Source: Thermostichus lividus PCC 6715
Lineage (GTDB): Bacteria > Cyanobacteriota > Cyanobacteriia > Thermosynechococcales > Thermosynechococcaceae
Direction: 5' to 3'
DNA length: 64,000 bases
Assembly: GCF_002754935.1 (NCBI RefSeq)
Contig: NZ_CP018092.1
Location: 1,302,001-1,366,000, forward strand
Positions 1-64,000 of this stretch are shown here, piece after piece. The translations under genes and the position numbers were made by a program. How positions within the stretch are numbered: position 1 is the first letter of the stretch; each line of letters starts with the position of its first letter. The notes under the pieces are model-generated. The model had not been told where the DNA came from and did not search any database. It was given only the letters and a program-made list of their open reading frames with translations.

Positions 1-1
1 C

Positions 2-157
2 CTGCTTGTCGGGGCAACCCTAGCGGGCTTTGTCGGGGTCTTTCTGGCGATTCCGATTACCGGAACACTTGTCAGCCTATTTAAGTTAGAAGCCTTGCAG
101 GCAGGGCACCAGACACTGCGGCCAAAAACTGCCGCAGATCAGCCGCCAGCCAATTGA
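2..157 (+). CDS. C-terminal end of a membrane protein, AI-2E (PerM) family-like
   Basis: An open frame enters from the left edge and stops at TGA 155-157. The visible 51 residues begin with a hydrophobic, glycine-rich helix containing GVFLAIPITGTL and end in a polar tail. This pattern of a last transmembrane helix with small residues and a proline resembles the C-terminus of AI-2E/PerM family transporters, which are multi-pass inner-membrane proteins. The family call rests on this short stretch only. Any other polytopic protein ending in a similar helix remains possible. Confidence 0.4.
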   Translation: MLVGATLAGFVGVFLAIPITGTLVSLFKLEALQAGHQTLRPKTAADQPPAN

Positions 158-299
158 TCCGCAGATGGTGGTTGCGATCGCCCCCAGACTATTGATATGC
201 TAGGAAAGCTGATCTAATCGCCCCTTGCGACATAGATCGCGCTCACGTATGAACTCGTCTGGTTGGACACCGTCATCATTGTAGGTTGGGTATAGTTGC

Positions 300-2020
<1,721 letters not shown>

Positions 2021-2032
2021 GGAGAGCTTAGT

Positions 2033-2302
2033 ATGGCTAAATTTGTTGTCTGGGGGCGCTACTGCGAGGATGTCCTTGAGCGCCGTGCCCCCCATCGCCA
2101 GGACCACCTAGATGGCCTTGCCCGCCAAAAAGACCAAGGCAGCCTAGTGACCATTGGCCCCACCAAAGATTTACGCTACTTTTTTGCCATCTACACTGCC
2201 GAAAGTGAAGAGGCGGTGCGCCAACTCATCGAAGCCGATCCCTATTGGCAGCACCACATCTGGACAGACTATACCATCCACGAATGGATTCAAGCCCTCT
2301 AG
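2033..2302 (+). CDS. YciI-like (YCII domain) protein
   Basis: This 89-residue protein has the small ferredoxin-like fold signature of the YCII family: an N-terminal strand (KFVVWGRYCED), a conserved R-x-x-H-x-x-H stretch (RAPHRQDHLDGL), and a C-terminal DPYWQHHIW segment. Family members are small dimers whose biochemical role is mostly undefined. The start lies 12 bp after prfA and is preceded by GGAGAG, so translation with prfA is likely. Its last 4 bp overlap the end of the convergent gene on the minus strand. No specific substrate can be assigned. Confidence 0.75.
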   Translation: MAKFVVWGRYCEDVLERRAPHRQDHLDGLARQKDQGSLVTIGPTKDLRYFFAIYTAESEEAVRQLIEADPYWQHHIWTDYTIHEWIQAL

Positions 2303-2592
2303 CGGTTGCGGTAGCGTTGCAGTTCGGTACGCAAGGCCGCAGTTTCTGCCCGCAGATCATCCACAAGGGCTTGCCAGTCCACAGGTTCACTGGCGTGGGG
2401 GGAAACAGCTTGGGCTTCCTGCTGCGCCCGCTCCTGAACCTCTTGCATAAACTGATGCAGCCGCTGCTGTTGCTCGGCATCAAACCGCCCAATCTGACTA
2501 AGTAGTTCAACAAACAGATGTTGCGCTTGGTCGCGTAGCAGCGTCGCTGTGGCTCGACCTAAGAAAAAAGCATCTAGCGGCGATTGACTCAT
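2299..2592 (-). CDS. Conserved cyanobacterial protein, DUF6825-like
   Basis: The protein starting at ATG 2592 has 97 residues. It opens with SPLDAFFLGRATATLL, then a helical, glutamine-rich segment (FDAEQQQRLHQFMQEV) likely to form coiled coil, and ends with another helix rich in Arg and Glu. I recall this pattern in a small thylakoid-associated family conserved in cyanobacteria (DUF6825), but the function is not established. An upstream in-frame ATG at 2625 would add 11 residues; I prefer 2592 because AAGGA lies about 12 bp upstream and because SPxxAFFLGRA is where relatives begin. The 3' end overlaps the YciI-like gene by 4 bp. Confidence 0.65.
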   Translation of the reverse strand: MSQSPLDAFFLGRATATLLRDQAQHLFVELLSQIGRFDAEQQQRLHQFMQEVQERAQQEAQAVSPHASEPVDWQALVDDLRAETAALRTELQRYRNR

Positions 2593-2690
2593 GGCAGGTT
2601 CATTCCTTGGATTCATTACTTCCAACCCCTGAGTGTAACAAAGTTTGCCAATTGCCGACGCTGCGCCCCTACCCTCGCATCCGTCCCTTC

Positions 2691-2731
2691 ATAAGAAAAA
2701 CTTTCCTCGTTTGATAAGAAAAACTTTCCTC
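2691..2731. repeat. 18-bp direct repeat, 23-bp period, upstream of bicA
   Basis: ATAAGAAAAACTTTCCTC occurs twice without mismatch, at 2691-2708 and 2714-2731. The 23-bp period places both copies on nearly the same face of the helix, as for tandem sites of a dimeric regulator. The pair lies between the divergent DUF6825-like gene and bicA, so it could serve either promoter. The bound protein is unknown. Confidence 0.6.
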
Positions 2732-2917
2732 CCCATCTAGACAGATTGTCCCCATCAAAGCATAGGATTATTTCAATTAAATATTTGATTATCATAGCCA
2801 TAAGTTATGAAAAATTGTCGGACACTCCAGAGTGGTCACGAGGTTGGTTCATAATCCCACAGCTATGAAAAATCTCTACATTAGCGAGTCAACATCTAGT
2901 CAACAAAAGGGACAGGA

Positions 2918-4606
2918 ATGCTAGCAAATGTGATTAATCGAGTGCATTTCAGATATTGGCGGGGCGATCTGTTTGGTGGCCTTACCGCTGCCATTGTGGC
3001 ACTGCCAATGGCTCTGGCCTTTGGGGTGACCTCTGGGGCAGGGGCAACAGCCGGTCTGTACTGTGTCGTATTTCTGGGATTCTTTGCCGCTTTATTTGGC
3101 GGTACTCCCACCCTGATCTCAAACCCAACGGGACCAATGACGGTCGTGATTACAGCGGTGATTACCCGCCTGACGAGTGAGTACCCGGAGCAAGGGTTGG
3201 CCATGGCCTTTACGGTGGTGATGCTGGCTGGGGGGTTTCAAATTTTATTTGGCCTGCTCCGCCTTGGTAAATACATCACCATGATGCCCTACACTGTCAT
3301 TTCCGGCTTCATGTCCGGAATTGGCCTGATCATGATTTTGTTGCAAATTGGGCCGCTGCTAGGGCACACGAGTAAAGGGGGCGTGCTAGGAGCCGTGCAG
3401 AACCTGCCGGACTTTATTCAGACCATGAACCCAGCAGCGTTCACTCTCGGCCTCTTCACCCTAGCGCTGATTTACTTTACACCACAGTGGCTACGGCGCT
3501 TGGTGCCCCCTCAACTGCTGGCGTTAGTGTTGGGGACGCTGCTATCGATGCTGTTCTTTGCCGATGCTGGTTTGGCGCGCATTGGCAAGATTCCCACGGG
3601 CTTACCGGAGTTTGTGGTTCCCACGTTTTCTTTGCCTATGCTGAAAACCATGCTGGTGGATGCTGCCATGCTGGGGATGCTCGGCTGTATTGACTCGCTG
3701 TTAACCTCAGTGATTGCCGATAGCATTACCCGCACGCAGCATGATTCCGATAAGGAACTCATTGGCCAAGGCATCGGCAACCTCATTTCAGGGCTGTTTG
3801 GTGGGTTACCCGGAGCTGGGGCAACCATGGGAACCGTGGTGAATATTCAAGCGGGTGGCCGCACCTGTCTCTCAGGCATGATCCACGCTGTGATTTTGTT
3901 GATGGTGGTTCTGTGGGCAGCCCCCTTGACCGCTCCTATTCCTAATGCGGTGCTGGCTGGGATTTTGATCAAGGTGGGGATTGACATCATTGATTGGAAT
4001 TTCCTCAAACGGGCACACGTCCTCTCGCTGCGAGCCGCCTTCATTATGTATGGTGTGATGCTCCTAACGGTCTTTGTGGATTTGATTGTGGCGGTGGGTG
4101 TAGGGGTGTTTATTGCCAATATGTTGACCATCAAGCGGCTGGCGGATCTGCAGTCGGAAGAGGTGAAAGCCATTACCCATGCGGATGATCAAACGCCCCT
4201 GACCCCTGAGGAGAAGGAGCTTTTTCGCCGAGGCAAGGGGCAATTGCTGCTATTGCATTTAGGGGGGCCGATGAGCTTTGGGTCGGCGTGGGCGATCGCC
4301 CAACGTCAGGCGATTATGGCGGACTATAAGGTGCTCATCCTTGACGTGAGTAGTGTGCCCCTGTTGGGGGTCACCGCCACCCTTGCCATTGAATCCCTCA
4401 TCGAAGAGGCGCAAAAACATCGGTTAGCTATTTTTGTAGTGAGTGGTTCGGCAAAAGTTCAACAGCGCCTTGAGCGATTCCGAATTTTAGATCGCTTGCC
4501 TGCGGATCACGTGGTGAGCGATCGCCAGCAAGCCCTAGAGAAAGCCATTCTGTTCTTGGAGCAACCGGAGCAGTTGCTGGAGGTCTCCACCGGTAGCTAC
4601 GAGTAG
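2918..4606 (+). CDS. bicA: BicA-type Na+-dependent bicarbonate transporter (SulP family)
   Basis: The 562-residue protein is a SulP-family inner-membrane transporter with about 12-14 hydrophobic segments over residues 15-410 and a cytoplasmic STAS domain at about 440-545. The first transmembrane region carries ALPMALAFGVTSGAGA and the signature GGTPTLISNPTGPMT, and the DKELIGQGIGN segment closely resembles BicA of Synechococcus. BicA takes up bicarbonate for the CO2-concentrating mechanism. Other SulP proteins carry sulfate, but similarity to BicA extends through the whole length. A roughly 325-bp upstream region holds a direct repeat that may control it. The 3' end overlaps the convergent glycosylase gene by 10 bp. 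Confidence 0.88.
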   Translation: MLANVINRVHFRYWRGDLFGGLTAAIVALPMALAFGVTSGAGATAGLYCVVFLGFFAALFGGTPTLISNPTGPMTVVITAVITRLTSEYPEQGLAMAFTVVMLAGGFQILFGLLRLGKYITMMPYTVISGFMSGIGLIMILLQIGPLLGHTSKGGVLGAVQNLPDFIQTMNPAAFTLGLFTLALIYFTPQWLRRLVPPQLLALVLGTLLSMLFFADAGLARIGKIPTGLPEFVVPTFSLPMLKTMLVDAAMLGMLGCIDSLLTSVIADSITRTQHDSDKELIGQGIGNLISGLFGGLPGAGATMGTVVNIQAGGRTCLSGMIHAVILLMVVLWAAPLTAPIPNAVLAGILIKVGIDIIDWNFLKRAHVLSLRAAFIMYGVMLLTVFVDLIVAVGVGVFIANMLTIKRLADLQSEEVKAITHADDQTPLTPEEKELFRRGKGQLLLLHLGGPMSFGSAWAIAQRQAIMADYKVLILDVSSVPLLGVTATLAIESLIEEAQKHRLAIFVVSGSAKVQQRLERFRILDRLPADHVVSDRQQALEKAILFLEQPEQLLEVSTGSYE

Positions 4607-5154
4607 CGAGAAACCGCTGCATTCCCTTGCAAATACCACCGCCATGGAATCTCTTGTCCTTGGGAAATGCCAATACGGCGGGTTTGTACAACGGTGCCCA
4701 CCACCGCTTGGGGAGGTGGCTCAATCCACAGGCCAGTAGCCTCCCCAAGTACGGTGCCAGACAACTGCCGATCGATGGCTAACAGATGACACAGCTTGCC
4801 GGGGCCAGCCGCACTGCGCGCGGGTAAGGTGGGGGTGATCATCTCAAGGGCGCGAATCAGTACCGCACTGGCCACCTGGGGGCGATCGCTCACAATATTG
4901 AGGCAGTGATGAATCCCGTAGATTTGGTAAACGTAGATCGTACCCGCGGCAGCAAACATGGGGGCATTGCGAGGGGTTTGGCGATGATAGCCATGGCAAG
5001 CGGGATCTCCCGCCATATAGGCTTCTGTTTCTACAATGCGCCCACGGTACATCTGGCCATTGGGGTGCCGCCGTACTAACAGGCAACCAATGAGATCAGG
5101 GGCTACCTCTGGGGCTGGCCGGGCAAACCACTCCGGATCAAGGGCGATCGCCAC
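4597..5154 (-). CDS. DNA-3-methyladenine glycosylase (AAG/Mpg family)
   Basis: The protein has the AAG fold motifs: PDLIGCLLV, the catalytic-region GRIVETEAY (Glu as general base), HGYHRQTPRN, and the DNA-intercalating region YVYQIYGIHHCLNIV. It removes alkylated purines from DNA in base excision repair. The reading frame is open to an ATG at 5214, but that start lies inside the upstream acyl-CoA-dehydrogenase-like gene. The GTG at 5154, just before the conserved ALDPEWFARP, gives 185 residues, usual for the family, with GGGAG about 10 bp upstream. It is the last gene of a minus-strand series beginning with dnaK. Confidence 0.88.
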   Translation of the reverse strand: MAIALDPEWFARPAPEVAPDLIGCLLVRRHPNGQMYRGRIVETEAYMAGDPACHGYHRQTPRNAPMFAAAGTIYVYQIYGIHHCLNIVSDRPQVASAVLIRALEMITPTLPARSAAGPGKLCHLLAIDRQLSGTVLGEATGLWIEPPPQAVVGTVVQTRRIGISQGQEIPWRWYLQGNAAVSRYS

Positions 5155-5170
5155 CTTTGGAAACTCCCGT

Positions 5171-6265
5171 TTACAAACAACGCTCCTCCACAAGTAACTC
5201 CGCCAGCAACGCATCGCGCAGGTTGTTGTTTAAGCCCGTCACCATGTAAAGCATGGCTTCGCGGTACAATCGCTGCACCGTATGGTTCAGCAGCACGGCA
5301 CTTCCCCCAGTCGTAATCATGGCCGCTTGGGCAGCACGAACCGCCAATTGTACCGCCTTTGCCCGCAGTTTGGCATGGTAAGGCGGGTTCAGTTGCCCTA
5401 ACTCCTGCTGAATGGTGGTGTAAAGGAATTGCCAGCGATCCCACAGGCAAGCATACAACTCCGCAGACTGCGGAAAGGTAGCGAGAACCTGCAAACTGGC
5501 GCGGGCACAACCGAGGGGGGCGGCACTGCCTCTGAGCAGTTTTTGGCTGTCTCGCTGCTCAATCCAGTTAGGGTCACCGATGCCGACTACATCCTCAGGC
5601 GGAACGAACCAGTCAATAACCTCTGCTTGTACGGTTTGGGTTGAGGGCACGGCTGCTAGGGGTAACGGCAGGGTTAAATGCAAAATGCCGCCGCTGGACT
5701 GTTGAGCATTCATCAGGGGCAACAGAGCAAATAACGTCTGCTCACCGGGAAGTTCCGCTGCAACGACCACCATCGTCATGTGCTGAAAGCCGCTTAGCCA
5801 AGGAATGTTGCCTTTCAAAAGGTAGCCCTGTGGCAGCGATCGGGCTTTCAAGTCCACATGGTTGTAGCGCAGGTGAGAAAAGCCTACGCCAATCAAGGTT
5901 TTGCCCAACATCAAATCACTGAAGTAGGCTTGGGCAACGCTGCTATTCGGGTGCTCCAGAATAATACTGAGGGCAGTTTGGTGCTGCGAAACTAAAAAGG
6001 CAAGGGCACCGGAGGCCTCGCCAAGCTTGAGTGCTAAATGCCAAAGAATGGAGGGAGGGCATCCCAATCCACCAACGGCTTCTGGGGGAGCTAACCGGAA
6101 AATTCCTAACTCTGCTAGGGCTTGCAAGGCACTGGAGAGCAACGATTTTTGCTGATCTATCCGATTGGCATTGGGGGCAACCTCTGTCTCCAGATAGGTG
6201 AGAATCTCCTGTAGAAGAGGCTGGGCGGCCTCTGGAGCCGTATCAACAAAAACCGGTTCGTCCAT
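5171..6265 (-). CDS. Acyl-CoA dehydrogenase-like flavoprotein
   Basis: The 364-residue protein shows the acyl-CoA dehydrogenase layout: an N-terminal helical domain (ELGIFRLAPPEAVGGLG), a middle beta domain (LKGNIPWLSGF) and a C-terminal helical bundle ending in RLYREAMLYMVTGLN. FAD-binding segments are recognisable, but I cannot point to a catalytic glutamate with confidence. Cyanobacteria generally lack a full beta-oxidation pathway, so the substrate is uncertain; a flavin monooxygenase of the same superfold (DszC-like) is also possible. It starts 8 bp after dnaJ on the same strand, so it is probably in the dnaK-dnaJ operon. Confidence 0.7.
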   Translation of the reverse strand: MDEPVFVDTAPEAAQPLLQEILTYLETEVAPNANRIDQQKSLLSSALQALAELGIFRLAPPEAVGGLGCPPSILWHLALKLGEASGALAFLVSQHQTALSIILEHPNSSVAQAYFSDLMLGKTLIGVGFSHLRYNHVDLKARSLPQGYLLKGNIPWLSGFQHMTMVVVAAELPGEQTLFALLPLMNAQQSSGGILHLTLPLPLAAVPSTQTVQAEVIDWFVPPEDVVGIGDPNWIEQRDSQKLLRGSAAPLGCARASLQVLATFPQSAELYACLWDRWQFLYTTIQQELGQLNPPYHAKLRAKAVQLAVRAAQAAMITTGGSAVLLNHTVQRLYREAMLYMVTGLNNNLRDALLAELLVEERCL

Positions 6266-6273
6266 TGGTCGAG

Positions 6274-7248
6274 CTAGGGATAGGCCAAATGGGCACGGGG
6301 ATTGTACGATTCTATCGCGTGAAGCTGACGGTACAGTTCTCGCTCAGCATCACTCAATTGGGGAGGCAGAGTAATGATAATTTCTACCAGTTGGTCACCG
6401 CGATCGCCATCGGGGCGGGGATAGCCTTTGCCCGCCAGCCGCAAGCGTTGGCCATTGCGCACCCCTGCCGGGATAGACATTTTCACCCAGCCATCGAGGG
6501 TCGGGGCTTCTACCTGACCTCCCAAGGCCGCTTCACTGGGGGTCACCGGCAAGTCACACACAATGTCGTAGCCCTCAAGGCGAAACAACGGATGCGGGGT
6601 GACATTAATTTTGAGGTAGAGGTCACCGCCGCCGGTCCCCTGTCCGCGCAGCCGCACCCGCTGGCCTGTGATCATTGCCCGCGGCAGGGTCACTTCTAGG
6701 GAGCGGCCATCCCCCAGCCGAATGCGCTCTCGTCCCCCTTCGTAGGCTTTTTCTAGGGGAATTTCTAGGGTGGCTTCAGCGTCGCGGCGGCTCACAGCAG
6801 TATAGGCAGTTTTCACTGTCCCAGGTCGAAAATAATCTGTTTCTATAGTAGGGGAACGACGTGGGGGATCCGCAGGGATGGTCGTGGTGCGCGATCGCCG
6901 TCCCAAGAGTTGATCTAAAAATTCCTGAAAGTTATCTTCACTCAGGTCAGGATCATCCCTGAGGCTCGTGCCATTACGGCGGTTTGTCGTCCGTTGGGGG
7001 CTACGGCTGCGAAACCCCGGCTGTGACCAATATTCGCCGTAGCGATCGTAGTGCTCGCGGCGAGCTGGGTCGCTGAGCACTTGGTAGGCTTCGCTAATGT
7101 CTTTGAATTTTTCTTCGGCAGCGCGATCGCCCGGGTTCATGTCTGGATGGTACCGCCGTGCAAGGCGACGGTAAGCCCGCTTAATTTCATCGCTACTGGC
7201 GCTCCGATCCACTCCCAAAAGCTGGTAGTAATCTCGAAAATTACGCAT
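6274..7248 (-). CDS. dnaJ: DnaJ-type co-chaperone without zinc finger
   Basis: The 324-residue protein begins with a J domain (residues about 5-70) containing the DnaK-activating HPD motif ([11 protein letters not shown]). A glycine-poor, arginine/serine-rich linker (about 75-165) leads to a C-terminal client-binding domain with the typical [15 protein letters not shown] and [16 protein letters not shown] segments. The CxxCxGxG zinc-finger repeats of DnaJ proper are absent, so this is a class B (CbpA-like) J protein. It begins 22 bp after dnaK, a standard chaperone pair, and presumably stimulates ATP hydrolysis by that DnaK. Confidence 0.92.
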
Positions 7249-7270
7249 TTAAGTTCCTACTTGTCTCTTT

Positions 7271-9302
7271 CTACCAGTCGTCATCATCCCAATCATCCCA
7301 TGCCGCTGAGTCACCCCGCTGTTCGTAGCTGCGGCGACGGCTGCTGCGGCTCGGTTGATTCCAGTCCTCATCGGTGTCGTCCAGTTCACGGCGGCGATCG
7401 CGCCCACGCACAGCCTCTAAGCCTTTGTTCACAGCCTCTTTGAGGTTCGGCAGCTTAAACAGGTCTTCCTCGTCTTCAGCCTCCTCTTCACTGAGGCGCA
7501 GTTCGCGGACAAAGTCGTACAAGCGCTCCTCAAGTGCCGCATAGGTGAGATCAATCTGGCGATCGTCATCATTGCGGATCCCCTCTTGCAGTTGCCGCAC
7601 CAAGGCTTCAATGGTGCGCCGCTGATTGGCCGCAAACTGATACCCAAACTCTTGGGCGGCTTCGCGAAGCTGACGCTCGGCACGGTTAATGAGATCCTGA
7701 GCACGGTTGCGCTTCTGCACGCGATCGCGGCGTTGGCGATCGCCAGCGGCATTGGCTTCCGCATCCAAAAGCATTTGCTGAACCTCGTCCTCTGCCAAGG
7801 TCGACGCCCCCTGAATCACCACGCTCTGCTCGCGGCCACTAAAGCGATCCAACGCCACCACCTGCAACAGACCATTGGCATCGAGGTCAAAAGACACCTG
7901 AATTTGTGGCACACCGCGCGGCGCAGGGGGAATCCCGGTCAACTTAAAGCGCCCCAGAGACTTATTGTGCTCTGCCAGTTCGCGCTCGCCCTGAACCACA
8001 TGAATTTCTACTTGGCTTTGATTATTTTCAGAGGTCGAGAAAATATCGGAACGGCGCACCGGAATCGTTGTATTACGCGGAATCAACACCTTGGTGACAC
8101 CGCCAATGGTTTCCACCCCTAACGAGAGCGGAGTCACATCCAACAGCAGAATATCCTTCATATCCCCGGCCAAAATCCCCGCCTGAATGGCGGCTCCCAC
8201 CGCCACGACCTCGTCAGGGTTGACATTCTGGCTGGGTTCACGGCCAATCATCTGGCGAACCAGCTCCTGTACCATGGGCATCCGCGTTGCCCCGCCCACC
8301 AGTACCACCGCATCAATCTGAGAGGGGGTGAGGAGCGCATCCCGCAGGGCTTGCTCTACAGGAAAGCGCAGGCGCTTGAGCAACTCTTGGCTCAAGCTTT
8401 CAAACTGGCGGCGACTCAGGGTTGTTTCAATATGTTTAGGCCCCTCAGCAGTAGCGGTGACAAAGGGAAGATCGATACTCGTTTCTTGCAGCCCCGATAG
8501 CTCAATTTTTTGCTTTTTCAGCAGCATCGGTGAGCCGTTGCAACGACTGGCGATCGCGCCGCAGATCAATCCCTTCCTGAGCTAAGAACTCCTCCGCGAG
8601 CCAATCCACAATTAACTTATCAAAATCGTTCCCCCCCAGTTGGGAATCACCACTGGTGGCCTTAACTTCAAACACCCCATCGCCAACATCCAGAATGGAC
8701 ACATCAAAGGTGCCACCCCCGAGGTCAAACACTAAAATGGTTTGCTCCTTCTGGCGATCTAACCCGTAGGCCAGTGCTGCTGCCGTGGGTTCATTGATAA
8801 TGCGGCGCACATTCAAGCCCGCAATTCGCCCCGCATCGCGGGTGGCTTGGCGCTGCGAATCATTAAAATAGGCCGGTACCGTAATCACCGCATCGGTAAC
8901 TGGCTCGCCTAGGTAGCGACTGGCATCCTCCACGAGCTTGCGCAGCACCATAGCAGAAATTTCCTCCGGTGCAAACTCTTTTTGCAGCCGCGGACACTTG
9001 ATGCGCACTTTACCCGATTCATCCCGCCGGATAGTGTAGGGCACCCGCTTCAATTCTTGGCTCAGTTCAGCATAGTCACGGCCAATGAATCGCTTCACCC
9101 CATAAAACGTGTTTTGGGGGTTGAGCACCGCCTGTCGCCGCGCTAATTGCCCCACCAGACGCTCATTATCCTTAGCAAAGGCGACCACGGAGGGAGTGGT
9201 ACGGGATCCTTCCGCATTGGCAATCACAACGGGTTTTCCCCCTTCCAGTACAGCAACGACGGAATTGGTTGTTCCCAGATCAATGCCAACAATTTTGCCC
9301 AT
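7271..9302 (-). CDS. dnaK: Hsp70 chaperone DnaK (DnaK3-like), interrupted by a one-base frameshift
   Basis: Two frames together encode a complete DnaK. The first starts at ATG 9302 ([14 protein letters not shown]) and carries the nucleotide-binding domain, ending after TDAAEKAK at a TGA at 8502-8504. The second resumes at [11 protein letters not shown] and carries the rest of the ATPase domain, the substrate domain and an acidic, Trp-Asp-rich tail. The break is in a run of six A on the coding strand (8506-8511); with five A the frame is continuous and gives 676 residues. An in-frame GTG/ATG further upstream (9323) is less likely. Sequence features ([22 protein letters not shown]) resemble cyanobacterial DnaK3. 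dnaJ follows 22 bp downstream. Confidence 0.88.
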
Positions 9303-9594
9303 GCCGTTTGAACGACTCCGCACTGGTTAGAATAAATGAATAGCGTTATGGTAGCGGATTATTTACCCTTTGTTACGCTTCTTCGATTGTACGAGATCTA
9401 CTCAAGAGGGTCAGAATCGCCCCTTACCCCCGCTTTGCATTCTGCCACCGCTACACCTGAGTGTCCCTCGTGGTCAAAATTCGTTAGCCTATTGCTGTTT
9501 GCTGCCAACTCTGAGGTTAAGATGGCAGGCAAGAGGTTTAAGCGCAAGCATACCGAACTGTTGCTAAGCCTAATTCCGAGAAGGAGATCACCCT

Positions 9595-9909
9595 ATGCTA
9601 CACCGCAAGCTTTATCAACTCTACACCGATGGCCAAGAAGTCTGGATTTACTTGCGGGATCAACAGCGCCTCATTGATCGGGCGCGGATTGTCGATATTG
9701 AGGGCAATGTCGTAACCATTCGCTACGAAACCGATGAAGACGATGAAGTATGTGCATGGGAGGAAATTGTCAATATCGAGAGTATTGGTTCTATTTCCCG
9801 TCGCTTAGCGGCGGTTCCACGGGGGTATGCTGACCTGCCGGTGGCGGAGGAGTGCCCGGAGGCGGAGCAATTGCCCAAGCAGTCGTCGGAAACAGAACAC
9901 GAACGCTAG
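9595..9909 (+). CDS. Conserved cyanobacterial protein, DUF6679-like
   Basis: The 104-residue protein opens with LHRKLYQLYTDGQEVWIYLRD, followed by two beta-rich segments (ARIVDIEGNVVTIRYE) and an acidic stretch DEDDEVCAWEEIV, then a variable charged tail. I recall this as a small soluble family found throughout cyanobacteria (DUF6679) with no known function. An AAGGAG ribosome-binding site sits just upstream of the ATG, which settles the start. It is divergent from dnaK, across a gap of about 290 bp in which I see no other gene, and ribD follows 25 bp downstream. Confidence 0.7.
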   Translation: MLHRKLYQLYTDGQEVWIYLRDQQRLIDRARIVDIEGNVVTIRYETDEDDEVCAWEEIVNIESIGSISRRLAAVPRGYADLPVAEECPEAEQLPKQSSETEHER

Positions 9910-9934
9910 CGTGTCCCAAGGCTGCCCTTGATCT

Positions 9935-11065
9935 ATGCGCTGCGATTCTGTCCCCTTGGCTGATGCCACTGCTACCGATGCCCTCTACATGGAGCGGTGT
10001 CTGCAACTGGCTGAGCAGGCGCGGGGGCACACCTCCCCCAATCCGTTGGTGGGCTGTGTAATTGTGGCAGCGCAGCGCATTATTGGTGAAGGATTTCACC
10101 CCAAAGCAGGGGAACCCCATGCTGAGGTGTTTGCACTGCGGAGTGTGGCAACCGGCGATCGCCCCTTACTCACGGATGCCACCCTCTACGTGAACCTAGA
10201 GCCGTGCAATCATTATGGCCGCACCCCTCCCTGCACCGAGGCGATTATTGCCGCAGGCATTCCCCGGGTGGTGGTGGGGATGATTGACCCCGATCCACGG
10301 GTGGCCGGCTCCGGGATTGAACGCCTACGGGCTGCGGGGATTGCGGTGACAGTGGGGGTATGTGAAGCGGCCTGTCAACGGCTCAATGAAGCCTTTGTGC
10401 ATCGGGTGCGTAACGCGCGCCCCTTTGGTATTCTCAAGTACGCCATGACCCTTGACGGCAAAATTGCCTCCAGTGCTGGCCATAGTACTTGGATTAGTGG
10501 GGAAGCCGCGCGAGCCATGGTGCACCAACTGCGTGCTGAATGTGATGCCATCATCGTTGGCGGCAATACCGTACGGCGGGATAACCCCCACCTCACCTCC
10601 CGCCATCCCCATACGCCGCTGCGGGTGGTGATGAGCCGTCATCTGGATTTGCCCCTAGATGCCTACCTGTGGCAAACGGATGCTGCGCCTACCCTAGTTG
10701 TTACTACGGCTCCAGCGGATCATCCCCTAGTGCCGCACTTACAGGCTTGTGGGGTTGAGGTGGTTTGCCGGCCAGTGCTCACCCCAACAACGCTGATGAA
10801 GGAGCTGTACAACCGCGGGATCATGACTGTGCTGTGGGAGTGCGGTGGTTCCTTAGCCGCAGCAGCGATCGCCGAGGGGATGGTGCAAAAAATCTGGGCG
10901 TTTATTGCTCCGAAAATCATTGGGGGTACCAGTGCCCCCGTTCCTGTGGCAGATTTGGGTCTCCAGAAAATGAGTGAGGCACTCTGCCTTGAGGAAGTAA
11001 CATGGCAAACAGTGGGGCAAGATATTCTGGTGAGTGGCTACCTCCCAAAATCTGCTGCGCCATAG
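9935..11065 (+). CDS. ribD: Bifunctional riboflavin biosynthesis deaminase/reductase RibD
   Basis: The 376-residue protein joins two enzymes of riboflavin synthesis. The N-terminal half is a zinc-dependent pyrimidine deaminase with HAEVFALR and PCNHYGRTPPCTEAII supplying the zinc ligands and catalytic Glu. The C-terminal half (from about residue 165) is the NADPH-dependent reductase, with KYAMTLDGKIAS and VGGNTVRRDNP motifs. Together they convert the GTP cyclohydrolase II product to the ribitylamino-pyrimidine precursor. The start could also be the ATG of MERCLQLAEQA, 18 codons further in, which is where many homologues begin. Confidence 0.95.
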   Translation: MRCDSVPLADATATDALYMERCLQLAEQARGHTSPNPLVGCVIVAAQRIIGEGFHPKAGEPHAEVFALRSVATGDRPLLTDATLYVNLEPCNHYGRTPPCTEAIIAAGIPRVVVGMIDPDPRVAGSGIERLRAAGIAVTVGVCEAACQRLNEAFVHRVRNARPFGILKYAMTLDGKIASSAGHSTWISGEAARAMVHQLRAECDAIIVGGNTVRRDNPHLTSRHPHTPLRVVMSRHLDLPLDAYLWQTDAAPTLVVTTAPADHPLVPHLQACGVEVVCRPVLTPTTLMKELYNRGIMTVLWECGGSLAAAAIAEGMVQKIWAFIAPKIIGGTSAPVPVADLGLQKMSEALCLEEVTWQTVGQDILVSGYLPKSAAP

Positions 11066-11165
11066 CCATTGATCACGCCTGCTCATGCAATCATCACTGC
11101 AACCTAGGCTCAAAAGATGATTGCGAGCGTCCATCAAGTATCATCGATTCTGTCAGGACTTGCCT

Positions 11166-11408
11166 ATGACACCCAAACCTAGTGCCCAAGAATTGGCCAC
11201 TGCCTTGCTCGAGGTGCTCAAAATTACTCCCGAAGACTGGCACCGTTTGAAAAACAACCGCCGTGCCCGTGCCCTAGAACAGGTGGCAGCGGGGCTGGTC
11301 TATTTGCTCAAGGACGAGGAGACCGAAGCGATCGCCCACTTGCAGCAGGCAGTGGGTTGGCTGGATCGGTCGATTAGCGCACCGCCGTGCCCCACCCATC
11401 ATCGCTAA
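11166..11408 (+). CDS. Small conserved cyanobacterial protein, DUF6439-like
   Basis: The protein starting at ATG 11166 has 80 residues. It is helical, with TPEDWHRLKNNRRARALEQ, LVYLLKDEETEAIAHLQQA and a C-terminal WLDRSISAPPCPTH. I recall the same C-terminal signature in a small family found only in cyanobacteria (DUF6439), with no known function. The longer frame from 11121 adds an unlikely cysteine-containing leader, so the internal ATG is preferred. It lies 100 bp after ribD on the same strand and converges with the next gene. Confidence 0.65.
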   Translation: MTPKPSAQELATALLEVLKITPEDWHRLKNNRRARALEQVAAGLVYLLKDEETEAIAHLQQAVGWLDRSISAPPCPTHHR

Positions 11409-11409
11409 G

Positions 11410-11913
11410 CTAGCGTTGCCACCGCCGCCACTGGGAGACCACCGTGTCACTGCCGATATGCAGCAGAGCAGAGAGTTCTAAACCGAGGGCGATCGCCCCA
11501 AAGAGGCGCCAGTCTTGGCCTGCGATCCCTGCCAGCAGCGGCTTCACCAGAGTTAAACAATTGGCAAGGTGACCCGTTACATAGATTCCCAACGCCAAGA
11601 GGGTGATTCCTAGCCCGAACCATAGCCCTAAGTAAACCAAACGAATTAGGGTGCCAAGGATGGGGCCGTGGGTCCAGACGGAACGGTGGCGAAACAGCCT
11701 TTGGTAGGGGTGCCATATTCCCCGTAGGATACCCCAGCGATAGTAGGGTAAAGAGGCGGTATCTAGGTCTGGGCTAAGTAAAAAGCCCCCCACCCCAAAA
11801 CTACTGCTGGCGATCGCCCCCCAGCGCCAATCCTTGGCGAGTGCACTCACTCCAAACCCAATCACAGGCATGGCTATCCAAGTCAGGCGATCGTGGGTGC
11901 GGCCACTGGGCAT
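11410..11913 (-). CDS. DUF2227-family putative metal-binding membrane protein
   Basis: From the ATG at 11913 the protein has 167 residues and begins PSGRTHDRLTWIAMP, the usual start of the DUF2227 family. It has about four hydrophobic segments, and the conserved polar motifs SPDLD and WHPYQRLFRHRSVWTHGP contain His and Asp residues proposed to bind metal. It is related to membrane-bound YdjM-like hydrolase-fold proteins, but no reaction is established. Longer in-frame starts at 11985 and 11937 exist and are less likely. It overlaps nothing and ends 2 bp from the convergent DUF6439-like gene. Confidence 0.75.
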   Translation of the reverse strand: MPSGRTHDRLTWIAMPVIGFGVSALAKDWRWGAIASSSFGVGGFLLSPDLDTASLPYYRWGILRGIWHPYQRLFRHRSVWTHGPILGTLIRLVYLGLWFGLGITLLALGIYVTGHLANCLTLVKPLLAGIAGQDWRLFGAIALGLELSALLHIGSDTVVSQWRRWQR

Positions 11914-12184
11914 GGGAATTCCTACAGCATCAATCATAAGGGAACTACGGAGACCAGAGGCGGTCAATGCAGTTGACGAACTCATCGCTCGCGGAATACG
12001 TCTAAGTCAACCTAGAGGAACTGCGCTGAAATTTGAATCTGCAAAGGGGCAACTGCGCAAATCTAATCGCAGGGTGTGCCAGTTTACAGGCCTGTCCCTA
12101 TTCGAGTACGCTAAGCAGGTTTAATCTAGTAGCGCAGTCAGTCAAGTAAGCGTGTTGTCGTGCCTCGTTGGTGGAGTGATGTGA

Positions 12185-13971
12185 ATGGAGAAACAGTGGC
12201 GTTTCTGGCAATCTCAAACCGTGTGGAGCACATTGTGCGGTACCGCAGCCGCTGTTGTGATCTGCCAACCCGCCATGGCCAGCCGCTTATACCTATGGCG
12301 ACTCAACCCCACCACTAACCAACTGGAGATTCGCACAGAGCAAGGGGTGCAGCCGCGGGCGGAGCTAGTTTATAACCCGACTCGTTTGGTGATTGATTTG
12401 CCCGGGGTGGTGCTCGGCAGCCCCCAGGTCAGCCAAAACTATAGCGGTGCCATCCGTCAGGTTCGCGTGGCGCAGTTTGACCCCCAAACGACCCGCATCG
12501 TTGTGGAGTACGCCGCAGGCTATACGATCGATCCGCAGCAGGTGCGCTTTCGTGGGGTAGCTGCCAATAACTGGTTAGTCCAACTCCCCCAACCCCAACA
12601 GCAAGCCAGCACACCCCCAGCACCCACCCCTGCGCCTGCGCCGACGGCACCCTCACCAAGGACGGCAACCCCCCTACAGGTACGCAGTTGGCAAAGCGAT
12701 GCCACTGGCTTTATGGTCATGACCGATCGCCCCCTGCCGGATGGCAGCTATACACTCCGCCGTCCTCGCCGTAATCGCATTGAAATTTTGCTCAGCAATA
12801 GTGAACTGATCCGCAACTTTAACCCGCGCCGCTTAGAACTGCGCCGCTTTGGTCGCGATCGCGTCCGTGCCGAAATTCGCCCCCAGGGTCGGCAAGTCCT
12901 GATCACTCTGGAGATTAACCCTCAGGACGGGGACTGGCAAATCACCTCCCGCAACGATGGGTTTGTCATTAGCCCCACCACCACCGCCATTAGCCCGCCA
13001 ACCTCCTCCCGCCCTAGCGCAATACCCGCCGCCACTGCCCAAACACCCCTTACAACGATTCAACGGATTGATTTGGGGGGACGAGAGTTACTGATCCAAG
13101 GCGATCGCACCGTCTTCTATAGTGTCGGCTGGGAGGGCAACAGCTATCGCATTCGCCTGCGCCAAGCACAGTTAGGCAATATCCGCGAACCACGCTTAGT
13201 GCCTGGCAGCCCCCTGAGTGACATTCAGGTACGCCAAGAAGACAACCAGACCGTTACGATTTTGCTGACCCCCGCGCCCAACTTCCGTATCCTTGGCCCG
13301 CGGGCACTCTCTGCCGAATCCTTTATCGTCCAACTTCAGGGGGCAGGGGAACCACCGCCCAGTGCCACCACGCCCATTCAAGTGCCCCCACCCCCACGAG
13401 CCAATTTCCCAGCCAGCCTGTTCCTCGGGGTCGCTACGTGGTCGTGATTGATCCTGGCCATGGCGGTAGCGATGCCGGTGCTATTGGGATTGGCGGCATT
13501 CGCGAGAAAGATATTGTCATAGACATTAGCCAACAGGTGGCTCAATTCCTACAACAACAGGGAGTTCAGGTGATCCTCACCCGCACCAGTGACATTGACC
13601 TAGAGCTTGCCCCCCGCGTGAGTATGGCGGAGCGGGCACGGGCAAACGCCTTTGTCAGTATCCATGCCAATGCCATCAGCATGGCGCGCCCCGATGTGAA
13701 TGGTGTGGAGACCTACTACGCCCCCGGGAAGTCGAGTCGCTTAGCCGCCGCGATTCAAAACAGTATCCTCAGTTCTCTCAATGTGCGCGATCGCGGCGTC
13801 AGGGCTGCCCGCTTTTACGTGATTCGCAATACCTCCATGGATGCAGCTCTTGTGGAAACGGGCTTTGTGACTGGTGCTGAAGATGCCGCTAACCTCAGTA
13901 ATCCCGCATGGCGTACCCAAATGGCGCAGGCGATCGCCCGCGGGATTCTTAACTTTCTCCAAGGACGTTAA
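12185..13971 (+). CDS. N-acetylmuramoyl-L-alanine amidase with AMIN domains, frameshifted in the linker
   Basis: The first frame (12185-13447) encodes a signal peptide (residues about 1-32), two AMIN-type beta domains that direct such amidases to septal peptidoglycan, and Pro-rich linkers. The second frame (13438-13971) encodes the whole amidase_3 catalytic domain, with the zinc-ligand motifs VIDPGHGGSDAG, a Glu in GIREKD, SIHANA and the catalytic VETGF. The two join if one base is added in the C-rich linker near 13385-13395, giving 595 residues. As written, the first frame runs to a stop after LGVATWS and lacks all catalytic residues. The enzyme cleaves septal peptidoglycan in the periplasm during daughter-cell separation. 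Confidence 0.85.
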
Positions 13972-14082
13972 ACTAGCAGCAAGGAACCCATTGACTGTGG
14001 ACAAAAATTGATCAATTCAGGTTTATAAAATAACTGGTGGGGGTTCTCAATCTATCCGTTCATAGGGTGAAGATTCAGCCGA

Positions 14083-14547
14083 CTAGTAGAGTGCGCGCAC
14101 CGGTGGTGCTGGCATCGGCGGGGGTGGTGCAAAGAAGATAGGCTGTGGCGGTGGTAATGGCGTTTCTACCGCTAAATTACAGGGATAGGGAGTGCCATAC
14201 ATCGATGTACAGAAAGGACTATCCAAGTCACGGGTACGAATTGCAGGGGCATTAGACTGCTGATACCACGCATCATTAGAGACATAGTGAATGCGGCGAC
14301 CCCGATTGATGATGTCATTATCGCGGTAGGTTGGCGTGCCAAACACAAACATGGCATCCCCAGCGATCGACTCATCCACCCAATAGTTTTGAGTTCCATC
14401 AATGCGCTCAAAAGCTTGGGGAAGCGTAGGACGGGTCACCGGATACATCTGCGGGTTCACAGGTTGGCGACGGCTTTGGGCAGTGGCCGGAGCTACAACT
14501 GCCGCCAACATCACCACGGCCACCAGCGGGGCAAATCTCATTCTCAT
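14083..14547 (-). CDS. Secreted protein of unknown function
   Basis: This 154-residue protein has a clear signal peptide (MRMRFAPLVAVVMLAAVV, cleavage likely after ATAQ). The mature part contains IDGTQNYWVDESIAGDAMFVFGTP and two cysteines in FCTSMYGTPYPCN, spaced for a disulfide, and ends in a proline-rich tail (PLPPPQPIFFAPPPPMPAPP). I do not recognise a family. It is probably periplasmic or associated with the outer membrane. It is a single gene, convergent with the amidase and separated from futA by about 275 bp of non-coding DNA. Confidence 0.6.
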   Translation of the reverse strand: MRMRFAPLVAVVMLAAVVAPATAQSRRQPVNPQMYPVTRPTLPQAFERIDGTQNYWVDESIAGDAMFVFGTPTYRDNDIINRGRRIHYVSNDAWYQQSNAPAIRTRDLDSPFCTSMYGTPYPCNLAVETPLPPPQPIFFAPPPPMPAPPVRALY

Positions 14548-14756
14548 CGGTTACTCTCCAGACAGGTCTAACTTCGGCAACAGTGAGGACTCCTAGACGG
14601 GCTGCTAGGCTTTAATCATTTTTGCTTAGGTTTATTCTAAAGTTGCCACTATGGGAAACGCGGTAGTACTGTGCCGCTTTCTTAGCATCTTGGGAAGATG
14701 CACCACTGCTCATATCGTTACACTTTGATCGTTGCACTTTGAGTGCAGGTAGAGTC

Positions 14757-14788
14757 AAAAAAAGCTGGGGGATACCTAATCTCCCAGC
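14757..14788 (-). terminator. Rho-independent terminator downstream of futA
   Basis: Read on the minus strand, a 9-bp stem (GCTGGGAGA paired with TCCCCCAGC through one G-T wobble) with a 7-nt loop is followed by seven T (14763-14757). It lies 36 bp past the futA stop codon, so it most likely ends the futA transcript. Confidence 0.8.
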
Positions 14789-14823
14789 CTGCGGATTGTG
14801 CCGATGATCGGTAGCAACTACAG

Positions 14824-15900
14824 CTATCGCCAACCAGCGCGATCCATGATCCGTAGTGCTTCGGCATTATTTCGCCCGAACACGGCGGCGTTCACATTTT
14901 GGCCACGGAAATTACCGAACCGTTGAATTATGGGGTGGAGCGGTACCCCAGAACGTACCGGATACTCATAGTTAGCCATCGCAAACATTTCTTGGACTTT
15001 AGGGCTAACCAAGTATTCTAGAAATTGAATGGCTGCTTGACGGTTGGGGGCACCAGCCACTACCCCGGCTCCACAGATATTGACGTGGGCGCCACGATCC
15101 CGCTGATTTGGGAAAAATAGGGCAACTTTATTGGCGACTTCTTGATCTTCTGGTTTATTAGAGGCTATTAAGCGAGCCAAATAGTAGTGGTTTGCAATTG
15201 CCACACTGCCCACTCCGGCAGCACAGGCACGAATTTGATCCGTATCATTGCCTTGCGGTGACCGTGCAAAGTTCTGGACTAAGCCCCGTGCCCACTGCTC
15301 TGTTTTTGGGGCACCATGAATGGCCAACAGTGACCCCGTCAGGGACTGACTATAGACATTGGTGGAGGTGCGGGTGAGGACTTGGCCGCGCCATCGCGCA
15401 TTAGCCAGATCCTCATAGGTTGAGAGCTGGCTAGGGTTGACCTTTGATTTGTCGTAGATGAGCACTCGCACCCGCCGTGACAACCCAAACCAATGCCCTT
15501 GTGGCTCTCGAAGGTTGGCTGGGACGACACTCGTCAATGTGCGCGACTGAACCGGTTGCAAAATACCTGCTTGTTGAGCACGCCACAAACGTCCGGCATC
15601 AACGGTAATTAGAACATCCGCTGGGCTGCGACTCCCTTCACTGCGAATCCGCTCGATTAGGGCATCGGCTTCAGCTTCGATGAGGTTGACACGGATACCC
15701 GTTTGCTGCGTAAAGCCGTTGTACAGGGCTTTGTCAGTATCATAGTGCCGCGCTGAATAGACGTTAATGACACGACCTGCCTGTGCCAAACGCTCCTGTG
15801 CCATGCTAGACTCAGAGCCTTGATTTAGCGCATGGTGAGCAAGGTAAGCTGCTGCCCCCGCTCCCATCCCTAATAATGCACGGCGGGCAATTTTGTCCAT
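14824..15900 (-). CDS. futA: Iron(III) ABC transporter substrate-binding protein, FutA-like
   Basis: The 358-residue protein is a periplasmic iron-binding protein. The N-terminus carries [16 protein letters not shown], compatible with a twin-arginine signal. The mature part begins with [19 protein letters not shown], the first lobe signature of FutA, and continues with [18 protein letters not shown] and the ANHYYLARL tyrosine-rich iron-binding region. FutA proteins bind ferric iron with several tyrosines and deliver it to the FutBC transporter, whose genes are not in the window. It is monocistronic, with a strong terminator, and divergent from tsaD. Confidence 0.9.
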
Positions 15901-16053
15901 AGTTGAGAATTTCTCCTAAAAATAAGGCTGAAAGCCATTGTAGTCTGAGGATCTGCCTTTTTGCAAGTTATTAGCAAGTATGTGACACAAGCGCCGAGCG
16001 TTTATGATGGGGAATGTTCAGAATACCGTGTTCTACACTGCCTAAAATTTCTG

Positions 16054-17100
16054 ATGGTTTGCATCCTTGCCATTGAAACCAGTTGTGATGAAACGGCTGC
16101 CGCTGTCGTGCGCGATCGCCACATTGAAAGTAATGTGATTGCCTCGCAAATCAGCGCCCATAAACCCTTTGGCGGCGTTGTGCCTGAGGTGGCATCCCGT
16201 GCTCATTTGCAAAACATTAATGGAGTCATTGCCACTGCCATGGCTGAAGCCCACTGCGACTGGGCCGCTATTGATGCCATTGCTGTTACCTGCGCCCCCG
16301 GGCTAGTGGGGTCATTACTCATTGGGGTTACGGCCGCTAAAACCCTTGCCATGGTGCACCACAAACCCCTAGTGGGGATTCACCACCTCGAGGGGCACCT
16401 GTACGCCTCCTACTTGGCGGAACCGACCCTTGAGCCACCCTTTTTGTGTTTGCTGGTGTCGGGGGGGCACACTAGTCTGATTGGGGTCTATGGCTGTGGT
16501 CAGTACCAACTGTTTGGTCAAACCCGCGATGATGCGGCTGGTGAGGCCTATGACAAGGTTGCCCGGCTGCTGGGGTTAGGGTACCCCGGTGGGCCTATGA
16601 TGGATCGCTTGGCACAGAGCGGTAATCCCGATGCCTTTACGCTACCGGAGGGGAATATTTCCTTAGCCAATGGCAAGGTTCACCCCTACGATTCTAGTTT
16701 TAGTGGCCTGAAAACAGCGGTGGCGCGACTGGTGAGCCAACTGCGCGACACCCATGGTGATAACTTACCGGTGGCCGATATTGCCGCTAGTTTTCAGAAA
16801 GCAGTTGCCCACGCCCTGACGAAGCGGGCGATCGCCGCTGCGGTGGATCATGGATTCACAACCCTGGCAATTGGCGGTGGGGTGGCAGCGAACTCCGGAC
16901 TGCGGCAGTACTTAACCGCTGCGGCCACCCCCTTGGGAATCCGCCTTATTTTTCCACCCTTGCGCCTGTGTACCGACAATGCCGCCATGATTGGTTGTGC
17001 GGCGGCGGATCATGTGCGGCAAGGGGAGCGATCGCCCCTGAGCTTAGGGGCTAAGTCTCGCCTGAGTTTACTGGAGCTTGGGCAGTTGTACGGGCGCTAA
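16054..17100 (+). CDS. tsaD: tRNA N6-adenosine threonylcarbamoyltransferase TsaD
   Basis: From ATG 16054 the protein has 348 residues and begins [18 protein letters not shown], as TsaD proteins do. The metal-binding HLEGHLYA motif, the nucleotide-binding VSGGHTSL and [12 protein letters not shown] are all present. TsaD transfers the threonylcarbamoyl group to A37 of ANN-reading tRNAs, with TsaB and TsaE. The open frame extends up to 15961, but that part lies in the futA-tsaD intergenic region and lacks family similarity. The 3' end overlaps the convergent permease gene by 50 bp, which is unusually long for this window. Confidence 0.96.
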
Positions 17101-17914
17101 CCAGCATTGACAGCAAAAAGAAGCCGAGTTGACAGACCACAATACTCGGCCCCGAAGGCAAATTAAACGCAGCGGACATCAGGATGCCAGCGATCGCCGT
17201 GCCCACACCCACTGCGCTCGCCAAGAGCACATAGTAGGCGAACTGCTGCGTCCACAGCCGCGCACCACAGGCAGGAATAACAACAAAGGCACTAATGAGC
17301 AGTACCCCTACGGTTTTAATAGAGACTGCCACCACCAACGCCAACAGGGTAATAAATAGCAATCGTTGTAGGCGCACAGCCACCCCCCGTGCCACCGCCA
17401 AGGTTTCATTCACCGTAATTAATAGCTGCACCCGCAGAGTCAAGATCACAAAGAGGCAGACAATGCCGCAAAGGAACCCGCTCAACATTAAGTCCTGTTG
17501 TTGCACCGCCAGAATATCCCCAAACAGTAAGTTGTTCAGACCACCGCGATAGCGATCGGCAAACGTTAGGAGCAGAATGGCTAAGGCAAGGGAAGCGGAA
17601 TAGATAATATTGAGCAGTGCATCAGTCCACAGACGAGTGCGCTCTAAAAGATAGGTGACGACCAACGCAAAAATAACAGCAAAGGGCAGCAGAACCAGCG
17701 ATGGATTGATACCGAAGACCACGCCTAAGCTAATCCCCAGTAAGGCGGAATGCCCAAGGGCATCGCTAAAAAACGACAACTGCCGCAAAATTGTAAAGCT
17801 ACCGAGGGCACCCCCCATCGCTCCGGTAAAGATCCCGCCCAAGAGTGCTCGCTGCATGAAGGGTAATTGGAACAGATCAATCACCCGCTCAAATATGGCT
17901 TGTAAGGCCACCAT
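17051..17914 (-). CDS. Metal (Zn/Mn-type) ABC transporter permease
   Basis: The 287-residue protein has eight or nine hydrophobic segments and the ABC-3 permease signatures [33 protein letters not shown] and [11 protein letters not shown]. These belong to the ZnuB/MntB/SitD group that moves zinc or manganese across the inner membrane. Metal choice cannot be read from the permease. No ATP-binding or solute-binding partner lies next to it; ndhM is upstream with only 2 bp between. Its 3' end runs 50 bp into the end of tsaD on the other strand. Confidence 0.9.
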
Positions 17915-17916
17915 GG

Positions 17917-18261
17917 CTATGGGGCTGGGGAGCCAGCCACACGGGGAATGCCGAGGCTGTAGTTGCGCACGCGGCTATTGAGGTTATAGGCCACCTCCCC
18001 TTGCATCAGCAGGGCACGCACAAAGTGCTCTAGGTCGGAACCAATCCGCCGCAGATTGTACTCGGTTAACTCTTCGCCGGCGGCATTGGCCACGAGCTCC
18101 TGAAACTTGGCTTCTACTTTAGCAAGAGCCGCATCATTCCATTCCAGTTCGTTATCTGGATCGACATTGAGGGTCAAGGTTTCTGTGTCGGGGTGCACCT
18201 CGCCATCAAGGACGTAACCGGCGTAGAGGTGAATGTGGCGTGTGGTTGACTTGAGTAGCAT
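17917..18261 (-). CDS. ndhM: NDH-1 complex subunit NdhM
   Basis: The 114-residue protein starts LLKSTTRHIHLYAGYV and contains DPDNELEWND and YNLRRIGSDLEHFVRALLMQGEVAYNLNSRV, the diagnostic segments of NdhM. NdhM is one of the oxygenic-photosynthesis-specific peripheral subunits of the thylakoid NDH-1 complex, at the ferredoxin-binding hydrophilic arm, and supports cyclic electron flow and CO2 uptake. The start at 18261 matches homologues; the extra 13 residues of the longer frame do not. The metal permease follows after 2 bp. Confidence 0.95.
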   Translation of the reverse strand: MLLKSTTRHIHLYAGYVLDGEVHPDTETLTLNVDPDNELEWNDAALAKVEAKFQELVANAAGEELTEYNLRRIGSDLEHFVRALLMQGEVAYNLNSRVRNYSLGIPRVAGSPAP

Positions 18262-18373
18262 AGGGTAGAAGCTGAGTGCAGTAGCGGCAATACCTCTCAC
18301 TATACCAAGAACTGCTTGAACGCTTCTTTAGAAAATTTGATGGTTCTCCCAAAAAGGAGTAATATTAAGCGCT

Positions 18374-19018
18374 CTAGCGGCGACGGAGTTGCAACTGCTC
18401 ATAGACTTGGTGCAGGGGAACCTTATGGTGAGCTAAGGCCACAAGCAGGTGATAAAACAAATCAGCCGCTTCAGCGGCGATCGCCTCGGGGTCATCCTCT
18501 TTGCAGGCCATAACCACCTCAACGGTTTCTTCCCCCAGTTTTTTGAGGATTTTATTATCTCCTGCGGCAAACAAGCTACAGGTGTAGGAGTCTGGCTGGG
18601 GGCGATCGCGCCGCTGACAAATGACATCGTACAATTGGGACAGCGTATCAGCAGGGGGTGGCTCAATCTGTTCGCCCAAGGCACCGTGACGGTGAAAGCA
18701 ACTGCGCTCACCAGTGTGGCAGGCAATGCGCCCAACTTGCTGCACACTCAGGAGTAGAGCATCACTATCGCAGTCATAGCGAATACTTTTGAGCCACTGC
18801 ACATGACCGGAGGTTTCTCCCTTTGGCCAGAGTTCCTGACGCGAGCGGCTCCAAAACCATGTCCGCCCAGTTTCTAGGGTTTTTTGCAACGATTCACGAT
18901 TCATCCATGCCATCATGAGCACTGTGCCGTCTAAATAGTCTTGGACAATTGCTGGCACCAACCCCCGCTCATCGTACGCAATCTGATCAAGGGGGAGACT
19001 AAAGGCAGGAGCACTCAT
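18374..19018 (-). CDS. hisIE: Bifunctional histidine biosynthesis protein HisIE
   Basis: From ATG 19018 the protein has 214 residues in two domains. Residues about 1-115 form the phosphoribosyl-AMP cyclohydrolase ([43 protein letters not shown] with metal-binding Cys and His). Residues about 125-214 form the phosphoribosyl-ATP pyrophosphatase, a MazG-like helical domain with [13 protein letters not shown] and [12 protein letters not shown]. It catalyses the second and third steps of histidine synthesis. The longer frame to 19126 overlaps the SRP RNA gene, so the inner ATG is right. Confidence 0.95.
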
Positions 19019-19045
19019 GGAGGATTCATAGCAGTCACAGGATGA

Positions 19046-19136
19046 CCCGGAGATCACGCCTACCACAAGCATCCTGTATTGCTGCTTCCTTCCGGACCTG
19101 ACAAGGTTTAGGCGTTGCGATCGCATGATTCCGAGC
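19046..19136 (-). ncRNA. ffs: Signal recognition particle RNA (small, 4.5S type)
   Basis: The minus strand carries GTCAGGTCCGGAAGGAAGCA, the universally conserved apical loop region of bacterial SRP RNA that binds Ffh. The flanks form an extended stem: the 5' side (GGAATCATGC...CGCCTAAACC) pairs imperfectly with the 3' side (GGTAGGCGTGATCTCC). The ends are approximate. It lies directly upstream of hisIE on the same strand. Confidence 0.9.
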
Positions 19137-19166
19137 CATTGACTATGTTACCACAGCGCGCTAGCC

Positions 19167-20042
19167 TTAACCGACTCCCCGCTGCACTGCGGTAATGGCG
19201 TCCACAAGGGGCGATCGCAACGCGGCAATGTACTCAGGCCAACCAATCAGAATCGGCTGCTGGTGGGCAAGGGTTTGTCCCTGCAAGGCATCGGCATCAA
19301 AGCGGAGGGGGTTGCCGGCCAAATCGGTACACACCAGCCCTGCGGCGGTAGCCAAGGCCAACGGAGCCGTTGTATCCCAGAGTTTCACCCGCTGATTCAG
19401 GTACAGGTACAGTCCTGCCCGCCCTAAAATGACTTCAATGACCTTAAGACCAAAACTGCCCAAAAACTGAAACTGAACTTCGGGGAGCAAGCCATGAATG
19501 GCGTCACCGTAGGTGCGGTAGTCGCGATAACCAATCATCACTGGGCAATAGCTCTGGGTAGGGGGGGGTGGACAAATTGGCAAGAGGGGCACCGGCGGTC
19601 CACCGCTGCTCATTTGTAACAGTCCCCAATCTTTGCCACCGTAGTAAAGGTGATCTTGATTGGGGGCATAGATCCAGCCTGCCACGGGTGTGTAGTGCTC
19701 CAATAGCCCCACCATCAGGGAGTAGCCATGGCGATGGTGAATCAGATCGTCGGTGCCATCTAGGGGGTCGATGAGCCAATAGCGCGCCTTGCGTTCCTGA
19801 AAGACCGCTTGGGAGTCAGCATTTTCTTCGCTAATGATGCCATCCTCTGGAAACCATGTGCGGAATTTTTGGCTGAGGAGGCGATCTAAAAACCGATCAA
19901 TGCTGGTGGCAAAATCCTGTCGCCCTTTTTCAATGACATCAAAGGGCTGCTGAGCGAGTTGGCGTGCCCGCTGTCCCGCTTGCCGCAGCAGTTGGTTAAT
20001 TTGCCAAATTTGACTGGGGGTTACCGGAGGTGTTGAGGTCAT
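19167..20042 (-). CDS. Inositol monophosphatase/CysQ-like phosphatase
   Basis: The 291-residue protein belongs to the lithium-sensitive sugar-phosphatase superfamily. It has the metal-site motif WLIDPLDGTDDLIH (residues about 90-105), an upstream Glu-Glu (GIISEENADS), and WDTTAPLALATAAG near the C-terminus in place of the usual WDxAAG. Substrate cannot be fixed; inositol phosphate, fructose-1,6-bisphosphate and 3'-phosphoadenosine 5'-phosphate are all used in this family, and a CysQ role would fit cyanobacterial sulfate assimilation. It is a single gene between the SRP RNA and ispF. Confidence 0.82.
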   Translation of the reverse strand: MTSTPPVTPSQIWQINQLLRQAGQRARQLAQQPFDVIEKGRQDFATSIDRFLDRLLSQKFRTWFPEDGIISEENADSQAVFQERKARYWLIDPLDGTDDLIHHRHGYSLMVGLLEHYTPVAGWIYAPNQDHLYYGGKDWGLLQMSSGGPPVPLLPICPPPPTQSYCPVMIGYRDYRTYGDAIHGLLPEVQFQFLGSFGLKVIEVILGRAGLYLYLNQRVKLWDTTAPLALATAAGLVCTDLAGNPLRFDADALQGQTLAHQQPILIGWPEYIAALRSPLVDAITAVQRGVG

Positions 20043-20097
20043 AGTTCAGTTTCAGTGTCCCCCTCAGTATGCCGTAGGTTTCCCTGAGGTCGGGTGA

Positions 20098-20577
20098 CTA
20101 TCGCTGTTGCAGCAGTGCCACTGCGTAGGCAGCAATACCTTCCTCTCGACCCACAGGGCCAAGTTTTTCGTTGGTTGTTGCTTTAATACTAATCTGATCG
20201 CCCGTAATGCCGAGGGTTGCTGCAAGGCGATCGCGCATTTGTGCTAGGTAGGGTTTAAGTTTGGGCCGCTCTGCCACCACCACGGCATCAATGTTGCCCA
20301 CCTGCCAACCACGGCTGTAGATGAGCTCGGCCACGTTCTTGAGCAGCACTTGGCTATCTGCTCCGGCCCACTGGGGATCGCTGGGGGGAAAATAATGCCC
20401 AATATCACCAAGGCTTAGGGCACCTAGTAGCGCGTCCATAATGGCGTGGGTCAGCACATCGGCATCGCTGTGCCCCAATAGGCCAAGGGGATGCTCCAGT
20501 TCTACGCCTCCCAAAATGAGGGGTCGTCCTGTCACGAGCTGGTGAATATCGTAGCCGTTACCAATGCGAATATTCAT
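20098..20577 (-). CDS. ispF: 2-C-methyl-D-erythritol 2,4-cyclodiphosphate synthase
   Basis: The 159-residue protein starts [23 protein letters not shown] and has [21 protein letters not shown], which together supply the Asp and His zinc ligands, plus [18 protein letters not shown] at the C-terminus. IspF is a trimeric enzyme of the plastid-type MEP pathway that makes isoprenoid precursors for carotenoids, chlorophyll tails and quinones. Length and start agree with the family. It is 55 bp from the inositol-phosphatase-like gene on the same strand and may be transcribed with it. Confidence 0.97.
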
Positions 20578-20664
20578 ACTGCAAACATCTCAAAAGAGCG
20601 ATCGCCCAGCGTGCTAAAACTGAACTATCGCCCTTTATTGTTGCAGAATCCTACAAAGATTGAA

Positions 20665-21174
20665 TTAGATATTGACTTCGCTGAGTTGCCGACACATATA
20701 GTCAAAGGGTTGCTCCACAACACTGGTCTCTTCAATCCCTGCCGCGGCAACGCGATCGCGCACAATTTCCTTCATAATTTGAATGCCGCGCACCGTTGGA
20801 CCGATGGGCACGCCTAGGGAGTTATAGGTTTCCCGCAGCCCTTCGAGGACGCGCTCATTCAGCACATCCACATCTCCTGCTACCAAGGCATAGGTGGCAT
20901 AGCGGAGGTAGTAGTCCATATCCCGCAAACAGGTGGCGTAGCGACGGGTGGTGTAGGCATTGCCCCCGGGTTGAATCAGTTCCGGTTGCTCTGCAAACAG
21001 GGCTGAACCCGCTTCCTTGACGATGGCAGCAGCATTTGCATTGATCACTGCCGCCGCCTTGACCCGTACCGAACCTGAGTTAAAGTAGGAGCGCAGACTG
21101 TCAACAGCATTGCGATCGAGGTAGCGACCGGTGGAGTCATAGTTTTTGATCAGTGTGGTGACGGCATCACGCAT
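20665..21174 (-). CDS. apcF: Allophycocyanin beta-18 subunit ApcF
   Basis: The 169-residue phycobiliprotein has Cys82 in YATCLRDMDYYLRYATYA as the phycocyanobilin attachment site and Asn72 in PGGNAYTTRR, the site usually N-methylated. It begins MRDAVTTLIKNYDSTGRYL and ends EPFDYMxRxLSEVNI-like, and these features match ApcF rather than ApcB (161 residues, MQDAIT start). ApcF sits in the terminal energy-emitting trimers of the phycobilisome core with the linker ApcE. It is monocistronic here, away from apcABC, as is usual. Confidence 0.93.
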   Translation of the reverse strand: MRDAVTTLIKNYDSTGRYLDRNAVDSLRSYFNSGSVRVKAAAVINANAAAIVKEAGSALFAEQPELIQPGGNAYTTRRYATCLRDMDYYLRYATYALVAGDVDVLNERVLEGLRETYNSLGVPIGPTVRGIQIMKEIVRDRVAAAGIEETSVVEQPFDYMCRQLSEVNI

Positions 21175-21324
21175 AGGTTTTTCTTACTCCTAGAACTGGT
21201 AAAAACTAGCGTCAACCCTAACGCCAGCCTAAATTGCGCGGATCTAAAATCGTACTTAGCTTACCATGCAAGGGATTCCCCGCCTTCGCCTCCGTTTACG
21301 GACTGTTGCGAACTATTACAAAAG

Positions 21325-23343
21325 TTAATAATTTGACGAGTGTCCGACGAGGCGATCGCGCAGGCGTTTAATCTGATCCCGATAGCGGGCGGCCTCTTCA
21401 AAGGCCAGCTCGTGGGCAGCCGCTTTCATTTTGGCTTCGAGATCTTGGATAATTTGCGGGATATCCTCTAAGCTAAGTGCTGCCAAATCCTGGCTGGGAA
21501 TGACTGGGACTGGCTCAGCATGCAAACGGCGCGAGACATCCAGAAACGCCAAAATCGCGTTGCTGGTTTTCTTGAGAATGGGTTGGGGGGTAATGCCGTG
21601 GGCTTGGTTATAGGCTAGTTGAATGCGGCGGCGGCGTTCCGTTTCCTGAATGGCCTTTTGCATACTGTCGGTTAAGGTGTCGGCGTAGAGTATTGCTTGA
21701 CCCCGCACATGGCGAGCGGCGCGGCCAATGGTTTGAATCAGCGATCGCTCCGCCCGCAGGAATCCTTCCTTATCGGCATCGAGAATGGCCACGAGGGAGA
21801 CTTCGGGCAAGTCTAAGCCTTCCCGCAGCAGGTTCACGCCAATAAGCACATCAAAGTCCCCTTGGCGGAGGGCTTCGAGAATTTCAATGCGCTCGATGGC
21901 ATTAATTTCCGAGTGGAGATAGCGCACCCGCACGTGGCGCTCCTGAAAATACTCTGTGAGATCTTCGGCCATCCGCTTTGTCAGGGTGGTCACCAAGACC
22001 CGCTCGTGGCGATCGCAGCGCTCACGAATTTCCGCGTAGAGATCATCTACTTGGCCATGGGTAGGACGGACAAAGATTTCTGGATCCACTACTCCTGTGG
22101 GGCGAATAATCTGCTCAATAACCCGACCGTCAGACACCGCCAACTCCCAATCCCCAGGGGTAGCAGAGACAAAAATACACTGGTTCACCTTGCCCCAAAA
22201 CTCGTCCGCCTTGAGGGGACGGTTATCCGCAGCGCTAGGGAGGCGAAAGCCATGGTCAATCAGCACCTTTTTGCGAGCTTGGTCACCGTTAAACATGCCG
22301 CGAATTTGAGGAACAGTCACGTGGGACTCATCCACCACCAGTAACCAGTCCTCAGGGAAATAATCTAGTAAACACTCCGGTGGCTCCCCAGCTTGGCGTC
22401 CAGCAAGGTGGCGCGAGTAATTTTCCACCCCATTGCAGTAGCCCACCTCCTGAAGCATTTCTAGGTCATAGCGAGTGCGCTGCTCCAGCCGCTGCGCCTC
22501 CAGCAGCTTATTTTGCGATTCCAAATAGGCCACCTGAGCCTTTAGTTCCTCCCTGATAGCGTCACAGGCCGCCTCAAGGCGTTCTTTGGGCGTGACAAAG
22601 TGCTTGGCCGGATAAATGCTCAGGCGATCGACACTTTGCAGCGTTTCCCCCGTCAGCGGGTCAACATAGCGGATGGCCTCAATATCATCGCCAAAAAATT
22701 CCACCCGAATTATCCGATCTTCATAGGCTGGGCCAATTTCTAGCACGTCCCCTTTCACCCGGAAGCGCCCTCGCCCCAATTCCACATCATTGCGGCTGTA
22801 CTGAATCGTAGCCAACTGCCGCAACAGTTGCCGCAGATCGGTCTCGATACCGACTTCTAGGGTCACGGCTGCTTTGAGGTACTCAGCAGGAATCCCTAAG
22901 CCATAGATACAGCTAATAGAGGCAACGACGATAACATCCCGCCGTTCAAACAGGGAACGGGTGGCGGAGTGCCGCAGCATATCAATTTCTTCGTTAATGG
23001 AGGCACTTTTTTCAATGTAGGTATCGGTGACGGGGAGATAGGCTTCCGGCTGGTAGTAGTCGTAGTAGGAGATGAAGTACTCGACGGCATTCTCCGGGAA
23101 AAACGACCGCAACTCGTTGCATAACTGGGCGGCAAGGGTTTTGTTATGGGCTAGGACTAGGGTGGGGCGGCCAATCTCCTCAATGACTCGGGCAATGGTG
23201 TAGGTTTTGCCGGTACCCGTTGCCCCCAAAAGAGTTTGAAAGCGATGCCCTGCCTGAACCCCCGCCACCAGTTTGCGAATGGCTTGGGGTTGATCACCGG
23301 TCGGTTCAAAGGGGGCATGGAGACGAAACAGTGCAGTCTGCAT
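21325..23343 (-). CDS. uvrB: Excinuclease ABC subunit B
   Basis: The 672-residue DNA repair helicase has Walker A ([10 protein letters not shown]), the beta-hairpin region [19 protein letters not shown] (DEAD-type Walker B), helicase motifs V and VI ([27 protein letters not shown]) and a C-terminal UVR motif near residue 640 ([17 protein letters not shown]) that contacts UvrC. It forms the damage-verification complex with UvrA in nucleotide excision repair. Length agrees with the family. The start at 23343 leads straight into the conserved [17 protein letters not shown]. Confidence 0.98.
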
Positions 23344-23727
23344 GGATGATGCCTTTACTCTCTAGCTCATACCTTAACTCAATCGCCGAAAATTCCCCTA
23401 GCTTTGTAAATTTCAACAATTTTTGGAAAAGTTTGTTAGTTTGCTTTATCTAATTAGTAAAAATTATCACTGCACTAGCGGGAGAGCCGCCAGTTTTTTG
23501 AGGTTGGCGAGGCCTATAGCTCTCAGGCAAGTTTTCTGGATGGGGATGAGGTGCCTAACTACGGTGAAAAACCCAACGGCTGGAACCCCTCTGGAAAATG
23601 AGCCAAATGGGGGCTGTATCGAACAGCTAATCAATCGTTGGGGAGCGCTGCGTGGCTAGATGCCAATTTCTTGGGGGGCTGCAAATTGCATCCCCTTTGC
23701 TCAAGGTGGTATATTAACGGTACTTAA
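23344..23727. other. Intergenic region between uvrB and tRNA-Leu
   Basis: No convincing protein gene is present. A 78-codon open frame (23423-23659) has no recognisable similarity or ribosome-binding site. The segment 23470-23550 resembles an aptamer (separate entry). A TATATT hexamer near 23710 could be the -10 element of the tRNA gene. Confidence 0.5.
23470..23550 (+). promoter_or_regulatory. Possible glycine-riboswitch-like structured RNA
   Basis: The plus strand has GCGGGAGAG at 23478-23486 and CTCTCAGGCAAG at 23520-23531, which pair through GGGAG/CTCTC-type complementarity and match the two most conserved strings of glycine aptamers. Between them is a hairpin CCGCCA...TTGGCG. The second conserved internal motif (CCGAAGG) is not clearly present, and no glycine-cleavage gene follows. 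This may be a degenerate aptamer or chance similarity. Confidence 0.22.
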
Positions 23728-24092
23728 GGGGGCGTGGCGGAATGGTAGACGCTGCGGACTTAAGAAATTGAGCCTTAGTAGAGAAATCTATTAAGTGACT
23801 GCTCTCAAACTCAGGGAAACCTACGTTTGCCCTTGGCAAATATGGCAATCCTGAGCCAAGCCGAGTTCATCAGGGGCGATCGCTTGTTTGGCAGGCTCTG
23901 TCAGTACGGCGATTATCGATGAACGCGGAAGGTGCAGAGACTCGACGGGAGCTACCCCACCGTAGGCATTCTACGCGGGTAAAGGGAGAGTCCAATCCTC
24001 AACACCTTGGGGTGGTCGCGAAAGCGTCAGGAGGATGAAAATCCGTTGACCTTAAACAAGTCGTGAGGGTTCAAGTCCCTCCGCCCCCACCA
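23728..24092 (+). tRNA. trnL: tRNA-Leu (anticodon UAA), split by a group I intron
   Basis: Exon 1 (23728-23761) begins GGGGGCGTGGCGGAATGGTA and ends in the anticodon loop after CTT. Exon 2 (24038-24089) begins AAAATCCG and ends with the acceptor CGCCCCC plus discriminator A; CCA follows in the DNA (24090-24092). Joined, the anticodon loop reads CTTAAAA with anticodon TAA, and the seven acceptor pairs GGGGGCG/CGCCCCC are perfect. The insertion between U34 and A35 is the standard position of the ancient cyanobacterial and plastid intron. Confidence 0.95.
23762..24037 (+). other. Group I intron in tRNA-Leu(UAA), no ORF
   Basis: The 276-nt intron starts AAGAAATTGAGCCTTAGTAG and ends in G. The core P7/J motif AGAGACTCGACGGGAGCTACCC is intact, as in the self-splicing subgroup IC3 introns at this site. 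A U ends exon 1, allowing the U-G pair of P1. No homing endonuclease is encoded; a GCGATCGC sits in a peripheral stem. Confidence 0.92.
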
Positions 24093-24149
24093 CTACCGTT
24101 CACGATGGGGCAGGGCGATCGCGCCATGCTGTCCACTTACGGAAATGCC

Positions 24150-25457
24150 ATGAAAGCAGAGTATCGGCAGCGGCAGCAGCAGTTTTTAGAAAAACTGGGC
24201 ACTGGTGTAGCAGTTTTTTGTAGTGCGCCCCGTGCCATTATGCACAATGATGTGGACTATAACTTTCGCCAAGAAAGTAACTTTTACTATTTGACGGGGT
24301 TTAATGAACCGGAGGCAGTGGCAGTTTTCGCCCCGAGTCACCCTGAGCACCGCTATGTTCTTTTTGTGCAGCCGAAAGATCTTAGCCAAGAAATTTGGAC
24401 TGGCGCACGCTTGGGGGTTGAGGCGGCCAAAGAGCAGTTGGGCGCAGATGCAGTGTATCCCATTGGGGAGCTAGACCAGCACCTAAGCCACTATCTAGAA
24501 ACGGGTGATACGCTGTACTATCACTTTGGCCATCACGAGGCGTTTAACCAGAAAATTCTCAAGCACTATCAACGCCTATTAGCGACGCTGCCAAAACGGG
24601 GAACAGGTCCACGCGCTATTGCTGACCCCAGCTTAATTCTTGCGCCCATGCGGCAAATTAAGTCGCCAGCAGAGCTGGAGTTGATGCGGCGGGCGATCGC
24701 CATCACGGTTGAAGCGCACCAGCGGGCAAACGAGATCGCCGCCCCCGGACGCTGGGAGTACGAAATTCAAGCAGAGATCGAGCATATATTTCGCCTCAGG
24801 GGTGGGGATGGCGCTGCCTACCCGTCTATTGTGGCCTCTGGTGCCAATGCCTGTGTCTTGCACTACACGGAAAATCAACGGCAAATGCAGGCAGGGGATC
24901 TGCTGTTGATTGATGCGGGCTGTGCTTACCAGTACTACAATGCCGACATCACCCGCACCTTTGCGGTCAGCGGCCAGTTCAAAGGGGAGCAAAAAGCGAT
25001 TTATGACCTTGTTCTAGCGGCACAACAGGCGGCGATCGCCCAGGTCAAACCCGGCCATCCCTACAACCACATCCACGATGCTGCCGTGCGTGTGATTGTT
25101 GAAGGGTTAGTGGACTTAGGGTTACTGCAAGGCGACATAGACACCTTGATCAATGAGGGGAAAGAGACCAATAGTCAAGCGTACCGCACCTTTTTTATGC
25201 ACGGCACCGGTCACTGGCTCGGCTTAGATGTACATGATGTGGGGCTGTACAAACACAACAAGGAGACATGGGTAACCCTGCAACCCGGCCAAGTCCTGAC
25301 GGTTGAACCCGGGATCTACATTCATCCTGAAGCTACCCCTACCGAGGGGCAGCCAGACATTGACGATCGCTGGCGGGGCATTGGGGTGCGCATTGAAGAT
25401 GATGTCCTTGTGACTACAACCGGTTGCGAGGTGCTGACCGCCGCAGTTCCCAAGTAA
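24150..25457 (+). CDS. pepP: Xaa-Pro aminopeptidase
   Basis: From ATG 24150 the protein has 435 residues. It has the N-terminal creatinase-like domain (RQRQQQFLEKLGTGVAVF, FNEPEAVAVF) and the pita-bread metallopeptidase domain with two-metal ligands in LLIDAGCAYQYYNADITRTF (Asp, Asp), FMHGTGHWLGLDVHD (His), VEPGIYI (Glu) and IRIEDDVLV-type GVRIEDDVLV (Glu). It removes an N-terminal residue preceding proline. The frame is open back to 24063, inside the tRNA gene; 24126 and 24105 are other possible starts, but homologues begin at the MKAEYRQRQQQ region. Confidence 0.93.
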   Translation: MKAEYRQRQQQFLEKLGTGVAVFCSAPRAIMHNDVDYNFRQESNFYYLTGFNEPEAVAVFAPSHPEHRYVLFVQPKDLSQEIWTGARLGVEAAKEQLGADAVYPIGELDQHLSHYLETGDTLYYHFGHHEAFNQKILKHYQRLLATLPKRGTGPRAIADPSLILAPMRQIKSPAELELMRRAIAITVEAHQRANEIAAPGRWEYEIQAEIEHIFRLRGGDGAAYPSIVASGANACVLHYTENQRQMQAGDLLLIDAGCAYQYYNADITRTFAVSGQFKGEQKAIYDLVLAAQQAAIAQVKPGHPYNHIHDAAVRVIVEGLVDLGLLQGDIDTLINEGKETNSQAYRTFFMHGTGHWLGLDVHDVGLYKHNKETWVTLQPGQVLTVEPGIYIHPEATPTEGQPDIDDRWRGIGVRIEDDVLVTTTGCEVLTAAVPK

Positions 25458-25528
25458 GTGGTGGATTTTTATTGGACACAGTAAACTACCCCGCCCTATA
25501 GGCGGATAGAGAATTCTACAGCACTAAG

Positions 25529-25933
25529 TTAAAAATTAGTGTGAATCGCCTCAACTGGACATGCAGCAACGCACTGCTCGCAAACAATACAACGGGAGCG
25601 CGTAAACTGTAGCTGAAATGTTTTTGGATGCAGCGTGAGGGCTTGGGTTGGACACACGCCCGTGCATAAGCCACAGTGAACACAGGCCTGCTCATCAATC
25701 ACAATTTCACGACTTGCAAGGGAGACCTCAATATTCTGCTGCCGCAACCAATCTAGTGCGGCCTCCATCTGATCAATATCTCCCGCTAGTTCTAGGACTA
25801 GTTTGCCCACTTGGTTAGGGGCAACTTGAGCACGGATAATATTTGCAGCAATATTAAAATCTTTTGCCAGTCGATAGGTGACAGGCATTTGAATCGTTCG
25901 TCGCGGAAACGTCAAGGTCACTCGCTTTTTCAA
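25529..25933 (-). CDS. NIL-domain 2[4Fe-4S] ferredoxin
   Basis: The 134-residue protein has an N-terminal NIL domain (residues about 1-75), the ligand-binding fold otherwise attached to methionine ABC ATPases, and a C-terminal dicluster ferredoxin. The eight cysteines are 84, 87, 90, 94 and 115, 118, 121, 125, each in CxxCxxCxxxCP spacing. Such NIL-ferredoxins occur in cyanobacteria and have been linked to sulfur amino acid metabolism, but their redox partner is unknown. It is monocistronic, convergent with pepP, and the 358 bp upstream of it hold no other gene. Confidence 0.88.
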   Translation of the reverse strand: MKKRVTLTFPRRTIQMPVTYRLAKDFNIAANIIRAQVAPNQVGKLVLELAGDIDQMEAALDWLRQQNIEVSLASREIVIDEQACVHCGLCTGVCPTQALTLHPKTFQLQFTRSRCIVCEQCVAACPVEAIHTNF

Positions 25934-26291
25934 AGGATGATGCCCTTAACCTACCCCTTTAGCATAACCCGCAAGAATCCGCCGCTTCAAATCTTTGTTC
26001 AAATCTTTGATTGAAGCGCGAGATGAATTGCGGCAGCAATCTGCGGTAGGCTATTTATCGTGAATTCGGCTTGCCCTAATCCTTAAAGCCGTCACGATCA
26101 GACCGTACCCAAATGAAGACTTACAGGTCGTGCTGCTGAATTTGGGAGTACTGTGTAAGACTAAAGCAGTATGGGCGAAAGTTCATTACGGTAGAGATAG
26201 TTGGAAGCCCGTGCTCTATTCCATAACAATGAGTGTCGGGGAGTGCACAAGCAAGTTACTCAAGTTGTTGTAAGGTCTCAGTTGCATAACG
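25934..26291. other. Intergenic region, divergent ferredoxin/ankyrin genes
   Basis: No gene is evident. The segment 25984-26017 has a 7-bp perfect inverted repeat (GCTTCAA/TTGAAGC) enclosing two direct copies of CAAATCTTT, a possible operator. The rest shows no clear hairpin-plus-T terminator or RNA motif. Confidence 0.4.
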
Positions 26292-26777
26292 ATGAGTGAG
26301 CTGTTCTCAGCAATTGAAAACGGTGATTTAAGTGCAGTGATAGGGGCGATCGCCAGTGGTGCTAACCCCAATATTGCAAATGATGCAGGCGTGATGCCCC
26401 TTGCCATCGCCGCTGAACTGGGGCATACAGAAATCGTAAAGGTATTACTAGCGGCGGGTGCGATGGTGAATCAGAGCGATAGTGAAGGCTGGACACCGTT
26501 AATGGCGGCTGCGGGAGGAGGATTCACCGCCATTGTCGAACTTCTACTTACCGCAGGGGCAGATGTCAACGCCAAGACCGAGTTTGGACTGACCCCTCTA
26601 ATGGCTGCGGCGGCAAAAGGACAAGCAGCCACCGCGCAGCAACTCATTGCCGCAGGGGCTGATCTGGATGCTAAGGATCACAACTCGTGGACAGCCTTGG
26701 TGTGGGCACTGGACGGGAAACAAACTAAGGTGGTTGAGGTCATTAAAGCAGCGCGGGCACAACAACTGAAATCATGA
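26292..26777 (+). CDS. Ankyrin repeat protein
   Basis: The 161-residue protein consists almost entirely of four to five ankyrin repeats, with the repeated pattern GxTPLMxAAxxGxxxxVxxLLxAGAxVN (for example GWTPLMAAAGGGF, GLTPLMAAAAKGQ). It has no signal peptide, membrane segment or enzymatic domain, so it probably acts as a soluble protein-binding scaffold. Its stop codon overlaps the start of the mechanosensitive channel gene (ATGA at 26774-26777), so the two are translationally coupled and the channel is the obvious candidate partner; that is an inference. Confidence 0.88.
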   Translation: MSELFSAIENGDLSAVIGAIASGANPNIANDAGVMPLAIAAELGHTEIVKVLLAAGAMVNQSDSEGWTPLMAAAGGGFTAIVELLLTAGADVNAKTEFGLTPLMAAAAKGQAATAQQLIAAGADLDAKDHNSWTALVWALDGKQTKVVEVIKAARAQQLKS

Positions 26778-28579
26778 TTAAATACGTCGGCTTATTTTTA
26801 GCAACGGCTCCTGCAAGTCTTTTGCTGGCTCAGGTTGCTCGAACTGAACGCTTACGATTTGCCATCTTTGAGGCATTGCAAATTGTGGGTATTGTTGCAA
26901 TTGCCATCTTTAGTGATTGGCTACTGATTCAACTGGGATGGAAATACCTACAAGAGCGGCTAAATCAACTACTGGTCACTACAGCGCAGCCATGGCTTAG
27001 CCTAGGTAGTAGTCTGATCCGCTTGATCCTGCGCATTCTGCTGTGGTCATTAGTCCTCTCTTGGGTATTACAGTCAGTAGAAAGTTTGTCCCCTTGGCAC
27101 GATCGCATCGATAGTATCACTTCTTTCTTGCTACAAAAGATTTCTGTGATTTTTAATACCCCCTTTATGCAATTGGGGCAGACTAAAATCACCCTGAACT
27201 TCCTCTTTATCATCCTTTTTCTATCCATTACAGTTATTTTCACCTCCCGTTGGATCAGTGAATGGATTAAAAACCGCATCTTAATCCAACTACGAGTGGA
27301 TCGCGGTAGTCAGGAAACCATTACCCGAGTGGTGAGCTACAGTCTCAGTTTTGTTGGTTTTATCATTGTTTTGCAAACCGCTGGGATTGACCTTAGCTCA
27401 CTAACAGTCTTGGCTGGGGTACTCGGAATTGGGTTTGGTTTTGGTTTACAAAATTTAGCGAGTAACTTTATTAGTGGCTTAGCAATTCTGCTAGAGCATC
27501 CCATCAAAGTGGGTGATTTTATTGAAGTGGATGGCTTGCTGGGCACAGTGGAAAAAATTTCGATTCGTGCCACCATCATTCGCACCAATGATAGCCAGTA
27601 CGTTATTGTGCCCAACAACCGCTTCATTGAAAAGAACGTTGTCAATTGGAGTTATGGTAGTCCGGATAGCCGCATTCACATTCCCGTGAACGTTGCCTAC
27701 GGCAGTGATACTGTTTTGGTGACAGAGGCGCTTCTTAGTGCTGCACGTCAGGATCCCCGTGTGCTGCTCAGTCCACCCCCCAGTGTGTGGTTTCGTAGTT
27801 TTGGCGAGAGTGCCTATGTCTTTGAGCTATTGGTATGGATTAATCGCCCTCAAGACTCGGAACCCATTAAAAGTGCTTTGAATTTCTTAATTGAGCAAGA
27901 GTTGCGGCAGCGGGACATTGAAATCCCATTTCCACAACTAGACCTGCGCCTGCGAGATGTCGGGGATTTACGGGCTATCACCCGCTATTATCGCCGGTCA
28001 ACCCCAGCGTCTGAGTTGGCAGAGGTAACAGAAGCAAGCACCAGTGTGGCCAAACCCAAACCGAAATCAGCCAGCCCCCTGCCGCCACTATCGGATCTGC
28101 TGCGCAACATGAGTTGTTTTACCCGCTGCTCCAATGCTGATTTGCAAATGCTGATTGAGCTAGGGACGCGCCGATTTTACGATGTGGGGGAGATCGTTTT
28201 CCGTGAGGGAGATCCTGGCGATGCCTTTTACGTTGTTTTAGAGGGATCGGTGGAGGTGCGCTCTGAGCACTTGGATCAAATTTTGGCAACCCTTTACCAA
28301 GGTGATTTTTTTGGTGAGATTGCTGTGCTGACGGGGATGCCGCGATCGGCCACTGTGCGAACCCTTGAAGATACCATCCTCTTTGTTGTCCATCGAGGAG
28401 CGGTACAACGCTTGCTACAGGCACAACCCCAACTGGCAGAGGACATTGCCCATGAGCTAGCGGCACGGCAGCAGGTTCTCCAAGAGTTGGGCTTAGCGGG
28501 CATGAATGGTAAAGGTACACCATCGCTGCCGCCATTGCACTGGATTCGACAACGGCTGCGCACGTTGTTTAGCGTTTAG
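26774..28579 (+). CDS. Mechanosensitive channel (MscS family) with C-terminal cyclic-nucleotide-binding domain
   Basis: The 601-residue inner-membrane protein has about five hydrophobic segments in residues 1-235. The MscS pore helix and beta domain follow (LGIGFGFGLQNLASNFISGL, HPIKVGDFIEVDGLLGTV). The C-terminal third carries a cNMP-binding fold at about 450-560, with FREGDPGDAFYVVLEGSVEV and the phosphate-binding cassette FFGEIAVLTGMPRSAT. The cassette has Glu and Arg in the positions that contact the cyclic nucleotide. Such channels release solutes on membrane tension; here gating could be tuned by cAMP or cGMP. An ankyrin gene overlaps its start by 4 bp. Confidence 0.93.
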   Translation: MIKYVGLFLATAPASLLLAQVARTERLRFAIFEALQIVGIVAIAIFSDWLLIQLGWKYLQERLNQLLVTTAQPWLSLGSSLIRLILRILLWSLVLSWVLQSVESLSPWHDRIDSITSFLLQKISVIFNTPFMQLGQTKITLNFLFIILFLSITVIFTSRWISEWIKNRILIQLRVDRGSQETITRVVSYSLSFVGFIIVLQTAGIDLSSLTVLAGVLGIGFGFGLQNLASNFISGLAILLEHPIKVGDFIEVDGLLGTVEKISIRATIIRTNDSQYVIVPNNRFIEKNVVNWSYGSPDSRIHIPVNVAYGSDTVLVTEALLSAARQDPRVLLSPPPSVWFRSFGESAYVFELLVWINRPQDSEPIKSALNFLIEQELRQRDIEIPFPQLDLRLRDVGDLRAITRYYRRSTPASELAEVTEASTSVAKPKPKSASPLPPLSDLLRNMSCFTRCSNADLQMLIELGTRRFYDVGEIVFREGDPGDAFYVVLEGSVEVRSEHLDQILATLYQGDFFGEIAVLTGMPRSATVRTLEDTILFVVHRGAVQRLLQAQPQLAEDIAHELAARQQVLQELGLAGMNGKGTPSLPPLHWIRQRLRTLFSV

Positions 28580-29091
28580 GCTGCAGGGGTTAACTGGCTA
28601 ATGAGGTCATGGTGCTGGGGAAACTGCTGTTGCAGGTGGTGACGGCTGGCTAGGCGGAAATCCCGAAAATCGAAGCCGGGTGCGACTGTGCAACCCACAA
28701 GGCTAAAGGTGTTGGGATCATTCACGGTGGCACCAAACCATGCGGTTGCTGGTACTACTTGCTGGAGTTGCTCACCGTCTTCAACGTTGATCCCTAGGGG
28801 GAGTCGCTCATAGACACCGCTGGGGGTGATCATGTGAATGGTCAAGCCACTGCCAGCATAAAAATGCCACACTTCATCACTGGCAATTTGATGCAGCAGC
28901 GATCGCTCCCCTGAGCGCAGCAGAAAATAAATGCTGGTACTGTAGGCGCGATCGCCCCCCGCAAAGTGAGGGGGCAAGGCTACTGCTGGAATTGTGCCTG
29001 CTGCCCGATAGACTTCCCGAAAGTACCCACCCTCAGGGTGGGGCTGAAGCTGAAGCGCCCTTACCCAATCCTCCGCTTGCCATGAGTTCAT
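28576..29091 (-). CDS. Cupin protein of the DUF985 family
   Basis: The 171-residue protein contains LQPHPEGGYFREVYRA, STSIYFLLRSGERSLLHQI, SDEVWHFYAGSGL and GATVNDPNTFSLVGCTVAPGFDFRDFRLA. This is the single-cupin DUF985 pattern (YML079w-like), a beta-barrel fold with a polar cavity and no defined reaction. Length is normal. It converges with the MscS-CNBD gene, with a 4-bp overlap of the 3' ends, and lies directly downstream of the sigma factor gene (15 bp), so it may be in the sigma factor's transcript. Confidence 0.9.
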   Translation of the reverse strand: MNSWQAEDWVRALQLQPHPEGGYFREVYRAAGTIPAVALPPHFAGGDRAYSTSIYFLLRSGERSLLHQIASDEVWHFYAGSGLTIHMITPSGVYERLPLGINVEDGEQLQQVVPATAWFGATVNDPNTFSLVGCTVAPGFDFRDFRLASRHHLQQQFPQHHDLISQLTPAA

Positions 29092-29105
29092 GCTTTTACC
29101 ATGCC

Positions 29106-30113
29106 TTAGCTGGCTAGGTATTCGTACATTTGCTGCCGTCGCCGCCGTAAATGGTCTAAGGCTTGACGTTCGAGCTGCCGTACCCGCTCTCGGCTGAGGT
29201 TAAGCTGCTCACCCACCTTAGCTAGGGAGAGTTCCTGGCCATCGCTTAACCCGTAGCGCAGGGTCAGCACTTGCCGCTGCTGGGGGGTCAACTCCGCCAG
29301 CCAGAGATGGACATCATCCCGCAGTGACTCAACCGTGGTGAACTGCTCCGGCGAAATACTGTTGTCTTCGAGTAATTCGCCGAGTTCCGTATCTTGGTTA
29401 TCGCCAACTCGGAGGTCAAGGGACACGGGCTGCCGTGCCAAGGTGAGGTATTCACGGATTTGCTCTGGCTCCAGCTCTAAGGCCGCAGCAATTTCTGCGG
29501 GGGTGGCACTGCGCCCTAACCGCTGGGACAGTTCCCGCTGGGTTCGCTTAATTTTATTTAGCTTCTCAGTAATGTGGATAGGCAAGCGGATGGTGCGTGC
29601 CTGCTGAGCGATCGCCCGCGTGATGGCTTGACGAATCCACCAGTAAGCGTAGGTAGAAAACTTGTACCCCCGGGTGGGATCAAATTTCTCCACCCCTCGC
29701 TCAAGGCCAAGGGTGCCTTCTTGCACCAAATCTAATAGTTCTAAATTCCGCTTTTGGTATTTTTTGGCCACAGACACCACCAGCCGGAGGTTGGCCTCAA
29801 TCATCTTCTGCTTGGCGCGCTGACCCTGCTTCAGCAGACTGTTCAGTTCCTTGAGACTAAGATTGCAGGCAGCCGCCCATTCTTCAAGGGTTAGCTCACG
29901 GCCTAAGGACTCCGCTAAGGCATCGTGCTTTTCCCGTAGCGCCATCATTTGCTGGACTTGTTTCCCCAGAATGATCTCTTGCTCGTGGCTGAGGAGCGGC
30001 ACCCGGCCAATTTCTTGGAGGTAGGTGCGCACCATGTCAGTGCTGATACTGGGACTAGTTGTCGTTTTTGCGGCGGAGTTTATCATAGCAGCACACATTC
30101 CAACGGTATTCAA
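29106..30113 (-). CDS. RNA polymerase sigma factor, group 2 (SigA family)
   Basis: The 335-residue protein is a sigma-70 factor without region 1.1. It has region 1.2 (MVRTYLQEIGRVPLLSHEQE), region 2 with the core-binding and -10-recognition helices (RLVVSVAKKYQKRNLELLDLVQEG, GYKFSTYAYWWIRQAITRAIA), region 3 and region 4 (TLRYGLSDGQELSLAKVGEQLNLSRERVRQLE). Length and the non-essential N-terminus place it among cyanobacterial group 2 factors (SigB-SigE) used in stress, carbon or nitrogen responses; which one cannot be fixed. The start could be at 30113 or ATG 30086. Confidence 0.93.
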   Translation of the reverse strand: MNTVGMCAAMINSAAKTTTSPSISTDMVRTYLQEIGRVPLLSHEQEIILGKQVQQMMALREKHDALAESLGRELTLEEWAAACNLSLKELNSLLKQGQRAKQKMIEANLRLVVSVAKKYQKRNLELLDLVQEGTLGLERGVEKFDPTRGYKFSTYAYWWIRQAITRAIAQQARTIRLPIHITEKLNKIKRTQRELSQRLGRSATPAEIAAALELEPEQIREYLTLARQPVSLDLRVGDNQDTELGELLEDNSISPEQFTTVESLRDDVHLWLAELTPQQRQVLTLRYGLSDGQELSLAKVGEQLNLSRERVRQLERQALDHLRRRRQQMYEYLAS

Positions 30114-30367
30114 AGGGATAGCAGCAGTTGCCGACGGGCATACGTGTAGAGGGTTTCAAGGTTGGGGACGATAATGACTCGCTAGAAAAAAGTTGACCAA
30201 TCACGTTTATGAGGTAGCCTAGCAGGAGTTAATTTTTTGACCTGTATCCTAATCTACTTAGACTTAAATTGTGCCCCTAAAGTTGCTGATTCATAACAGC
30301 CAACTTCTGAAATAAAAGTTAAATTTTGTCAACCAGTGGTAAGTCTGGCAATTGTGAACGCTGGGGA

Positions 30368-31063
30368 TCATTCGGTTCGTCCTCCTGTATCAGGGGTTTC
30401 AAGGAGATCTCCAAGGGATCGCGCTTCTAAATGCAGGTTAAAGACATCGGCAAAGGATTGGCTAAACTGCTCTCGCACAGATTCAAACTTAATGTCGGCT
30501 CTAAACTGTAGCAGGTTCCCCACCGGGCGATCGCCAATACCGCAGGGCACAATTTGACCAAAGCCCCGTAAGTCATTGACAACATTCAGGGCAATGCCGT
30601 GGAAACTCAGCCAGCGGCTGACTTTGATCCCAATAGCGGCCACCTTATACCCCTCCACCCAAACCCCCGTGAGGCCAGCAACACGCTCCCCTTTTATGTC
30701 ATATACCCGTAAGGTTTGGATGATGACTTCCTCCAACTGGTGGAGATACCAGTGCAAGTCACACCGATGCCGCCGTAAGTTCAAGATTGGGTAGGCCACC
30801 AACTGCCCCGGGCAATGGTAGGTGACCTCTCCCCCCCGCTCAACTCTCAGCACTGGGACAGAACAACCATCGGGTGCAAACTGTAAATGGTCGGTTGTGG
30901 CCCCCTGCCCAAGGGTGTAGATCGGTGGATGCTCTAGGGTCAACAGAACATCCGCCAACTGTGGGTTGCCCTTGCGCTGCTCGACTAATTGCCGTTGCCA
31001 TGCCCACGCCTGCGGATAGGGGATCAGGTCAAGGGGGCAATACCAAGCAATGGGTTTATTCAT
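30368..31063 (-). CDS. lipB: Lipoyl(octanoyl) transferase LipB
   Basis: From ATG 31063 the protein has 231 residues. It shows [37 protein letters not shown], the catalytic Lys in [12 protein letters not shown] and the catalytic Cys in [12 protein letters not shown]. LipB moves octanoate from acyl carrier protein to the lipoyl domains of pyruvate dehydrogenase E2 and GcvH, upstream of LipA. A client, the E2 gene, is in this window at 59.7-61.0 kb. The longer frame to 31114 lacks similarity. It is divergent from hpf. Confidence 0.95.
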
Positions 31064-31226
31064 ACATCGCTCAACCTTGTCAAGAGCCAGAGGATAAGAA
31101 TTATCACAGAACACGAATAAAGGTGAAGAGGACGGGGGTGGGCTGTAATCCCCAATACGAAAATGCTAGGGTGAGGGTAGATCAGCCTTTAATTCTTTAC
31201 GTCTTTTGCTCAGGGGAGGCAACCCT

Positions 31227-31841
31227 ATGAGGCTAGTGATTCATGGTAAAAATATTGACATTACCGATGGCATTCGCAGCTATGTGAACCAAAAAATTGA
31301 ACGCGCTGCCAGTCACTTTCAAAATGTCATTAACGAAATTGATGTCCACCTTTCTGTGGCTCGTAATCGCAGCACTGCCCCAAAACAAACCGCTGAGGTC
31401 ACGTTATTTGTGAACGGGTCAGTGATTCGCGCTGAAGAAAGTAGTGAAAATCTCTATGCCAGCATTGATCTGGTTGCGGACAAAATTGCCCGTAAACTGC
31501 GCAAACTGAAAGAAAAACGCCAAGATAAAGCGCGCACCAAAGAGGTTAACGCCGTCGCCGAAGCACCGGTGGTTGCTGATCTGGTGGGCGATCGCACCCC
31601 CCAATTACCGGAGCACGTGGTGCGGATGAAATATTTTGCCATGCCACCGATGACCATCCAAGAAGCGCTTGAGCATCTGGAAATGGTAGATCACGACTTC
31701 TACGTTTTCCGCAATCAGGAGACCGGCGAAATCAATGTGGTGTATGAGCGCAATCACGGTGGTTTTGGGGTGATTCAACCCCGCCCTACCTCCGGCGGCA
31801 ATCACCATCACCATAAAGCCGTGGCGAAGTCTGCCCACTGA
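31227..31841 (+). CDS. hpf: Long-form ribosome hibernation promoting factor (LrtA)
   Basis: The 204-residue protein has an N-terminal S30AE domain ([24 protein letters not shown]...) and a C-terminal dimerisation domain ([43 protein letters not shown]), separated by a charged linker. It binds the 30S subunit and pairs two ribosomes into inactive 100S dimers, known in cyanobacteria as the light-repressed LrtA. GGGGAGG lies 7 bp before ATG 31227 and fixes the start. A His-rich tail ([12 protein letters not shown]) is unusual and may be species-specific. Confidence 0.95.
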
Positions 31842-31913
31842 GGGTTGCGTAAATTCCCATAACTGGCTTAGGTTAGAGGGGCGCTCCATAGATAGCACAC
31901 GTGAGTACTTCCT

Positions 31914-33353
31914 ATGACCCCCGCCCCAACTGACCTCACGGATGAATTTGGCTTCCAAAGTATCTTTGAAAATGCCGTTGTGGGAATTTTCCAAACCGAC
32001 TTGGAGGGGAATTATATCCGTGCCAATCGTGCTTTGGCGTTAATTTATGGCTATGATTCCCCGTCGCAATTGCTCCAAGAGCAGCCCAATGCCCGAGCCT
32101 GCCTTTATGTGGATCCACAGCAGCGGCAGCGGTTTATTGAGATGATGGCGCGCCAAGATACGCTGACCAACTTTGAGTCAGAAGTCTATCGTCGGGATGG
32201 GTCTCGCTGCTGGATCTCGGAAACCTGCCGGGTGGTGCGCAGCCCTGAGGGGCAAATTCTCTACTTTGAAGGATTTGTGCAAGATATTACGGTGCAGCAT
32301 CAAGCCTTGGCTGGGTTGCAAGCGGCAGAGCGGCACCTAAAACAAAAAAACCTAGAACTGGAGGAAACCCTTAGCCAACTGCAAAAAGCGCAGCGGGAAC
32401 TCATTTACTCGGAAAAGATGGCGGCCTTAGGACAGTTAGTGGCGGGTGTTGCCCACGAAATTAATACGCCTCTTGGTGCCATTCGCTCCTCTATTGAAAC
32501 CATTAACCTCTGTACCGAGCGATCGCTACCCTTATTGCCAACCCTAGTGCGGCAATTGCCTGAAGGGGTGTTTAACCAATTCCTAGAGTTGTGTACCTTG
32601 TCCCGAGCAGACTCCCTTGCTCTGTCTAGTCGAGAACGGCGGCAGTACAAGCGCCAGATCATGGCACTTCTGGAGGCTCATGATATTGCGAATGCGGATG
32701 TGTGGGCAGACACCTTGGTGGACTTGGGAGTGCTGACAGAGGCAACGGTGCCCGTGGAACTACTGCGTACCGCTCAAGGACAGGAGGCAGTCACCCTTGC
32801 CCATCAGTTGGCCTTGCTCGAGCGCAGCACCCACACGATTACAACGGCCATTGAACGCGCAGCCAAGGTTGTGTTTGCCCTGAAAACCTATGCCAGAGTG
32901 GATCAGAGCAGTCAAAAAGTCCCTGCCCAAATTATTGATGGCATTGAAACTGTGCTCACCCTCTATCACAACAAGCTCAAGCATGGCGTAGAGGTGGTGC
33001 GGCACTACGAACCCGTACCGGAAATCCATTGCTACCCTGATGAATTGACCCAAGTGTGGACAAACCTGATTCACAATGCCCTGCATGCCATGGAGGATCG
33101 CGGACGGCTAGACATTGTTGTGCGGCGGGAGCAAACACAGATCTGTGTTGAAATTATCGACAGTGGTTGTGGCATTCCAGAGGCGATATTACCCCGGATT
33201 TTTGAGCCATTTTTTACAACGAAACCCATTGGTGAGGGCAATGGGTTGGGTCTTGATATTGTCCGCAAAATTATTGATAAGCACCAAGGCCACATTGAGG
33301 TCAACTCTCAACCCGGTCGCACCCAATTCTGTGTTCGTTTACCCCTTGAGTAG
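31914..33353 (+). CDS. PAS-domain sensor histidine kinase with an inserted domain
   Basis: The 479-residue kinase has no transmembrane segment. A PAS domain covers about residues 12-125 (ENAVVGIFQTDLEGNYIRAN...), then a coiled coil (135-170), and the phosphoacceptor His181 in LVAGVAHEINTPLGAI. About 110 residues of helical sequence follow before the second helix of the dimerisation domain (THTITTAIERAAKVVFALK), much longer than a normal HisKA. The ATP-binding domain has NLIHNALHAM (N box), DSGCGIPEAI (G1) and GNGLGLDI (G2). Its response regulator lies 8 bp downstream. The sensed signal is unknown. Confidence 0.93.
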   Translation: MTPAPTDLTDEFGFQSIFENAVVGIFQTDLEGNYIRANRALALIYGYDSPSQLLQEQPNARACLYVDPQQRQRFIEMMARQDTLTNFESEVYRRDGSRCWISETCRVVRSPEGQILYFEGFVQDITVQHQALAGLQAAERHLKQKNLELEETLSQLQKAQRELIYSEKMAALGQLVAGVAHEINTPLGAIRSSIETINLCTERSLPLLPTLVRQLPEGVFNQFLELCTLSRADSLALSSRERRQYKRQIMALLEAHDIANADVWADTLVDLGVLTEATVPVELLRTAQGQEAVTLAHQLALLERSTHTITTAIERAAKVVFALKTYARVDQSSQKVPAQIIDGIETVLTLYHNKLKHGVEVVRHYEPVPEIHCYPDELTQVWTNLIHNALHAMEDRGRLDIVVRREQTQICVEIIDSGCGIPEAILPRIFEPFFTTKPIGEGNGLGLDIVRKIIDKHQGHIEVNSQPGRTQFCVRLPLE

Positions 33354-33361
33354 TAGCTGCT

Positions 33362-33757
33362 ATGCCTAAGCCAGTAATTCTGTGCGTCGATGATGAGCGC
33401 GTGATTTTGGAAAGCCTGCGTACCCAATTGCGAACTGCCTTTGGTGAGCGCTATTTCTACGAAACGGCTGAGAGTGCGGAGGAAGCACTGGAAATCATTG
33501 ATGAGTTACAGGGAGACAGTGCCGATATTATCGTTATTGTCTCTGACTGGTTGATGCCCAAGGTGCGGGGGGATGAATTTTTAATTCAAGTGCATCAGCG
33601 GTTTCCCAAGGTGGTGAAGGTGATGCTGACGGGGCAAGCAGATGAAGCGGCAATTCAGCGGGCGATAGAGCAGGCTAACCTGCATCGCTGTTTGTATAAG
33701 CCATGGCACAGTGACGAGTTAGTCGAGACGATCCGTTCTGGCTTATCCCCTGAGTAA
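33362..33757 (+). CDS. Single-domain response regulator
   Basis: The 131-residue protein is a receiver domain only. The acidic pocket is Asp10-Asp11, the phosphoacceptor is Asp62 (VSDWLMPKVRG), with Thr90 and Lys113 (YKPW) as the switch residues. There is no DNA-binding or enzymatic output. It starts 8 bp after the histidine kinase, so the two form a pair, and phosphorylation by that kinase is the simple expectation. Output would be by protein contact or by relay to another protein. It converges with a hypothetical gene 3 bp away. Confidence 0.93.
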   Translation: MPKPVILCVDDERVILESLRTQLRTAFGERYFYETAESAEEALEIIDELQGDSADIIVIVSDWLMPKVRGDEFLIQVHQRFPKVVKVMLTGQADEAAIQRAIEQANLHRCLYKPWHSDELVETIRSGLSPE

Positions 33758-33759
33758 CC

Positions 33760-34266
33760 TTAGGGGCGCAGGGTGAGCTGCCACTCATTGGTTTGGCGAT
33801 CGCGCTGGAGTTGATCGTTTTCACCAATGACGTAGGGGCCCCAGTACCGCTTTGAACCGTCAAGGGTAAAGGCAACTACAATATCGCCGTGGCTGAGTTT
33901 GAGGGTGCCGTCGGGCAAAGATAACAATAACCCTTTGATACTGCCTTCCATGGGGGCAAAATCCCAGTGTACGGTTTTGCTGTCCGGGCGGGGGCGATCG
34001 CCTGCGGCTAACAGGACAACCCGCACCGGAAAACCTGTCTGATTACTGATGCGCAACCCGTCAGGCTGGGGGCTGGCCGGGGGTTGCGGCGGCGGCAAGG
34101 GGTCGGGAGAAACCCGTTCCGGTTCTGTTTCTACAATGGGCGGTGGCTGGGTCAGAAGATCAGACTCCCACCACAGGGTGAAATGCAGTTGTGAGAGCAC
34201 AATTGCACCAATAACGCCAATCACTACTGCGACAAGGTACGGTAAGAATTTAATTTGGATGGCCAT
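33760..34266 (-). CDS. Membrane-anchored protein of unknown function
   Basis: The 168-residue protein has one N-terminal transmembrane helix (LPYLVAVVIGVIGAIVLSQL), a proline-rich periplasmic or cytoplasmic linker (PPPQPPASPQPDG) and a C-terminal beta-rich domain (RISNQTGFPVRVVLLAAGDR, YWGPYVIGEND). I do not recognise the family. The beta domain looks like a small all-beta module and has no visible catalytic motif. It converges with the response regulator gene; no promoter partner is evident upstream, where the IS-derived region begins. Confidence 0.6.
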   Translation of the reverse strand: MAIQIKFLPYLVAVVIGVIGAIVLSQLHFTLWWESDLLTQPPPIVETEPERVSPDPLPPPQPPASPQPDGLRISNQTGFPVRVVLLAAGDRPRPDSKTVHWDFAPMEGSIKGLLLSLPDGTLKLSHGDIVVAFTLDGSKRYWGPYVIGENDQLQRDRQTNEWQLTLRP

Positions 34267-34373
34267 AGAGAGTCTGTTGCTGCCAACGCCGCATCGCTAC
34301 TTCATCCAGTGTAGAGAGTCAGCAGGGCAACCGCAGAGAGACTGTGGCAAATATCGATACTTATAGAGATGTG

Positions 34374-34799
34374 GGCGGGCTAAAACCCCTCCGCTTTAGC
34401 GAGGGGATACAGCCAACTCAGGGGGCTTTAGCCCTCTCTATGTGTTAAACTAGAGACGTGGAAAGTAGGCGTATCAACTACGCGAAGAAACATCCTAGTA
34501 CGGAGAAATCCCGGCAAGTAAGTCACTACCGCTTTGGCGGCAAGCCTAAACCACTGCAAGCAATGGCAGGATGTTGAGCGTATCGAATTGGCTAGTGTTG
34601 AAAAGCGCGAAACCACGAACCAAAACATAAACGTAGTCCCAATAGCAGAAATGCTTGAGGTGAGTAGGGGGTCTTTGACTGCCCCCACCCGCATTAAGTT
34701 GTGGGTGACAGCTCAAGGGAAAAGCGAAGCAACGCGGCTTCAGCCCGTTGCGTAGCATCCTTTGGGAATCCCCTCTCTTTCAAGGAGGGGAGAAGTCAA
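34374..34799. mobile_element. IS200/IS605-derived segment without intact ORF
   Basis: The left part has an inverted pair GGGCTAAA (34377-34384) and TTTAGCCC (34427-34434) enclosing the stem CCCCTCCGCTTTAGCGAGGGG, typical of IS605-type ends. The right part (34717-34799) is an 83-bp end-like module also found at 40035-40117. The 280 bp between do not encode a recognisable transposase; a 74-codon plus-strand frame ends with AEMLEVSRGSLTAPT, which may be a relic of a TnpB tail. I see no other gene in this gap of about 550 bp. Confidence 0.5.
34717..34799. repeat. 83-bp repeat, copy A
   Basis: Identical over 83 bp to 40035-40117. It contains two potential hairpins, GCAACG/CGTTGC around a loop of about 11 nt and CCCCTC/GAGGGG around CTTTCAAG-type sequence. 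The minus-strand reading begins TTGACTTCTCCCC, the pattern seen at the other IS605-type ends in this window. Confidence 0.8.
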
Positions 34800-34816
34800 C
34801 GATATGCTGCGCTAGC

Positions 34817-35479
34817 CTATCGCTGGGCAAGGCGTTGTAAAGAAATTTCTGCTGCTGCTGCAACGTGGGGATGCTCGTCCTTGGCCAAATACTCTAAGGC
34901 TGACTGAGTTTTCGGGCTGGGGAGGTTGCCCAAGGCTTCCGCAAGTCGCTGGCGAATGAGCCAGTCCTCGGCAGTCACAAAGGGTAAAATCTCTTCAACA
35001 ATGCTGGGGTCACCAATTTCCCCCAACGCCGCGATCGCGCCTTGGAGCATCACCACCTCGTTACTGCTTAAGGCTGAGCGCAGCACCTCAACCGCCCGCA
35101 CATCCTTCAGGTTGCCCAGGGAAACTGCTGCACTAAAGCGCACTAACCAGTCGGTGTCTTCGTAAAAGGCACGCACGAGGGGGGCAAATGCCCGCTGATC
35201 TTGCAGATACCCTAATGCTCCGGCAGCATCAGCGCGAATGCCGTAGTCGGGTTCTGTTTCGAGGAGTTGCACTAAAATGTCAAAGCACTCTGGCGTGGGC
35301 TTAACCCCTAAGGCAAACACAGCCATGGAGCGGATTTGTAAATTATCATCCCACAGTACTTTTTTGATTAACGGGACAGCCTCAGGCGGGGGCACATCCC
35401 GCAGCGCCGCCAAGGCAAGGAGGCGATCGCGGGAATTCGGACTTTCAAGCTGGGTGGCAAGCTGCTCAAGGGATAGCAT
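34817..35479 (-). CDS. HEAT-repeat protein
   Basis: From ATG 35479 the protein has 220 residues built of about six HEAT-like repeats (for example IRSMAVFALGV, IRADAAGALGYLQDQRAF, VRFSAAVSLGNLKDVRAV, IRQRLAEALGNLPS). Cyanobacterial HEAT proteins include phycobilin lyases and NblB-like factors; this one resembles that group in repeat spacing, but no lyase-specific residue can be pointed to, so only a protein- or bilin-binding scaffold is claimed. The longer frame (35545) adds an implausible leader. It lies downstream of psbY on the same strand beyond a terminator. Confidence 0.8.
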   Translation of the reverse strand: MLSLEQLATQLESPNSRDRLLALAALRDVPPPEAVPLIKKVLWDDNLQIRSMAVFALGVKPTPECFDILVQLLETEPDYGIRADAAGALGYLQDQRAFAPLVRAFYEDTDWLVRFSAAVSLGNLKDVRAVEVLRSALSSNEVVMLQGAIAALGEIGDPSIVEEILPFVTAEDWLIRQRLAEALGNLPSPKTQSALEYLAKDEHPHVAAAAEISLQRLAQR

Positions 35480-35539
35480 AGGTTTAACCTGAGAATAATT
35501 TACAAAATTTAACAATACACCTCCAATTATACGAAAATT

Positions 35540-35579
35540 CCCCAAAGTTCCCCAGTGGTAACCGTACTGGACTTTGGGG
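35540..35579 (-). terminator. Terminator after psbY
   Basis: A strong hairpin, CCCCAAAGT plus CCAGT on one side and ACTGG plus ACTTTGGGG on the other, encloses a 9-nt loop with a 3-nt bulge. On the minus strand it lies about 58 bp past the psbY stop and is followed by AATTTTC, a short U-rich tract. Confidence 0.65.
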
Positions 35580-35636
35580 AGGCGTTAGAGTCAGAGCAAT
35601 CCGCTAGAGGAGCTTATGGTTAATTGGCAGGAGACC

Positions 35637-35762
35637 TTAGCGTTTCCCTAGGGACGGGAAGAACTTTTGGAATTGCTTAATCGCAAAGGGCAGGATATTG
35701 CGAACTGCCCAAGCCCCTGCCAACAGTACCGGCAGTAACACAATGAGTACACGCCAATCCAT
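35637..35762 (-). CDS. psbY: Photosystem II protein PsbY
   Basis: The 41-residue protein starts [20 protein letters not shown] and continues [21 protein letters not shown]. This is one transmembrane helix with a short basic tail, matching PsbY of thermophilic cyanobacteria almost residue for residue. PsbY is a peripheral low-mass PSII subunit next to cytochrome b559. An in-frame ATG two codons upstream (35768) is possible; GGGAGG precedes it by a few bases, so either start could be used. The nearest gene downstream is the HEAT-repeat gene, past a hairpin. Confidence 0.92.
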
Positions 35763-35768
35763 AACCAT

Positions 35769-36081
35769 GACCTCCCAGTAACAATATGAAAATGTTATGA
35801 GTTATTTTACCCTTTGCTTAAGCGTGGCGATCGCCCTTAACAGTCGGGTCCAGTGACACTCTCCCGACGCTAATGGGGTGAACGACTGGGGAGATAGACA
35901 CCTCTGAGGTAACGTAGGAAACTGCTTTGCTTTAAGTGTTGTCCGTGAACCAGTCAGTCTAAGCTATGAGGCTAGAAGAATCCCCTGCCTTTAGGCATGG
36001 GAAGCCTGCCAGAGCGTGCTCCCTCACCACGACCCACTCATGCGGCAGCATAAAATGTTCGCTATACAATAGACGTGATGT
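35769..36081. other. psbY-ctpA intergenic region with an IS605-type end
   Basis: This divergent region (313 bp) has no gene. At 35975-36004 a hairpin of CCCTGCC/GGCATGGG type within GAATCCCCTGCCTTTAGGCA is nearly the same as one at 57620-57645, and both follow the IS605 right-end pattern. TATACAAT near 36062 is a plausible -10 box for ctpA. Confidence 0.5.
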
Positions 36082-37368
36082 TTGGTGTTAGTTGCTATCG
36101 TGAGTTGGCAGCCGCATTGGAGACCGTGGACATCTGTGGTGGGGGTAGGGCTGGTCTTGCTATTGATGCCCCGGGCGATCGCCGCGACAACAACCCTCAA
36201 AGATTCCCCCAAAGCCCTTGTGGATGAAGCATGGCAGGTCATCTACAAAAACTATATTGACCAAACCTTTAATCAGTTGGACTGGCCGTCTATTCGCACT
36301 GAGTTGCTCTCAAAGCGCTACAGCGATCGCGATGCCGCCCATCGGGTGATTCAGCAGACGCTAATGCGCCTCAATGACCCCTACACCCGGTTTTTGCCCC
36401 CGCAAGAGTATAGCCAGCTTCTGTTACAAACCCAAGGTCAGCAGGTGGATGTGGGGATTACCCTTGTCGAGGCAGGGGAACTATTTCGGGTCAGCACGAT
36501 CCAAGCGGGGTCGGTGGCAGCCAAAAGCGACCTCAAGGTTGGTGACGAGATCCTAGCGATTAATGGTCGGGGGAGCGATCGCCTCACCTTAGAGCGAGCC
36601 ACCCTTGCCCTGCGCGGACCGGCAGGAAGTAAGGTGCGCCTTTTAGTGCGCCGTGAGGGCAGGCCACAGCCCTTTAGTATTGAACTGACCCGAGCCGGGG
36701 ACATTCCCCGCACCGTTAACTTTCAAACCCTGACGGTGGGTCAGCAGCGGGTGGGTTACATCCGCCTCAGTGGGTTTAATAGCCGCTCGGTGGAGCAGAT
36801 GAAAGAGGCGGTAAACATCCTCAAAGGCGAGCGGGTGCAGGGGTTTATCCTTGATGTGCGCCATAATCCAGGGGGGCTGCTAGAGGCGGGGATTGAAATT
36901 ACTCGCCAATGGCTAGACTCGGGGGTTATTGTCCGCATTCAGCAGCATCAGCGGGAGGAAACCATTCGGGCACAGCAAAACGCCATCAGTCACCTACCCC
37001 TTGTCATATTGGTGAACCACACCTCCGCCAGTGCCAGTGAAATTCTAGCGGGTGCCCTACAGGATCAGGGACGAGCCACGGTCGTGGGCACTCGTACCTT
37101 TGGCAAAGTGCGGGTGCAGGCGGTACACGAAATGGCGGATGGCTCTGCCCTAGTGGTGACGATCGCCCGCTACTTAACCCCCCGTGGCACCGACATTTCC
37201 GCAGGGGGAATCACCCCCGATGTAATGGTGGCAACCGACCCAACGGTGGATTTAGAGTTGCGCCTTAATCCCAATCTTTTGCCGCGTCCCACAGACCCAG
37301 TCATGGTCAAAGCCCTAGAATTGTTAAACACCAAAATTAGCGATCGCCGCTCTGCCAATGTCCGCTGA
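36082..37368 (+). CDS. ctpA: Carboxyl-terminal processing protease (S41 family)
   Basis: The protein of about 428 residues has a signal/anchor segment (SVVGVGLVLLLMPRAIA), a PDZ domain at about 110-195 (VGITLVEAGELFRV, AAKSDLKVGDEILAING), and the S41 peptidase domain with catalytic Ser in NHTSASASEILAGAL and Lys in RTFGKVRVQ. CtpA trims the C-terminal extension of the D1 precursor in the thylakoid lumen; cyanobacteria have paralogues CtpB and CtpC, so the paralogue assignment is tentative. The start is unclear: TTG 36082, GTG 36085 and GTG 36100 are all in frame. It overlaps purN by 11 bp. Confidence 0.85.
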   Translation: MVLVAIVSWQPHWRPWTSVVGVGLVLLLMPRAIAATTTLKDSPKALVDEAWQVIYKNYIDQTFNQLDWPSIRTELLSKRYSDRDAAHRVIQQTLMRLNDPYTRFLPPQEYSQLLLQTQGQQVDVGITLVEAGELFRVSTIQAGSVAAKSDLKVGDEILAINGRGSDRLTLERATLALRGPAGSKVRLLVRREGRPQPFSIELTRAGDIPRTVNFQTLTVGQQRVGYIRLSGFNSRSVEQMKEAVNILKGERVQGFILDVRHNPGGLLEAGIEITRQWLDSGVIVRIQQHQREETIRAQQNAISHLPLVILVNHTSASASEILAGALQDQGRATVVGTRTFGKVRVQAVHEMADGSALVVTIARYLTPRGTDISAGGITPDVMVATDPTVDLELRLNPNLLPRPTDPVMVKALELLNTKISDRRSANVR

Positions 37369-37996
37369 TGCTTTAGTCTCTCCCGCTGCTCCAGCCTTGA
37401 TTGCCCCCTGCTCTCCGCTGCGGCTGGGGGTGCTTGCCTCCGGCAGTGGCACCAATTTTGCTGCCCTTGCGGCGGCGATCGCCAACGGCGAACTGCCAGC
37501 AACCCTTCAGGTACTGATCTACAATAACCCCAAGGCCTTAGTTGCCGAGCGAGCACAGCAGTGGCAGATTCCCAGTGTGCTCCTAAACCATCGGCACTAC
37601 AATAGCCGCGAAAGCCTAGATGCCGCCATTGTCGAAACCCTAAAAACTTACGATGTCGAGTGGGTTGTGATGGCGGGTTGGATGCGGATTGTTACCCCTG
37701 TGCTCTTGAATGCCTATCCTCAGCGAGTGATCAATCTCCACCCCAGTTTGTTGCCCAGTTTTCGGGGGCTACACGCTGTTGAACAAGCTTTGGCTGCTGG
37801 CGTGAAAATTACTGGCTGTACGGTGCACCTTGTCGAAGAAGCGGTGGATAGTGGCCCAATTTTGGTTCAAGCTGCTGTTCCAGTCTTGGCGGAGGATACC
37901 CCCGCAACCCTGCACGCGCGCATTCAACGTCAAGAGCATCATATTCTTAAGCAGGCGATCGCCCACCTTGCTGCTGCCCACTCCCTGAGCCGTTAG
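37358..37996 (+). CDS. purN: Phosphoribosylglycinamide formyltransferase
   Basis: The 212-residue protein uses 10-formyl-THF to formylate GAR in purine synthesis. It has the phosphate-binding LASGSGTNFAALA, the catalytic Asn/His/Asp triad in AGWMRIV, INLHPSLLPSFRGLHAVEQA and VDSGPILVQ. An N-terminal extension of about 20 residues (SADALVSPAAPALIAPCS) precedes the core, so an internal start is possible. It overlaps ctpA by 11 bp, which suggests translational coupling. Other purine genes in the window (purH) are elsewhere. Confidence 0.95.
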   Translation: MSADALVSPAAPALIAPCSPLRLGVLASGSGTNFAALAAAIANGELPATLQVLIYNNPKALVAERAQQWQIPSVLLNHRHYNSRESLDAAIVETLKTYDVEWVVMAGWMRIVTPVLLNAYPQRVINLHPSLLPSFRGLHAVEQALAAGVKITGCTVHLVEEAVDSGPILVQAAVPVLAEDTPATLHARIQRQEHHILKQAIAHLAAAHSLSR

Positions 37997-38217
37997 CGGT
38001 GGCAGCCCAGCCACAAACTGACGATCATCACATTTGAGCAATCCCTGAGCGCATCTTGCGATTGCATGAAACGCATCAATCGTCAGTTAGCGAAGGATCT
38101 GAATTTGCGGGAGACTCTTCATCTTCAATAGACGATAAAATACTACACTCTGTCCCCTTTTTTAGGTCGCTTAACCTAACTTTCAACACTTCTGCTTCTG
38201 TCGATAAACGGTAACCT

Positions 38218-38790
38218 ATGGAACTGCGAAATCGCCTTGGGGGAGTCAATATTTACCTTGTCGGGATGATGGGTTCCGGCAAAACCACGACTGGCAAAGT
38301 ACTAGCAAAACGCTTAGGCTACGGCTTTGTGGATACTGATGCCGTTATTACACAGGTGCGCCAACAGTCAATTCGGGAGATTTTTGCCCGTGAGGGGGAA
38401 GCCTACTTTCGCCAGTTGGAGCAGCAAGTTCTAGCGGAGGTATCCAGCTATCACCATTTGGTGGTGGCCACGGGCGGTGGCATTGTTCTCAGTTCGCTGA
38501 ACTGGAGCTATCTGCGCCATGGAATTGTGGTGTGGTTACACGTGCCCATTGCAGTCCTGTGCGAGCGTTTAGCCGCAGATGCTGAGCGCCCTCTGCTGCA
38601 AGAGCAACCCCTCGAAGAGCGATTGAACCAGATCATGGCCGATCGCCATGCCCTCTATGCCCAAGCAGATCTCGAAGTGGTGATCAGACAAACGGATACG
38701 CCAGCAAAGGTGTGCGATCGCCTCTGGGAGGCTCTACCCAGTATTCTTAAGCCCATTGCTTCAGATGCACCCCCTAAAGAACCATGCTAG
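38218..38790 (+). CDS. aroK: Shikimate kinase
   Basis: The 190-residue protein has Walker A (GMMGSGKTTTGKVLAKRLG), the shikimate-binding DTDAVI, EAYFRQLEQQ and ATGGGIVLS, and a lid region with ERPLLQE. It phosphorylates shikimate in aromatic amino acid synthesis. Length is slightly above that of E. coli AroK. Its 3' end overlaps the DUF4126-like gene by 7 bp, so the two are probably co-transcribed. The 221-bp gap upstream holds no gene. Confidence 0.96.
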   Translation: MELRNRLGGVNIYLVGMMGSGKTTTGKVLAKRLGYGFVDTDAVITQVRQQSIREIFAREGEAYFRQLEQQVLAEVSSYHHLVVATGGGIVLSSLNWSYLRHGIVVWLHVPIAVLCERLAADAERPLLQEQPLEERLNQIMADRHALYAQADLEVVIRQTDTPAKVCDRLWEALPSILKPIASDAPPKEPC

Positions 38791-39335
38791 AACTTCTCGC
38801 CATCCTTTCAGCCGCGGCGGCTGGGGGCTTACGGCTAGCCTTACCGCTGCTATTGATTGGTTTGTTACAAGGGCCACAGCTATGGTCAGCAGTGCCGTTA
38901 CTGGGGAAGCTATCCCCGTACTGGGTTGTGGGGGTTCTGACGGGTTGGGCGTTCCTAGAGCTATTTCTAAGGGGGCATCCTTGGGGATACCGTCTGATTA
39001 TCTTGGTGCAACTCTGTTTTAGTCCCTTTGTGGGTGCCCTACTGGGGATGACGGTGGCTACAGCAACCGCAACCCCTCAATGGCTGGTGGGCACTCTCAG
39101 CGGCTTATTTGCCCTTGTGGTGCAACTGGTGCAGGTGGGATGGTTCTATCGCCTTGGCAAGCTACCGCGCTGGCTTGTAGTGGCTCAAGATATCCTGTGC
39201 ATTCTCTTAATCTTATTTGCCCTCAAAGCGCCCACTCAAGGTGGCCTGATTGCCCTGCTGTTGCTGTGGCTAGTGGTGCGGAGTGCCAAGGATTGGCGAC
39301 AACAGCAACAACGGACTCAAAAGCAACTGCGCTGA
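38784..39335 (+). CDS. DUF4126-like integral membrane protein
   Basis: The 183-residue protein has about five hydrophobic segments with a glycine/leucine-rich first helix (LLAILSAAAAGGLRLALPLLL), PYWVVGVLTGWAFLELFL and FVGALLGMTVATATA. This pattern fits the DUF4126 family of bacterial membrane proteins, whose function is unknown. It starts 7 bp inside aroK, is translated with it, and has a basic C-terminal tail (RSAKDWRQQQQRTQKQLR) likely in the cytoplasm. No transport motif can be named. Confidence 0.75.
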   Translation: MLELLAILSAAAAGGLRLALPLLLIGLLQGPQLWSAVPLLGKLSPYWVVGVLTGWAFLELFLRGHPWGYRLIILVQLCFSPFVGALLGMTVATATATPQWLVGTLSGLFALVVQLVQVGWFYRLGKLPRWLVVAQDILCILLILFALKAPTQGGLIALLLLWLVVRSAKDWRQQQQRTQKQLR

Positions 39336-39394
39336 GTCACTCTACCCCCCAAGTCTTATGCTACAGTCTCCCTAGGGTGGACGGAGAACTCGTT

Positions 39395-39946
39395 ATGGAT
39401 ATGCGTCAAAGTGTGATCGCAACAATTGTGTTGGGGGCGATCGCCAGCGGTCAGAGCATTGCTAGTCCTTCACCGCAACTGCGACAACTATTCACCACCA
39501 ACGCCTGTCCGGGCTGTGACCTGAGTAATGCCGATCTACGCGGATATAACTTGGCTGGAGCAAACCTGCGGGGAGCCAATCTCCAAGGAGCCAATCTCCA
39601 GGATGCCACGCTACTGCTGGCCAACCTTGAGAGAGCAAACCTCAGTAATGCGAACTTAACAGCGGCCTACCTCGAACGCGCTAATCTGCAACAGGCGAAT
39701 TTGACTGGCGCAACCCTCGTGCTAGCTACCCTGCGCCATGCTAGCTTCCGCCGTGCCAACCTCACGAATGCCAACCTCAGTGGTGCGGATATTCGCTATG
39801 GTGATTTTCGTCGTGCCAACCTCAGCAGTGCCAACTTCGAGCAAACGAACCTGCAATGGGCACGTCTGAACGGTGCAACTATGAATCAGACCAATTTTGA
39901 AGAGGCCTATCGCCCTCGTATGCCCTACGGCCTTAACCTGTGGTAG
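39395..39946 (+). CDS. Secreted pentapeptide-repeat protein
   Basis: The 183-residue protein begins with a signal peptide (MRQSVIATIVLGAIASGQSIA) and a cysteine-containing cap, TTNACPGCDLSNADL. The rest is a run of about 22 A(D/N)LXX repeats (ANLRGANLQGANLQDATL...) forming a right-handed quadrilateral beta helix. Pentapeptide proteins in the cyanobacterial lumen or periplasm are common, but their targets are mostly unknown. The ATG at 39395 follows GGAGAA at about 10 bp. A longer frame starting inside the DUF4126 gene exists, but the signal peptide decides the start. Confidence 0.88.
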   Translation: MDMRQSVIATIVLGAIASGQSIASPSPQLRQLFTTNACPGCDLSNADLRGYNLAGANLRGANLQGANLQDATLLLANLERANLSNANLTAAYLERANLQQANLTGATLVLATLRHASFRRANLTNANLSGADIRYGDFRRANLSSANFEQTNLQWARLNGATMNQTNFEEAYRPRMPYGLNLW

Positions 39947-40034
39947 GAGCCGGCGATCGCGCTGAGGCTACAAACGGGTTGGCAACGTTCTGTACCTGCC
40001 ACCTAATTTTCGCCACTTTTGGGAAGTCAGTTAT

Positions 40035-40117
40035 GGGAAAAGCGAAGCAACGCGGCTTCAGCCCGTTGCGTAGCATCCTTTGGGAATCCCCTCTCTTTCA
40101 AGGAGGGGAGAAGTCAA
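40035..40117. repeat. 83-bp repeat, copy B
   Basis: Identical over 83 bp to 34717-34799. On the minus strand it begins at the stop codon of the adjacent cupin gene: TGA is read at 40116-40114, so the cupin frame ends inside the repeat. This suggests the copy was inserted at the 3' end of that gene. Confidence 0.8.
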
Positions 40118-40533
40118 GCCCAGCCTTCGATAGTCACATCTACGCGATCGCCCTCGTGAGACAGCGGTGCGATGTTTAGGTAATAAAGAGGAGTATCTGC
40201 GGATAGATTGCGCAGCCAGTGAAGGCATTGGGCATCCACATGGACGTAGGAGCCTGTTTCTACGGGGGTGCGAGTTAAGGCAGTTGCAGCCACCGCATTG
40301 GCAGGCGGAGTCATCGGGCAGGTAATGAGTTCGCCAACCCCAGCCACAATTAAAAAGACATCATCCCCACGGTGGTGGTAGTGAGGGTAGTTTGCCTGTC
40401 CTGGCTCAATGCGATAGAGACTGGAGGCCAAGTCTGGATTGTGATGATCCAGCGGGCAAACAGCATAGCCCGGTCGTTTGGGAATCCACGTTTGACAACG
40501 GTCAACTAATTCTGGAAAGGAAAAAACAACCAT
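40114..40533 (-). CDS. Single-domain cupin protein
   Basis: From ATG 40533 the protein has 139 residues. Cupin motif 1 is visible in PHYHHRGDDVFLIVAGVGELI (His, His, Asp metal ligands) and motif 2 in ETGSYVHVDAQCLHWLRNL (His, His). Substrate and metal are unknown. The first five residues of the longer frame depend on TTG 40548, so ATG 40533 is preferred. The last two codons and the stop lie at or inside the 83-bp repeat, so the native C-terminus may have been longer. Confidence 0.75.
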   Translation of the reverse strand: MVVFSFPELVDRCQTWIPKRPGYAVCPLDHHNPDLASSLYRIEPGQANYPHYHHRGDDVFLIVAGVGELITCPMTPPANAVAATALTRTPVETGSYVHVDAQCLHWLRNLSADTPLYYLNIAPLSHEGDRVDVTIEGWA

Positions 40534-40633
40534 AGTCGTTGGGGTCAATAGCCAAATTCTGTCTATGGGTTTATTGTATCCTCTAGCGATCGCGGTATCC
40601 TAGCTAGGCAGTGGGCTAAAGCCGGAGTCTTGG

Positions 40634-41449
40634 ATGAGTATGCAAATCCCTGTGATTGTTGTTGGTGCCTTGGGCAAGATGGGTCGCGAGGTGGTTAAGG
40701 CGGTGCAGCACGCCCCAGATACTCAACTCTACGCAGCCGTTGATCGGCACCACATCGGTGAAGATGTTGGCGAAGTTCTGGGGGTGGGGGCGCTGGAGGT
40801 TCCCCTCAGCGGCAGTCTCCAAGAGGTTTGCGTTGCCGCAGCCCAAGAAAAACAGCCAGTTGTCATGGTGGACTTTACCCACCCCCAAGCAGTTTATGAG
40901 AATGTCCGCATGGCCATTGCCTACGGCGTTTATCCGGTGGTGGGGACGACCGGCCTCAGCCATGACCAGATTGCTGACCTTGCCGAGTTTGCAGATAAAG
41001 CAGAGATGGGAGCGGTGATTGCTCCCAACTTTTCGATCGGTATGGTGTTGCTGCAAGAGGCCGCTATTCGCGCTAGTCAGTACTTTGATCATGTGGAAAT
41101 TATTGAACTGCACCACAATCAAAAGGCGGATGCCCCCAGTGGAACAGCCGTGCAAACTGCTCAGCGCTTGGCAGAGCTAGGTAAACCCTTTAACCCTGCC
41201 CAAGTGGAGGAAACGGAACATCTGGCTGGTGCTCGTGGTGCTCACGCTAGTGGCAATATTCGCATTCACAGTGTGCGCCTCCCGGGGTTAATTGCCCACC
41301 AAGAGGTGATTTTTGGCTCAGCAGGGCAAGTCTATACCCTCCGCCACGATACTAGCGATCGCCAATGCTATATGCCCGGTGTCCTCTTAGCCATTCGGAA
41401 AGTTATCCATCTCAAACGCCTGATCTATGGCCTTGAAAAGCTGCTCTGA
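40634..41449 (+). CDS. dapB: 4-hydroxy-tetrahydrodipicolinate reductase
   Basis: The 271-residue protein has the NAD(P)-binding [15 protein letters not shown], the hinge [15 protein letters not shown], the catalytic [18 protein letters not shown] and [16 protein letters not shown]. It makes tetrahydrodipicolinate on the way to diaminopimelate and lysine. Length and start are normal. It is followed after 49 bp by an IS605-type remnant. A tandem MSM start is possible; ATG 40634 or 40640. Confidence 0.96.
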
Positions 41450-41498
41450 GGGATAGCACATCTGGCACATTATCGAATCGAATTGGTAGTGGTGAACA

Positions 41499-41810
41499 GT
41501 TGACATCCTCCCTTCACTGCGCTCAGGAAGGGGATTCCATCGGAATACAAGGGTATCAAGGAAGGAGTTGAGGTGGTTGCTGTACCACCTGCCTATACCA
41601 GTCAAACCTGCCATTGTTGCTTGCATATTGGGCTGAGGACTGAAAAAAAGTTCAAGTGTGGGCATTGCGGATGGATTGGTGATGCAGACCTAAATGGAGC
41701 AATCAATATTGCGCTTTTGGGGCAGTCCGTAACGCTGCCTGGAGGCTCCTGGCTGGCTTGCGAGATAGCCGGAGGGCTACAGAAAGCCTCGCCCTTCTAG
41801 GGCGGGGAAG
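41499..41810 (+). mobile_element. Internally deleted IS605-type element
   Basis: A left-end hairpin (GTTGACATCCTCCC... to about 41539) is joined directly to the last part of a tnpB gene (from about 41543), followed by a right-end hairpin (GCCTCGCCCTTCTAGGGCGG, 41787-41806). The total is about 310 bp, against roughly 1.3 kb or more for a complete element. No tnpA is present. The right edge abuts a truncated corA, so the element may have been inserted in corA. Confidence 0.7.
41543..41800 (+). pseudogene. C-terminal fragment of TnpB (IS605 OrfB)
   Basis: The frame encodes about 85 residues: EYKGIKEGVEVVAVPPAYTS, then a zinc finger with Cys pairs (TCHCC and KCGHCGW), then DADLNGAINIALLG, where the Asp is the third RuvC catalytic residue. 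These belong to the C-terminal end of TnpB RNA-guided nucleases. The N-terminal two-thirds, including the first RuvC residues, are missing, so it cannot be active. Confidence 0.85.
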
Positions 41811-42014
41811 TTTACCCTCATTGTCGGCATCTATGGCATGAACTTTGATCCTGAAGTCTCGCCTTGGAATATGCCAGAACTACGTTGGTATTGGGGGTAT
41901 CCCCTCTGCTGGGCAATCATGTTGGCGGTGGCTTCCAGCCTATTTGCTTTTTTTGGGCGCAAGGGCTGGTTCCAAAGTAGTACTGGCATTGATCCACCCG
42001 ATTTGAATTGTTGA
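41811..42014 (+). pseudogene. corA: C-terminal remnant of magnesium transporter CorA
   Basis: The frame directly after the IS element reads FTLIVGIYGMNFDPEVSPWN, with the GMN motif of CorA, then a second hydrophobic segment (YPLCWAIMLAVASSLFAFF) and the tail RKGWFQSSTGIDPPDLNC before TGA 42014. This is the last 67 residues of a CorA-type Mg2+ channel. No N-terminal part lies between dapB and the element, so the gene is a fragment. Confidence 0.85.
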
Positions 42015-42165
42015 TCGCTGATTTGCAGGTCAGCCCGTGTAGCTGTTCTAAGCCTATGCGGCATGGGGAATTCAAGCGGTCGGTAGAGAGCATCCCAACC
42101 CAACAGGAACGGTAGTTCCTTGCCATCTTTAGTGAAGATGCGTTATAGTAGATAAGCCAAGACGA

Positions 42166-42239
<74 letters not shown>

Positions 42240-42256
42240 TACATAACCTTTTGACA

Positions 42257-42946
42257 CTAAACTGAGAGTGTTGTTTCTGATAGGCGGCCATCTTCCATGT
42301 GGATCAGGCGATCGGCCACGTCTAGGATGCGGTTGTCGTGGGTCACAATTAGGATGGTGCAGCCCTGCTCCCGTGCTAGGTTGCGCATGATTTCCACCAC
42401 ATCCCGACCAGATTTTTTATCGAGGGCAGCCGTGGGTTCGTCAGCAAGCACAATTTTGGGATGCGCCACAAGGGCACGGGCGATCGCCACCCGCTGCTTT
42501 TGGCCGCCAGAGAGTTGGTGGGGATAGTAATCCAGATGATCTTGGAGGCCAACGGCGCAAAGCATTTCATCGACCCGCTTTTTCGCCTGTTTCGCTGAAA
42601 CGTGAGGTTGCAGATCCATTGCCATCTGCACATTTTGGCGAGCCGTGAGAGCATGGAGCAAATTATGGCCTTGAAAGATGTAGCCTGTTTGGCGGCGGAT
42701 TTGAATTTGCTGCTCAGTGGTAGAATGGCGCAGTTCTTGACCTAAAACGCGCAAGCTGCCTTCTTGAGCAGAGCGCAGGGCACCAATGAGGGTCAAGAGG
42801 GTTGTTTTGCCAGACCCTGACGGTCCTGTCATAATTACAATTTCACCCGCATCAATGTGGGCGGACAGATCAAAGAGTACCTGTTTGCGCAGATGACCAT
42901 GGCCAAAGTAGTGGTTTAGCCCCTGAATACTGATCACTGGCTCCAT
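42257..42946 (-). CDS. devA: DevA-family ABC exporter ATP-binding protein
   Basis: The 229-residue ATPase has Walker A (GPSGSGKTTLL), LSGGQKQRVAIARALV (signature) and Walker B (IVLADEPTAALD) with the switch His in VTHDNR. DevA powers the DevBCA exporter, known in filamentous strains for heterocyst glycolipid export and present in unicellular relatives with unknown cargo. It starts 10 bp after devC in a devB-devC-devA operon. Nothing else follows before the tRNA. Confidence 0.9.
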   Translation of the reverse strand: MEPVISIQGLNHYFGHGHLRKQVLFDLSAHIDAGEIVIMTGPSGSGKTTLLTLIGALRSAQEGSLRVLGQELRHSTTEQQIQIRRQTGYIFQGHNLLHALTARQNVQMAMDLQPHVSAKQAKKRVDEMLCAVGLQDHLDYYPHQLSGGQKQRVAIARALVAHPKIVLADEPTAALDKKSGRDVVEIMRNLAREQGCTILIVTHDNRILDVADRLIHMEDGRLSETTLSV

Positions 42947-42955
42947 TAGCGTCTC

Positions 42956-44110
42956 CTAGAAAATATCCGCCGGATCCGCTGCCTGCACCCGCCGCATGGC
43001 GATCGCCCCCGCTAGGGTACACATCGTAACGGTCAAGGTAAAGACAAGCGTTGCTCGCTCCAATGTCATCCACACCGGCAACGAGGTGGCATTGGCAATC
43101 ACCGTATATAAAGCAAACGAAACAACAAAGCCCGGTAAAAAGCCAAGACAAGACAGAATCAGCGACTCTTGCATCACCACGCCATAAAAAAAGATATCGC
43201 GGTAGCCCATGGCTTTGAGGGTGGCATATTCTGCAAGGTGGTCGGTCACGTCGGTATAGAGGATTTGATAGACAATCACCGAACCAACAATAAACCCCAT
43301 CAACGCACCAAGGGAAAAGATAAACCCAATGGAGGTACTCTTCTCCCAGTAGCTCCGCTCAAACTCAGCAAAATCGTTGCGGGTCATCACCAGCACATCG
43401 TTCCCCAAGGTTGCGCCAATTCGCTTCGCAAGTGCCTTGGCATCCACGCCGGGCTTAACTCGCACCAGCCCCACATCAATCAGGCCGGGGTTGCGATCCG
43501 GAAACATCCGTAAAAAATTAAGATCACTCGTGAGCAGATTACCATCTGCGCCAAAGTTCGCCCCCATGGTAAACAAACCCGCCACCTGAATGCGCCGCCC
43601 CGACACCTCTGTCGTGACAGGTTCACCGGTGCGGTACAGTTCGGGGATAGGACCAAATTCAGCCCGTGACTGGGCATCGAAGAGCACGTGATCCGATAGC
43701 TTCAGCGCATTTTGCCAACCCGGAGTATCCGACACCTGCAGTGCCATAGCCATTGGATCGACCCCAATCACCATTAGTTGACGGGTACTTTTGTTGATGG
43801 GGTTGCGCCAAAGACCAAAGCTTAGGTAGAGCGGCGAAATCGACTCTACTCCGTCAAAGCCTGCCGCTTGGAAGAGCCGTCGTCGCGGAAAGCTTTTCAT
43901 CGCAATGAGGGCAGTGGACTGCGGACTGATGAGCACGATGTCGGTGTTCAGGCTTTCGTGGAACCGCACCGCTGCTTTGAATAGGGCGTCGCGAAAGCCA
44001 AACTGCATCAGCATGAGCACAACGGCAAAGGCAATGCCAGCGATCGCCACCAAGAGACGAATGCGCTCGCGAATAAGTTGTAGCCAAGCAAGGGGAATCG
44101 CAAAAATCAT
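42956..44110 (-). CDS. devC: DevC-family ABC exporter permease (FtsX-like)
   Basis: The 384-residue protein has one N-terminal transmembrane helix (RLLVAIAGIAFAVVLMLMQFG), a large periplasmic domain (about residues 45-255) and three C-terminal helices (FSLGALMGFIVGSVIVYQILY, LSCLGFLPGFVVSFALYTVI, LVFTLTVTMCTLAGAIAMRRV). This is the MacB/FtsX four-helix topology. In the exporter it pairs with DevA and connects to the membrane fusion protein DevB. It starts 10 bp after devB. It has no unusual features. Confidence 0.9.
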   Translation of the reverse strand: MIFAIPLAWLQLIRERIRLLVAIAGIAFAVVLMLMQFGFRDALFKAAVRFHESLNTDIVLISPQSTALIAMKSFPRRRLFQAAGFDGVESISPLYLSFGLWRNPINKSTRQLMVIGVDPMAMALQVSDTPGWQNALKLSDHVLFDAQSRAEFGPIPELYRTGEPVTTEVSGRRIQVAGLFTMGANFGADGNLLTSDLNFLRMFPDRNPGLIDVGLVRVKPGVDAKALAKRIGATLGNDVLVMTRNDFAEFERSYWEKSTSIGFIFSLGALMGFIVGSVIVYQILYTDVTDHLAEYATLKAMGYRDIFFYGVVMQESLILSCLGFLPGFVVSFALYTVIANATSLPVWMTLERATLVFTLTVTMCTLAGAIAMRRVQAADPADIF

Positions 44111-44119
44111 GGGTGTGCC

Positions 44120-45286
44120 TCAGGAGCGCGGATCAATCGCAACTTCCACCTGCATATTCGTTAGCCCCGCTACAGGTTTACTCTCCGCTAAGCGCACCCT
44201 GACCTCCACCACCCGTACATCCGTATCGGCAGCCGGATCAGTCCCTGTCAGGTCATTCTTGGCCACCAACAATCCCACACGGGTCACCTCGCCGGCAATC
44301 GGTGCAGCAAGGGCGCTACTGCGAATTTCCGCCCGCTGTCCCACCCGCACTCGCGGCACATCTGTTTCGTAAACCTCCGCAACGGCGTACATTTGATCCG
44401 TGTTACCTAGTTCCAGAATGCCTTTGTCGTTAATGTTTTCCCCCGCTCGCGTATGAATCCGTAGCACAGTGCCATTCCGGGGTGCCCGGATAGTGGCGCG
44501 CTCTAAACGGGCTTCTGCGAGTTCTAAATTACGCTCCGCCGACAGTAGTTGCACTTGGGTTTGCACCCGCCCTAGGTTCGCTTGAGCCGCTTCCACCTGA
44601 GCCGTTGCAGTGGCCAGTTCAGTCCGTCGCTCCTGTTGCAAGCGCACAAGGTTGGCCTGGGCATTGCGGAGTTCTTCTTGCAGCGTGCGGACTCGGATGG
44701 CACGATCATCCAGATCCTGTTGGGACACTGCACCGTCACTAAAAAGCTGCCGAAAGCGCTGATATTCACGATCGGCGGTGTCGAGTTCAGCAGTGATCCG
44801 CTGGAGCGTGGCTTGCTGCGCCTGAATTTCCGCAAGCTTGGGTTCATTGACCCGCTCACGCCGTGCCTGAGCTTCACCAATTTCGGCTCTTGCTAAACGG
44901 GTTTCGGCATCAAACCGCAATCGTGCTTCTTGAAGCTGACTGGCGGCCAAATCCCGCTCCGCTTTGCGCTCAGGATAGGTATCTAGGTAGGCTAGCACTT
45001 GACCCGCAACGACCCGATCGCCCTCCTGAACCAAGAGTTGTCCCAAGCGTTCGGTCATGGCGGGGGCACTGACGGCAATCACCTCCCCCTCCGGTTCTAA
45101 GCGGCCTAGGGCAGTAATGCGATCGCTGACAGGGCTGGGAAGTGCTGCTGAGGTGGCCTCATCTTGGGCAGAGCGGCGTAACTGCTGCCAATAGCTCACA
45201 CTGATGCCGATACTTACCAAGCCGAGAGCGATCGCCCCACCGATGAGCCATGGACGACCGACGTGAAATGGAAACGGCTGTCCCAT
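44120..45286 (-). CDS. devB: DevB-family periplasmic adaptor (HlyD/membrane fusion protein)
   Basis: The 388-residue protein has a single N-terminal transmembrane helix (PWLIGGAIALGLVSIGISVSY), a biotinyl-lipoyl-like segment (ALGRLEPEGEVIAVSAP), a long alpha-helical hairpin (about residues 115-250, many heptads) and beta domains at the C-terminus (VLRIHTRAGENI). Such adaptors bridge an inner-membrane ABC transporter and a TolC-like outer-membrane channel. It is the first gene of the devBCA cluster; a gap of about 245 bp to mrp holds no gene and must contain both promoters. Confidence 0.9.
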   Translation of the reverse strand: MGQPFPFHVGRPWLIGGAIALGLVSIGISVSYWQQLRRSAQDEATSAALPSPVSDRITALGRLEPEGEVIAVSAPAMTERLGQLLVQEGDRVVAGQVLAYLDTYPERKAERDLAASQLQEARLRFDAETRLARAEIGEAQARRERVNEPKLAEIQAQQATLQRITAELDTADREYQRFRQLFSDGAVSQQDLDDRAIRVRTLQEELRNAQANLVRLQQERRTELATATAQVEAAQANLGRVQTQVQLLSAERNLELAEARLERATIRAPRNGTVLRIHTRAGENINDKGILELGNTDQMYAVAEVYETDVPRVRVGQRAEIRSSALAAPIAGEVTRVGLLVAKNDLTGTDPAADTDVRVVEVRVRLAESKPVAGLTNMQVEVAIDPRS

Positions 45287-45532
45287 TGGAGCACCCTCAA
45301 CTGATCCAGGGCAAAAAGGCCACTAGCGTTATTCAATCTTAATACATCCGCCCCTCTTTGTTAAGGAATAATAAGTCCCTCGCACCTGTGACCTGCATTT
45401 AGCCTGACTCAGGAAAACCCATAGATGAAACCTTGGGTACAGGAGCTTGAATCAGCAATTGACCATCGCTAAGGCGATCGGCAACCAATGGTACGATCGC
45501 TCTACACACATCATTCATTCCAAGTATCGTTC

Positions 45533-46612
45533 ATGAGCGCCCCCCTCACCATCGACTCTGTACTCGCTGTTTTGCGCCCTGTGGAAGACCCAGAGCTGCG
45601 GCGATCCCTTGTGGAACTGAATATGATCCGCGATGTACAGATCACGGATGGTCGGGTGCAGTTTACCCTTGTCCTCACAACTCCTGCGTGCCCACTGCGG
45701 GAGTTTATTGTGGAAGACTGCAAAAAAGCCGTGTTCACCTTGCCAGGGGTCATGGCGGTAGATGTGACGGTTACAGCAGAAACGCCTCAGCAAAAAAGCC
45801 TACCGGATCGTACCGATGTGACAGGGGTGAAAAACATTATTGCCGTCTCCAGTGGCAAAGGGGGGGTGGGCAAAAGCACCGTTGCGGTTAATTTGGCGGT
45901 GGCCTTGGCGCAAGCCGGCGCTAAGGTAGGCATTATTGATGCCGATATTTATGGCCCCAACGTCCCCACAATGCTAGGCCTCGAAAATGCCATTGTCGAA
46001 GTCCGTAAGGAGGCCAGCGGTGATGTGTTGCTCCCTCCAGTGGCCCATGGCCTCAAAGTAGTCTCCATGGCCTTTTTAATTGATCGCGATCAGCCAGTGA
46101 TCTGGCGTGGCCCCATGCTTAACGGCATTATTCGCCAATTCCTTTACCAGAGTGATTGGGGGGACCTCGACTATCTCATCGTCGATTTACCCCCTGGTAC
46201 CGGCGATGCCCAGCTCACCCTTGCCCAAGCGGTACCCATGGCCGGTGTGGTCATTGTCACAACCCCTCAAACCGTCGCCTTAGGCGATGCCCGCCGCGGC
46301 CTACGCATGTTTCAGCAGTTAGGGGTCGCGGTGCTGGGGCTGGTGGAAAACATGAGCTATTTTATTCCGCCGGACTTACCCAATCGGCGCTACGATATTT
46401 TTGGCACCGGTGGCGGAGATGCCCTTGCCGCTGAACTGGGCGTGCCTCTCCTAGGCCAAGTTCCCCTTGAACTAACGGTGCGCGAAGGCGGGGATGTTGG
46501 CCTGCCGATTCTAATCAACCATCCCGACTCTGCCTCAGCCCAAGCCCTACGGGCGATCGCCCAGCAGGTGGCAGCACGAGTCTCGGTCGCCGCCCTCAGT
46601 GCAGTGGGATGA
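45533..46612 (+). CDS. mrp: Mrp/ApbC family iron-sulfur cluster carrier ATPase
   Basis: From ATG 45533 the protein has 359 residues. It has an N-terminal DUF59/MIP18 domain (PVEDPELRRSLVELNMIRDV, with Cys in TPACPLREFI), a deviant Walker A (SSGKGGVGKSTVAVNLA), and the IDADIYGPNVP, DLPPGTGDAQLTLAQ motifs of the Mrp subgroup of ParA ATPases. A CxxC near the C-terminus, used by many relatives to bind 4Fe-4S, is not visible here. It carries iron-sulfur clusters to apoproteins. lspA starts 4 bp before its stop. Confidence 0.93.
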   Translation: MSAPLTIDSVLAVLRPVEDPELRRSLVELNMIRDVQITDGRVQFTLVLTTPACPLREFIVEDCKKAVFTLPGVMAVDVTVTAETPQQKSLPDRTDVTGVKNIIAVSSGKGGVGKSTVAVNLAVALAQAGAKVGIIDADIYGPNVPTMLGLENAIVEVRKEASGDVLLPPVAHGLKVVSMAFLIDRDQPVIWRGPMLNGIIRQFLYQSDWGDLDYLIVDLPPGTGDAQLTLAQAVPMAGVVIVTTPQTVALGDARRGLRMFQQLGVAVLGLVENMSYFIPPDLPNRRYDIFGTGGGDALAAELGVPLLGQVPLELTVREGGDVGLPILINHPDSASAQALRAIAQQVAARVSVAALSAVG

Positions 46613-47079
46613 AGGCAAAAAAGTTAAAAAATGCCAATTTTTGGTGGGCTGCGCTGCTGTGTTTGGGGCTGGATCGCCTCACCAAGGCTTGGGTTGTTGC
46701 CAATTACACCCTAACAGTCCCGCCGCAAACAACCCCCATTCTGCCCGGTATTTTTCACATTACCTACGTCACCAATACAGGGGCTGCCTTTAGCCTGTTT
46801 GCCAATGGGAGCCTCTGGCTGCGCTGGTTATCGCTGCTAGTTAGTTTACTTCTCATCGCGTGGGCTATCTGGGGGCCTCACCTCAACCGCTGGCAGCAGG
46901 TGGGCTACGGTTGCTTACTGGGCGGTGCCCTCGGCAATGGAATTGATCGCTTCTTGACTGGTGAAGTGGTGGACTTTTTAGACCTGCGCTGGATTCAGTT
47001 TCCAGTCTTTAATATCGCTGACATTGCCATCAATATCGGCATTCTCTGCTTACTGTGGTCTGCATGGCGGCAATCATGA
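46609..47079 (+). CDS. lspA: Lipoprotein signal peptidase (signal peptidase II)
   Basis: The 156-residue protein has four transmembrane helices and the aspartic protease residues in GNGIDRFLTGEVVDFLDLRW and FNIADIAINIG, with the conserved TYVTNTGAAFSLF. It cleaves lipoprotein signal peptides after lipidation. Its ATG overlaps the mrp stop codon (ATGA at 46609-46612), so mrp and lspA are translated together. The first residues (KAKKLKNANFWW) are basic, consistent with the cytoplasmic N-terminus. Confidence 0.95.
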   Translation: MKAKKLKNANFWWAALLCLGLDRLTKAWVVANYTLTVPPQTTPILPGIFHITYVTNTGAAFSLFANGSLWLRWLSLLVSLLLIAWAIWGPHLNRWQQVGYGCLLGGALGNGIDRFLTGEVVDFLDLRWIQFPVFNIADIAINIGILCLLWSAWRQS

Positions 47080-47094
47080 GTGACTTTGAAGGTT

Positions 47095-48216
47095 TCAACG
47101 AGTACTGTAGCCACTGCTCACCACAAATGTTGTATTGTTATCACTCAACTGCGGAAAACTAGGGGGTGGGCAATGGTTAAATTGGCCAAAGTAGGCATCC
47201 AAGGGGGGTGGCAAGGGTGGTAACGTGACTTGGGTGTCACCCTTGGCAATGTCTGGCCAGAGAGTCGAGAGCGGCTTGGCTAAGGCAGTCGCTTGCCCTT
47301 CAGGGAGGTTAAAGGGCGGTAGCATTAAAAACCGTGCCATAAACCCAGCCCCCCGTTGCAGCATCCACTCGCGTGACTGTGCAGCCAAATTGGGATAGGC
47401 TGCTAAGGATTCAATACAGAAGGATTCCACCTGTACCTGCCATTGACCATGCTCGGTTTCAGTTAAGGTGAGGCGGCGGTAGGGGTGGGGGTAGCTGACT
47501 AAGGCACCCGTTGTGAGGTCAAACACACCATCAGCATAGGCAATATCCTGAATGTGCAGGTGGCCAGTTAACACCAGTGAGACACCAGCGCGTTGCAGAA
47601 GGGTGTGTAGGGCTAGGCGGTTCTTGAGGAGGTATCGCTGCCCCATTGGACTTTGGCTTTGTTGCGGCCAATGCTCTAAGAGGTTATGGTGCACCATCAC
47701 CAGCCGTAAGCCAGCAAAGGGCTGAGCCAACAGTTCCTGAAGCCATTGAAGTTGCTGGCAATCTAACTCGCCCAGTTGCTGACCTATAGGGCTAAACTGG
47801 TTCGAGTTTAAGGCAACGAGTTGTATGTTTTTGCTAAGGTGGGTGACGTAATAGTGTGTGCTTCTCTGGCCGTACCCTGCATGGGCATAATACTGGGGAA
47901 ACTCAGCCCAGCCAATGCGGCCTGCGCTCGCCACAGGTCGGGGAACATCATGATTGCCCGGAATCACATAGGCGGGAATGGGCAGGGTTCGTAAGTATGC
48001 CTGCAACCACTGATGATTAGCCACCTCGCCATCTCGGGTGAGGTCTCCCGGCAGGAGCAGCGCGTCTATACCGCGCTCTAGCAAATCAGTAACGGCGGCT
48101 TCAAACGCTGGAATACTGATGGTGTAAAGAAAGAGGGGGAGGTGATCTGTCGGAATGGTCTCCGGCAAGGCAATGTGTGGGTCGCTAATGATACCGAGGC
48201 GCAATACCATCCCCAC
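47095..48216 (-). CDS. Calcineurin-like metallophosphoesterase
   Basis: The 373-residue protein has the five blocks of the fold: GIISDPHIAL (Asp, His), LLPGDLTRDGEVANH (Asp), VIPGNHDVPRP (Asn, His), VMVHHNLLEH and VLTGHLHIQD. These bind two metals. It is of the CpdA/Icc type, but the substrate (cyclic nucleotide, phospholipid or other) is not known. The C-terminal 100 residues are less conserved. It starts 3 bp after purH, on the same strand, so it is probably co-transcribed with it. Confidence 0.85.
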   Translation of the reverse strand: MGMVLRLGIISDPHIALPETIPTDHLPLFLYTISIPAFEAAVTDLLERGIDALLLPGDLTRDGEVANHQWLQAYLRTLPIPAYVIPGNHDVPRPVASAGRIGWAEFPQYYAHAGYGQRSTHYYVTHLSKNIQLVALNSNQFSPIGQQLGELDCQQLQWLQELLAQPFAGLRLVMVHHNLLEHWPQQSQSPMGQRYLLKNRLALHTLLQRAGVSLVLTGHLHIQDIAYADGVFDLTTGALVSYPHPYRRLTLTETEHGQWQVQVESFCIESLAAYPNLAAQSREWMLQRGAGFMARFLMLPPFNLPEGQATALAKPLSTLWPDIAKGDTQVTLPPLPPPLDAYFGQFNHCPPPSFPQLSDNNTTFVVSSGYSTR

Positions 48217-48218
48217 TC

Positions 48219-49775
48219 CTAGTGACGAAAGTGTCGCTGACCGGTAAAGACCATGGCAATACCGGCTTCATTGGCCGCTTGAATGGAGTCGTGATCCCGC
48301 AAGCTACCGCCAGGTTGAATAATGGCGGCAATCCCTGCTAAGGCCGCTGCCTGTACGGAGTCGGCAAAGGGGAAAAAGCCATCACTGGCTAGCACTCCCC
48401 CCCGCGCTGCCTCGCCCGCATCGGCAAGGGCAATTTGCACGGCTCCCACCCGATTGGCTTGGCCGGCGCCAATGCCTTGGGTTTGGCGATCGCGACTCAC
48501 GACAATGGCATTGGACTTCACATGCTTGACCACCTTCCAAGCAAAGAGGAGTTCCGCCATCAGTTCCGGGGCTGGTTCCGCTGCTGTCATGACCTGCCAT
48601 GTGTCTGGTTCAATAGGCATCGGGCGAATATCTTGGACTAAAAATCCGCCAGCAATGGTTTGAATGGCTGTTTCCGGTGCCTCAGTCAGATCGCTGAGGG
48701 TCAGTACCCGTAGCTTGGGCTTTGTTTTTAGGATGGGGAGTGCCTCTGGCTCACACCCAGGAGCTACAACGCATTCTAAGAAGGTACCGGTAAGGGCTTT
48801 GGCGGTGGCGGCATCAATGGGTTGGTTGAGAGCGACAATGCCGCCAAAGGCAGAGACACTATCGGCAGCAAAGGCACGCTCATAGGCCTCAAGGAGGGTG
48901 TTCCCCTCCGCAACCCCACAGGGGTTGGTGTGTTTGATGATCGCCACTGCTGGGGTATTGGTCTGGGTAAATTCGCTAATGATAGCGCGGGCGGCTTCAA
49001 GGTCAAGGAGGTTGTTATAGCTGAGTTCTTTTCCTTGGCATAGCTCGGCGGCAGACCAGCCCCTAGGCGCTGTGCCAGTCATATACCATGCGGCGACTTG
49101 GTGTGGGTTTTCGCCATAGCGCAGCACTTGTTTTTGTTGGCCACTGAGATGAAAGACGGCTGGTAGATGAATTCCCTTAGAAGGTGGCATGGCAATTTGC
49201 TGCAAGTAGGTGGCGATCGCCTGATCGTAGCTGGCCGTAAGCACAAAGGCACGTTGGGCACACTCTAAGCGATACTCCAGTCGGGGCTGCTTGTACAGGC
49301 GTAATTCGTGAAGATAGCTGTCGTACTGGCTCGGGTGGACTAACACCGTGGTGTGAGCATAGTTTTTGGCCGCTGCTCGTACTAGGGTAGGCCCGCCAAT
49401 ATCAATTTGCTCGATCGCCTCTGCTACTGTAATGTTGGGCTGCGCAATGGTCTCGGCAAAGGGATAGAGATTCACCACGACCAAATCAATGGGGTCGATC
49501 CCGTGCTCAGCCAGATCTGCTAAATCCTCGGGGCGATCGCGGCGAGCGAGGATACCACCATGAATTTTAGGATGAAGGGTTTTAACCCGCCCCCCCAAGA
49601 TTTCTGGGGCAGCGGTGTACTCGGCAACGGCGGTCACGGGAATGCCCGCCGCCGCTAGAGTTTTTGCAGTGCCCCCACTGCTGAGGAGCGTAAAGCCAAA
49701 CTCCTGTACCAATGCCGCAGCAAAGTCCGTCACTCCAGTTTTATCACTGGTACTGAGTAAGGCAATGCGCCCCAC
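48219..49775 (-). CDS. purH: Bifunctional AICAR transformylase/IMP cyclohydrolase
   Basis: The 518-residue protein catalyses the last two steps of purine synthesis. The N-terminal IMP cyclohydrolase domain begins GRIALLSTSDKTGVTDFA and has VKTLHPKIHGGIL; the transformylase domain begins near residue 205 with RYGENPHQVAAWY and contains AIIKHTNPCGVA and FPFADSVQAAA. The frame extends to a TTG at 49796, but GTG 49775 lies 8 bp after GGAGG and just before the conserved RIALLS, so GTG is the start. It is 18 bp from prs on the same strand. Confidence 0.96.
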   Translation of the reverse strand: MGRIALLSTSDKTGVTDFAAALVQEFGFTLLSSGGTAKTLAAAGIPVTAVAEYTAAPEILGGRVKTLHPKIHGGILARRDRPEDLADLAEHGIDPIDLVVVNLYPFAETIAQPNITVAEAIEQIDIGGPTLVRAAAKNYAHTTVLVHPSQYDSYLHELRLYKQPRLEYRLECAQRAFVLTASYDQAIATYLQQIAMPPSKGIHLPAVFHLSGQQKQVLRYGENPHQVAAWYMTGTAPRGWSAAELCQGKELSYNNLLDLEAARAIISEFTQTNTPAVAIIKHTNPCGVAEGNTLLEAYERAFAADSVSAFGGIVALNQPIDAATAKALTGTFLECVVAPGCEPEALPILKTKPKLRVLTLSDLTEAPETAIQTIAGGFLVQDIRPMPIEPDTWQVMTAAEPAPELMAELLFAWKVVKHVKSNAIVVSRDRQTQGIGAGQANRVGAVQIALADAGEAARGGVLASDGFFPFADSVQAAALAGIAAIIQPGGSLRDHDSIQAANEAGIAMVFTGQRHFRH

Positions 49776-49813
49776 GCCGTGTCCCTCCAATGGCAACGTC
49801 TAGACAATTCATC

Positions 49814-50803
49814 CTAGCGGAACATGCTGCTGACAGAGCTATCTTCATGGACACGCCAAATCGTTTCCCCAAGAATACTGGCCACCGACAGCACCGTTAA
49901 TTGCTCAAACCGCTGAGTTTCTGGTACCGGAATTGTATTGGTGACAATGACTTCCTCAAAATCGCCCCCCTGCAATCGTTCAATGGCTGGTGGCGAAAAT
50001 ACTGCGTGGGTCGCACAGGCATACACCTCCTTTGCTCCCTCCCGTCGCAGTAGCCGTGCCCCTTCCAAAATGGTGCCCGCCGTATCAATCATGTCATCTA
50101 CCAGTATTGCGGTTTTCCCCTTAACATCCCCAACCACATTCATCACTTCGGCCACATTATGGGATTGGCGACGCTTGTCAATAATGGCTAGGGGGGCATC
50201 GTCCAGCTTGTTAGCAAAGGCACGGGCACGAGCCACCCCGCCCACATCCGGTGAGACCACCACAATGTCTTCGAGGTTTTTACTGCGCAGGTAATCTAAG
50301 ATCACTGGCGAGCCATATACATGATCCACCGGAATATCAAAATAGCCTTGAATTTGTGCCGAGTGCAGATCCATTGCTAAAACGCGACTTGCCCCTGCTT
50401 GGGTAATCAGGTTGGCCACCAACTTGGCCGTAATGGACTCACGCCCAGCGGTTTTGCGATCGGCTCGGGCATAGCCATAGTAAGGAATGACCGCGGTGAC
50501 TTGTCGTGCCGACGCACGGCGGCAGGCATCCACCATGATCAATAGTTCCATGAGATGGTCGTTCACCGGATGGCAGCAGGGCTGAATGAGGTACACATCA
50601 CAGCCGCGAATGGATTCCTGAATCTGCACATACAGCTCGCCATCCGCAAATCGCTTCCGTACCATTGGGCCTAAGTCAATGCCAAGGTAGCGGGCAATTT
50701 CTTGAGCGAGGGGAATGTTGGCAGAACCAGCGAAAAGCTTTAGGCGACTGTGGTCGGCAATGTAAGAGGGAGTTGTAACGGGCAGTGGAACAGTGCGAAT
50801 CAC
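49814..50803 (-). CDS. prs: Ribose-phosphate pyrophosphokinase
   Basis: The 329-residue protein makes PRPP from ribose 5-phosphate and ATP. It contains LKLFAGSANIPLAQEIARYLG, the catalytic flexible loop at about 105-120 (YGYARADRKTAGRESITA), MDLHSAQIQGYFDIPVDH and the PRPP signature VDDMIDTAGTILEGA. An N-terminal extension of about 12 residues (IRTVPLPVTTPS) precedes the core. It sits upstream of purH on the same strand, linking PRPP supply with purine synthesis. It is divergent from the sugar permease. Confidence 0.97.
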   Translation of the reverse strand: MIRTVPLPVTTPSYIADHSRLKLFAGSANIPLAQEIARYLGIDLGPMVRKRFADGELYVQIQESIRGCDVYLIQPCCHPVNDHLMELLIMVDACRRASARQVTAVIPYYGYARADRKTAGRESITAKLVANLITQAGASRVLAMDLHSAQIQGYFDIPVDHVYGSPVILDYLRSKNLEDIVVVSPDVGGVARARAFANKLDDAPLAIIDKRRQSHNVAEVMNVVGDVKGKTAILVDDMIDTAGTILEGARLLRREGAKEVYACATHAVFSPPAIERLQGGDFEEVIVTNTIPVPETQRFEQLTVLSVASILGETIWRVHEDSSVSSMFR

Positions 50804-50913
50804 AGCATCTCCCCAAGATGGCGTGCATTTTATGTGATCTTATCATTTTCGATTTCGAGCGCGTCCCCCCTAAGATTGAATTTATGACAGCATTCGTTTG
50901 GGGAGCATAACAT

Positions 50914-51816
50914 TTGCAGCAGCGGCGATCGCAATTCCCCCAAATGGGGGATGTTTTCCACGGCTCGACACTAGCAGCATGGCTGTTTCTGTTGCCTGCT
51001 GTGGGTCTTCTGACGCTCTTTGTCTTTGCGCCAATTGTGTACGTTATCTATTTGAGTTTTACCAGTGGCAGCTTGACTCAAGGGGGTATGGCTTGGGTCG
51101 GTGGGCAAAACTATCAACGGCTCTTCCAAAGTCCCGATTTTTGGCAAGTTGTGGGCAATACCCTGTACTTTACAGGGGCGACAGTGCTGCCTACCATCTT
51201 GATGCCGCTGGCCTTAGCCGTGGGGCTGAATCAGACAGTCTTTGGCCGCAGTCTTTTACGCACTGCTTACTTTTTGCCGACAGTGACCTCGATTGTGGCC
51301 GCTGGCTTGGGTTTTCGCTGGTTGTTTCAAACCGATGGGTTAGTCAATCATCTTCTTGCGGCGCTGGGAATGCCGGCGATTGCATGGCTCAGTGATCCAA
51401 GCTGGGCAATGCCGGTGCTCATTCTCCTGAGTAGTTGGAAACAACTGGGCTTTAACCTTGTTGTATTTTTAGCAGGCTTGCAAACCATCCCCGGCGATCG
51501 CTACGAAGCCGCCCTTTTAGATGGTGCCAACCCATGGCAACAATTTCGTTACATTACCCTACCGGGGTTGCAGCCAACCCTCATCCTTGTTTTGGTGACC
51601 ACCACCATCTTTACCCTGCGTAGCTTTGAGCAAGTCTATGTCGTAACCGGTGGCGGCCCCCTGAATACAACAAACCTGTTGGTATTTTATATTTACCAAC
51701 AGGCTTTTGCGTTCTTTGACATTGGCTATGCGGCCGCCGCAGCTACGGTGCTTTTGGTCGTCACCCTTGGCTTGACGTGGTTGCAGCTACGCGCCCGCCA
51801 AGACCCTCACTCCTAG
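50914..51816 (+). CDS. Sugar ABC transporter permease (MalF/UgpA type)
   Basis: The 300-residue inner-membrane protein has six helices and the EAA loop [25 protein letters not shown] that contacts the ATPase. The first segment is [21 protein letters not shown]. It belongs to the carbohydrate uptake family 1 permeases; partner genes (second permease, binding protein, ATPase) are not in the window, so the substrate is unknown. The TTG at 50914 follows GGGGAG at 8 bp. Its stop codon overlaps the convergent psbJ stop (51813-51816). Confidence 0.9.
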
Positions 51817-51932
51817 AGTGAGGAGCCTAACCCTGCGTAGGCACCATAGAAAAATAGGCCAACAATGACAATGACCCCCATTCCGGCCACTGTGGCAACG
51901 ACCCACAGGGGAATGCGCCCACCTTCAGACAT
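51813..51932 (-). CDS. psbJ: Photosystem II reaction center protein J
   Basis: The 39-residue protein starts [17 protein letters not shown] and has one transmembrane helix ([18 protein letters not shown]). It matches PsbJ of Thermosynechococcus closely. PsbJ sits near the QB site and cytochrome b559. It is the last gene of psbEFLJ. A further ATG two or three codons upstream is out of frame. Its stop codon lies within the end of the convergent permease gene. Confidence 0.95.
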
Positions 51933-51981
51933 TGTGACATCCTCCTAAGCGATAAATGATGATCACGATCTAATGAATTAG

Positions 51982-52095
51982 TTAGTTAAAGAAATAGCTA
52001 GAAAACAATAGTGCTAAGACAAACACCAGCAGCAGCCCTAAGTATAGGGATGTGCGGTTCAGTTCAACCGGTTGACGATTTGGGTTCGGTTCCAT
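51982..52095 (-). CDS. psbL: Photosystem II reaction center protein L
   Basis: The 37-residue protein starts [20 protein letters not shown] and ends LLFSSYFFN, the conserved PsbL pattern with one transmembrane helix. PsbL stabilises the QB site and the PSII dimer. It lies between psbF and psbJ (14 bp after psbF, 49 bp before psbJ), as in the standard operon. Confidence 0.97.
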
Positions 52096-52109
52096 GGGAG
52101 CACCTTCTG

Positions 52110-52247
52110 CTAACGTTGAATGAATTGCATGGCCGCGATCGCCCCCAAAAAGAAAATGGTGGGCACGGCCAAGGTGTGAACGGCCAACCAGCGGACCGTA
52201 AAAATAGGATAGGAAACAGGTTCTTGGTTCGGTGTATTACTGGTCAT
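52110..52247 (-). CDS. psbF: Cytochrome b559 beta subunit
   Basis: The 45-residue protein starts [20 protein letters not shown] and has the single heme-ligand His24 ([17 protein letters not shown]). It pairs with the alpha subunit to hold the b559 heme in PSII. It starts 7 bp after the psbE stop. Confidence 0.97.
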
Positions 52248-52254
52248 AGCAATC

Positions 52255-52509
52255 CTACTTTAATTGTTGTAAAAATGTTTCAACTTGTTGTTTGCTTTCA
52301 AAGCGGTCAGTAACGAGGGGAATCGTCCGCTGCTCTTGGGCAAAGTAGCTATCGGGGCGCGGCGTTCCAAACACATCGTAGGCCAAACCGGTGCTGACAA
52401 ACAGCCAGCCAGCAATAAACAGTGCCGGAATAGTGATGCTATGAATCACCCAATAGCGGACGCTTGTAATAATGTCGGAAAATGGTCGTTCTCCTGTCGT
52501 TCCAGCCAC
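52255..52509 (-). CDS. psbE: Cytochrome b559 alpha subunit
   Basis: The 84-residue protein starts with GTG ([20 protein letters not shown], initiating Met assumed) and contains the heme-ligand His23 in [23 protein letters not shown] lies 8 bp upstream of the GTG and no better start exists. With PsbF it forms cytochrome b559. It is the first gene of psbEFLJ; the promoter candidate lies about 45-75 bp upstream. The longer ORF to 52638 lacks similarity. Confidence 0.97.
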
Positions 52510-52553
52510 GTTGAGATGCCTCCAAAGTGTCAAAAAAGCAAATGGTACTATCC

Positions 52554-52582
52554 ATGATACGCAAGTAAGGGAATCCTCACAA
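52554..52582 (-). promoter_or_regulatory. Candidate promoter of psbEFLJ
   Basis: On the minus strand, TTGTGA (52582-52577) and TATCAT (52559-52554) are separated by 17 bp, upstream of psbE. This is a plain sigma-70 type match and not confirmed. Confidence 0.3.
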
Positions 52583-52604
52583 TCGGATCTTTTTACCCTC
52601 ATGC

Positions 52605-53060
52605 CTAAGCTAACCCAAACTCTTGTAGAGCAGGCCAAAAATTACGATTTTCATGGCCAGGTTGGCTCAGTTTCACGAGGGCAAAGCGTTGTAAATCAGT
52701 CAGCGCCGCCCATTTTTCTGTTGTGAGGGTGTGGTGACTGACGGTTGTCAACTGCTGCTGTACGGTATCGGGAATTTCACTAGTGACCTGCCACACAAAG
52801 GTGTCAGGCACCTCCAGATCATTGGGGGGAGCACCATGGCTTTGGGTAACCCACTCCCGCAGTTGCTCTCGATAGTGTTCCTTTTCTGCAGGGCGATCGC
52901 AGGGCGTGCTAACCAGCCATTGCCGCTGTTCGTGGGATAGCTGATGCCAGTGAATTAGCTTGAGCTTCACGCCACAGAGATCGAGCTTGTAGCGAACAAT
53001 CATGGGAATACATCGCAAGGAGGCAGTAAACTCGGCCTCAAAATCAAAGAAGCAAGACAT
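52605..53060 (-). CDS. narM: Nitrate reductase associated protein NarM
   Basis: From ATG 53060 the 151-residue protein starts [19 protein letters not shown] and contains [20 protein letters not shown] and the C-terminal [30 protein letters not shown], as in NarM of Synechococcus. NarM is needed for active assimilatory nitrate reductase in cyanobacteria, probably at the cofactor-assembly level. The longer frame to 53099 starts inside IS605-end DNA. It sits directly upstream of psbEFLJ on the same strand, apart from the nir-nrt-narB genes, which are not in the window. Confidence 0.88.
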
Positions 53061-53086
53061 TACCAGACGCTCTCGATAAAAATCGA

Positions 53087-53310
53087 TCTTCTCCCCCAAG
53101 GCAGGGGATTCCTAAAACTCACGCTTTAGGGTGCTGATTGTTTCCATTATCACGCCCCAGTGGTGCCTAGGAGGGTACGCATCGCCTGACGGATCACCGC
53201 TGCATCGACTGGGGGTTGCCATGGATTTCCGGCGCGGTGCCTCTATCAAGGGTTTGATTGAGTACATCAGGAATCAAGAAAAGCCGTCCTGAAGGACGGG
53301 GCTTGCATCG
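53087..53310. mobile_element. IS605-type ends flanking decayed sequence
   Basis: TCTTCTCCCCCAAGGCAGGG (53085 on) begins a left-end-like module with GGGGATTCC. A second hairpin, GCCGTCCTGAAGGACGGGGC, lies at 53281-53300. The minus-strand DNA between and beyond them has coding-like stretches in changing frames (for example VDAAVIRQAMRTLLG before a stop), so it may be a broken gene. No other gene was seen from 53061 to 53454. Confidence 0.5.
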
Positions 53311-53454
53311 CAATGGGTTTGGTCACCTCGGCGATCGCGGTAACCTCCGCAGCAGTGTCCTCTCGAATCACCATAGGACGACTCATCAGAGCACCAAGCA
53401 GCTAGCACGACGTATCCTTGCGACGTTTGGGGGAGTGCCTGTACCAACGGGGAG

Positions 53455-53949
53455 CTAAATATCAAAGCGATAGCGCACAGCTCCAGTTTCTGGATCGTTA
53501 AACACGGTTGCGTAGCCTACTCGCTGTGCTTCGAATAATAGCTCTTCAATCGTTTGGGCATCAAGTTGGGTATATAGGGCTGCTTGGGCAGCAGAGAGCA
53601 CTCCACCATGATCTTTAGCGGCTTGGAGAAGACGGAGCATTGGGCTAGGGGTGTCTTCGGTGAGCCACTCCTGCGACCGGAGATAGCGTCCCCGCAAGTA
53701 CGTATTGCGGTGAGCAACCATACCCGGAATTAAAACTAAGTCTAAGAACTGCCCAACGCCACAAAAGCCAAAGGTGATTAAGTACAAAACACCCATAATT
53801 GGCTGGCCGACGTAAAACCGCTGGATGCCACAGAGACCAAATAAACTCAAGCACCACAGGAGATAGGCAACCCATACCTTCAAGAAGTGAGGCTGGGGTA
53901 CCCCTTGACTTGATTGCGGTGTGTTTTGGTAGTGCAGTGTTTGCGGCAT
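53455..53949 (-). CDS. TM2-domain protein
   Basis: The 164-residue protein has two hydrophobic segments around residues 30-75 (AYLLWCLSLFGLCGIQRFYVGQ, IMGVLYLITFGFCGVGQFLDLVLIP) with the TM2 signature GIQRFYVGQ...G and the Asp in DLVLIP. A cytoplasmic helical region follows with a winged-helix-like part (LDAQTIEELLFEAQRVGYATVFND). TM2 proteins are of unknown function. It ends next to decayed IS sequence and is a single gene. Confidence 0.88.
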   Translation of the reverse strand: MPQTLHYQNTPQSSQGVPQPHFLKVWVAYLLWCLSLFGLCGIQRFYVGQPIMGVLYLITFGFCGVGQFLDLVLIPGMVAHRNTYLRGRYLRSQEWLTEDTPSPMLRLLQAAKDHGGVLSAAQAALYTQLDAQTIEELLFEAQRVGYATVFNDPETGAVRYRFDI

Positions 53950-54103
53950 TTTTACGTCACTGATGCATCCATAAACTATCTTAACGACTTAGCTAAATCG
54001 GCGGGAAGTTCCGCACTGTATGTGTGAATTGTGTTTACTCAACGAAGATGAGTGTCGGGGGTAGGTGACACCGGACATCCCCATCCTCAGAACAGAAGCC
54101 GGA

Positions 54104-54562
54104 TCAACGGCTGCGCTCCATTTCAAGACGATAGCGATTTTTCTTTGTAGTTTGAATCTCTTGGATCACGAGTTTGCCTTTACCTCGAATGGTGATGAGG
54201 TCGTTCACTTTGACGGCATACCGGGGGTGCTGCACAACGTGCCAGTTGACGCGCACCATACCACTGCTAATCCATTCACTTATTTTGCTGCGGGAGAGGC
54301 CAAATCCAGCTGAGGCAACGACATCGAGGCGCAGAGAGGCTTCGACGGTGGTGAGATGCTTGGTTTGCGGCGGCGCAATGGCCAATTGATCCCAAGGACA
54401 GGGGGCAACGGTTACAGCTGCCTCTAGGGCTGACTTAAAATCGATATAGGTGGCGGGGTCAAACAGAAAGTTACCGCTAATGCGCACCAAGGCTAGGGGA
54501 GGACGTTGATCGTCTAGGGATAGCTCCGCAGGGGCGATCGCCATTGCTGAATAACTTCCCAC
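54104..54562 (-). pseudogene. Truncated photosystem II S4-domain protein
   Basis: The 152-residue frame ends with an S4 RNA-binding domain (TTVEASLRLDVVASAGFGLSR, WISSGMVRVNWH, IRGKGKLVI) as in the cyanobacterial 'PSII S4 domain protein', a YlmH-type family of about 260 residues as I recall. The N-terminal 90 or so residues are missing, and about 35 residues between NFLFDPATYIDF and the S4 domain appear deleted. It may be a decayed gene, though a naturally short version cannot be excluded. Confidence 0.6.
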
Positions 54563-54798
54563 TCTGTTACACGACTAATGAGGGGCAGGGTTGCCGTAAA
54601 AGTTTGACGAACCGGTGGGGGCATCAGCACGGAATCAGAACCCACAGGTGGAACGATTTCCTCTTGGGCAACACAGGTAGGTGGCGATGATTCCTCTTGC
54701 GTAAGCAGTTCCTCATACAGCTTACAGGTTGTCGGACTGGGATTGACCCCCAGTTCTGCTTGCAAGGTCATCATGGACTGGTGATACACCCGTAGCAC
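54514..54798 (-). pseudogene. Fragment of a BTAD-type transcriptional activator
   Basis: The 94-residue frame starts LRVYHQSMMTLQAELGVNPS and continues to KLYEELL, the last helices of a bacterial transcriptional activator domain found in SARP/AfsR and large regulator proteins. No DNA-binding domain upstream and no ATPase downstream are present. Its 3' end overlaps the S4 fragment by 49 bp in another frame, over a GCGATCGC palindrome. It is a truncated remnant. Confidence 0.65.
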
Positions 54799-55127
54799 AC
54801 CTTTAGTTGTGTTTAGTTGTGCGCTGGAACTGCCAACAACAGAAACCGCCTAGCGTTGCTGAATAGACGTATGACTTTCGGGTTTGAGTCTTTTGCCGCC
54901 CTCACCCTAGCCCTCTCCCAAAGGAGAGGGAACAAGACTCTTAGCTTCCTTTTCCCTGGGGAGAAGGGTTGGGGATGAGGGAATTCATAGCTACATTCAG
55001 CAGCACCCTTCCGATTATGCTGGCCTACAACCTCTATAACTATTTGGTATTCCGTGGCTAGGTGGTTGCCTAGAGGCCTCTCCCAATTTGGTAAGCTAGG
55101 GAATGCCCTTTAAGATCCACCGATGCT
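54799..55127. other. Intergenic region with an inverted repeat, upstream of cysH
   Basis: No gene is evident in these 329 bp. The main structure is an inverted repeat (separate entry). A tandem TTTAGTTGTG (two copies, 54802-54821) borders the BTAD fragment. The 70 bp before cysH should contain its promoter. Confidence 0.5.
54899..54981. repeat. REP-like inverted repeat, 83 bp
   Basis: CCCTCACCCTAGCCCTCTCCC (21 bp) is inverted at 54960-54981 as GGGAGAAGGGTTGGGGATGA plus GGG, with a central hairpin CTCCCAAAGGAGAG. This fits the common intergenic 'CCCTCACCC' palindromes in cyanobacteria and other bacteria. It occurs once in the window. Confidence 0.6.
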
Positions 55128-55838
55128 ATGGCCACCTCCACTAGCTTTGATCTCGATGCCCTCAATCAACAGTTCGAGGGCGCACACCCCCGTGACATTC
55201 TGGCTTGGGCTGTGGCGGCCATTCCCCAGGGATTGGTACAAACCAGTGCGTTTAATGTCGATGATGTCATGATCACAGACTTGCTGTACCGCGAGTTGCA
55301 GCCTACCCCCGCCGTGCCTGTGCTCTTTTTAGATACGCTCCACCACTTTCCGGAAACCCTTGAGTTTGTCCAAAAAGCTAAGGACACCTACCAGCTTGAC
55401 CTGCATACCTACAAAATTCGCGAGGTGGATAGTCGAGCAGCCTTTGCTGAGCGCTATGGCGATCGCCTGTGGGAAACCAATGTAGAGCAATTCCATTACC
55501 TAACAAAAATTGAACCTTTGCAGCGGGGCCTAGCTGAACTGAACACCGTTGCTTGGATTACCGGGCGGCGCCGCGATCAGGCCGTGACCCGGGCTGACAT
55601 GCCCTACGTGGAACGGGATAAAGACGGTCGCCTCAAAATCAATCCATTGGCTGCTTGGACACGCAAGCAAACTTGGGCTTACGTGGCAGAGCACCATGTC
55701 ATCTACAATCCTCTGCATGATCGTGGCTATGCCAGTATTGGCGATGAACCCTTAACCACACCGGTAGGGGAAGGGGAAGACGAGCGCGCTGGCCGCTGGC
55801 GCGGCATGGGCAAAACGGAGTGTGGTATTCACATCTAG
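55128..55838 (+). CDS. cysH: Phosphoadenosine phosphosulfate reductase
   Basis: The 236-residue protein reduces PAPS to sulfite with thioredoxin. It has [31 protein letters not shown] (PP-loop-like), [18 protein letters not shown] and the redox-active Cys in the terminal TECGIHI. The two extra Cys pairs that hold a 4Fe-4S cluster in APS reductases are absent, so PAPS is the expected substrate. glyQ starts 5 bp after its stop, though the two are functionally unrelated. Confidence 0.93.
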
Positions 55839-55842
55839 CCCT

Positions 55843-56724
55843 ATGTACTTTCAGGATATTATTGCTACCCTGCATCAATTTTGGGCAGCTCAGGGATGCC
55901 TGATTGTGCAGCCCTACGATGTGGAAAAAGGGGCGGGCACCAAAAGCCCCCACACATTTCTGCGCGCCCTTGGCCCTGAGCCGTGGTCGGTGGCTTACGT
56001 TGAACCCTGCCGACGACCGGCAGATGGTCGCTATGGCCAAAATCCTAACCGCTATCAATACTACTATCAGTACCAAGTGCTGATTAAACCTTCTCCCGAT
56101 CGCATCCAAGAGATCTATTTAGACTCCCTGCGCGCCCTTGGTATTCGCCCGGAAGATCACGATATTCGCTTTGTGGAAGACAACTGGGAAGATGCGGCAG
56201 TTGGCGCGTGGGGGGTGGGCTGGGAGGTGTGGCTAGACGGCATGGAAGTGACCCAGTTTACCTATTTTCAGCAGTGTGGCGGCCTCGATTGTCGGCCGGT
56301 TTCCATTGAAATTACCTACGGGCTGGAACGGTTGACAATGTACCTGCAGGAGGTGGATGCGATCGCCGACATTCGCTGGAATGAAACCCTTACCTATGGT
56401 GATGTTCATCTCCAGGGGGAAATTGAACAGTCCACCTATAACTTTGAAGCGGCGGATCCGGAACGCCTATTTGCGCTATTTAGTCTTTACCAGCAGGAGG
56501 CAGAGCAATTACTGGACAAGCAGTTGGTGCTACCGAGCCTAGACTACGTGCTGAAGTGTTCCCATACCTTTAACCTCTTAGATGCTCGGGGGGTGATTTC
56601 GGTGGCGGAACGCACCCGCTATATTGGCCGTATTCGTAGTTTGGCGCGACGGGTTGCCCAAGCCTATGTTCAACAACGGGAGGCCTTAGGATTTCCACTG
56701 CTCAGACAGGCTGCCGCCGCTTAA
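55843..56724 (+). CDS. glyQ: Glycyl-tRNA synthetase alpha subunit
   Basis: The 293-residue protein starts [20 protein letters not shown] and contains the class II motif region [40 protein letters not shown] and [16 protein letters not shown]. In the alpha2-beta2 enzyme this subunit holds the aminoacylation active site; the beta subunit gene glyS is not in the window. ATG 55843, 5 bp after cysH, matches the family start; the longer frame begins inside cysH. Confidence 0.96.
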
Positions 56725-56744
56725 CCTGCTCAGGAGAGACTCCC

Positions 56745-57599
56745 ATGGGTCAATCGTTGCTGCGCTGGCACCCCCTAGGGCTGTGTGCCTGTTTAGTTGT
56801 GCTTTTACCGGCTTTGGCGGCGGATGTACCCCGCTTTTTGAGTCCGCGCCAGTTTTGGGGACAGTTAGTGTATCGAGTCACCCCCGTCAAACCTGAGAAA
56901 GTGGTGGCGCTCACCTTTGATGATGGTCCGTGGGGCGACTCCACCCGCAAGCTGCTCAGCATTCTCAAAGAGCATAATGTCAAAGCCACGTTTTTTGTGG
57001 TGGGTAAGCATTTACTGATGTATCCTGATCTGACTGCGGAGATTGTCAAGGCGGGGCATGCGGTGGGCAACCACAGTTGGAGCCACGCCTACACCCCTAT
57101 TGCTCCAGAGGTGGCAAAACAGGAAATTGAAAATACCTCTGCCCTAATTGCTAAACAAAGTACCGCCCAAACCCGTTTATTTCGCCCTCCGGGGGGGCAT
57201 CTGGAAACGGGGTTAGTGGCCTATGCCAAATCCAAGAACTATGCCATCATCATGTGGTCAGTGGATACCCACGATACTAAGCCGAATACAACCGCCGCAC
57301 AGATTGTTGAGCGCACCCTAAACGACGTGAAACCCGGTGCCATTATTTTGCTCCATGATGGCGGGGGCGATCGCGCCGTTACCCGTGCAGCTCTCCCCAC
57401 CCTGATTCGCCGCCTCAAAGCGCAGGGCTATCGCTTTGTCACGGTGCCGGAACTGCTGGAATTAGCTGTTAAAGCGCCGCCACCTCCCCCTCAACCGACA
57501 GTCCCACCGGAGTTCAGCCCCCCATTGCCCCAAAAGCCACCCCCAGATCCGGCGGTTAGTGAAAATCCACCGACCCAGACCCCGCCTGTTACCCCCTAG
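56745..57599 (+). CDS. Secreted polysaccharide deacetylase (CE4 family)
   Basis: The 284-residue protein has a signal peptide (LLRWHPLGLCACLVVLLPALA), the CE4 NodB domain with TFDDGPWGDSTRKLL (metal Asp, catalytic base), the His pair in GNHSWSHAYT, RLFRPPGGH, MWSVDTHDT and ILLHDGGGDR, and a proline-rich C-terminal tail (about 45 residues). The domain removes acetyl groups from peptidoglycan or chitin-like sugars in the periplasm; the substrate is not certain. It follows glyQ by 20 bp. Confidence 0.92.
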   Translation: MGQSLLRWHPLGLCACLVVLLPALAADVPRFLSPRQFWGQLVYRVTPVKPEKVVALTFDDGPWGDSTRKLLSILKEHNVKATFFVVGKHLLMYPDLTAEIVKAGHAVGNHSWSHAYTPIAPEVAKQEIENTSALIAKQSTAQTRLFRPPGGHLETGLVAYAKSKNYAIIMWSVDTHDTKPNTTAAQIVERTLNDVKPGAIILLHDGGGDRAVTRAALPTLIRRLKAQGYRFVTVPELLELAVKAPPPPPQPTVPPEFSPPLPQKPPPDPAVSENPPTQTPPVTP

Positions 57600-57610
57600 G
57601 GAGAGGATTG

Positions 57611-57895
57611 CTTGATACTCCCCATGCCTAAAGGCAGGGAATTCTTGAGCGAGTCCACAAAGAAACCCTCAAAGGCGTTATCCATGCACCCCTACCAACT
57701 CCCCTAAGACATACTCCCAAGGTTGTTGCTACTTTTCTGAGGATGTTAGCCGCTCCATTACAGTCGGCATTGATATACAGGTTTTGACCAGTCCTATACA
57801 ACCCTCTCTTAACTCTTTTGCCTGATGCACTCCACGTTTGCCGACATGACGACACTACATTCCCACGGAGGAACGGCAAACCACCCTCGATTGTT
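57611..57895 (-). pseudogene. TnpB C-terminal remnant and IS605-type right end
   Basis: The minus-strand frame reads SGKRVKRGLYRTGQNLYINADCNGAANILRKVA, with the NADxNGAANI catalytic-Asp motif of TnpB. Just downstream is a right-end hairpin (CCCTGCCTTTAGGCATGGGG, reading the minus strand; 57620-57640), as at 35975-36004. The element has lost its upstream part. It abuts the end of the GH gene, whose stop TAA (57896-57894) lies at the border. Confidence 0.75.
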
Positions 57896-59069
57896 AGCCC
57901 CGGGTGCAGGCTTGGCCAAAGGTGCGGCGCGGCATGGGATGTCGAAAGTGAAATAGAAAGGCATTTTGACGCAGATCCCGTGGCTCGGGGGTACGCTCCC
58001 AAAGGGTTTCATAAAAGAAAAAGGAAACGCCAAAGCCTGACTGTTGAGCTGCCTCCACCTTCGCATCTACCAGTTGAATGGGGACGGGGTTCGTGCGCAA
58101 CCCCGTAAGCACGCCCACCGCCGTGGGAATTTTCGCCTGTGCTTGGAGCAGTTCCGGTTGAGCCAGTTGCTGGACAAAGCTCGGGAGATTGTAACGATAG
58201 ACTTGTACTACTACTTCATCGGGAATCCCTTGAGCAACCCACTGCGGCCAGTCCTGTAGAAAACTCTGGTAAGCCGTAGGCAAGGTGGTGGGCGATACTG
58301 AGAAAATGGCATAGGGAAACTCCTGCTTCACTCGCTGGCGCAGGCTTTTGACAAAGGCGGTGAGTTTATCGGCACGCCAGCGCATCCATGCCTCATCGCG
58401 GGGGTTTGCTGGGACTGGTTTTTTAGTTTCCTGTTCGTAGAGACGGCGGGTGTAGGCATCATAGCCGAATTCCGTCGGCAGACTCAGGTGATCGTCAAAC
58501 TGAATACCATCCACAGGGTACTGACGCAACACTTCTAGGACAATATTGGTGAGAAATGACTGCACTTCAGGATGTAGCGGGTTGAGCCAAGCCACCTCCC
58601 CTGCAGCAGTGAGGCGGGTGGTCTCGCCATTGACCCCTTGGGTCAGCCAATCGGGGTGGGCGATCGCCAGCTCTGAGGTTTCCGGCACCATGAAGCCAAA
58701 TTCAAACCACGGAATCACTAAGAGATTGCGGCAATGGGCTTGTTCTGTGAGTTCCCGAAGAATGTCGTAGCCCTGTACCCCTTGCAGCACAAAGGGTTGA
58801 ATCCCTAAATGAGTGGCCGTTGCGCTTGGAAAGCTGACATAGCCGGAATTCCAAACCACTGGATAGAGGGTATTAAAATTCAGGCGTTGCAAATCGTTGA
58901 GCGCCGCTTCGAGACGGGGGCGATCGCGCAACATGGGCATATCGTTGGCGGTTAACCACACGCCACGAATTGGTGCCATGCCCTGAGCCTGTAGGGGGAG
59001 GAGCCTCCAGCACAGACCAAGGCAAAGCAGACAGAGGAACAGCCAAAGCCGATAGCGACGACGCACCAT
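57894..59069 (-). CDS. Glycosyl hydrolase-like lipoprotein/secreted protein (GHL10/DUF187 family)
   Basis: From ATG 59069 the protein has 391 residues. It has an N-terminal signal/anchor (RLWLFLCLLCLGLCWRLLPL), then the GHL10 fold: PIRGVWLTANDMPMLRD, FNTLYPVVWNSGYVSF, VIPWFEFGFMVPETSE, WLNPLHPEVQSFLTNIVLEVLRQYPVDGIQFDDHLSLP. FDDH carries conserved acidic residues. Such enzymes are proposed to act on polysaccharides of the cell envelope. The longer frame to 59150 overlaps cbiO. The last few residues may derive from the adjoining IS sequence. Confidence 0.83.
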   Translation of the reverse strand: MVRRRYRLWLFLCLLCLGLCWRLLPLQAQGMAPIRGVWLTANDMPMLRDRPRLEAALNDLQRLNFNTLYPVVWNSGYVSFPSATATHLGIQPFVLQGVQGYDILRELTEQAHCRNLLVIPWFEFGFMVPETSELAIAHPDWLTQGVNGETTRLTAAGEVAWLNPLHPEVQSFLTNIVLEVLRQYPVDGIQFDDHLSLPTEFGYDAYTRRLYEQETKKPVPANPRDEAWMRWRADKLTAFVKSLRQRVKQEFPYAIFSVSPTTLPTAYQSFLQDWPQWVAQGIPDEVVVQVYRYNLPSFVQQLAQPELLQAQAKIPTAVGVLTGLRTNPVPIQLVDAKVEAAQQSGFGVSFFFYETLWERTPEPRDLRQNAFLFHFRHPMPRRTFGQACTRG

Positions 59070-59073
59070 AGGG

Positions 59074-59721
59074 TTACAGCGCAAGGGGGCGTAGCTGCCC
59101 TGCCTCCAGTGCCATGATTTGGGTGCAAACGCTCTGCAAGAAGGGGACATCGTGACTGATAATCATTCCTGGTGTCTCATTCTGCTGCAAAAAGGCTGTT
59201 AGGGCTTGACAACTCCGACGATCTAAAAAGGCGGTGGGTTCATCGTACAAGATGACGTGGGGGCGCATGGCCAATATACCGGCGATCGCTACCATCCGTT
59301 TTTCGCCACCCGAGAGTTGATGGGGCACGCGCTGCGCTAAATGAGTGGTCTGGGTAGCCGCTAATGCCTCTGCAACCTGCCTGTGCACCGCTGCTGGAGG
59401 GACACCTAAATTTTGCGGACCAAAGGCCACATCCTCCGCCACGGTTGCACCAATGAGTTGATCTGCAGGATTTTGCAGCACCACCCCCAACTGTGGCTGA
59501 AATTGACCGGCAACGACAGGATGGCCGCAACAGTGAATACTTCCCTGCTGCGGGGACAGCACCCCCGCACACAGCAGCAACAGGGTTGTTTTACCGCAGC
59601 CATTATCGCCAATAATCCCGAGGCGATCGCCAGCCGTAATTTGCAAATTCAGCCCTTGCAGCAACGGCTCAGCGGCAGTGTAGGCAAAATGCAAATTCCT
59701 GATCTCTAGGAGGGCAGCCAC
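59074..59721 (-). CDS. Energy-coupling factor (cobalt/nickel-type) ATP-binding protein CbiO-like
   Basis: The 215-residue ATPase has Walker A (GIIGDNGCGKTTLL), the Q-loop VVLQNPADQLIGATVAEDVAFG typical of CbiO/EcfA ATPases, the signature LSGGEKRMVAIAGIL and Walker B ILYDEPTAFLD. ECF transporters import metals or vitamins; the membrane partners are not in the window, so the substrate is not known. It starts 21 bp after pyruvate dehydrogenase E2 and is followed by the GH gene after 4 bp, in one minus-strand series. Confidence 0.88.
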   Translation of the reverse strand: MAALLEIRNLHFAYTAAEPLLQGLNLQITAGDRLGIIGDNGCGKTTLLLLCAGVLSPQQGSIHCCGHPVVAGQFQPQLGVVLQNPADQLIGATVAEDVAFGPQNLGVPPAAVHRQVAEALAATQTTHLAQRVPHQLSGGEKRMVAIAGILAMRPHVILYDEPTAFLDRRSCQALTAFLQQNETPGMIISHDVPFLQSVCTQIMALEAGQLRPLAL

Positions 59722-59742
59722 CCGAGTTACCTTGCAATGGGT

Positions 59743-60987
59743 TTAGAGGGTCAAGGCTTGGGGGTTTGTTTCAATTAGCTTTGCTAAATCCCGTAGAAAG
59801 GCCGCTGCATCGGCACCGTAAATCACCCGATGATCACAGGTGATATTCACCTTCATTTGCCGCTTCACCCCCAACAGACCCTCCTCGGTGGCCACGACCG
59901 TGGGTTGCGAGGCACCCACCGCCATAATTGCGCCTTGCCCAGGCGTGAGAATGGCATCAAAACTATCAACTCCAAACATCCCTAAGTTAGAGAGGCTGAA
60001 GGTACCGCTGTTGTACTCCTCGGGTTGCAGTTGCTTAGCCCGAGCGCGCTCCACAAGGTCTTTCCAAGTGCGCGAAAGGGTATAAATATCAATCTGATCG
60101 GCATTTTTCAGCACAGGAGTAATCAAACCGCCACCGGGCATGGCCACCGCCACCGCTACGTTAATGTCCTGCCGGTATTGAATCCCTTGCTCGGTATAGT
60201 ACGCATTCATAATGGGGTGCTTTTGCAGCGTTAGGGCGATCGCCTTGGCCAAGAGTGCTGTCATCGTCACCCCCTTGGACTTAATCTGCTGGTAGAGCCG
60301 ATCCAAGGCATCGGTGGTAATGGTGTAAGCCACATGGAAGTCTGGAATCGCCAAGCTGGCAACCATATTCCGCACGACCGCATTTTGCAGTGTGGTCAGG
60401 GGCACCAGATCCTCCTTGGCCACCACAGGGGCGGTGGGAGCAGCCATAGGCGATGAGGTCACCGCAGGCGCAACAACGGGTGCAGGTGCTGTACCGATGA
60501 GTGCTTCCACATCTGCTGCGGTAATCCGCCCCCTGGGACCTGTGCCCTTCAGGGTTTTCAGATCAATGTTATGCTCTTTCGCCAACTTGCGGGCACGGGG
60601 GGAAGCCACAACCCGCGCCGCAGGGACAGTGGCAACCGCTACAGGGGCTGAACTGGTCTGCGGGCTGCCATTACTCACGGCGGCTGCTGTGGGAGTGCTG
60701 GCCGGAGTGGCGGAGTGTGCCTTCGCTTTTGCCTCTGCAATTTCCGCTTCTGTTTCCGCCACTAAACCAATTGTGGAGCCAACAGGAGCGGTCTCACCAG
60801 CGGGCACTGTAATCACCGCCAAGTAGCCGTCATAGAACGACTCCACATCCATATCAGCCTTGTCAGATTCAACAATTAAGACCGTTTCGCCCTTGGCTAC
60901 CTTATCGCCCGGGGACTTGAGCCACGAGACAATTTTGCCTTCTGTCATGGTGGAGCTTAAAGCGGGCATAAACAGTTCACGAATCAT
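59743..60987 (-). CDS. pdhC: Dihydrolipoyl acetyltransferase (pyruvate dehydrogenase E2)
   Basis: The 414-residue protein has an N-terminal lipoyl domain with Lys43 (VESDKADMDVE), an Ala/Pro/Thr-rich linker, a peripheral subunit-binding domain (ASPRARKLAKEHNIDLKTLKGTGPRGRITAADV), and the catalytic domain ending CDHRVIYGADAAAFLRDL (active His). It is the acetyl-transfer core of the complex that makes acetyl-CoA. It is a LipB/LipA target; lipB is in this window. The start at 60987 is where IRELFMPALSSTMTEGKI begins; the longer frame adds 15 residues. Confidence 0.93.
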   Translation of the reverse strand: MIRELFMPALSSTMTEGKIVSWLKSPGDKVAKGETVLIVESDKADMDVESFYDGYLAVITVPAGETAPVGSTIGLVAETEAEIAEAKAKAHSATPASTPTAAAVSNGSPQTSSAPVAVATVPAARVVASPRARKLAKEHNIDLKTLKGTGPRGRITAADVEALIGTAPAPVVAPAVTSSPMAAPTAPVVAKEDLVPLTTLQNAVVRNMVASLAIPDFHVAYTITTDALDRLYQQIKSKGVTMTALLAKAIALTLQKHPIMNAYYTEQGIQYRQDINVAVAVAMPGGGLITPVLKNADQIDIYTLSRTWKDLVERARAKQLQPEEYNSGTFSLSNLGMFGVDSFDAILTPGQGAIMAVGASQPTVVATEEGLLGVKRQMKVNITCDHRVIYGADAAAFLRDLAKLIETNPQALTL

Positions 60988-61046
60988 AGAGGCTGTATCC
61001 TTGTTCTTCGGCAATGATGGGTGATGACTCAAACATTAAGCTTAGG

Positions 61047-61502
61047 CTAGAGGGTGCCGCGAATCTCTTCAATGACACCATCGCGCATCAAAATTTCCAC
61101 TTGCATTTTTTGGATCAGGTTATCCCCTTTGGTGACGTAAAAGAAATTATCGACTTGACCCTGATCGACTTCCTGCCCGTCTTCTAGGCGTTGTACTTGA
61201 TCCAATTGCTGTAGGATAGTATTTTTCTGCTGCAAGAGTTGGGCTTTCTGGTTGTTGGCTTGGGCCTGTACCTCTTGGATGCGGGCATTGACTAAGTCTT
61301 GGGCTTCCCCAGTTTTGCGCAGCTCGCCTATCACTTGCTGCAACTGCAAGTCTAATTGTTGAATTTGAATGTCAACTTGATTGAGTTGCGCCTGTAATTG
61401 CCGCTGGGCATCTTCTTTCCAAAGGGGGGTTACGACTGCTTTGACTGAAATTTGCCGCCGCAGGAGCAGTTTAGTGTCCATAGGATCTGTCATGTACGTC
61501 AC
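61047..61502 (-). CDS. YlqD-like coiled-coil protein
   Basis: The protein has about 150 residues. A short N-terminal beta segment (LLLRRQISVKAVVTPLWKED) is followed by a long coiled coil (about residues 35-110, Gln-rich) and a C-terminal strand region (YVTKGDNLIQKMQVEILMRDGVIEEIRG). This is the YlqD family pattern, of unknown function. The frame starts with GTG at 61502, overlapping the aas stop (GTGA), but ATG 61493 or 61481 could also be used. It belongs to the same transcript as aas. Confidence 0.8.
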   Translation of the reverse strand: MTYMTDPMDTKLLLRRQISVKAVVTPLWKEDAQRQLQAQLNQVDIQIQQLDLQLQQVIGELRKTGEAQDLVNARIQEVQAQANNQKAQLLQQKNTILQQLDQVQRLEDGQEVDQGQVDNFFYVTKGDNLIQKMQVEILMRDGVIEEIRGTL

Positions 61503-63475
61503 TCAAACATGCCGTTAATCATATCGTGGTAGCGATCGCTCACGACATGTCGGCGAATTTTTAGGGTTTGGGTTAACAGGCCATTCTCTATAGTAAAGGG
61601 TTCGAGAATAAAGCGAAATGTGGCGATGCGATCATCAGGGCGGTAGCCCGGACGGTTTTGCACTTCCCGCAGCAGTTCGTGGCGGTACAGGTCTTGAACC
61701 ACTTTACTCTCAAGGGTGATGAGTTCACCAACTCCCTGGGGACTGGGGCGATCGGGGAGTTGCAGGCGGTACCCTTTGGCGGTAGCCCACTGCTCTAGGG
61801 CGTCTAGATTCGGGACAATCAAGGCACCTAAGGCTTTTTGGTCTTGCCCCACTAACATAATCTGATCAATATAGGCACTGCGCAGGCAGGCATCCTCCAC
61901 CGGTTGAGGCTCAATATTTTCACCGTTACTCAGAACAATTGTGTCTTTTTGCCGCCCCGTTAGCACCAGATCGCCATTGGCCGTCAAATACCCCAGATCC
62001 CCCGTATCAAACCAGCCCTCGCTGTCTAGAACCTGCGCAGTTGCCTCAGGTTTGTTGTAGTAGCCTTTCATCACCTGCGGCCCTTTGGCCAGTACTAACC
62101 CCTTTTGGCCAAATGCCATCTGAGCTTTGGTGTCTGGGTCAACAATTTTAATGGCAGTATCGGGAATAGGGCGACCCGCCGACCCCCGCAGGTTGGCCCA
62201 ATAACGCCGCGCTGTTAAGACAACGGCTGTTTCAGTGAGGCCGTAGCCAACTAAAACCTCTAGACCAATCACTTCATAAAAGGTATCCAAGTGGGGAGCC
62301 AAGGCACCCCCACCACTAATGATTTGCTTAATTTCACCGCCGGTGGCCTCACGGATTTTGCGGTACACCTTCGCTTCGCCAAGCCGGTATAGGGGCTTCA
62401 GCAGCGCTGTTTGCAGCCGTGCGACAAATTTTTCCCAGCCGGTTGGGTTGGGGTTGGTTAAACTCAGTCCCGTAAGAAGCCGCCGTTGTAGAACGTATTG
62501 GCGACCCACACTGAGGAAAAACTGTGCCAGTCGCCGCTTCTTGGCGGGGGCATCCCGCAGTTGTTTTTGTACCCCTTCGTAAAACCCTTCCCAGATGCGG
62601 GGCACGGCAATCATGTAGTGGGGTTTACAACGTTTGAGGTCATTTTTGAAGTGGCGCAAGTTGGTGTAGGTTTGGGTACAACCCGCTGCAAATAAAAAAT
62701 ACTCTGCCACCCGCTCGTAGGCGTGCCAGATGGGCAAAATACTCAAGGTGCGATCGCCAACATTGGGTTGCACAATGGCCCAGAGGTTCACAATCTGACT
62801 CAGCAGACCACCGTGGGTGACCATAACCCCCTTGGGTTGACCCGTGGTGCCGGAGGTGTACATCAGGGTTGCCAGATCCGTCGGGGCGATCGCCACTGTG
62901 CGCACCGTACCGTACTGTCCTTCATGAAACACTTGGCTAAAGTTTAATAGCCGTAGGGCGAACCCCTCCAGTTCTGGGGATTCTGTACTGAGCAGCACAA
63001 CCGTTCTAACCATTGTTTCCGCTAACCCCGCCTGCAACTTTTGCAGGGTGGCAAGGTTTTCCACTAATAGGAGGGTTGAGCCGCTATCGCGCAAAATATA
63101 AAGGAGTTCCTGCGCGTCGGCAGTGCCACTGCGGACAACATTAATGGCACCGGCCATCATACTTCCCTGATCGGCAATCAGCCAGCGGGGGCTATTGTCG
63201 GCAAACAGGGCAACGCGATCGCCGTGTATAACCCCTAGGGCTTGCAGTCCTGCCGCAAAGCGTTGAATGCGTTGATAGAGTTCACTGTAGGTAATGCAGG
63301 TTGCGGGATCTTCGTAGGGGGCATCGAGGGCAATCACGTCTCCATGGCGCTGTGCCAACAATGGCCAGAGTTCCGGCAGGGCTTGGAGAGTTTTGTAGGG
63401 TAAAAAGTGATCCGGTAGCGAGGCATCCCCCACTAATCCCGTCACCGGAGTATAAGTATAGGCTGCCGTCGTCAT
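61499..63475 (-). CDS. aas: Long-chain acyl-ACP synthetase/acyl-CoA ligase (Aas type)
   Basis: The 658-residue adenylate-forming enzyme has the AMP-binding loop YTSGTTGQPKGVMVTHGG, GLTETAVVLTARRYWANLRGSAGRP, the adenylate GWFDTGDLGYL and the catalytic-Lys region of the C-terminal lid. Cyanobacterial Aas recycles free fatty acids by loading them onto acyl carrier protein. ATG 63475 starts the conserved TTAAYTYTPVTGLV; the longer frame adds 14 residues. The downstream YlqD-like gene overlaps by 4 bp. Confidence 0.9.
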   Translation of the reverse strand: MTTAAYTYTPVTGLVGDASLPDHFLPYKTLQALPELWPLLAQRHGDVIALDAPYEDPATCITYSELYQRIQRFAAGLQALGVIHGDRVALFADNSPRWLIADQGSMMAGAINVVRSGTADAQELLYILRDSGSTLLLVENLATLQKLQAGLAETMVRTVVLLSTESPELEGFALRLLNFSQVFHEGQYGTVRTVAIAPTDLATLMYTSGTTGQPKGVMVTHGGLLSQIVNLWAIVQPNVGDRTLSILPIWHAYERVAEYFLFAAGCTQTYTNLRHFKNDLKRCKPHYMIAVPRIWEGFYEGVQKQLRDAPAKKRRLAQFFLSVGRQYVLQRRLLTGLSLTNPNPTGWEKFVARLQTALLKPLYRLGEAKVYRKIREATGGEIKQIISGGGALAPHLDTFYEVIGLEVLVGYGLTETAVVLTARRYWANLRGSAGRPIPDTAIKIVDPDTKAQMAFGQKGLVLAKGPQVMKGYYNKPEATAQVLDSEGWFDTGDLGYLTANGDLVLTGRQKDTIVLSNGENIEPQPVEDACLRSAYIDQIMLVGQDQKALGALIVPNLDALEQWATAKGYRLQLPDRPSPQGVGELITLESKVVQDLYRHELLREVQNRPGYRPDDRIATFRFILEPFTIENGLLTQTLKIRRHVVSDRYHDMINGMFE

Positions 63476-63593
63476 CTCCCTCCCTCCAGATGCCTCATAA
63501 AGATAATAAATCGTCAATGCCGTAGCTAACGCAGTTTCAGGAATTTCAATGCGAAACTATACATGTTGGTGTGCCTTGCTTTACTGAAGAACT

Positions 63594-64000
63594 ATGCTGC
63601 CCTTTGTGCTTGCCTCTGCTTCCCCGGCTCGCCGTCAACTGTTGCAACAAATTGGCATCGAGCCGATTGTCCAGCCCAGCCATTTTGATGAATCAGTGAT
63701 TCAGGCAACAACCCCCACAGAACTGGTGCGCCTGTTGGCACGCTGTAAAGCGGAGACCATTGCCCACACCTACCCACCCCCTGCGGTGGTTCTAGGCTGT
63801 GACTCCGTGCTGGTGATGGATGGCAACATTTATGGTAAGCCCGCTTCAGCGGCAGAGGCGATCGCCCGTTGGCAGCGAATGCGCGGTCAAACTGGCGAGC
63901 TATTAACGGGGCATGCCCTCATCGATGTAACTCACGGATACACTAGCGTTGACGTGGAAACGACCCAGGTCACCTTTGCGCAGGTGAGCGATGCGGAAAT
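63594..64000 (+). CDS. maf: Maf-family nucleotide pyrophosphatase (partial)
   Basis: From ATG 63594 the protein starts [20 protein letters not shown], the Maf signature, then [17 protein letters not shown] with the catalytic Asp, and [15 protein letters not shown]. The window ends after about 135 residues, before the last third. Maf proteins hydrolyse modified or non-canonical nucleotides such as dTTP/UTP or methylated bases and have been linked to septum formation. It is divergent from aas, with a gap of about 120 bp. Confidence 0.93.

Follow-up and report, generated by a model that had tools for sequence, protein, structure and literature searches.

A probable non-functional chimera of a resident S4-gene copy and a putatively foreign BTAD-ATPase regulator piece, joined by short homology at a HIP1 site

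How did two truncated genes come to overlap on one strand across a HIP1 site, and does either of them still serve a function? In the window (the whole 64-kb stretch of DNA that was analysed), an ORF for a fragment of an S4-domain protein (54104-54562, minus strand; 152 aa when read from GTG) overlaps by 49 bp an ORF for a fragment of a BTAD regulator (54514-54798, minus strand; 94 aa), and the HIP1 word GCGATCGC lies at 54534-54541 within the overlap. These coordinates confirmed a preliminary description of the locus as two truncated same-strand ORFs overlapping across a palindrome. We read the interval, with a probability of about 0.85, as a non-functional chimera in which a 3' copy of the genome's own S4 gene and a foreign BTAD-ATPase piece were joined through short homology at TGGCGATCGC. 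The most fitting reading of its S4 and BTAD parts is that both are pseudogene remnants, lying at a rearrangement breakpoint rich in repeats.

The S4 part has an intact parent in the same genome, and the loss of the S4 gene that had been suggested at first is thereby contradicted. The home genome, a single contig of 2,659,739 bp (coordinates G000:C1), carries an Sll1252-type S4 gene at G000:C1:1167526-1168332 (L013:7527-8333), 97% identical to the window copy over the common part. It was read from TTG, and its true start may be an ATG some 25 codons in. In the profile search, this paralogue passed the cut-off of the PS_II_S4 model TIGR03069 (267.8 vs 201.55 bits). The fragment ORF stayed below the same cut-off with 144.9 bits, its best stretch covering profile positions 155-257 of 257, indicating that the N-terminal part is indeed absent; the S4 domain itself is complete (PF01479, 45.7 bits). 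The homology between copy and parent takes in the 3' part of the gene and its downstream flank (54022-54543, minus strand; blastn against G000:C1:1167444-1168088) and falls into two blocks, 396 bp at 96.7% and 127 bp at 98.4%, between which the parent has a further 123 bp. Pairwise alignments placed this in-frame deletion of 41 codons at 54417/54418 (minus strand), which accounts for the internal gap noticed earlier; its ends share only about 1 bp of common sequence. The right limit of homology, 54543, falls on the HIP1 word, and the left limit, 54022, lies 82 bp past the S4 stop codon, within a dispersed repeat (R1).

No relative was found to hold a conserved short S4 gene as its only copy, the observation that would have spoken against a local rearrangement. 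A search of 28 other genomes of the family gave an S4 match in 25, each at one locus and none with a second copy, and no match in the other 3. A second copy like that of the window was found in none of the 10 congeners. In two of these ten, the only S4 gene is in two pieces that lie directly against each other (G002:C1:1556142-1556860 and G009:C205:8946-9666), which is a frameshift or a sequencing error and no duplication; these split single genes do not form a conserved short S4 family. It might also be proposed that the window copy is the older state and that the intact gene came later, for example by transfer or repair, as the window has R1 in full and only its last 41 bp are left beside the intact gene. 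However, a 1.8-kb stretch made up of the intact gene and its upstream DNA aligns at 82% to congener G010, and 41 codons that the parent and 8 translated congener genes all have are missing from the copy, which makes this order of events extremely improbable.

The BTAD part proved to be an internal piece of a much longer gene. Its ORF lies just under the PF03704 threshold (21.3 vs 22.1 bits) and matches only profile positions 116-146 of 146, in agreement with the earlier statement that the N-terminus is missing; beyond that statement, nearly all of the downstream ATPase region is missing as well. In a class-wide search, 53 of 388 genomes (home genome counted) had a match to the fragment. The closest by far was on contig G135:C235, with 91% protein identity, and the next reached at most 63%. 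The reverse complement of this contig is identical to JAIMBL010000309.1, a 4622-bp contig of the MAG Leptolyngbyaceae cyanobacterium HOT.MB2.61, and it encodes a 1043-aa frame with BTAD and AAA_16 domains (domain scan on the 812-aa part in locus L086). The window was identical to it at 258 of 267 bases from 54534 to 54800 on the minus strand (97%), and the homology stops at TGGCGATCGC; the last codons of the BTAD ORF run out of frame into the S4 part. When the whole contig was used as a DNA query against the home genome, only the 267-bp regulator piece and a 76-bp match at 81%, outside the regulator gene, were obtained, and no further pieces of the regulator were found. The home genome has one other, different BTAD gene (G000:C1:239618-239803). 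None of the 10 congeners searched had a relative of the fragment, and a search of plasmid records gave one match, 92 bp at 79%, to a Nostoc transcriptional regulator. We consider the regulator piece probably foreign to the home genome. Its parent sits on a 4.6-kb MAG contig that may be mis-binned; the tetranucleotide profile of this contig had a mean r of 0.73 to one bin-mate contig (3 chunks), compared with 0.61 to the window of the home genome (13 chunks).

Where the two parts meet, the junction can be read to the base. On the gene strand, the window reads CAGCAATGGCGATCGCCCCTGCGG, the BTAD parent CAGCAATGGCGATCGCACTGTCTGG and the S4 parent GCCGGTTGGCGATCGCCCCTGCGG. Three-way comparison showed that the chimera agrees with the BTAD parent as far as TGGCGATCGC and with the S4 parent thereafter. 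The homologies 54022-54543 and 54534-54800 overlap by exactly the 10 bp of this word (54534-54543, minus strand), which holds the HIP1 site, and both parents (L086/L112 for BTAD, L013 for S4) read it at the switch point; the longest word common to the two parental regions is 12 bp. HIP1 is present at the junction site in 21 of 30 S4 loci, namely the intact gene of the home genome, all 9 congener loci (congener G002 was left out of this count) and 11 loci of other genera. At the matching codons of the BTAD homologues it occurs in 3 of 29 loci (L086, L047 and L088), the 97% parent among them, and is absent from the junction codon in 26, three of which (L096, L110 and L111) align short of it. Since S4 and BTAD loci carry HIP1 at this place, both sites are very likely older than the join. 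Recombination at a HIP1 site, which had been put forward as the explanation of the junction, is thus strongly supported: the parents were found, each has TGGCGATCGC at the breakpoint, and the switch lies inside the word. HIP1 at the breakpoint in both parents, with a switch inside it and no wider homology, fits the class of HIP1-associated illegitimate recombination.

How much of this could be chance depends on the abundance of HIP1. The 64-kb window holds 93 sites where 0.86 would be expected, which together make up 1.16% of its bases, so that a HIP1 site near any given point is not rare; the telling fact is that both homologies switch inside one. Because a random joint would rarely fall in HIP1 and rarely have 10 bp of common sequence, joining through short homology is close to certain at this junction. 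HIP1 might further be an active recombination site. In that case an enzyme (a nuclease or a recombinase), possibly directed by CGATCG methylation, would cut HIP1 sites or bring them into pairing, and the position of the switch point exactly in HIP1 in both parents would agree with that. However, a comparison of the BTAD contig (4.6 kb) with 5 kb of sequence surrounding the S4 parent gave 47 maximal same-strand words of at least 10 bp in common, 21 of which contain HIP1, and therefore passive joining would be expected to use HIP1 in about 45% of cases. The sample moreover consists of one junction only, and the PCC 7942 / E. coli events occurred, according to the passage in PMC4390886, at much lower efficiency. 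We regard an active role as unlikely. Neither the 5' end of the BTAD piece (54800) nor the left end of the S4 part (54022) lies at HIP1, which accordingly explains one of three joints, and nothing here shows HIP1 to be more than an abundant short homology.

The join also bears on the reading of the S4 part as a functional short form. From 54544 downwards it reads ATG-GCG-ATC-GCC, which puts an ATG (54544-54542) in frame with the S4 part and gives a possible ORF of 146 aa. HIP1 joins could supply an in-frame start codon in this way, because AT followed by GGCGATCGCC reads ATG-GCG-ATC-GCC. The 146-aa product might compete with or modulate the full-length S4 protein, as could be argued from the frame, which neither the junction nor the 123-bp deletion interrupts, from the complete S4 domain, from the in-frame ATG and from a pairwise dN/dS of 0.36 against the parent. 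This ratio comes from 8 non-synonymous and 7 synonymous differences; a base-by-base list gave 8 and 6, the extra synonymous one lying at the deletion edge. Depending on the ratio expected, so few non-synonymous changes in the S4 copy would have a probability of about 0.05-0.13 under neutrality. When the differences were assigned by eye on an alignment of 8 congener genes, 7 of the 14 coding differences went to the copy, 6 of them non-synonymous and 1 synonymous, and 3 of those 6 are at positions identical in all 8 congeners. Of the remaining seven, 2 went to the parent (1 non-synonymous, 1 synonymous) and 5 were unplaced (4 synonymous, 1 non-synonymous). The pairwise dN/dS thus speaks mildly for constraint, leaving room for some constraint or for gene conversion, whereas the assigned changes speak against it. 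Furthermore, a simple consensus scan of 53900-55200 found no promoter-like site where 1.2 were expected by chance, and no such copy occurs in any of the 10 congeners. On these sequence comparisons, the functional short form that had been entertained at first appears unsupported and very unlikely. If it were expressed, the S4 fragment would not necessarily be harmless. The BTAD fragment differs from its parent by 8 non-synonymous changes and 1 synonymous change, as expected in the absence of constraint.

The S4 family is labelled as a photosystem II electron-transport protein. A passage of one paper places Sll1252 between plastoquinone and cytochrome b6/f (PMC10743179), and a passage of a 2024 paper (PMC11317155) regards Sll1252 / PS_II_S4 as orthologous, in cyanobacteria, to the ribosome-associated quality-control factor YlmH. 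Since the intact S4 gene is present, the function of the family leaves the reading of the interval unchanged.

The surroundings of the chimera were compared with those in related genomes. To the left lies a TM2-domain gene (53455-53949, minus strand) and to the right a gene that we take to be cysH-like (55128-55838, plus strand), which is present in all 10 congeners and adjoins the TM2 gene in none. Of these congeners, 7 consist of a single contig, on which 33 kb or more separate the two genes; the remaining 3 have them on different contigs. Nor were they together in any of the stretches fetched around either of them in G010, G004, G008 and G001. Because these neighbours stand apart in the congeners, the interval is a rearrangement breakpoint. 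The same separation led to the rejection of an ancestral TM2-cysH arrangement, and the comparison with relatives that had been proposed leaves no ancestral state readable. By eye, G010, G004 and G001 do not agree in the order of genes upstream of the cysH-like gene; around TM2, the order is the same in G004 and G001 and different in G010. In congener G003, the cysH-like gene is in two pieces (G003:C1:1300871-1301579).

Repeats flank the chimera on both sides; the numbers of matches are lower bounds, from a search in which 40 of 87 candidates were scored. R1 (53988-54062, plus strand), within which the S4 homology starts, has at least 5 other matches in the genome (near G000:C1 913107, 1184300, 1202145, 1532786 and 2450482; 54-76 bp aligned, 83-91% alike) in addition to the truncated one beside the S4 parent, and its copies vary in extent at the right end. 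R1 was also considered as the end of a tnpB element; by eye, no ORF recognisable as tnpB was seen beside 5 R1 copies. R2 (54853-55010, plus strand) is about 155 bp long, has near-inverted ends (gttgctgaat / attcagcagc) and at least 32 other matches in the genome, and is MITE-like. It is followed by a 70-bp stretch (55009-55078, plus strand) that is duplicated at 97% at G000:C1:1600006-1600075. Elsewhere in the window, a 435-bp element at 34365-34799 recurs in the genome in at least 39 further copies, 98-100% identical (40 of 219 candidates scored), and has no ORF of more than 88 aa and no Rfam match at gathering score. It dominated a survey of 30001-50000 for other duplicated segments, which yielded no information on HIP1 junctions. 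We take its 3' end to be like those of IS200/IS605-type elements, and it is likely a recently active non-autonomous element. The ORF at 57628-58002 has residues (NADCNGAANILRK) that we take to resemble the C-terminal end of TnpB, and is probably the remnant of an IS605-type element.

The following course of events may be proposed for the chimera. The regulator gene would have come from another cyanobacterium, whose DNA was taken up. The S4 part would have been copied, or derived from a second copy of the chromosome, since the source locus stayed intact. Both genes carry TGGCGATCGC because a HIP1 site is present in both at this place, and short-homology (illegitimate) recombination would have joined the S4 copy and the BTAD piece at this 10-bp word. 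The left end of the chimera may have settled within R1, and both fragments would now be decaying as pseudogenes. Each part differs from its nearest parent by about 3%, and such similar divergence would fit a single event but does not prove it.

Many cyanobacterial genomes show a strong over-representation of HIP1, and natural chromosomal junctions whose two parents are known to the base bear directly on whether it takes part in the rejoining of DNA. The present junction is clear-cut, and a genome-wide count that sets an active site against passive homology could be modelled on it. A more far-reaching view, that HIP1 sites are real exchange points which join unrelated, even foreign, cyanobacterial genes and whose joins can supply truncated genes with in-frame starts and so give short protein forms, we think unlikely. 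A deletion at HIP1 has reportedly occurred at the smtB locus. The biological significance of HIP1 is described as little known in a passage of PMC4390886, and among the papers listed in searches of the open-access literature, no title or abstract opening described this junction.

Both parts of the chimera can be set against known families. With the cyanobacterial BTAD-AAA (AfsR/SARP-like) regulators, the window fragment shares 97% DNA identity to part of a 1043-aa BTAD + AAA_16 protein, whereas what is left of the regulator is only 267 bp, which run from the end of BTAD through the linker into the first residues of the ATPase region. With regard to Sll1252 / PS_II_S4 (TIGR03069), the parent gene exceeds the model cut-off, whereas the window fragment, at 144.9 bits, lacks the N-terminal part and 41 internal codons. 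The joining itself is a fresh example of an already known HIP1-type event. PMC4390886 cites reports of HIP1-associated recombination from Synechococcus PCC 7002 and from PCC 7942 / E. coli, and as far as that passage goes, the present joint resembles those cases in that it lies at HIP1 and has a short common word without wider homology. However, the reported cases are, by their titles and the cited passage, plasmid or cloned-sequence systems (PMC4390886), whereas in the window a probably foreign fragment and a duplicated resident gene were fused in the chromosome, with both parents identified.
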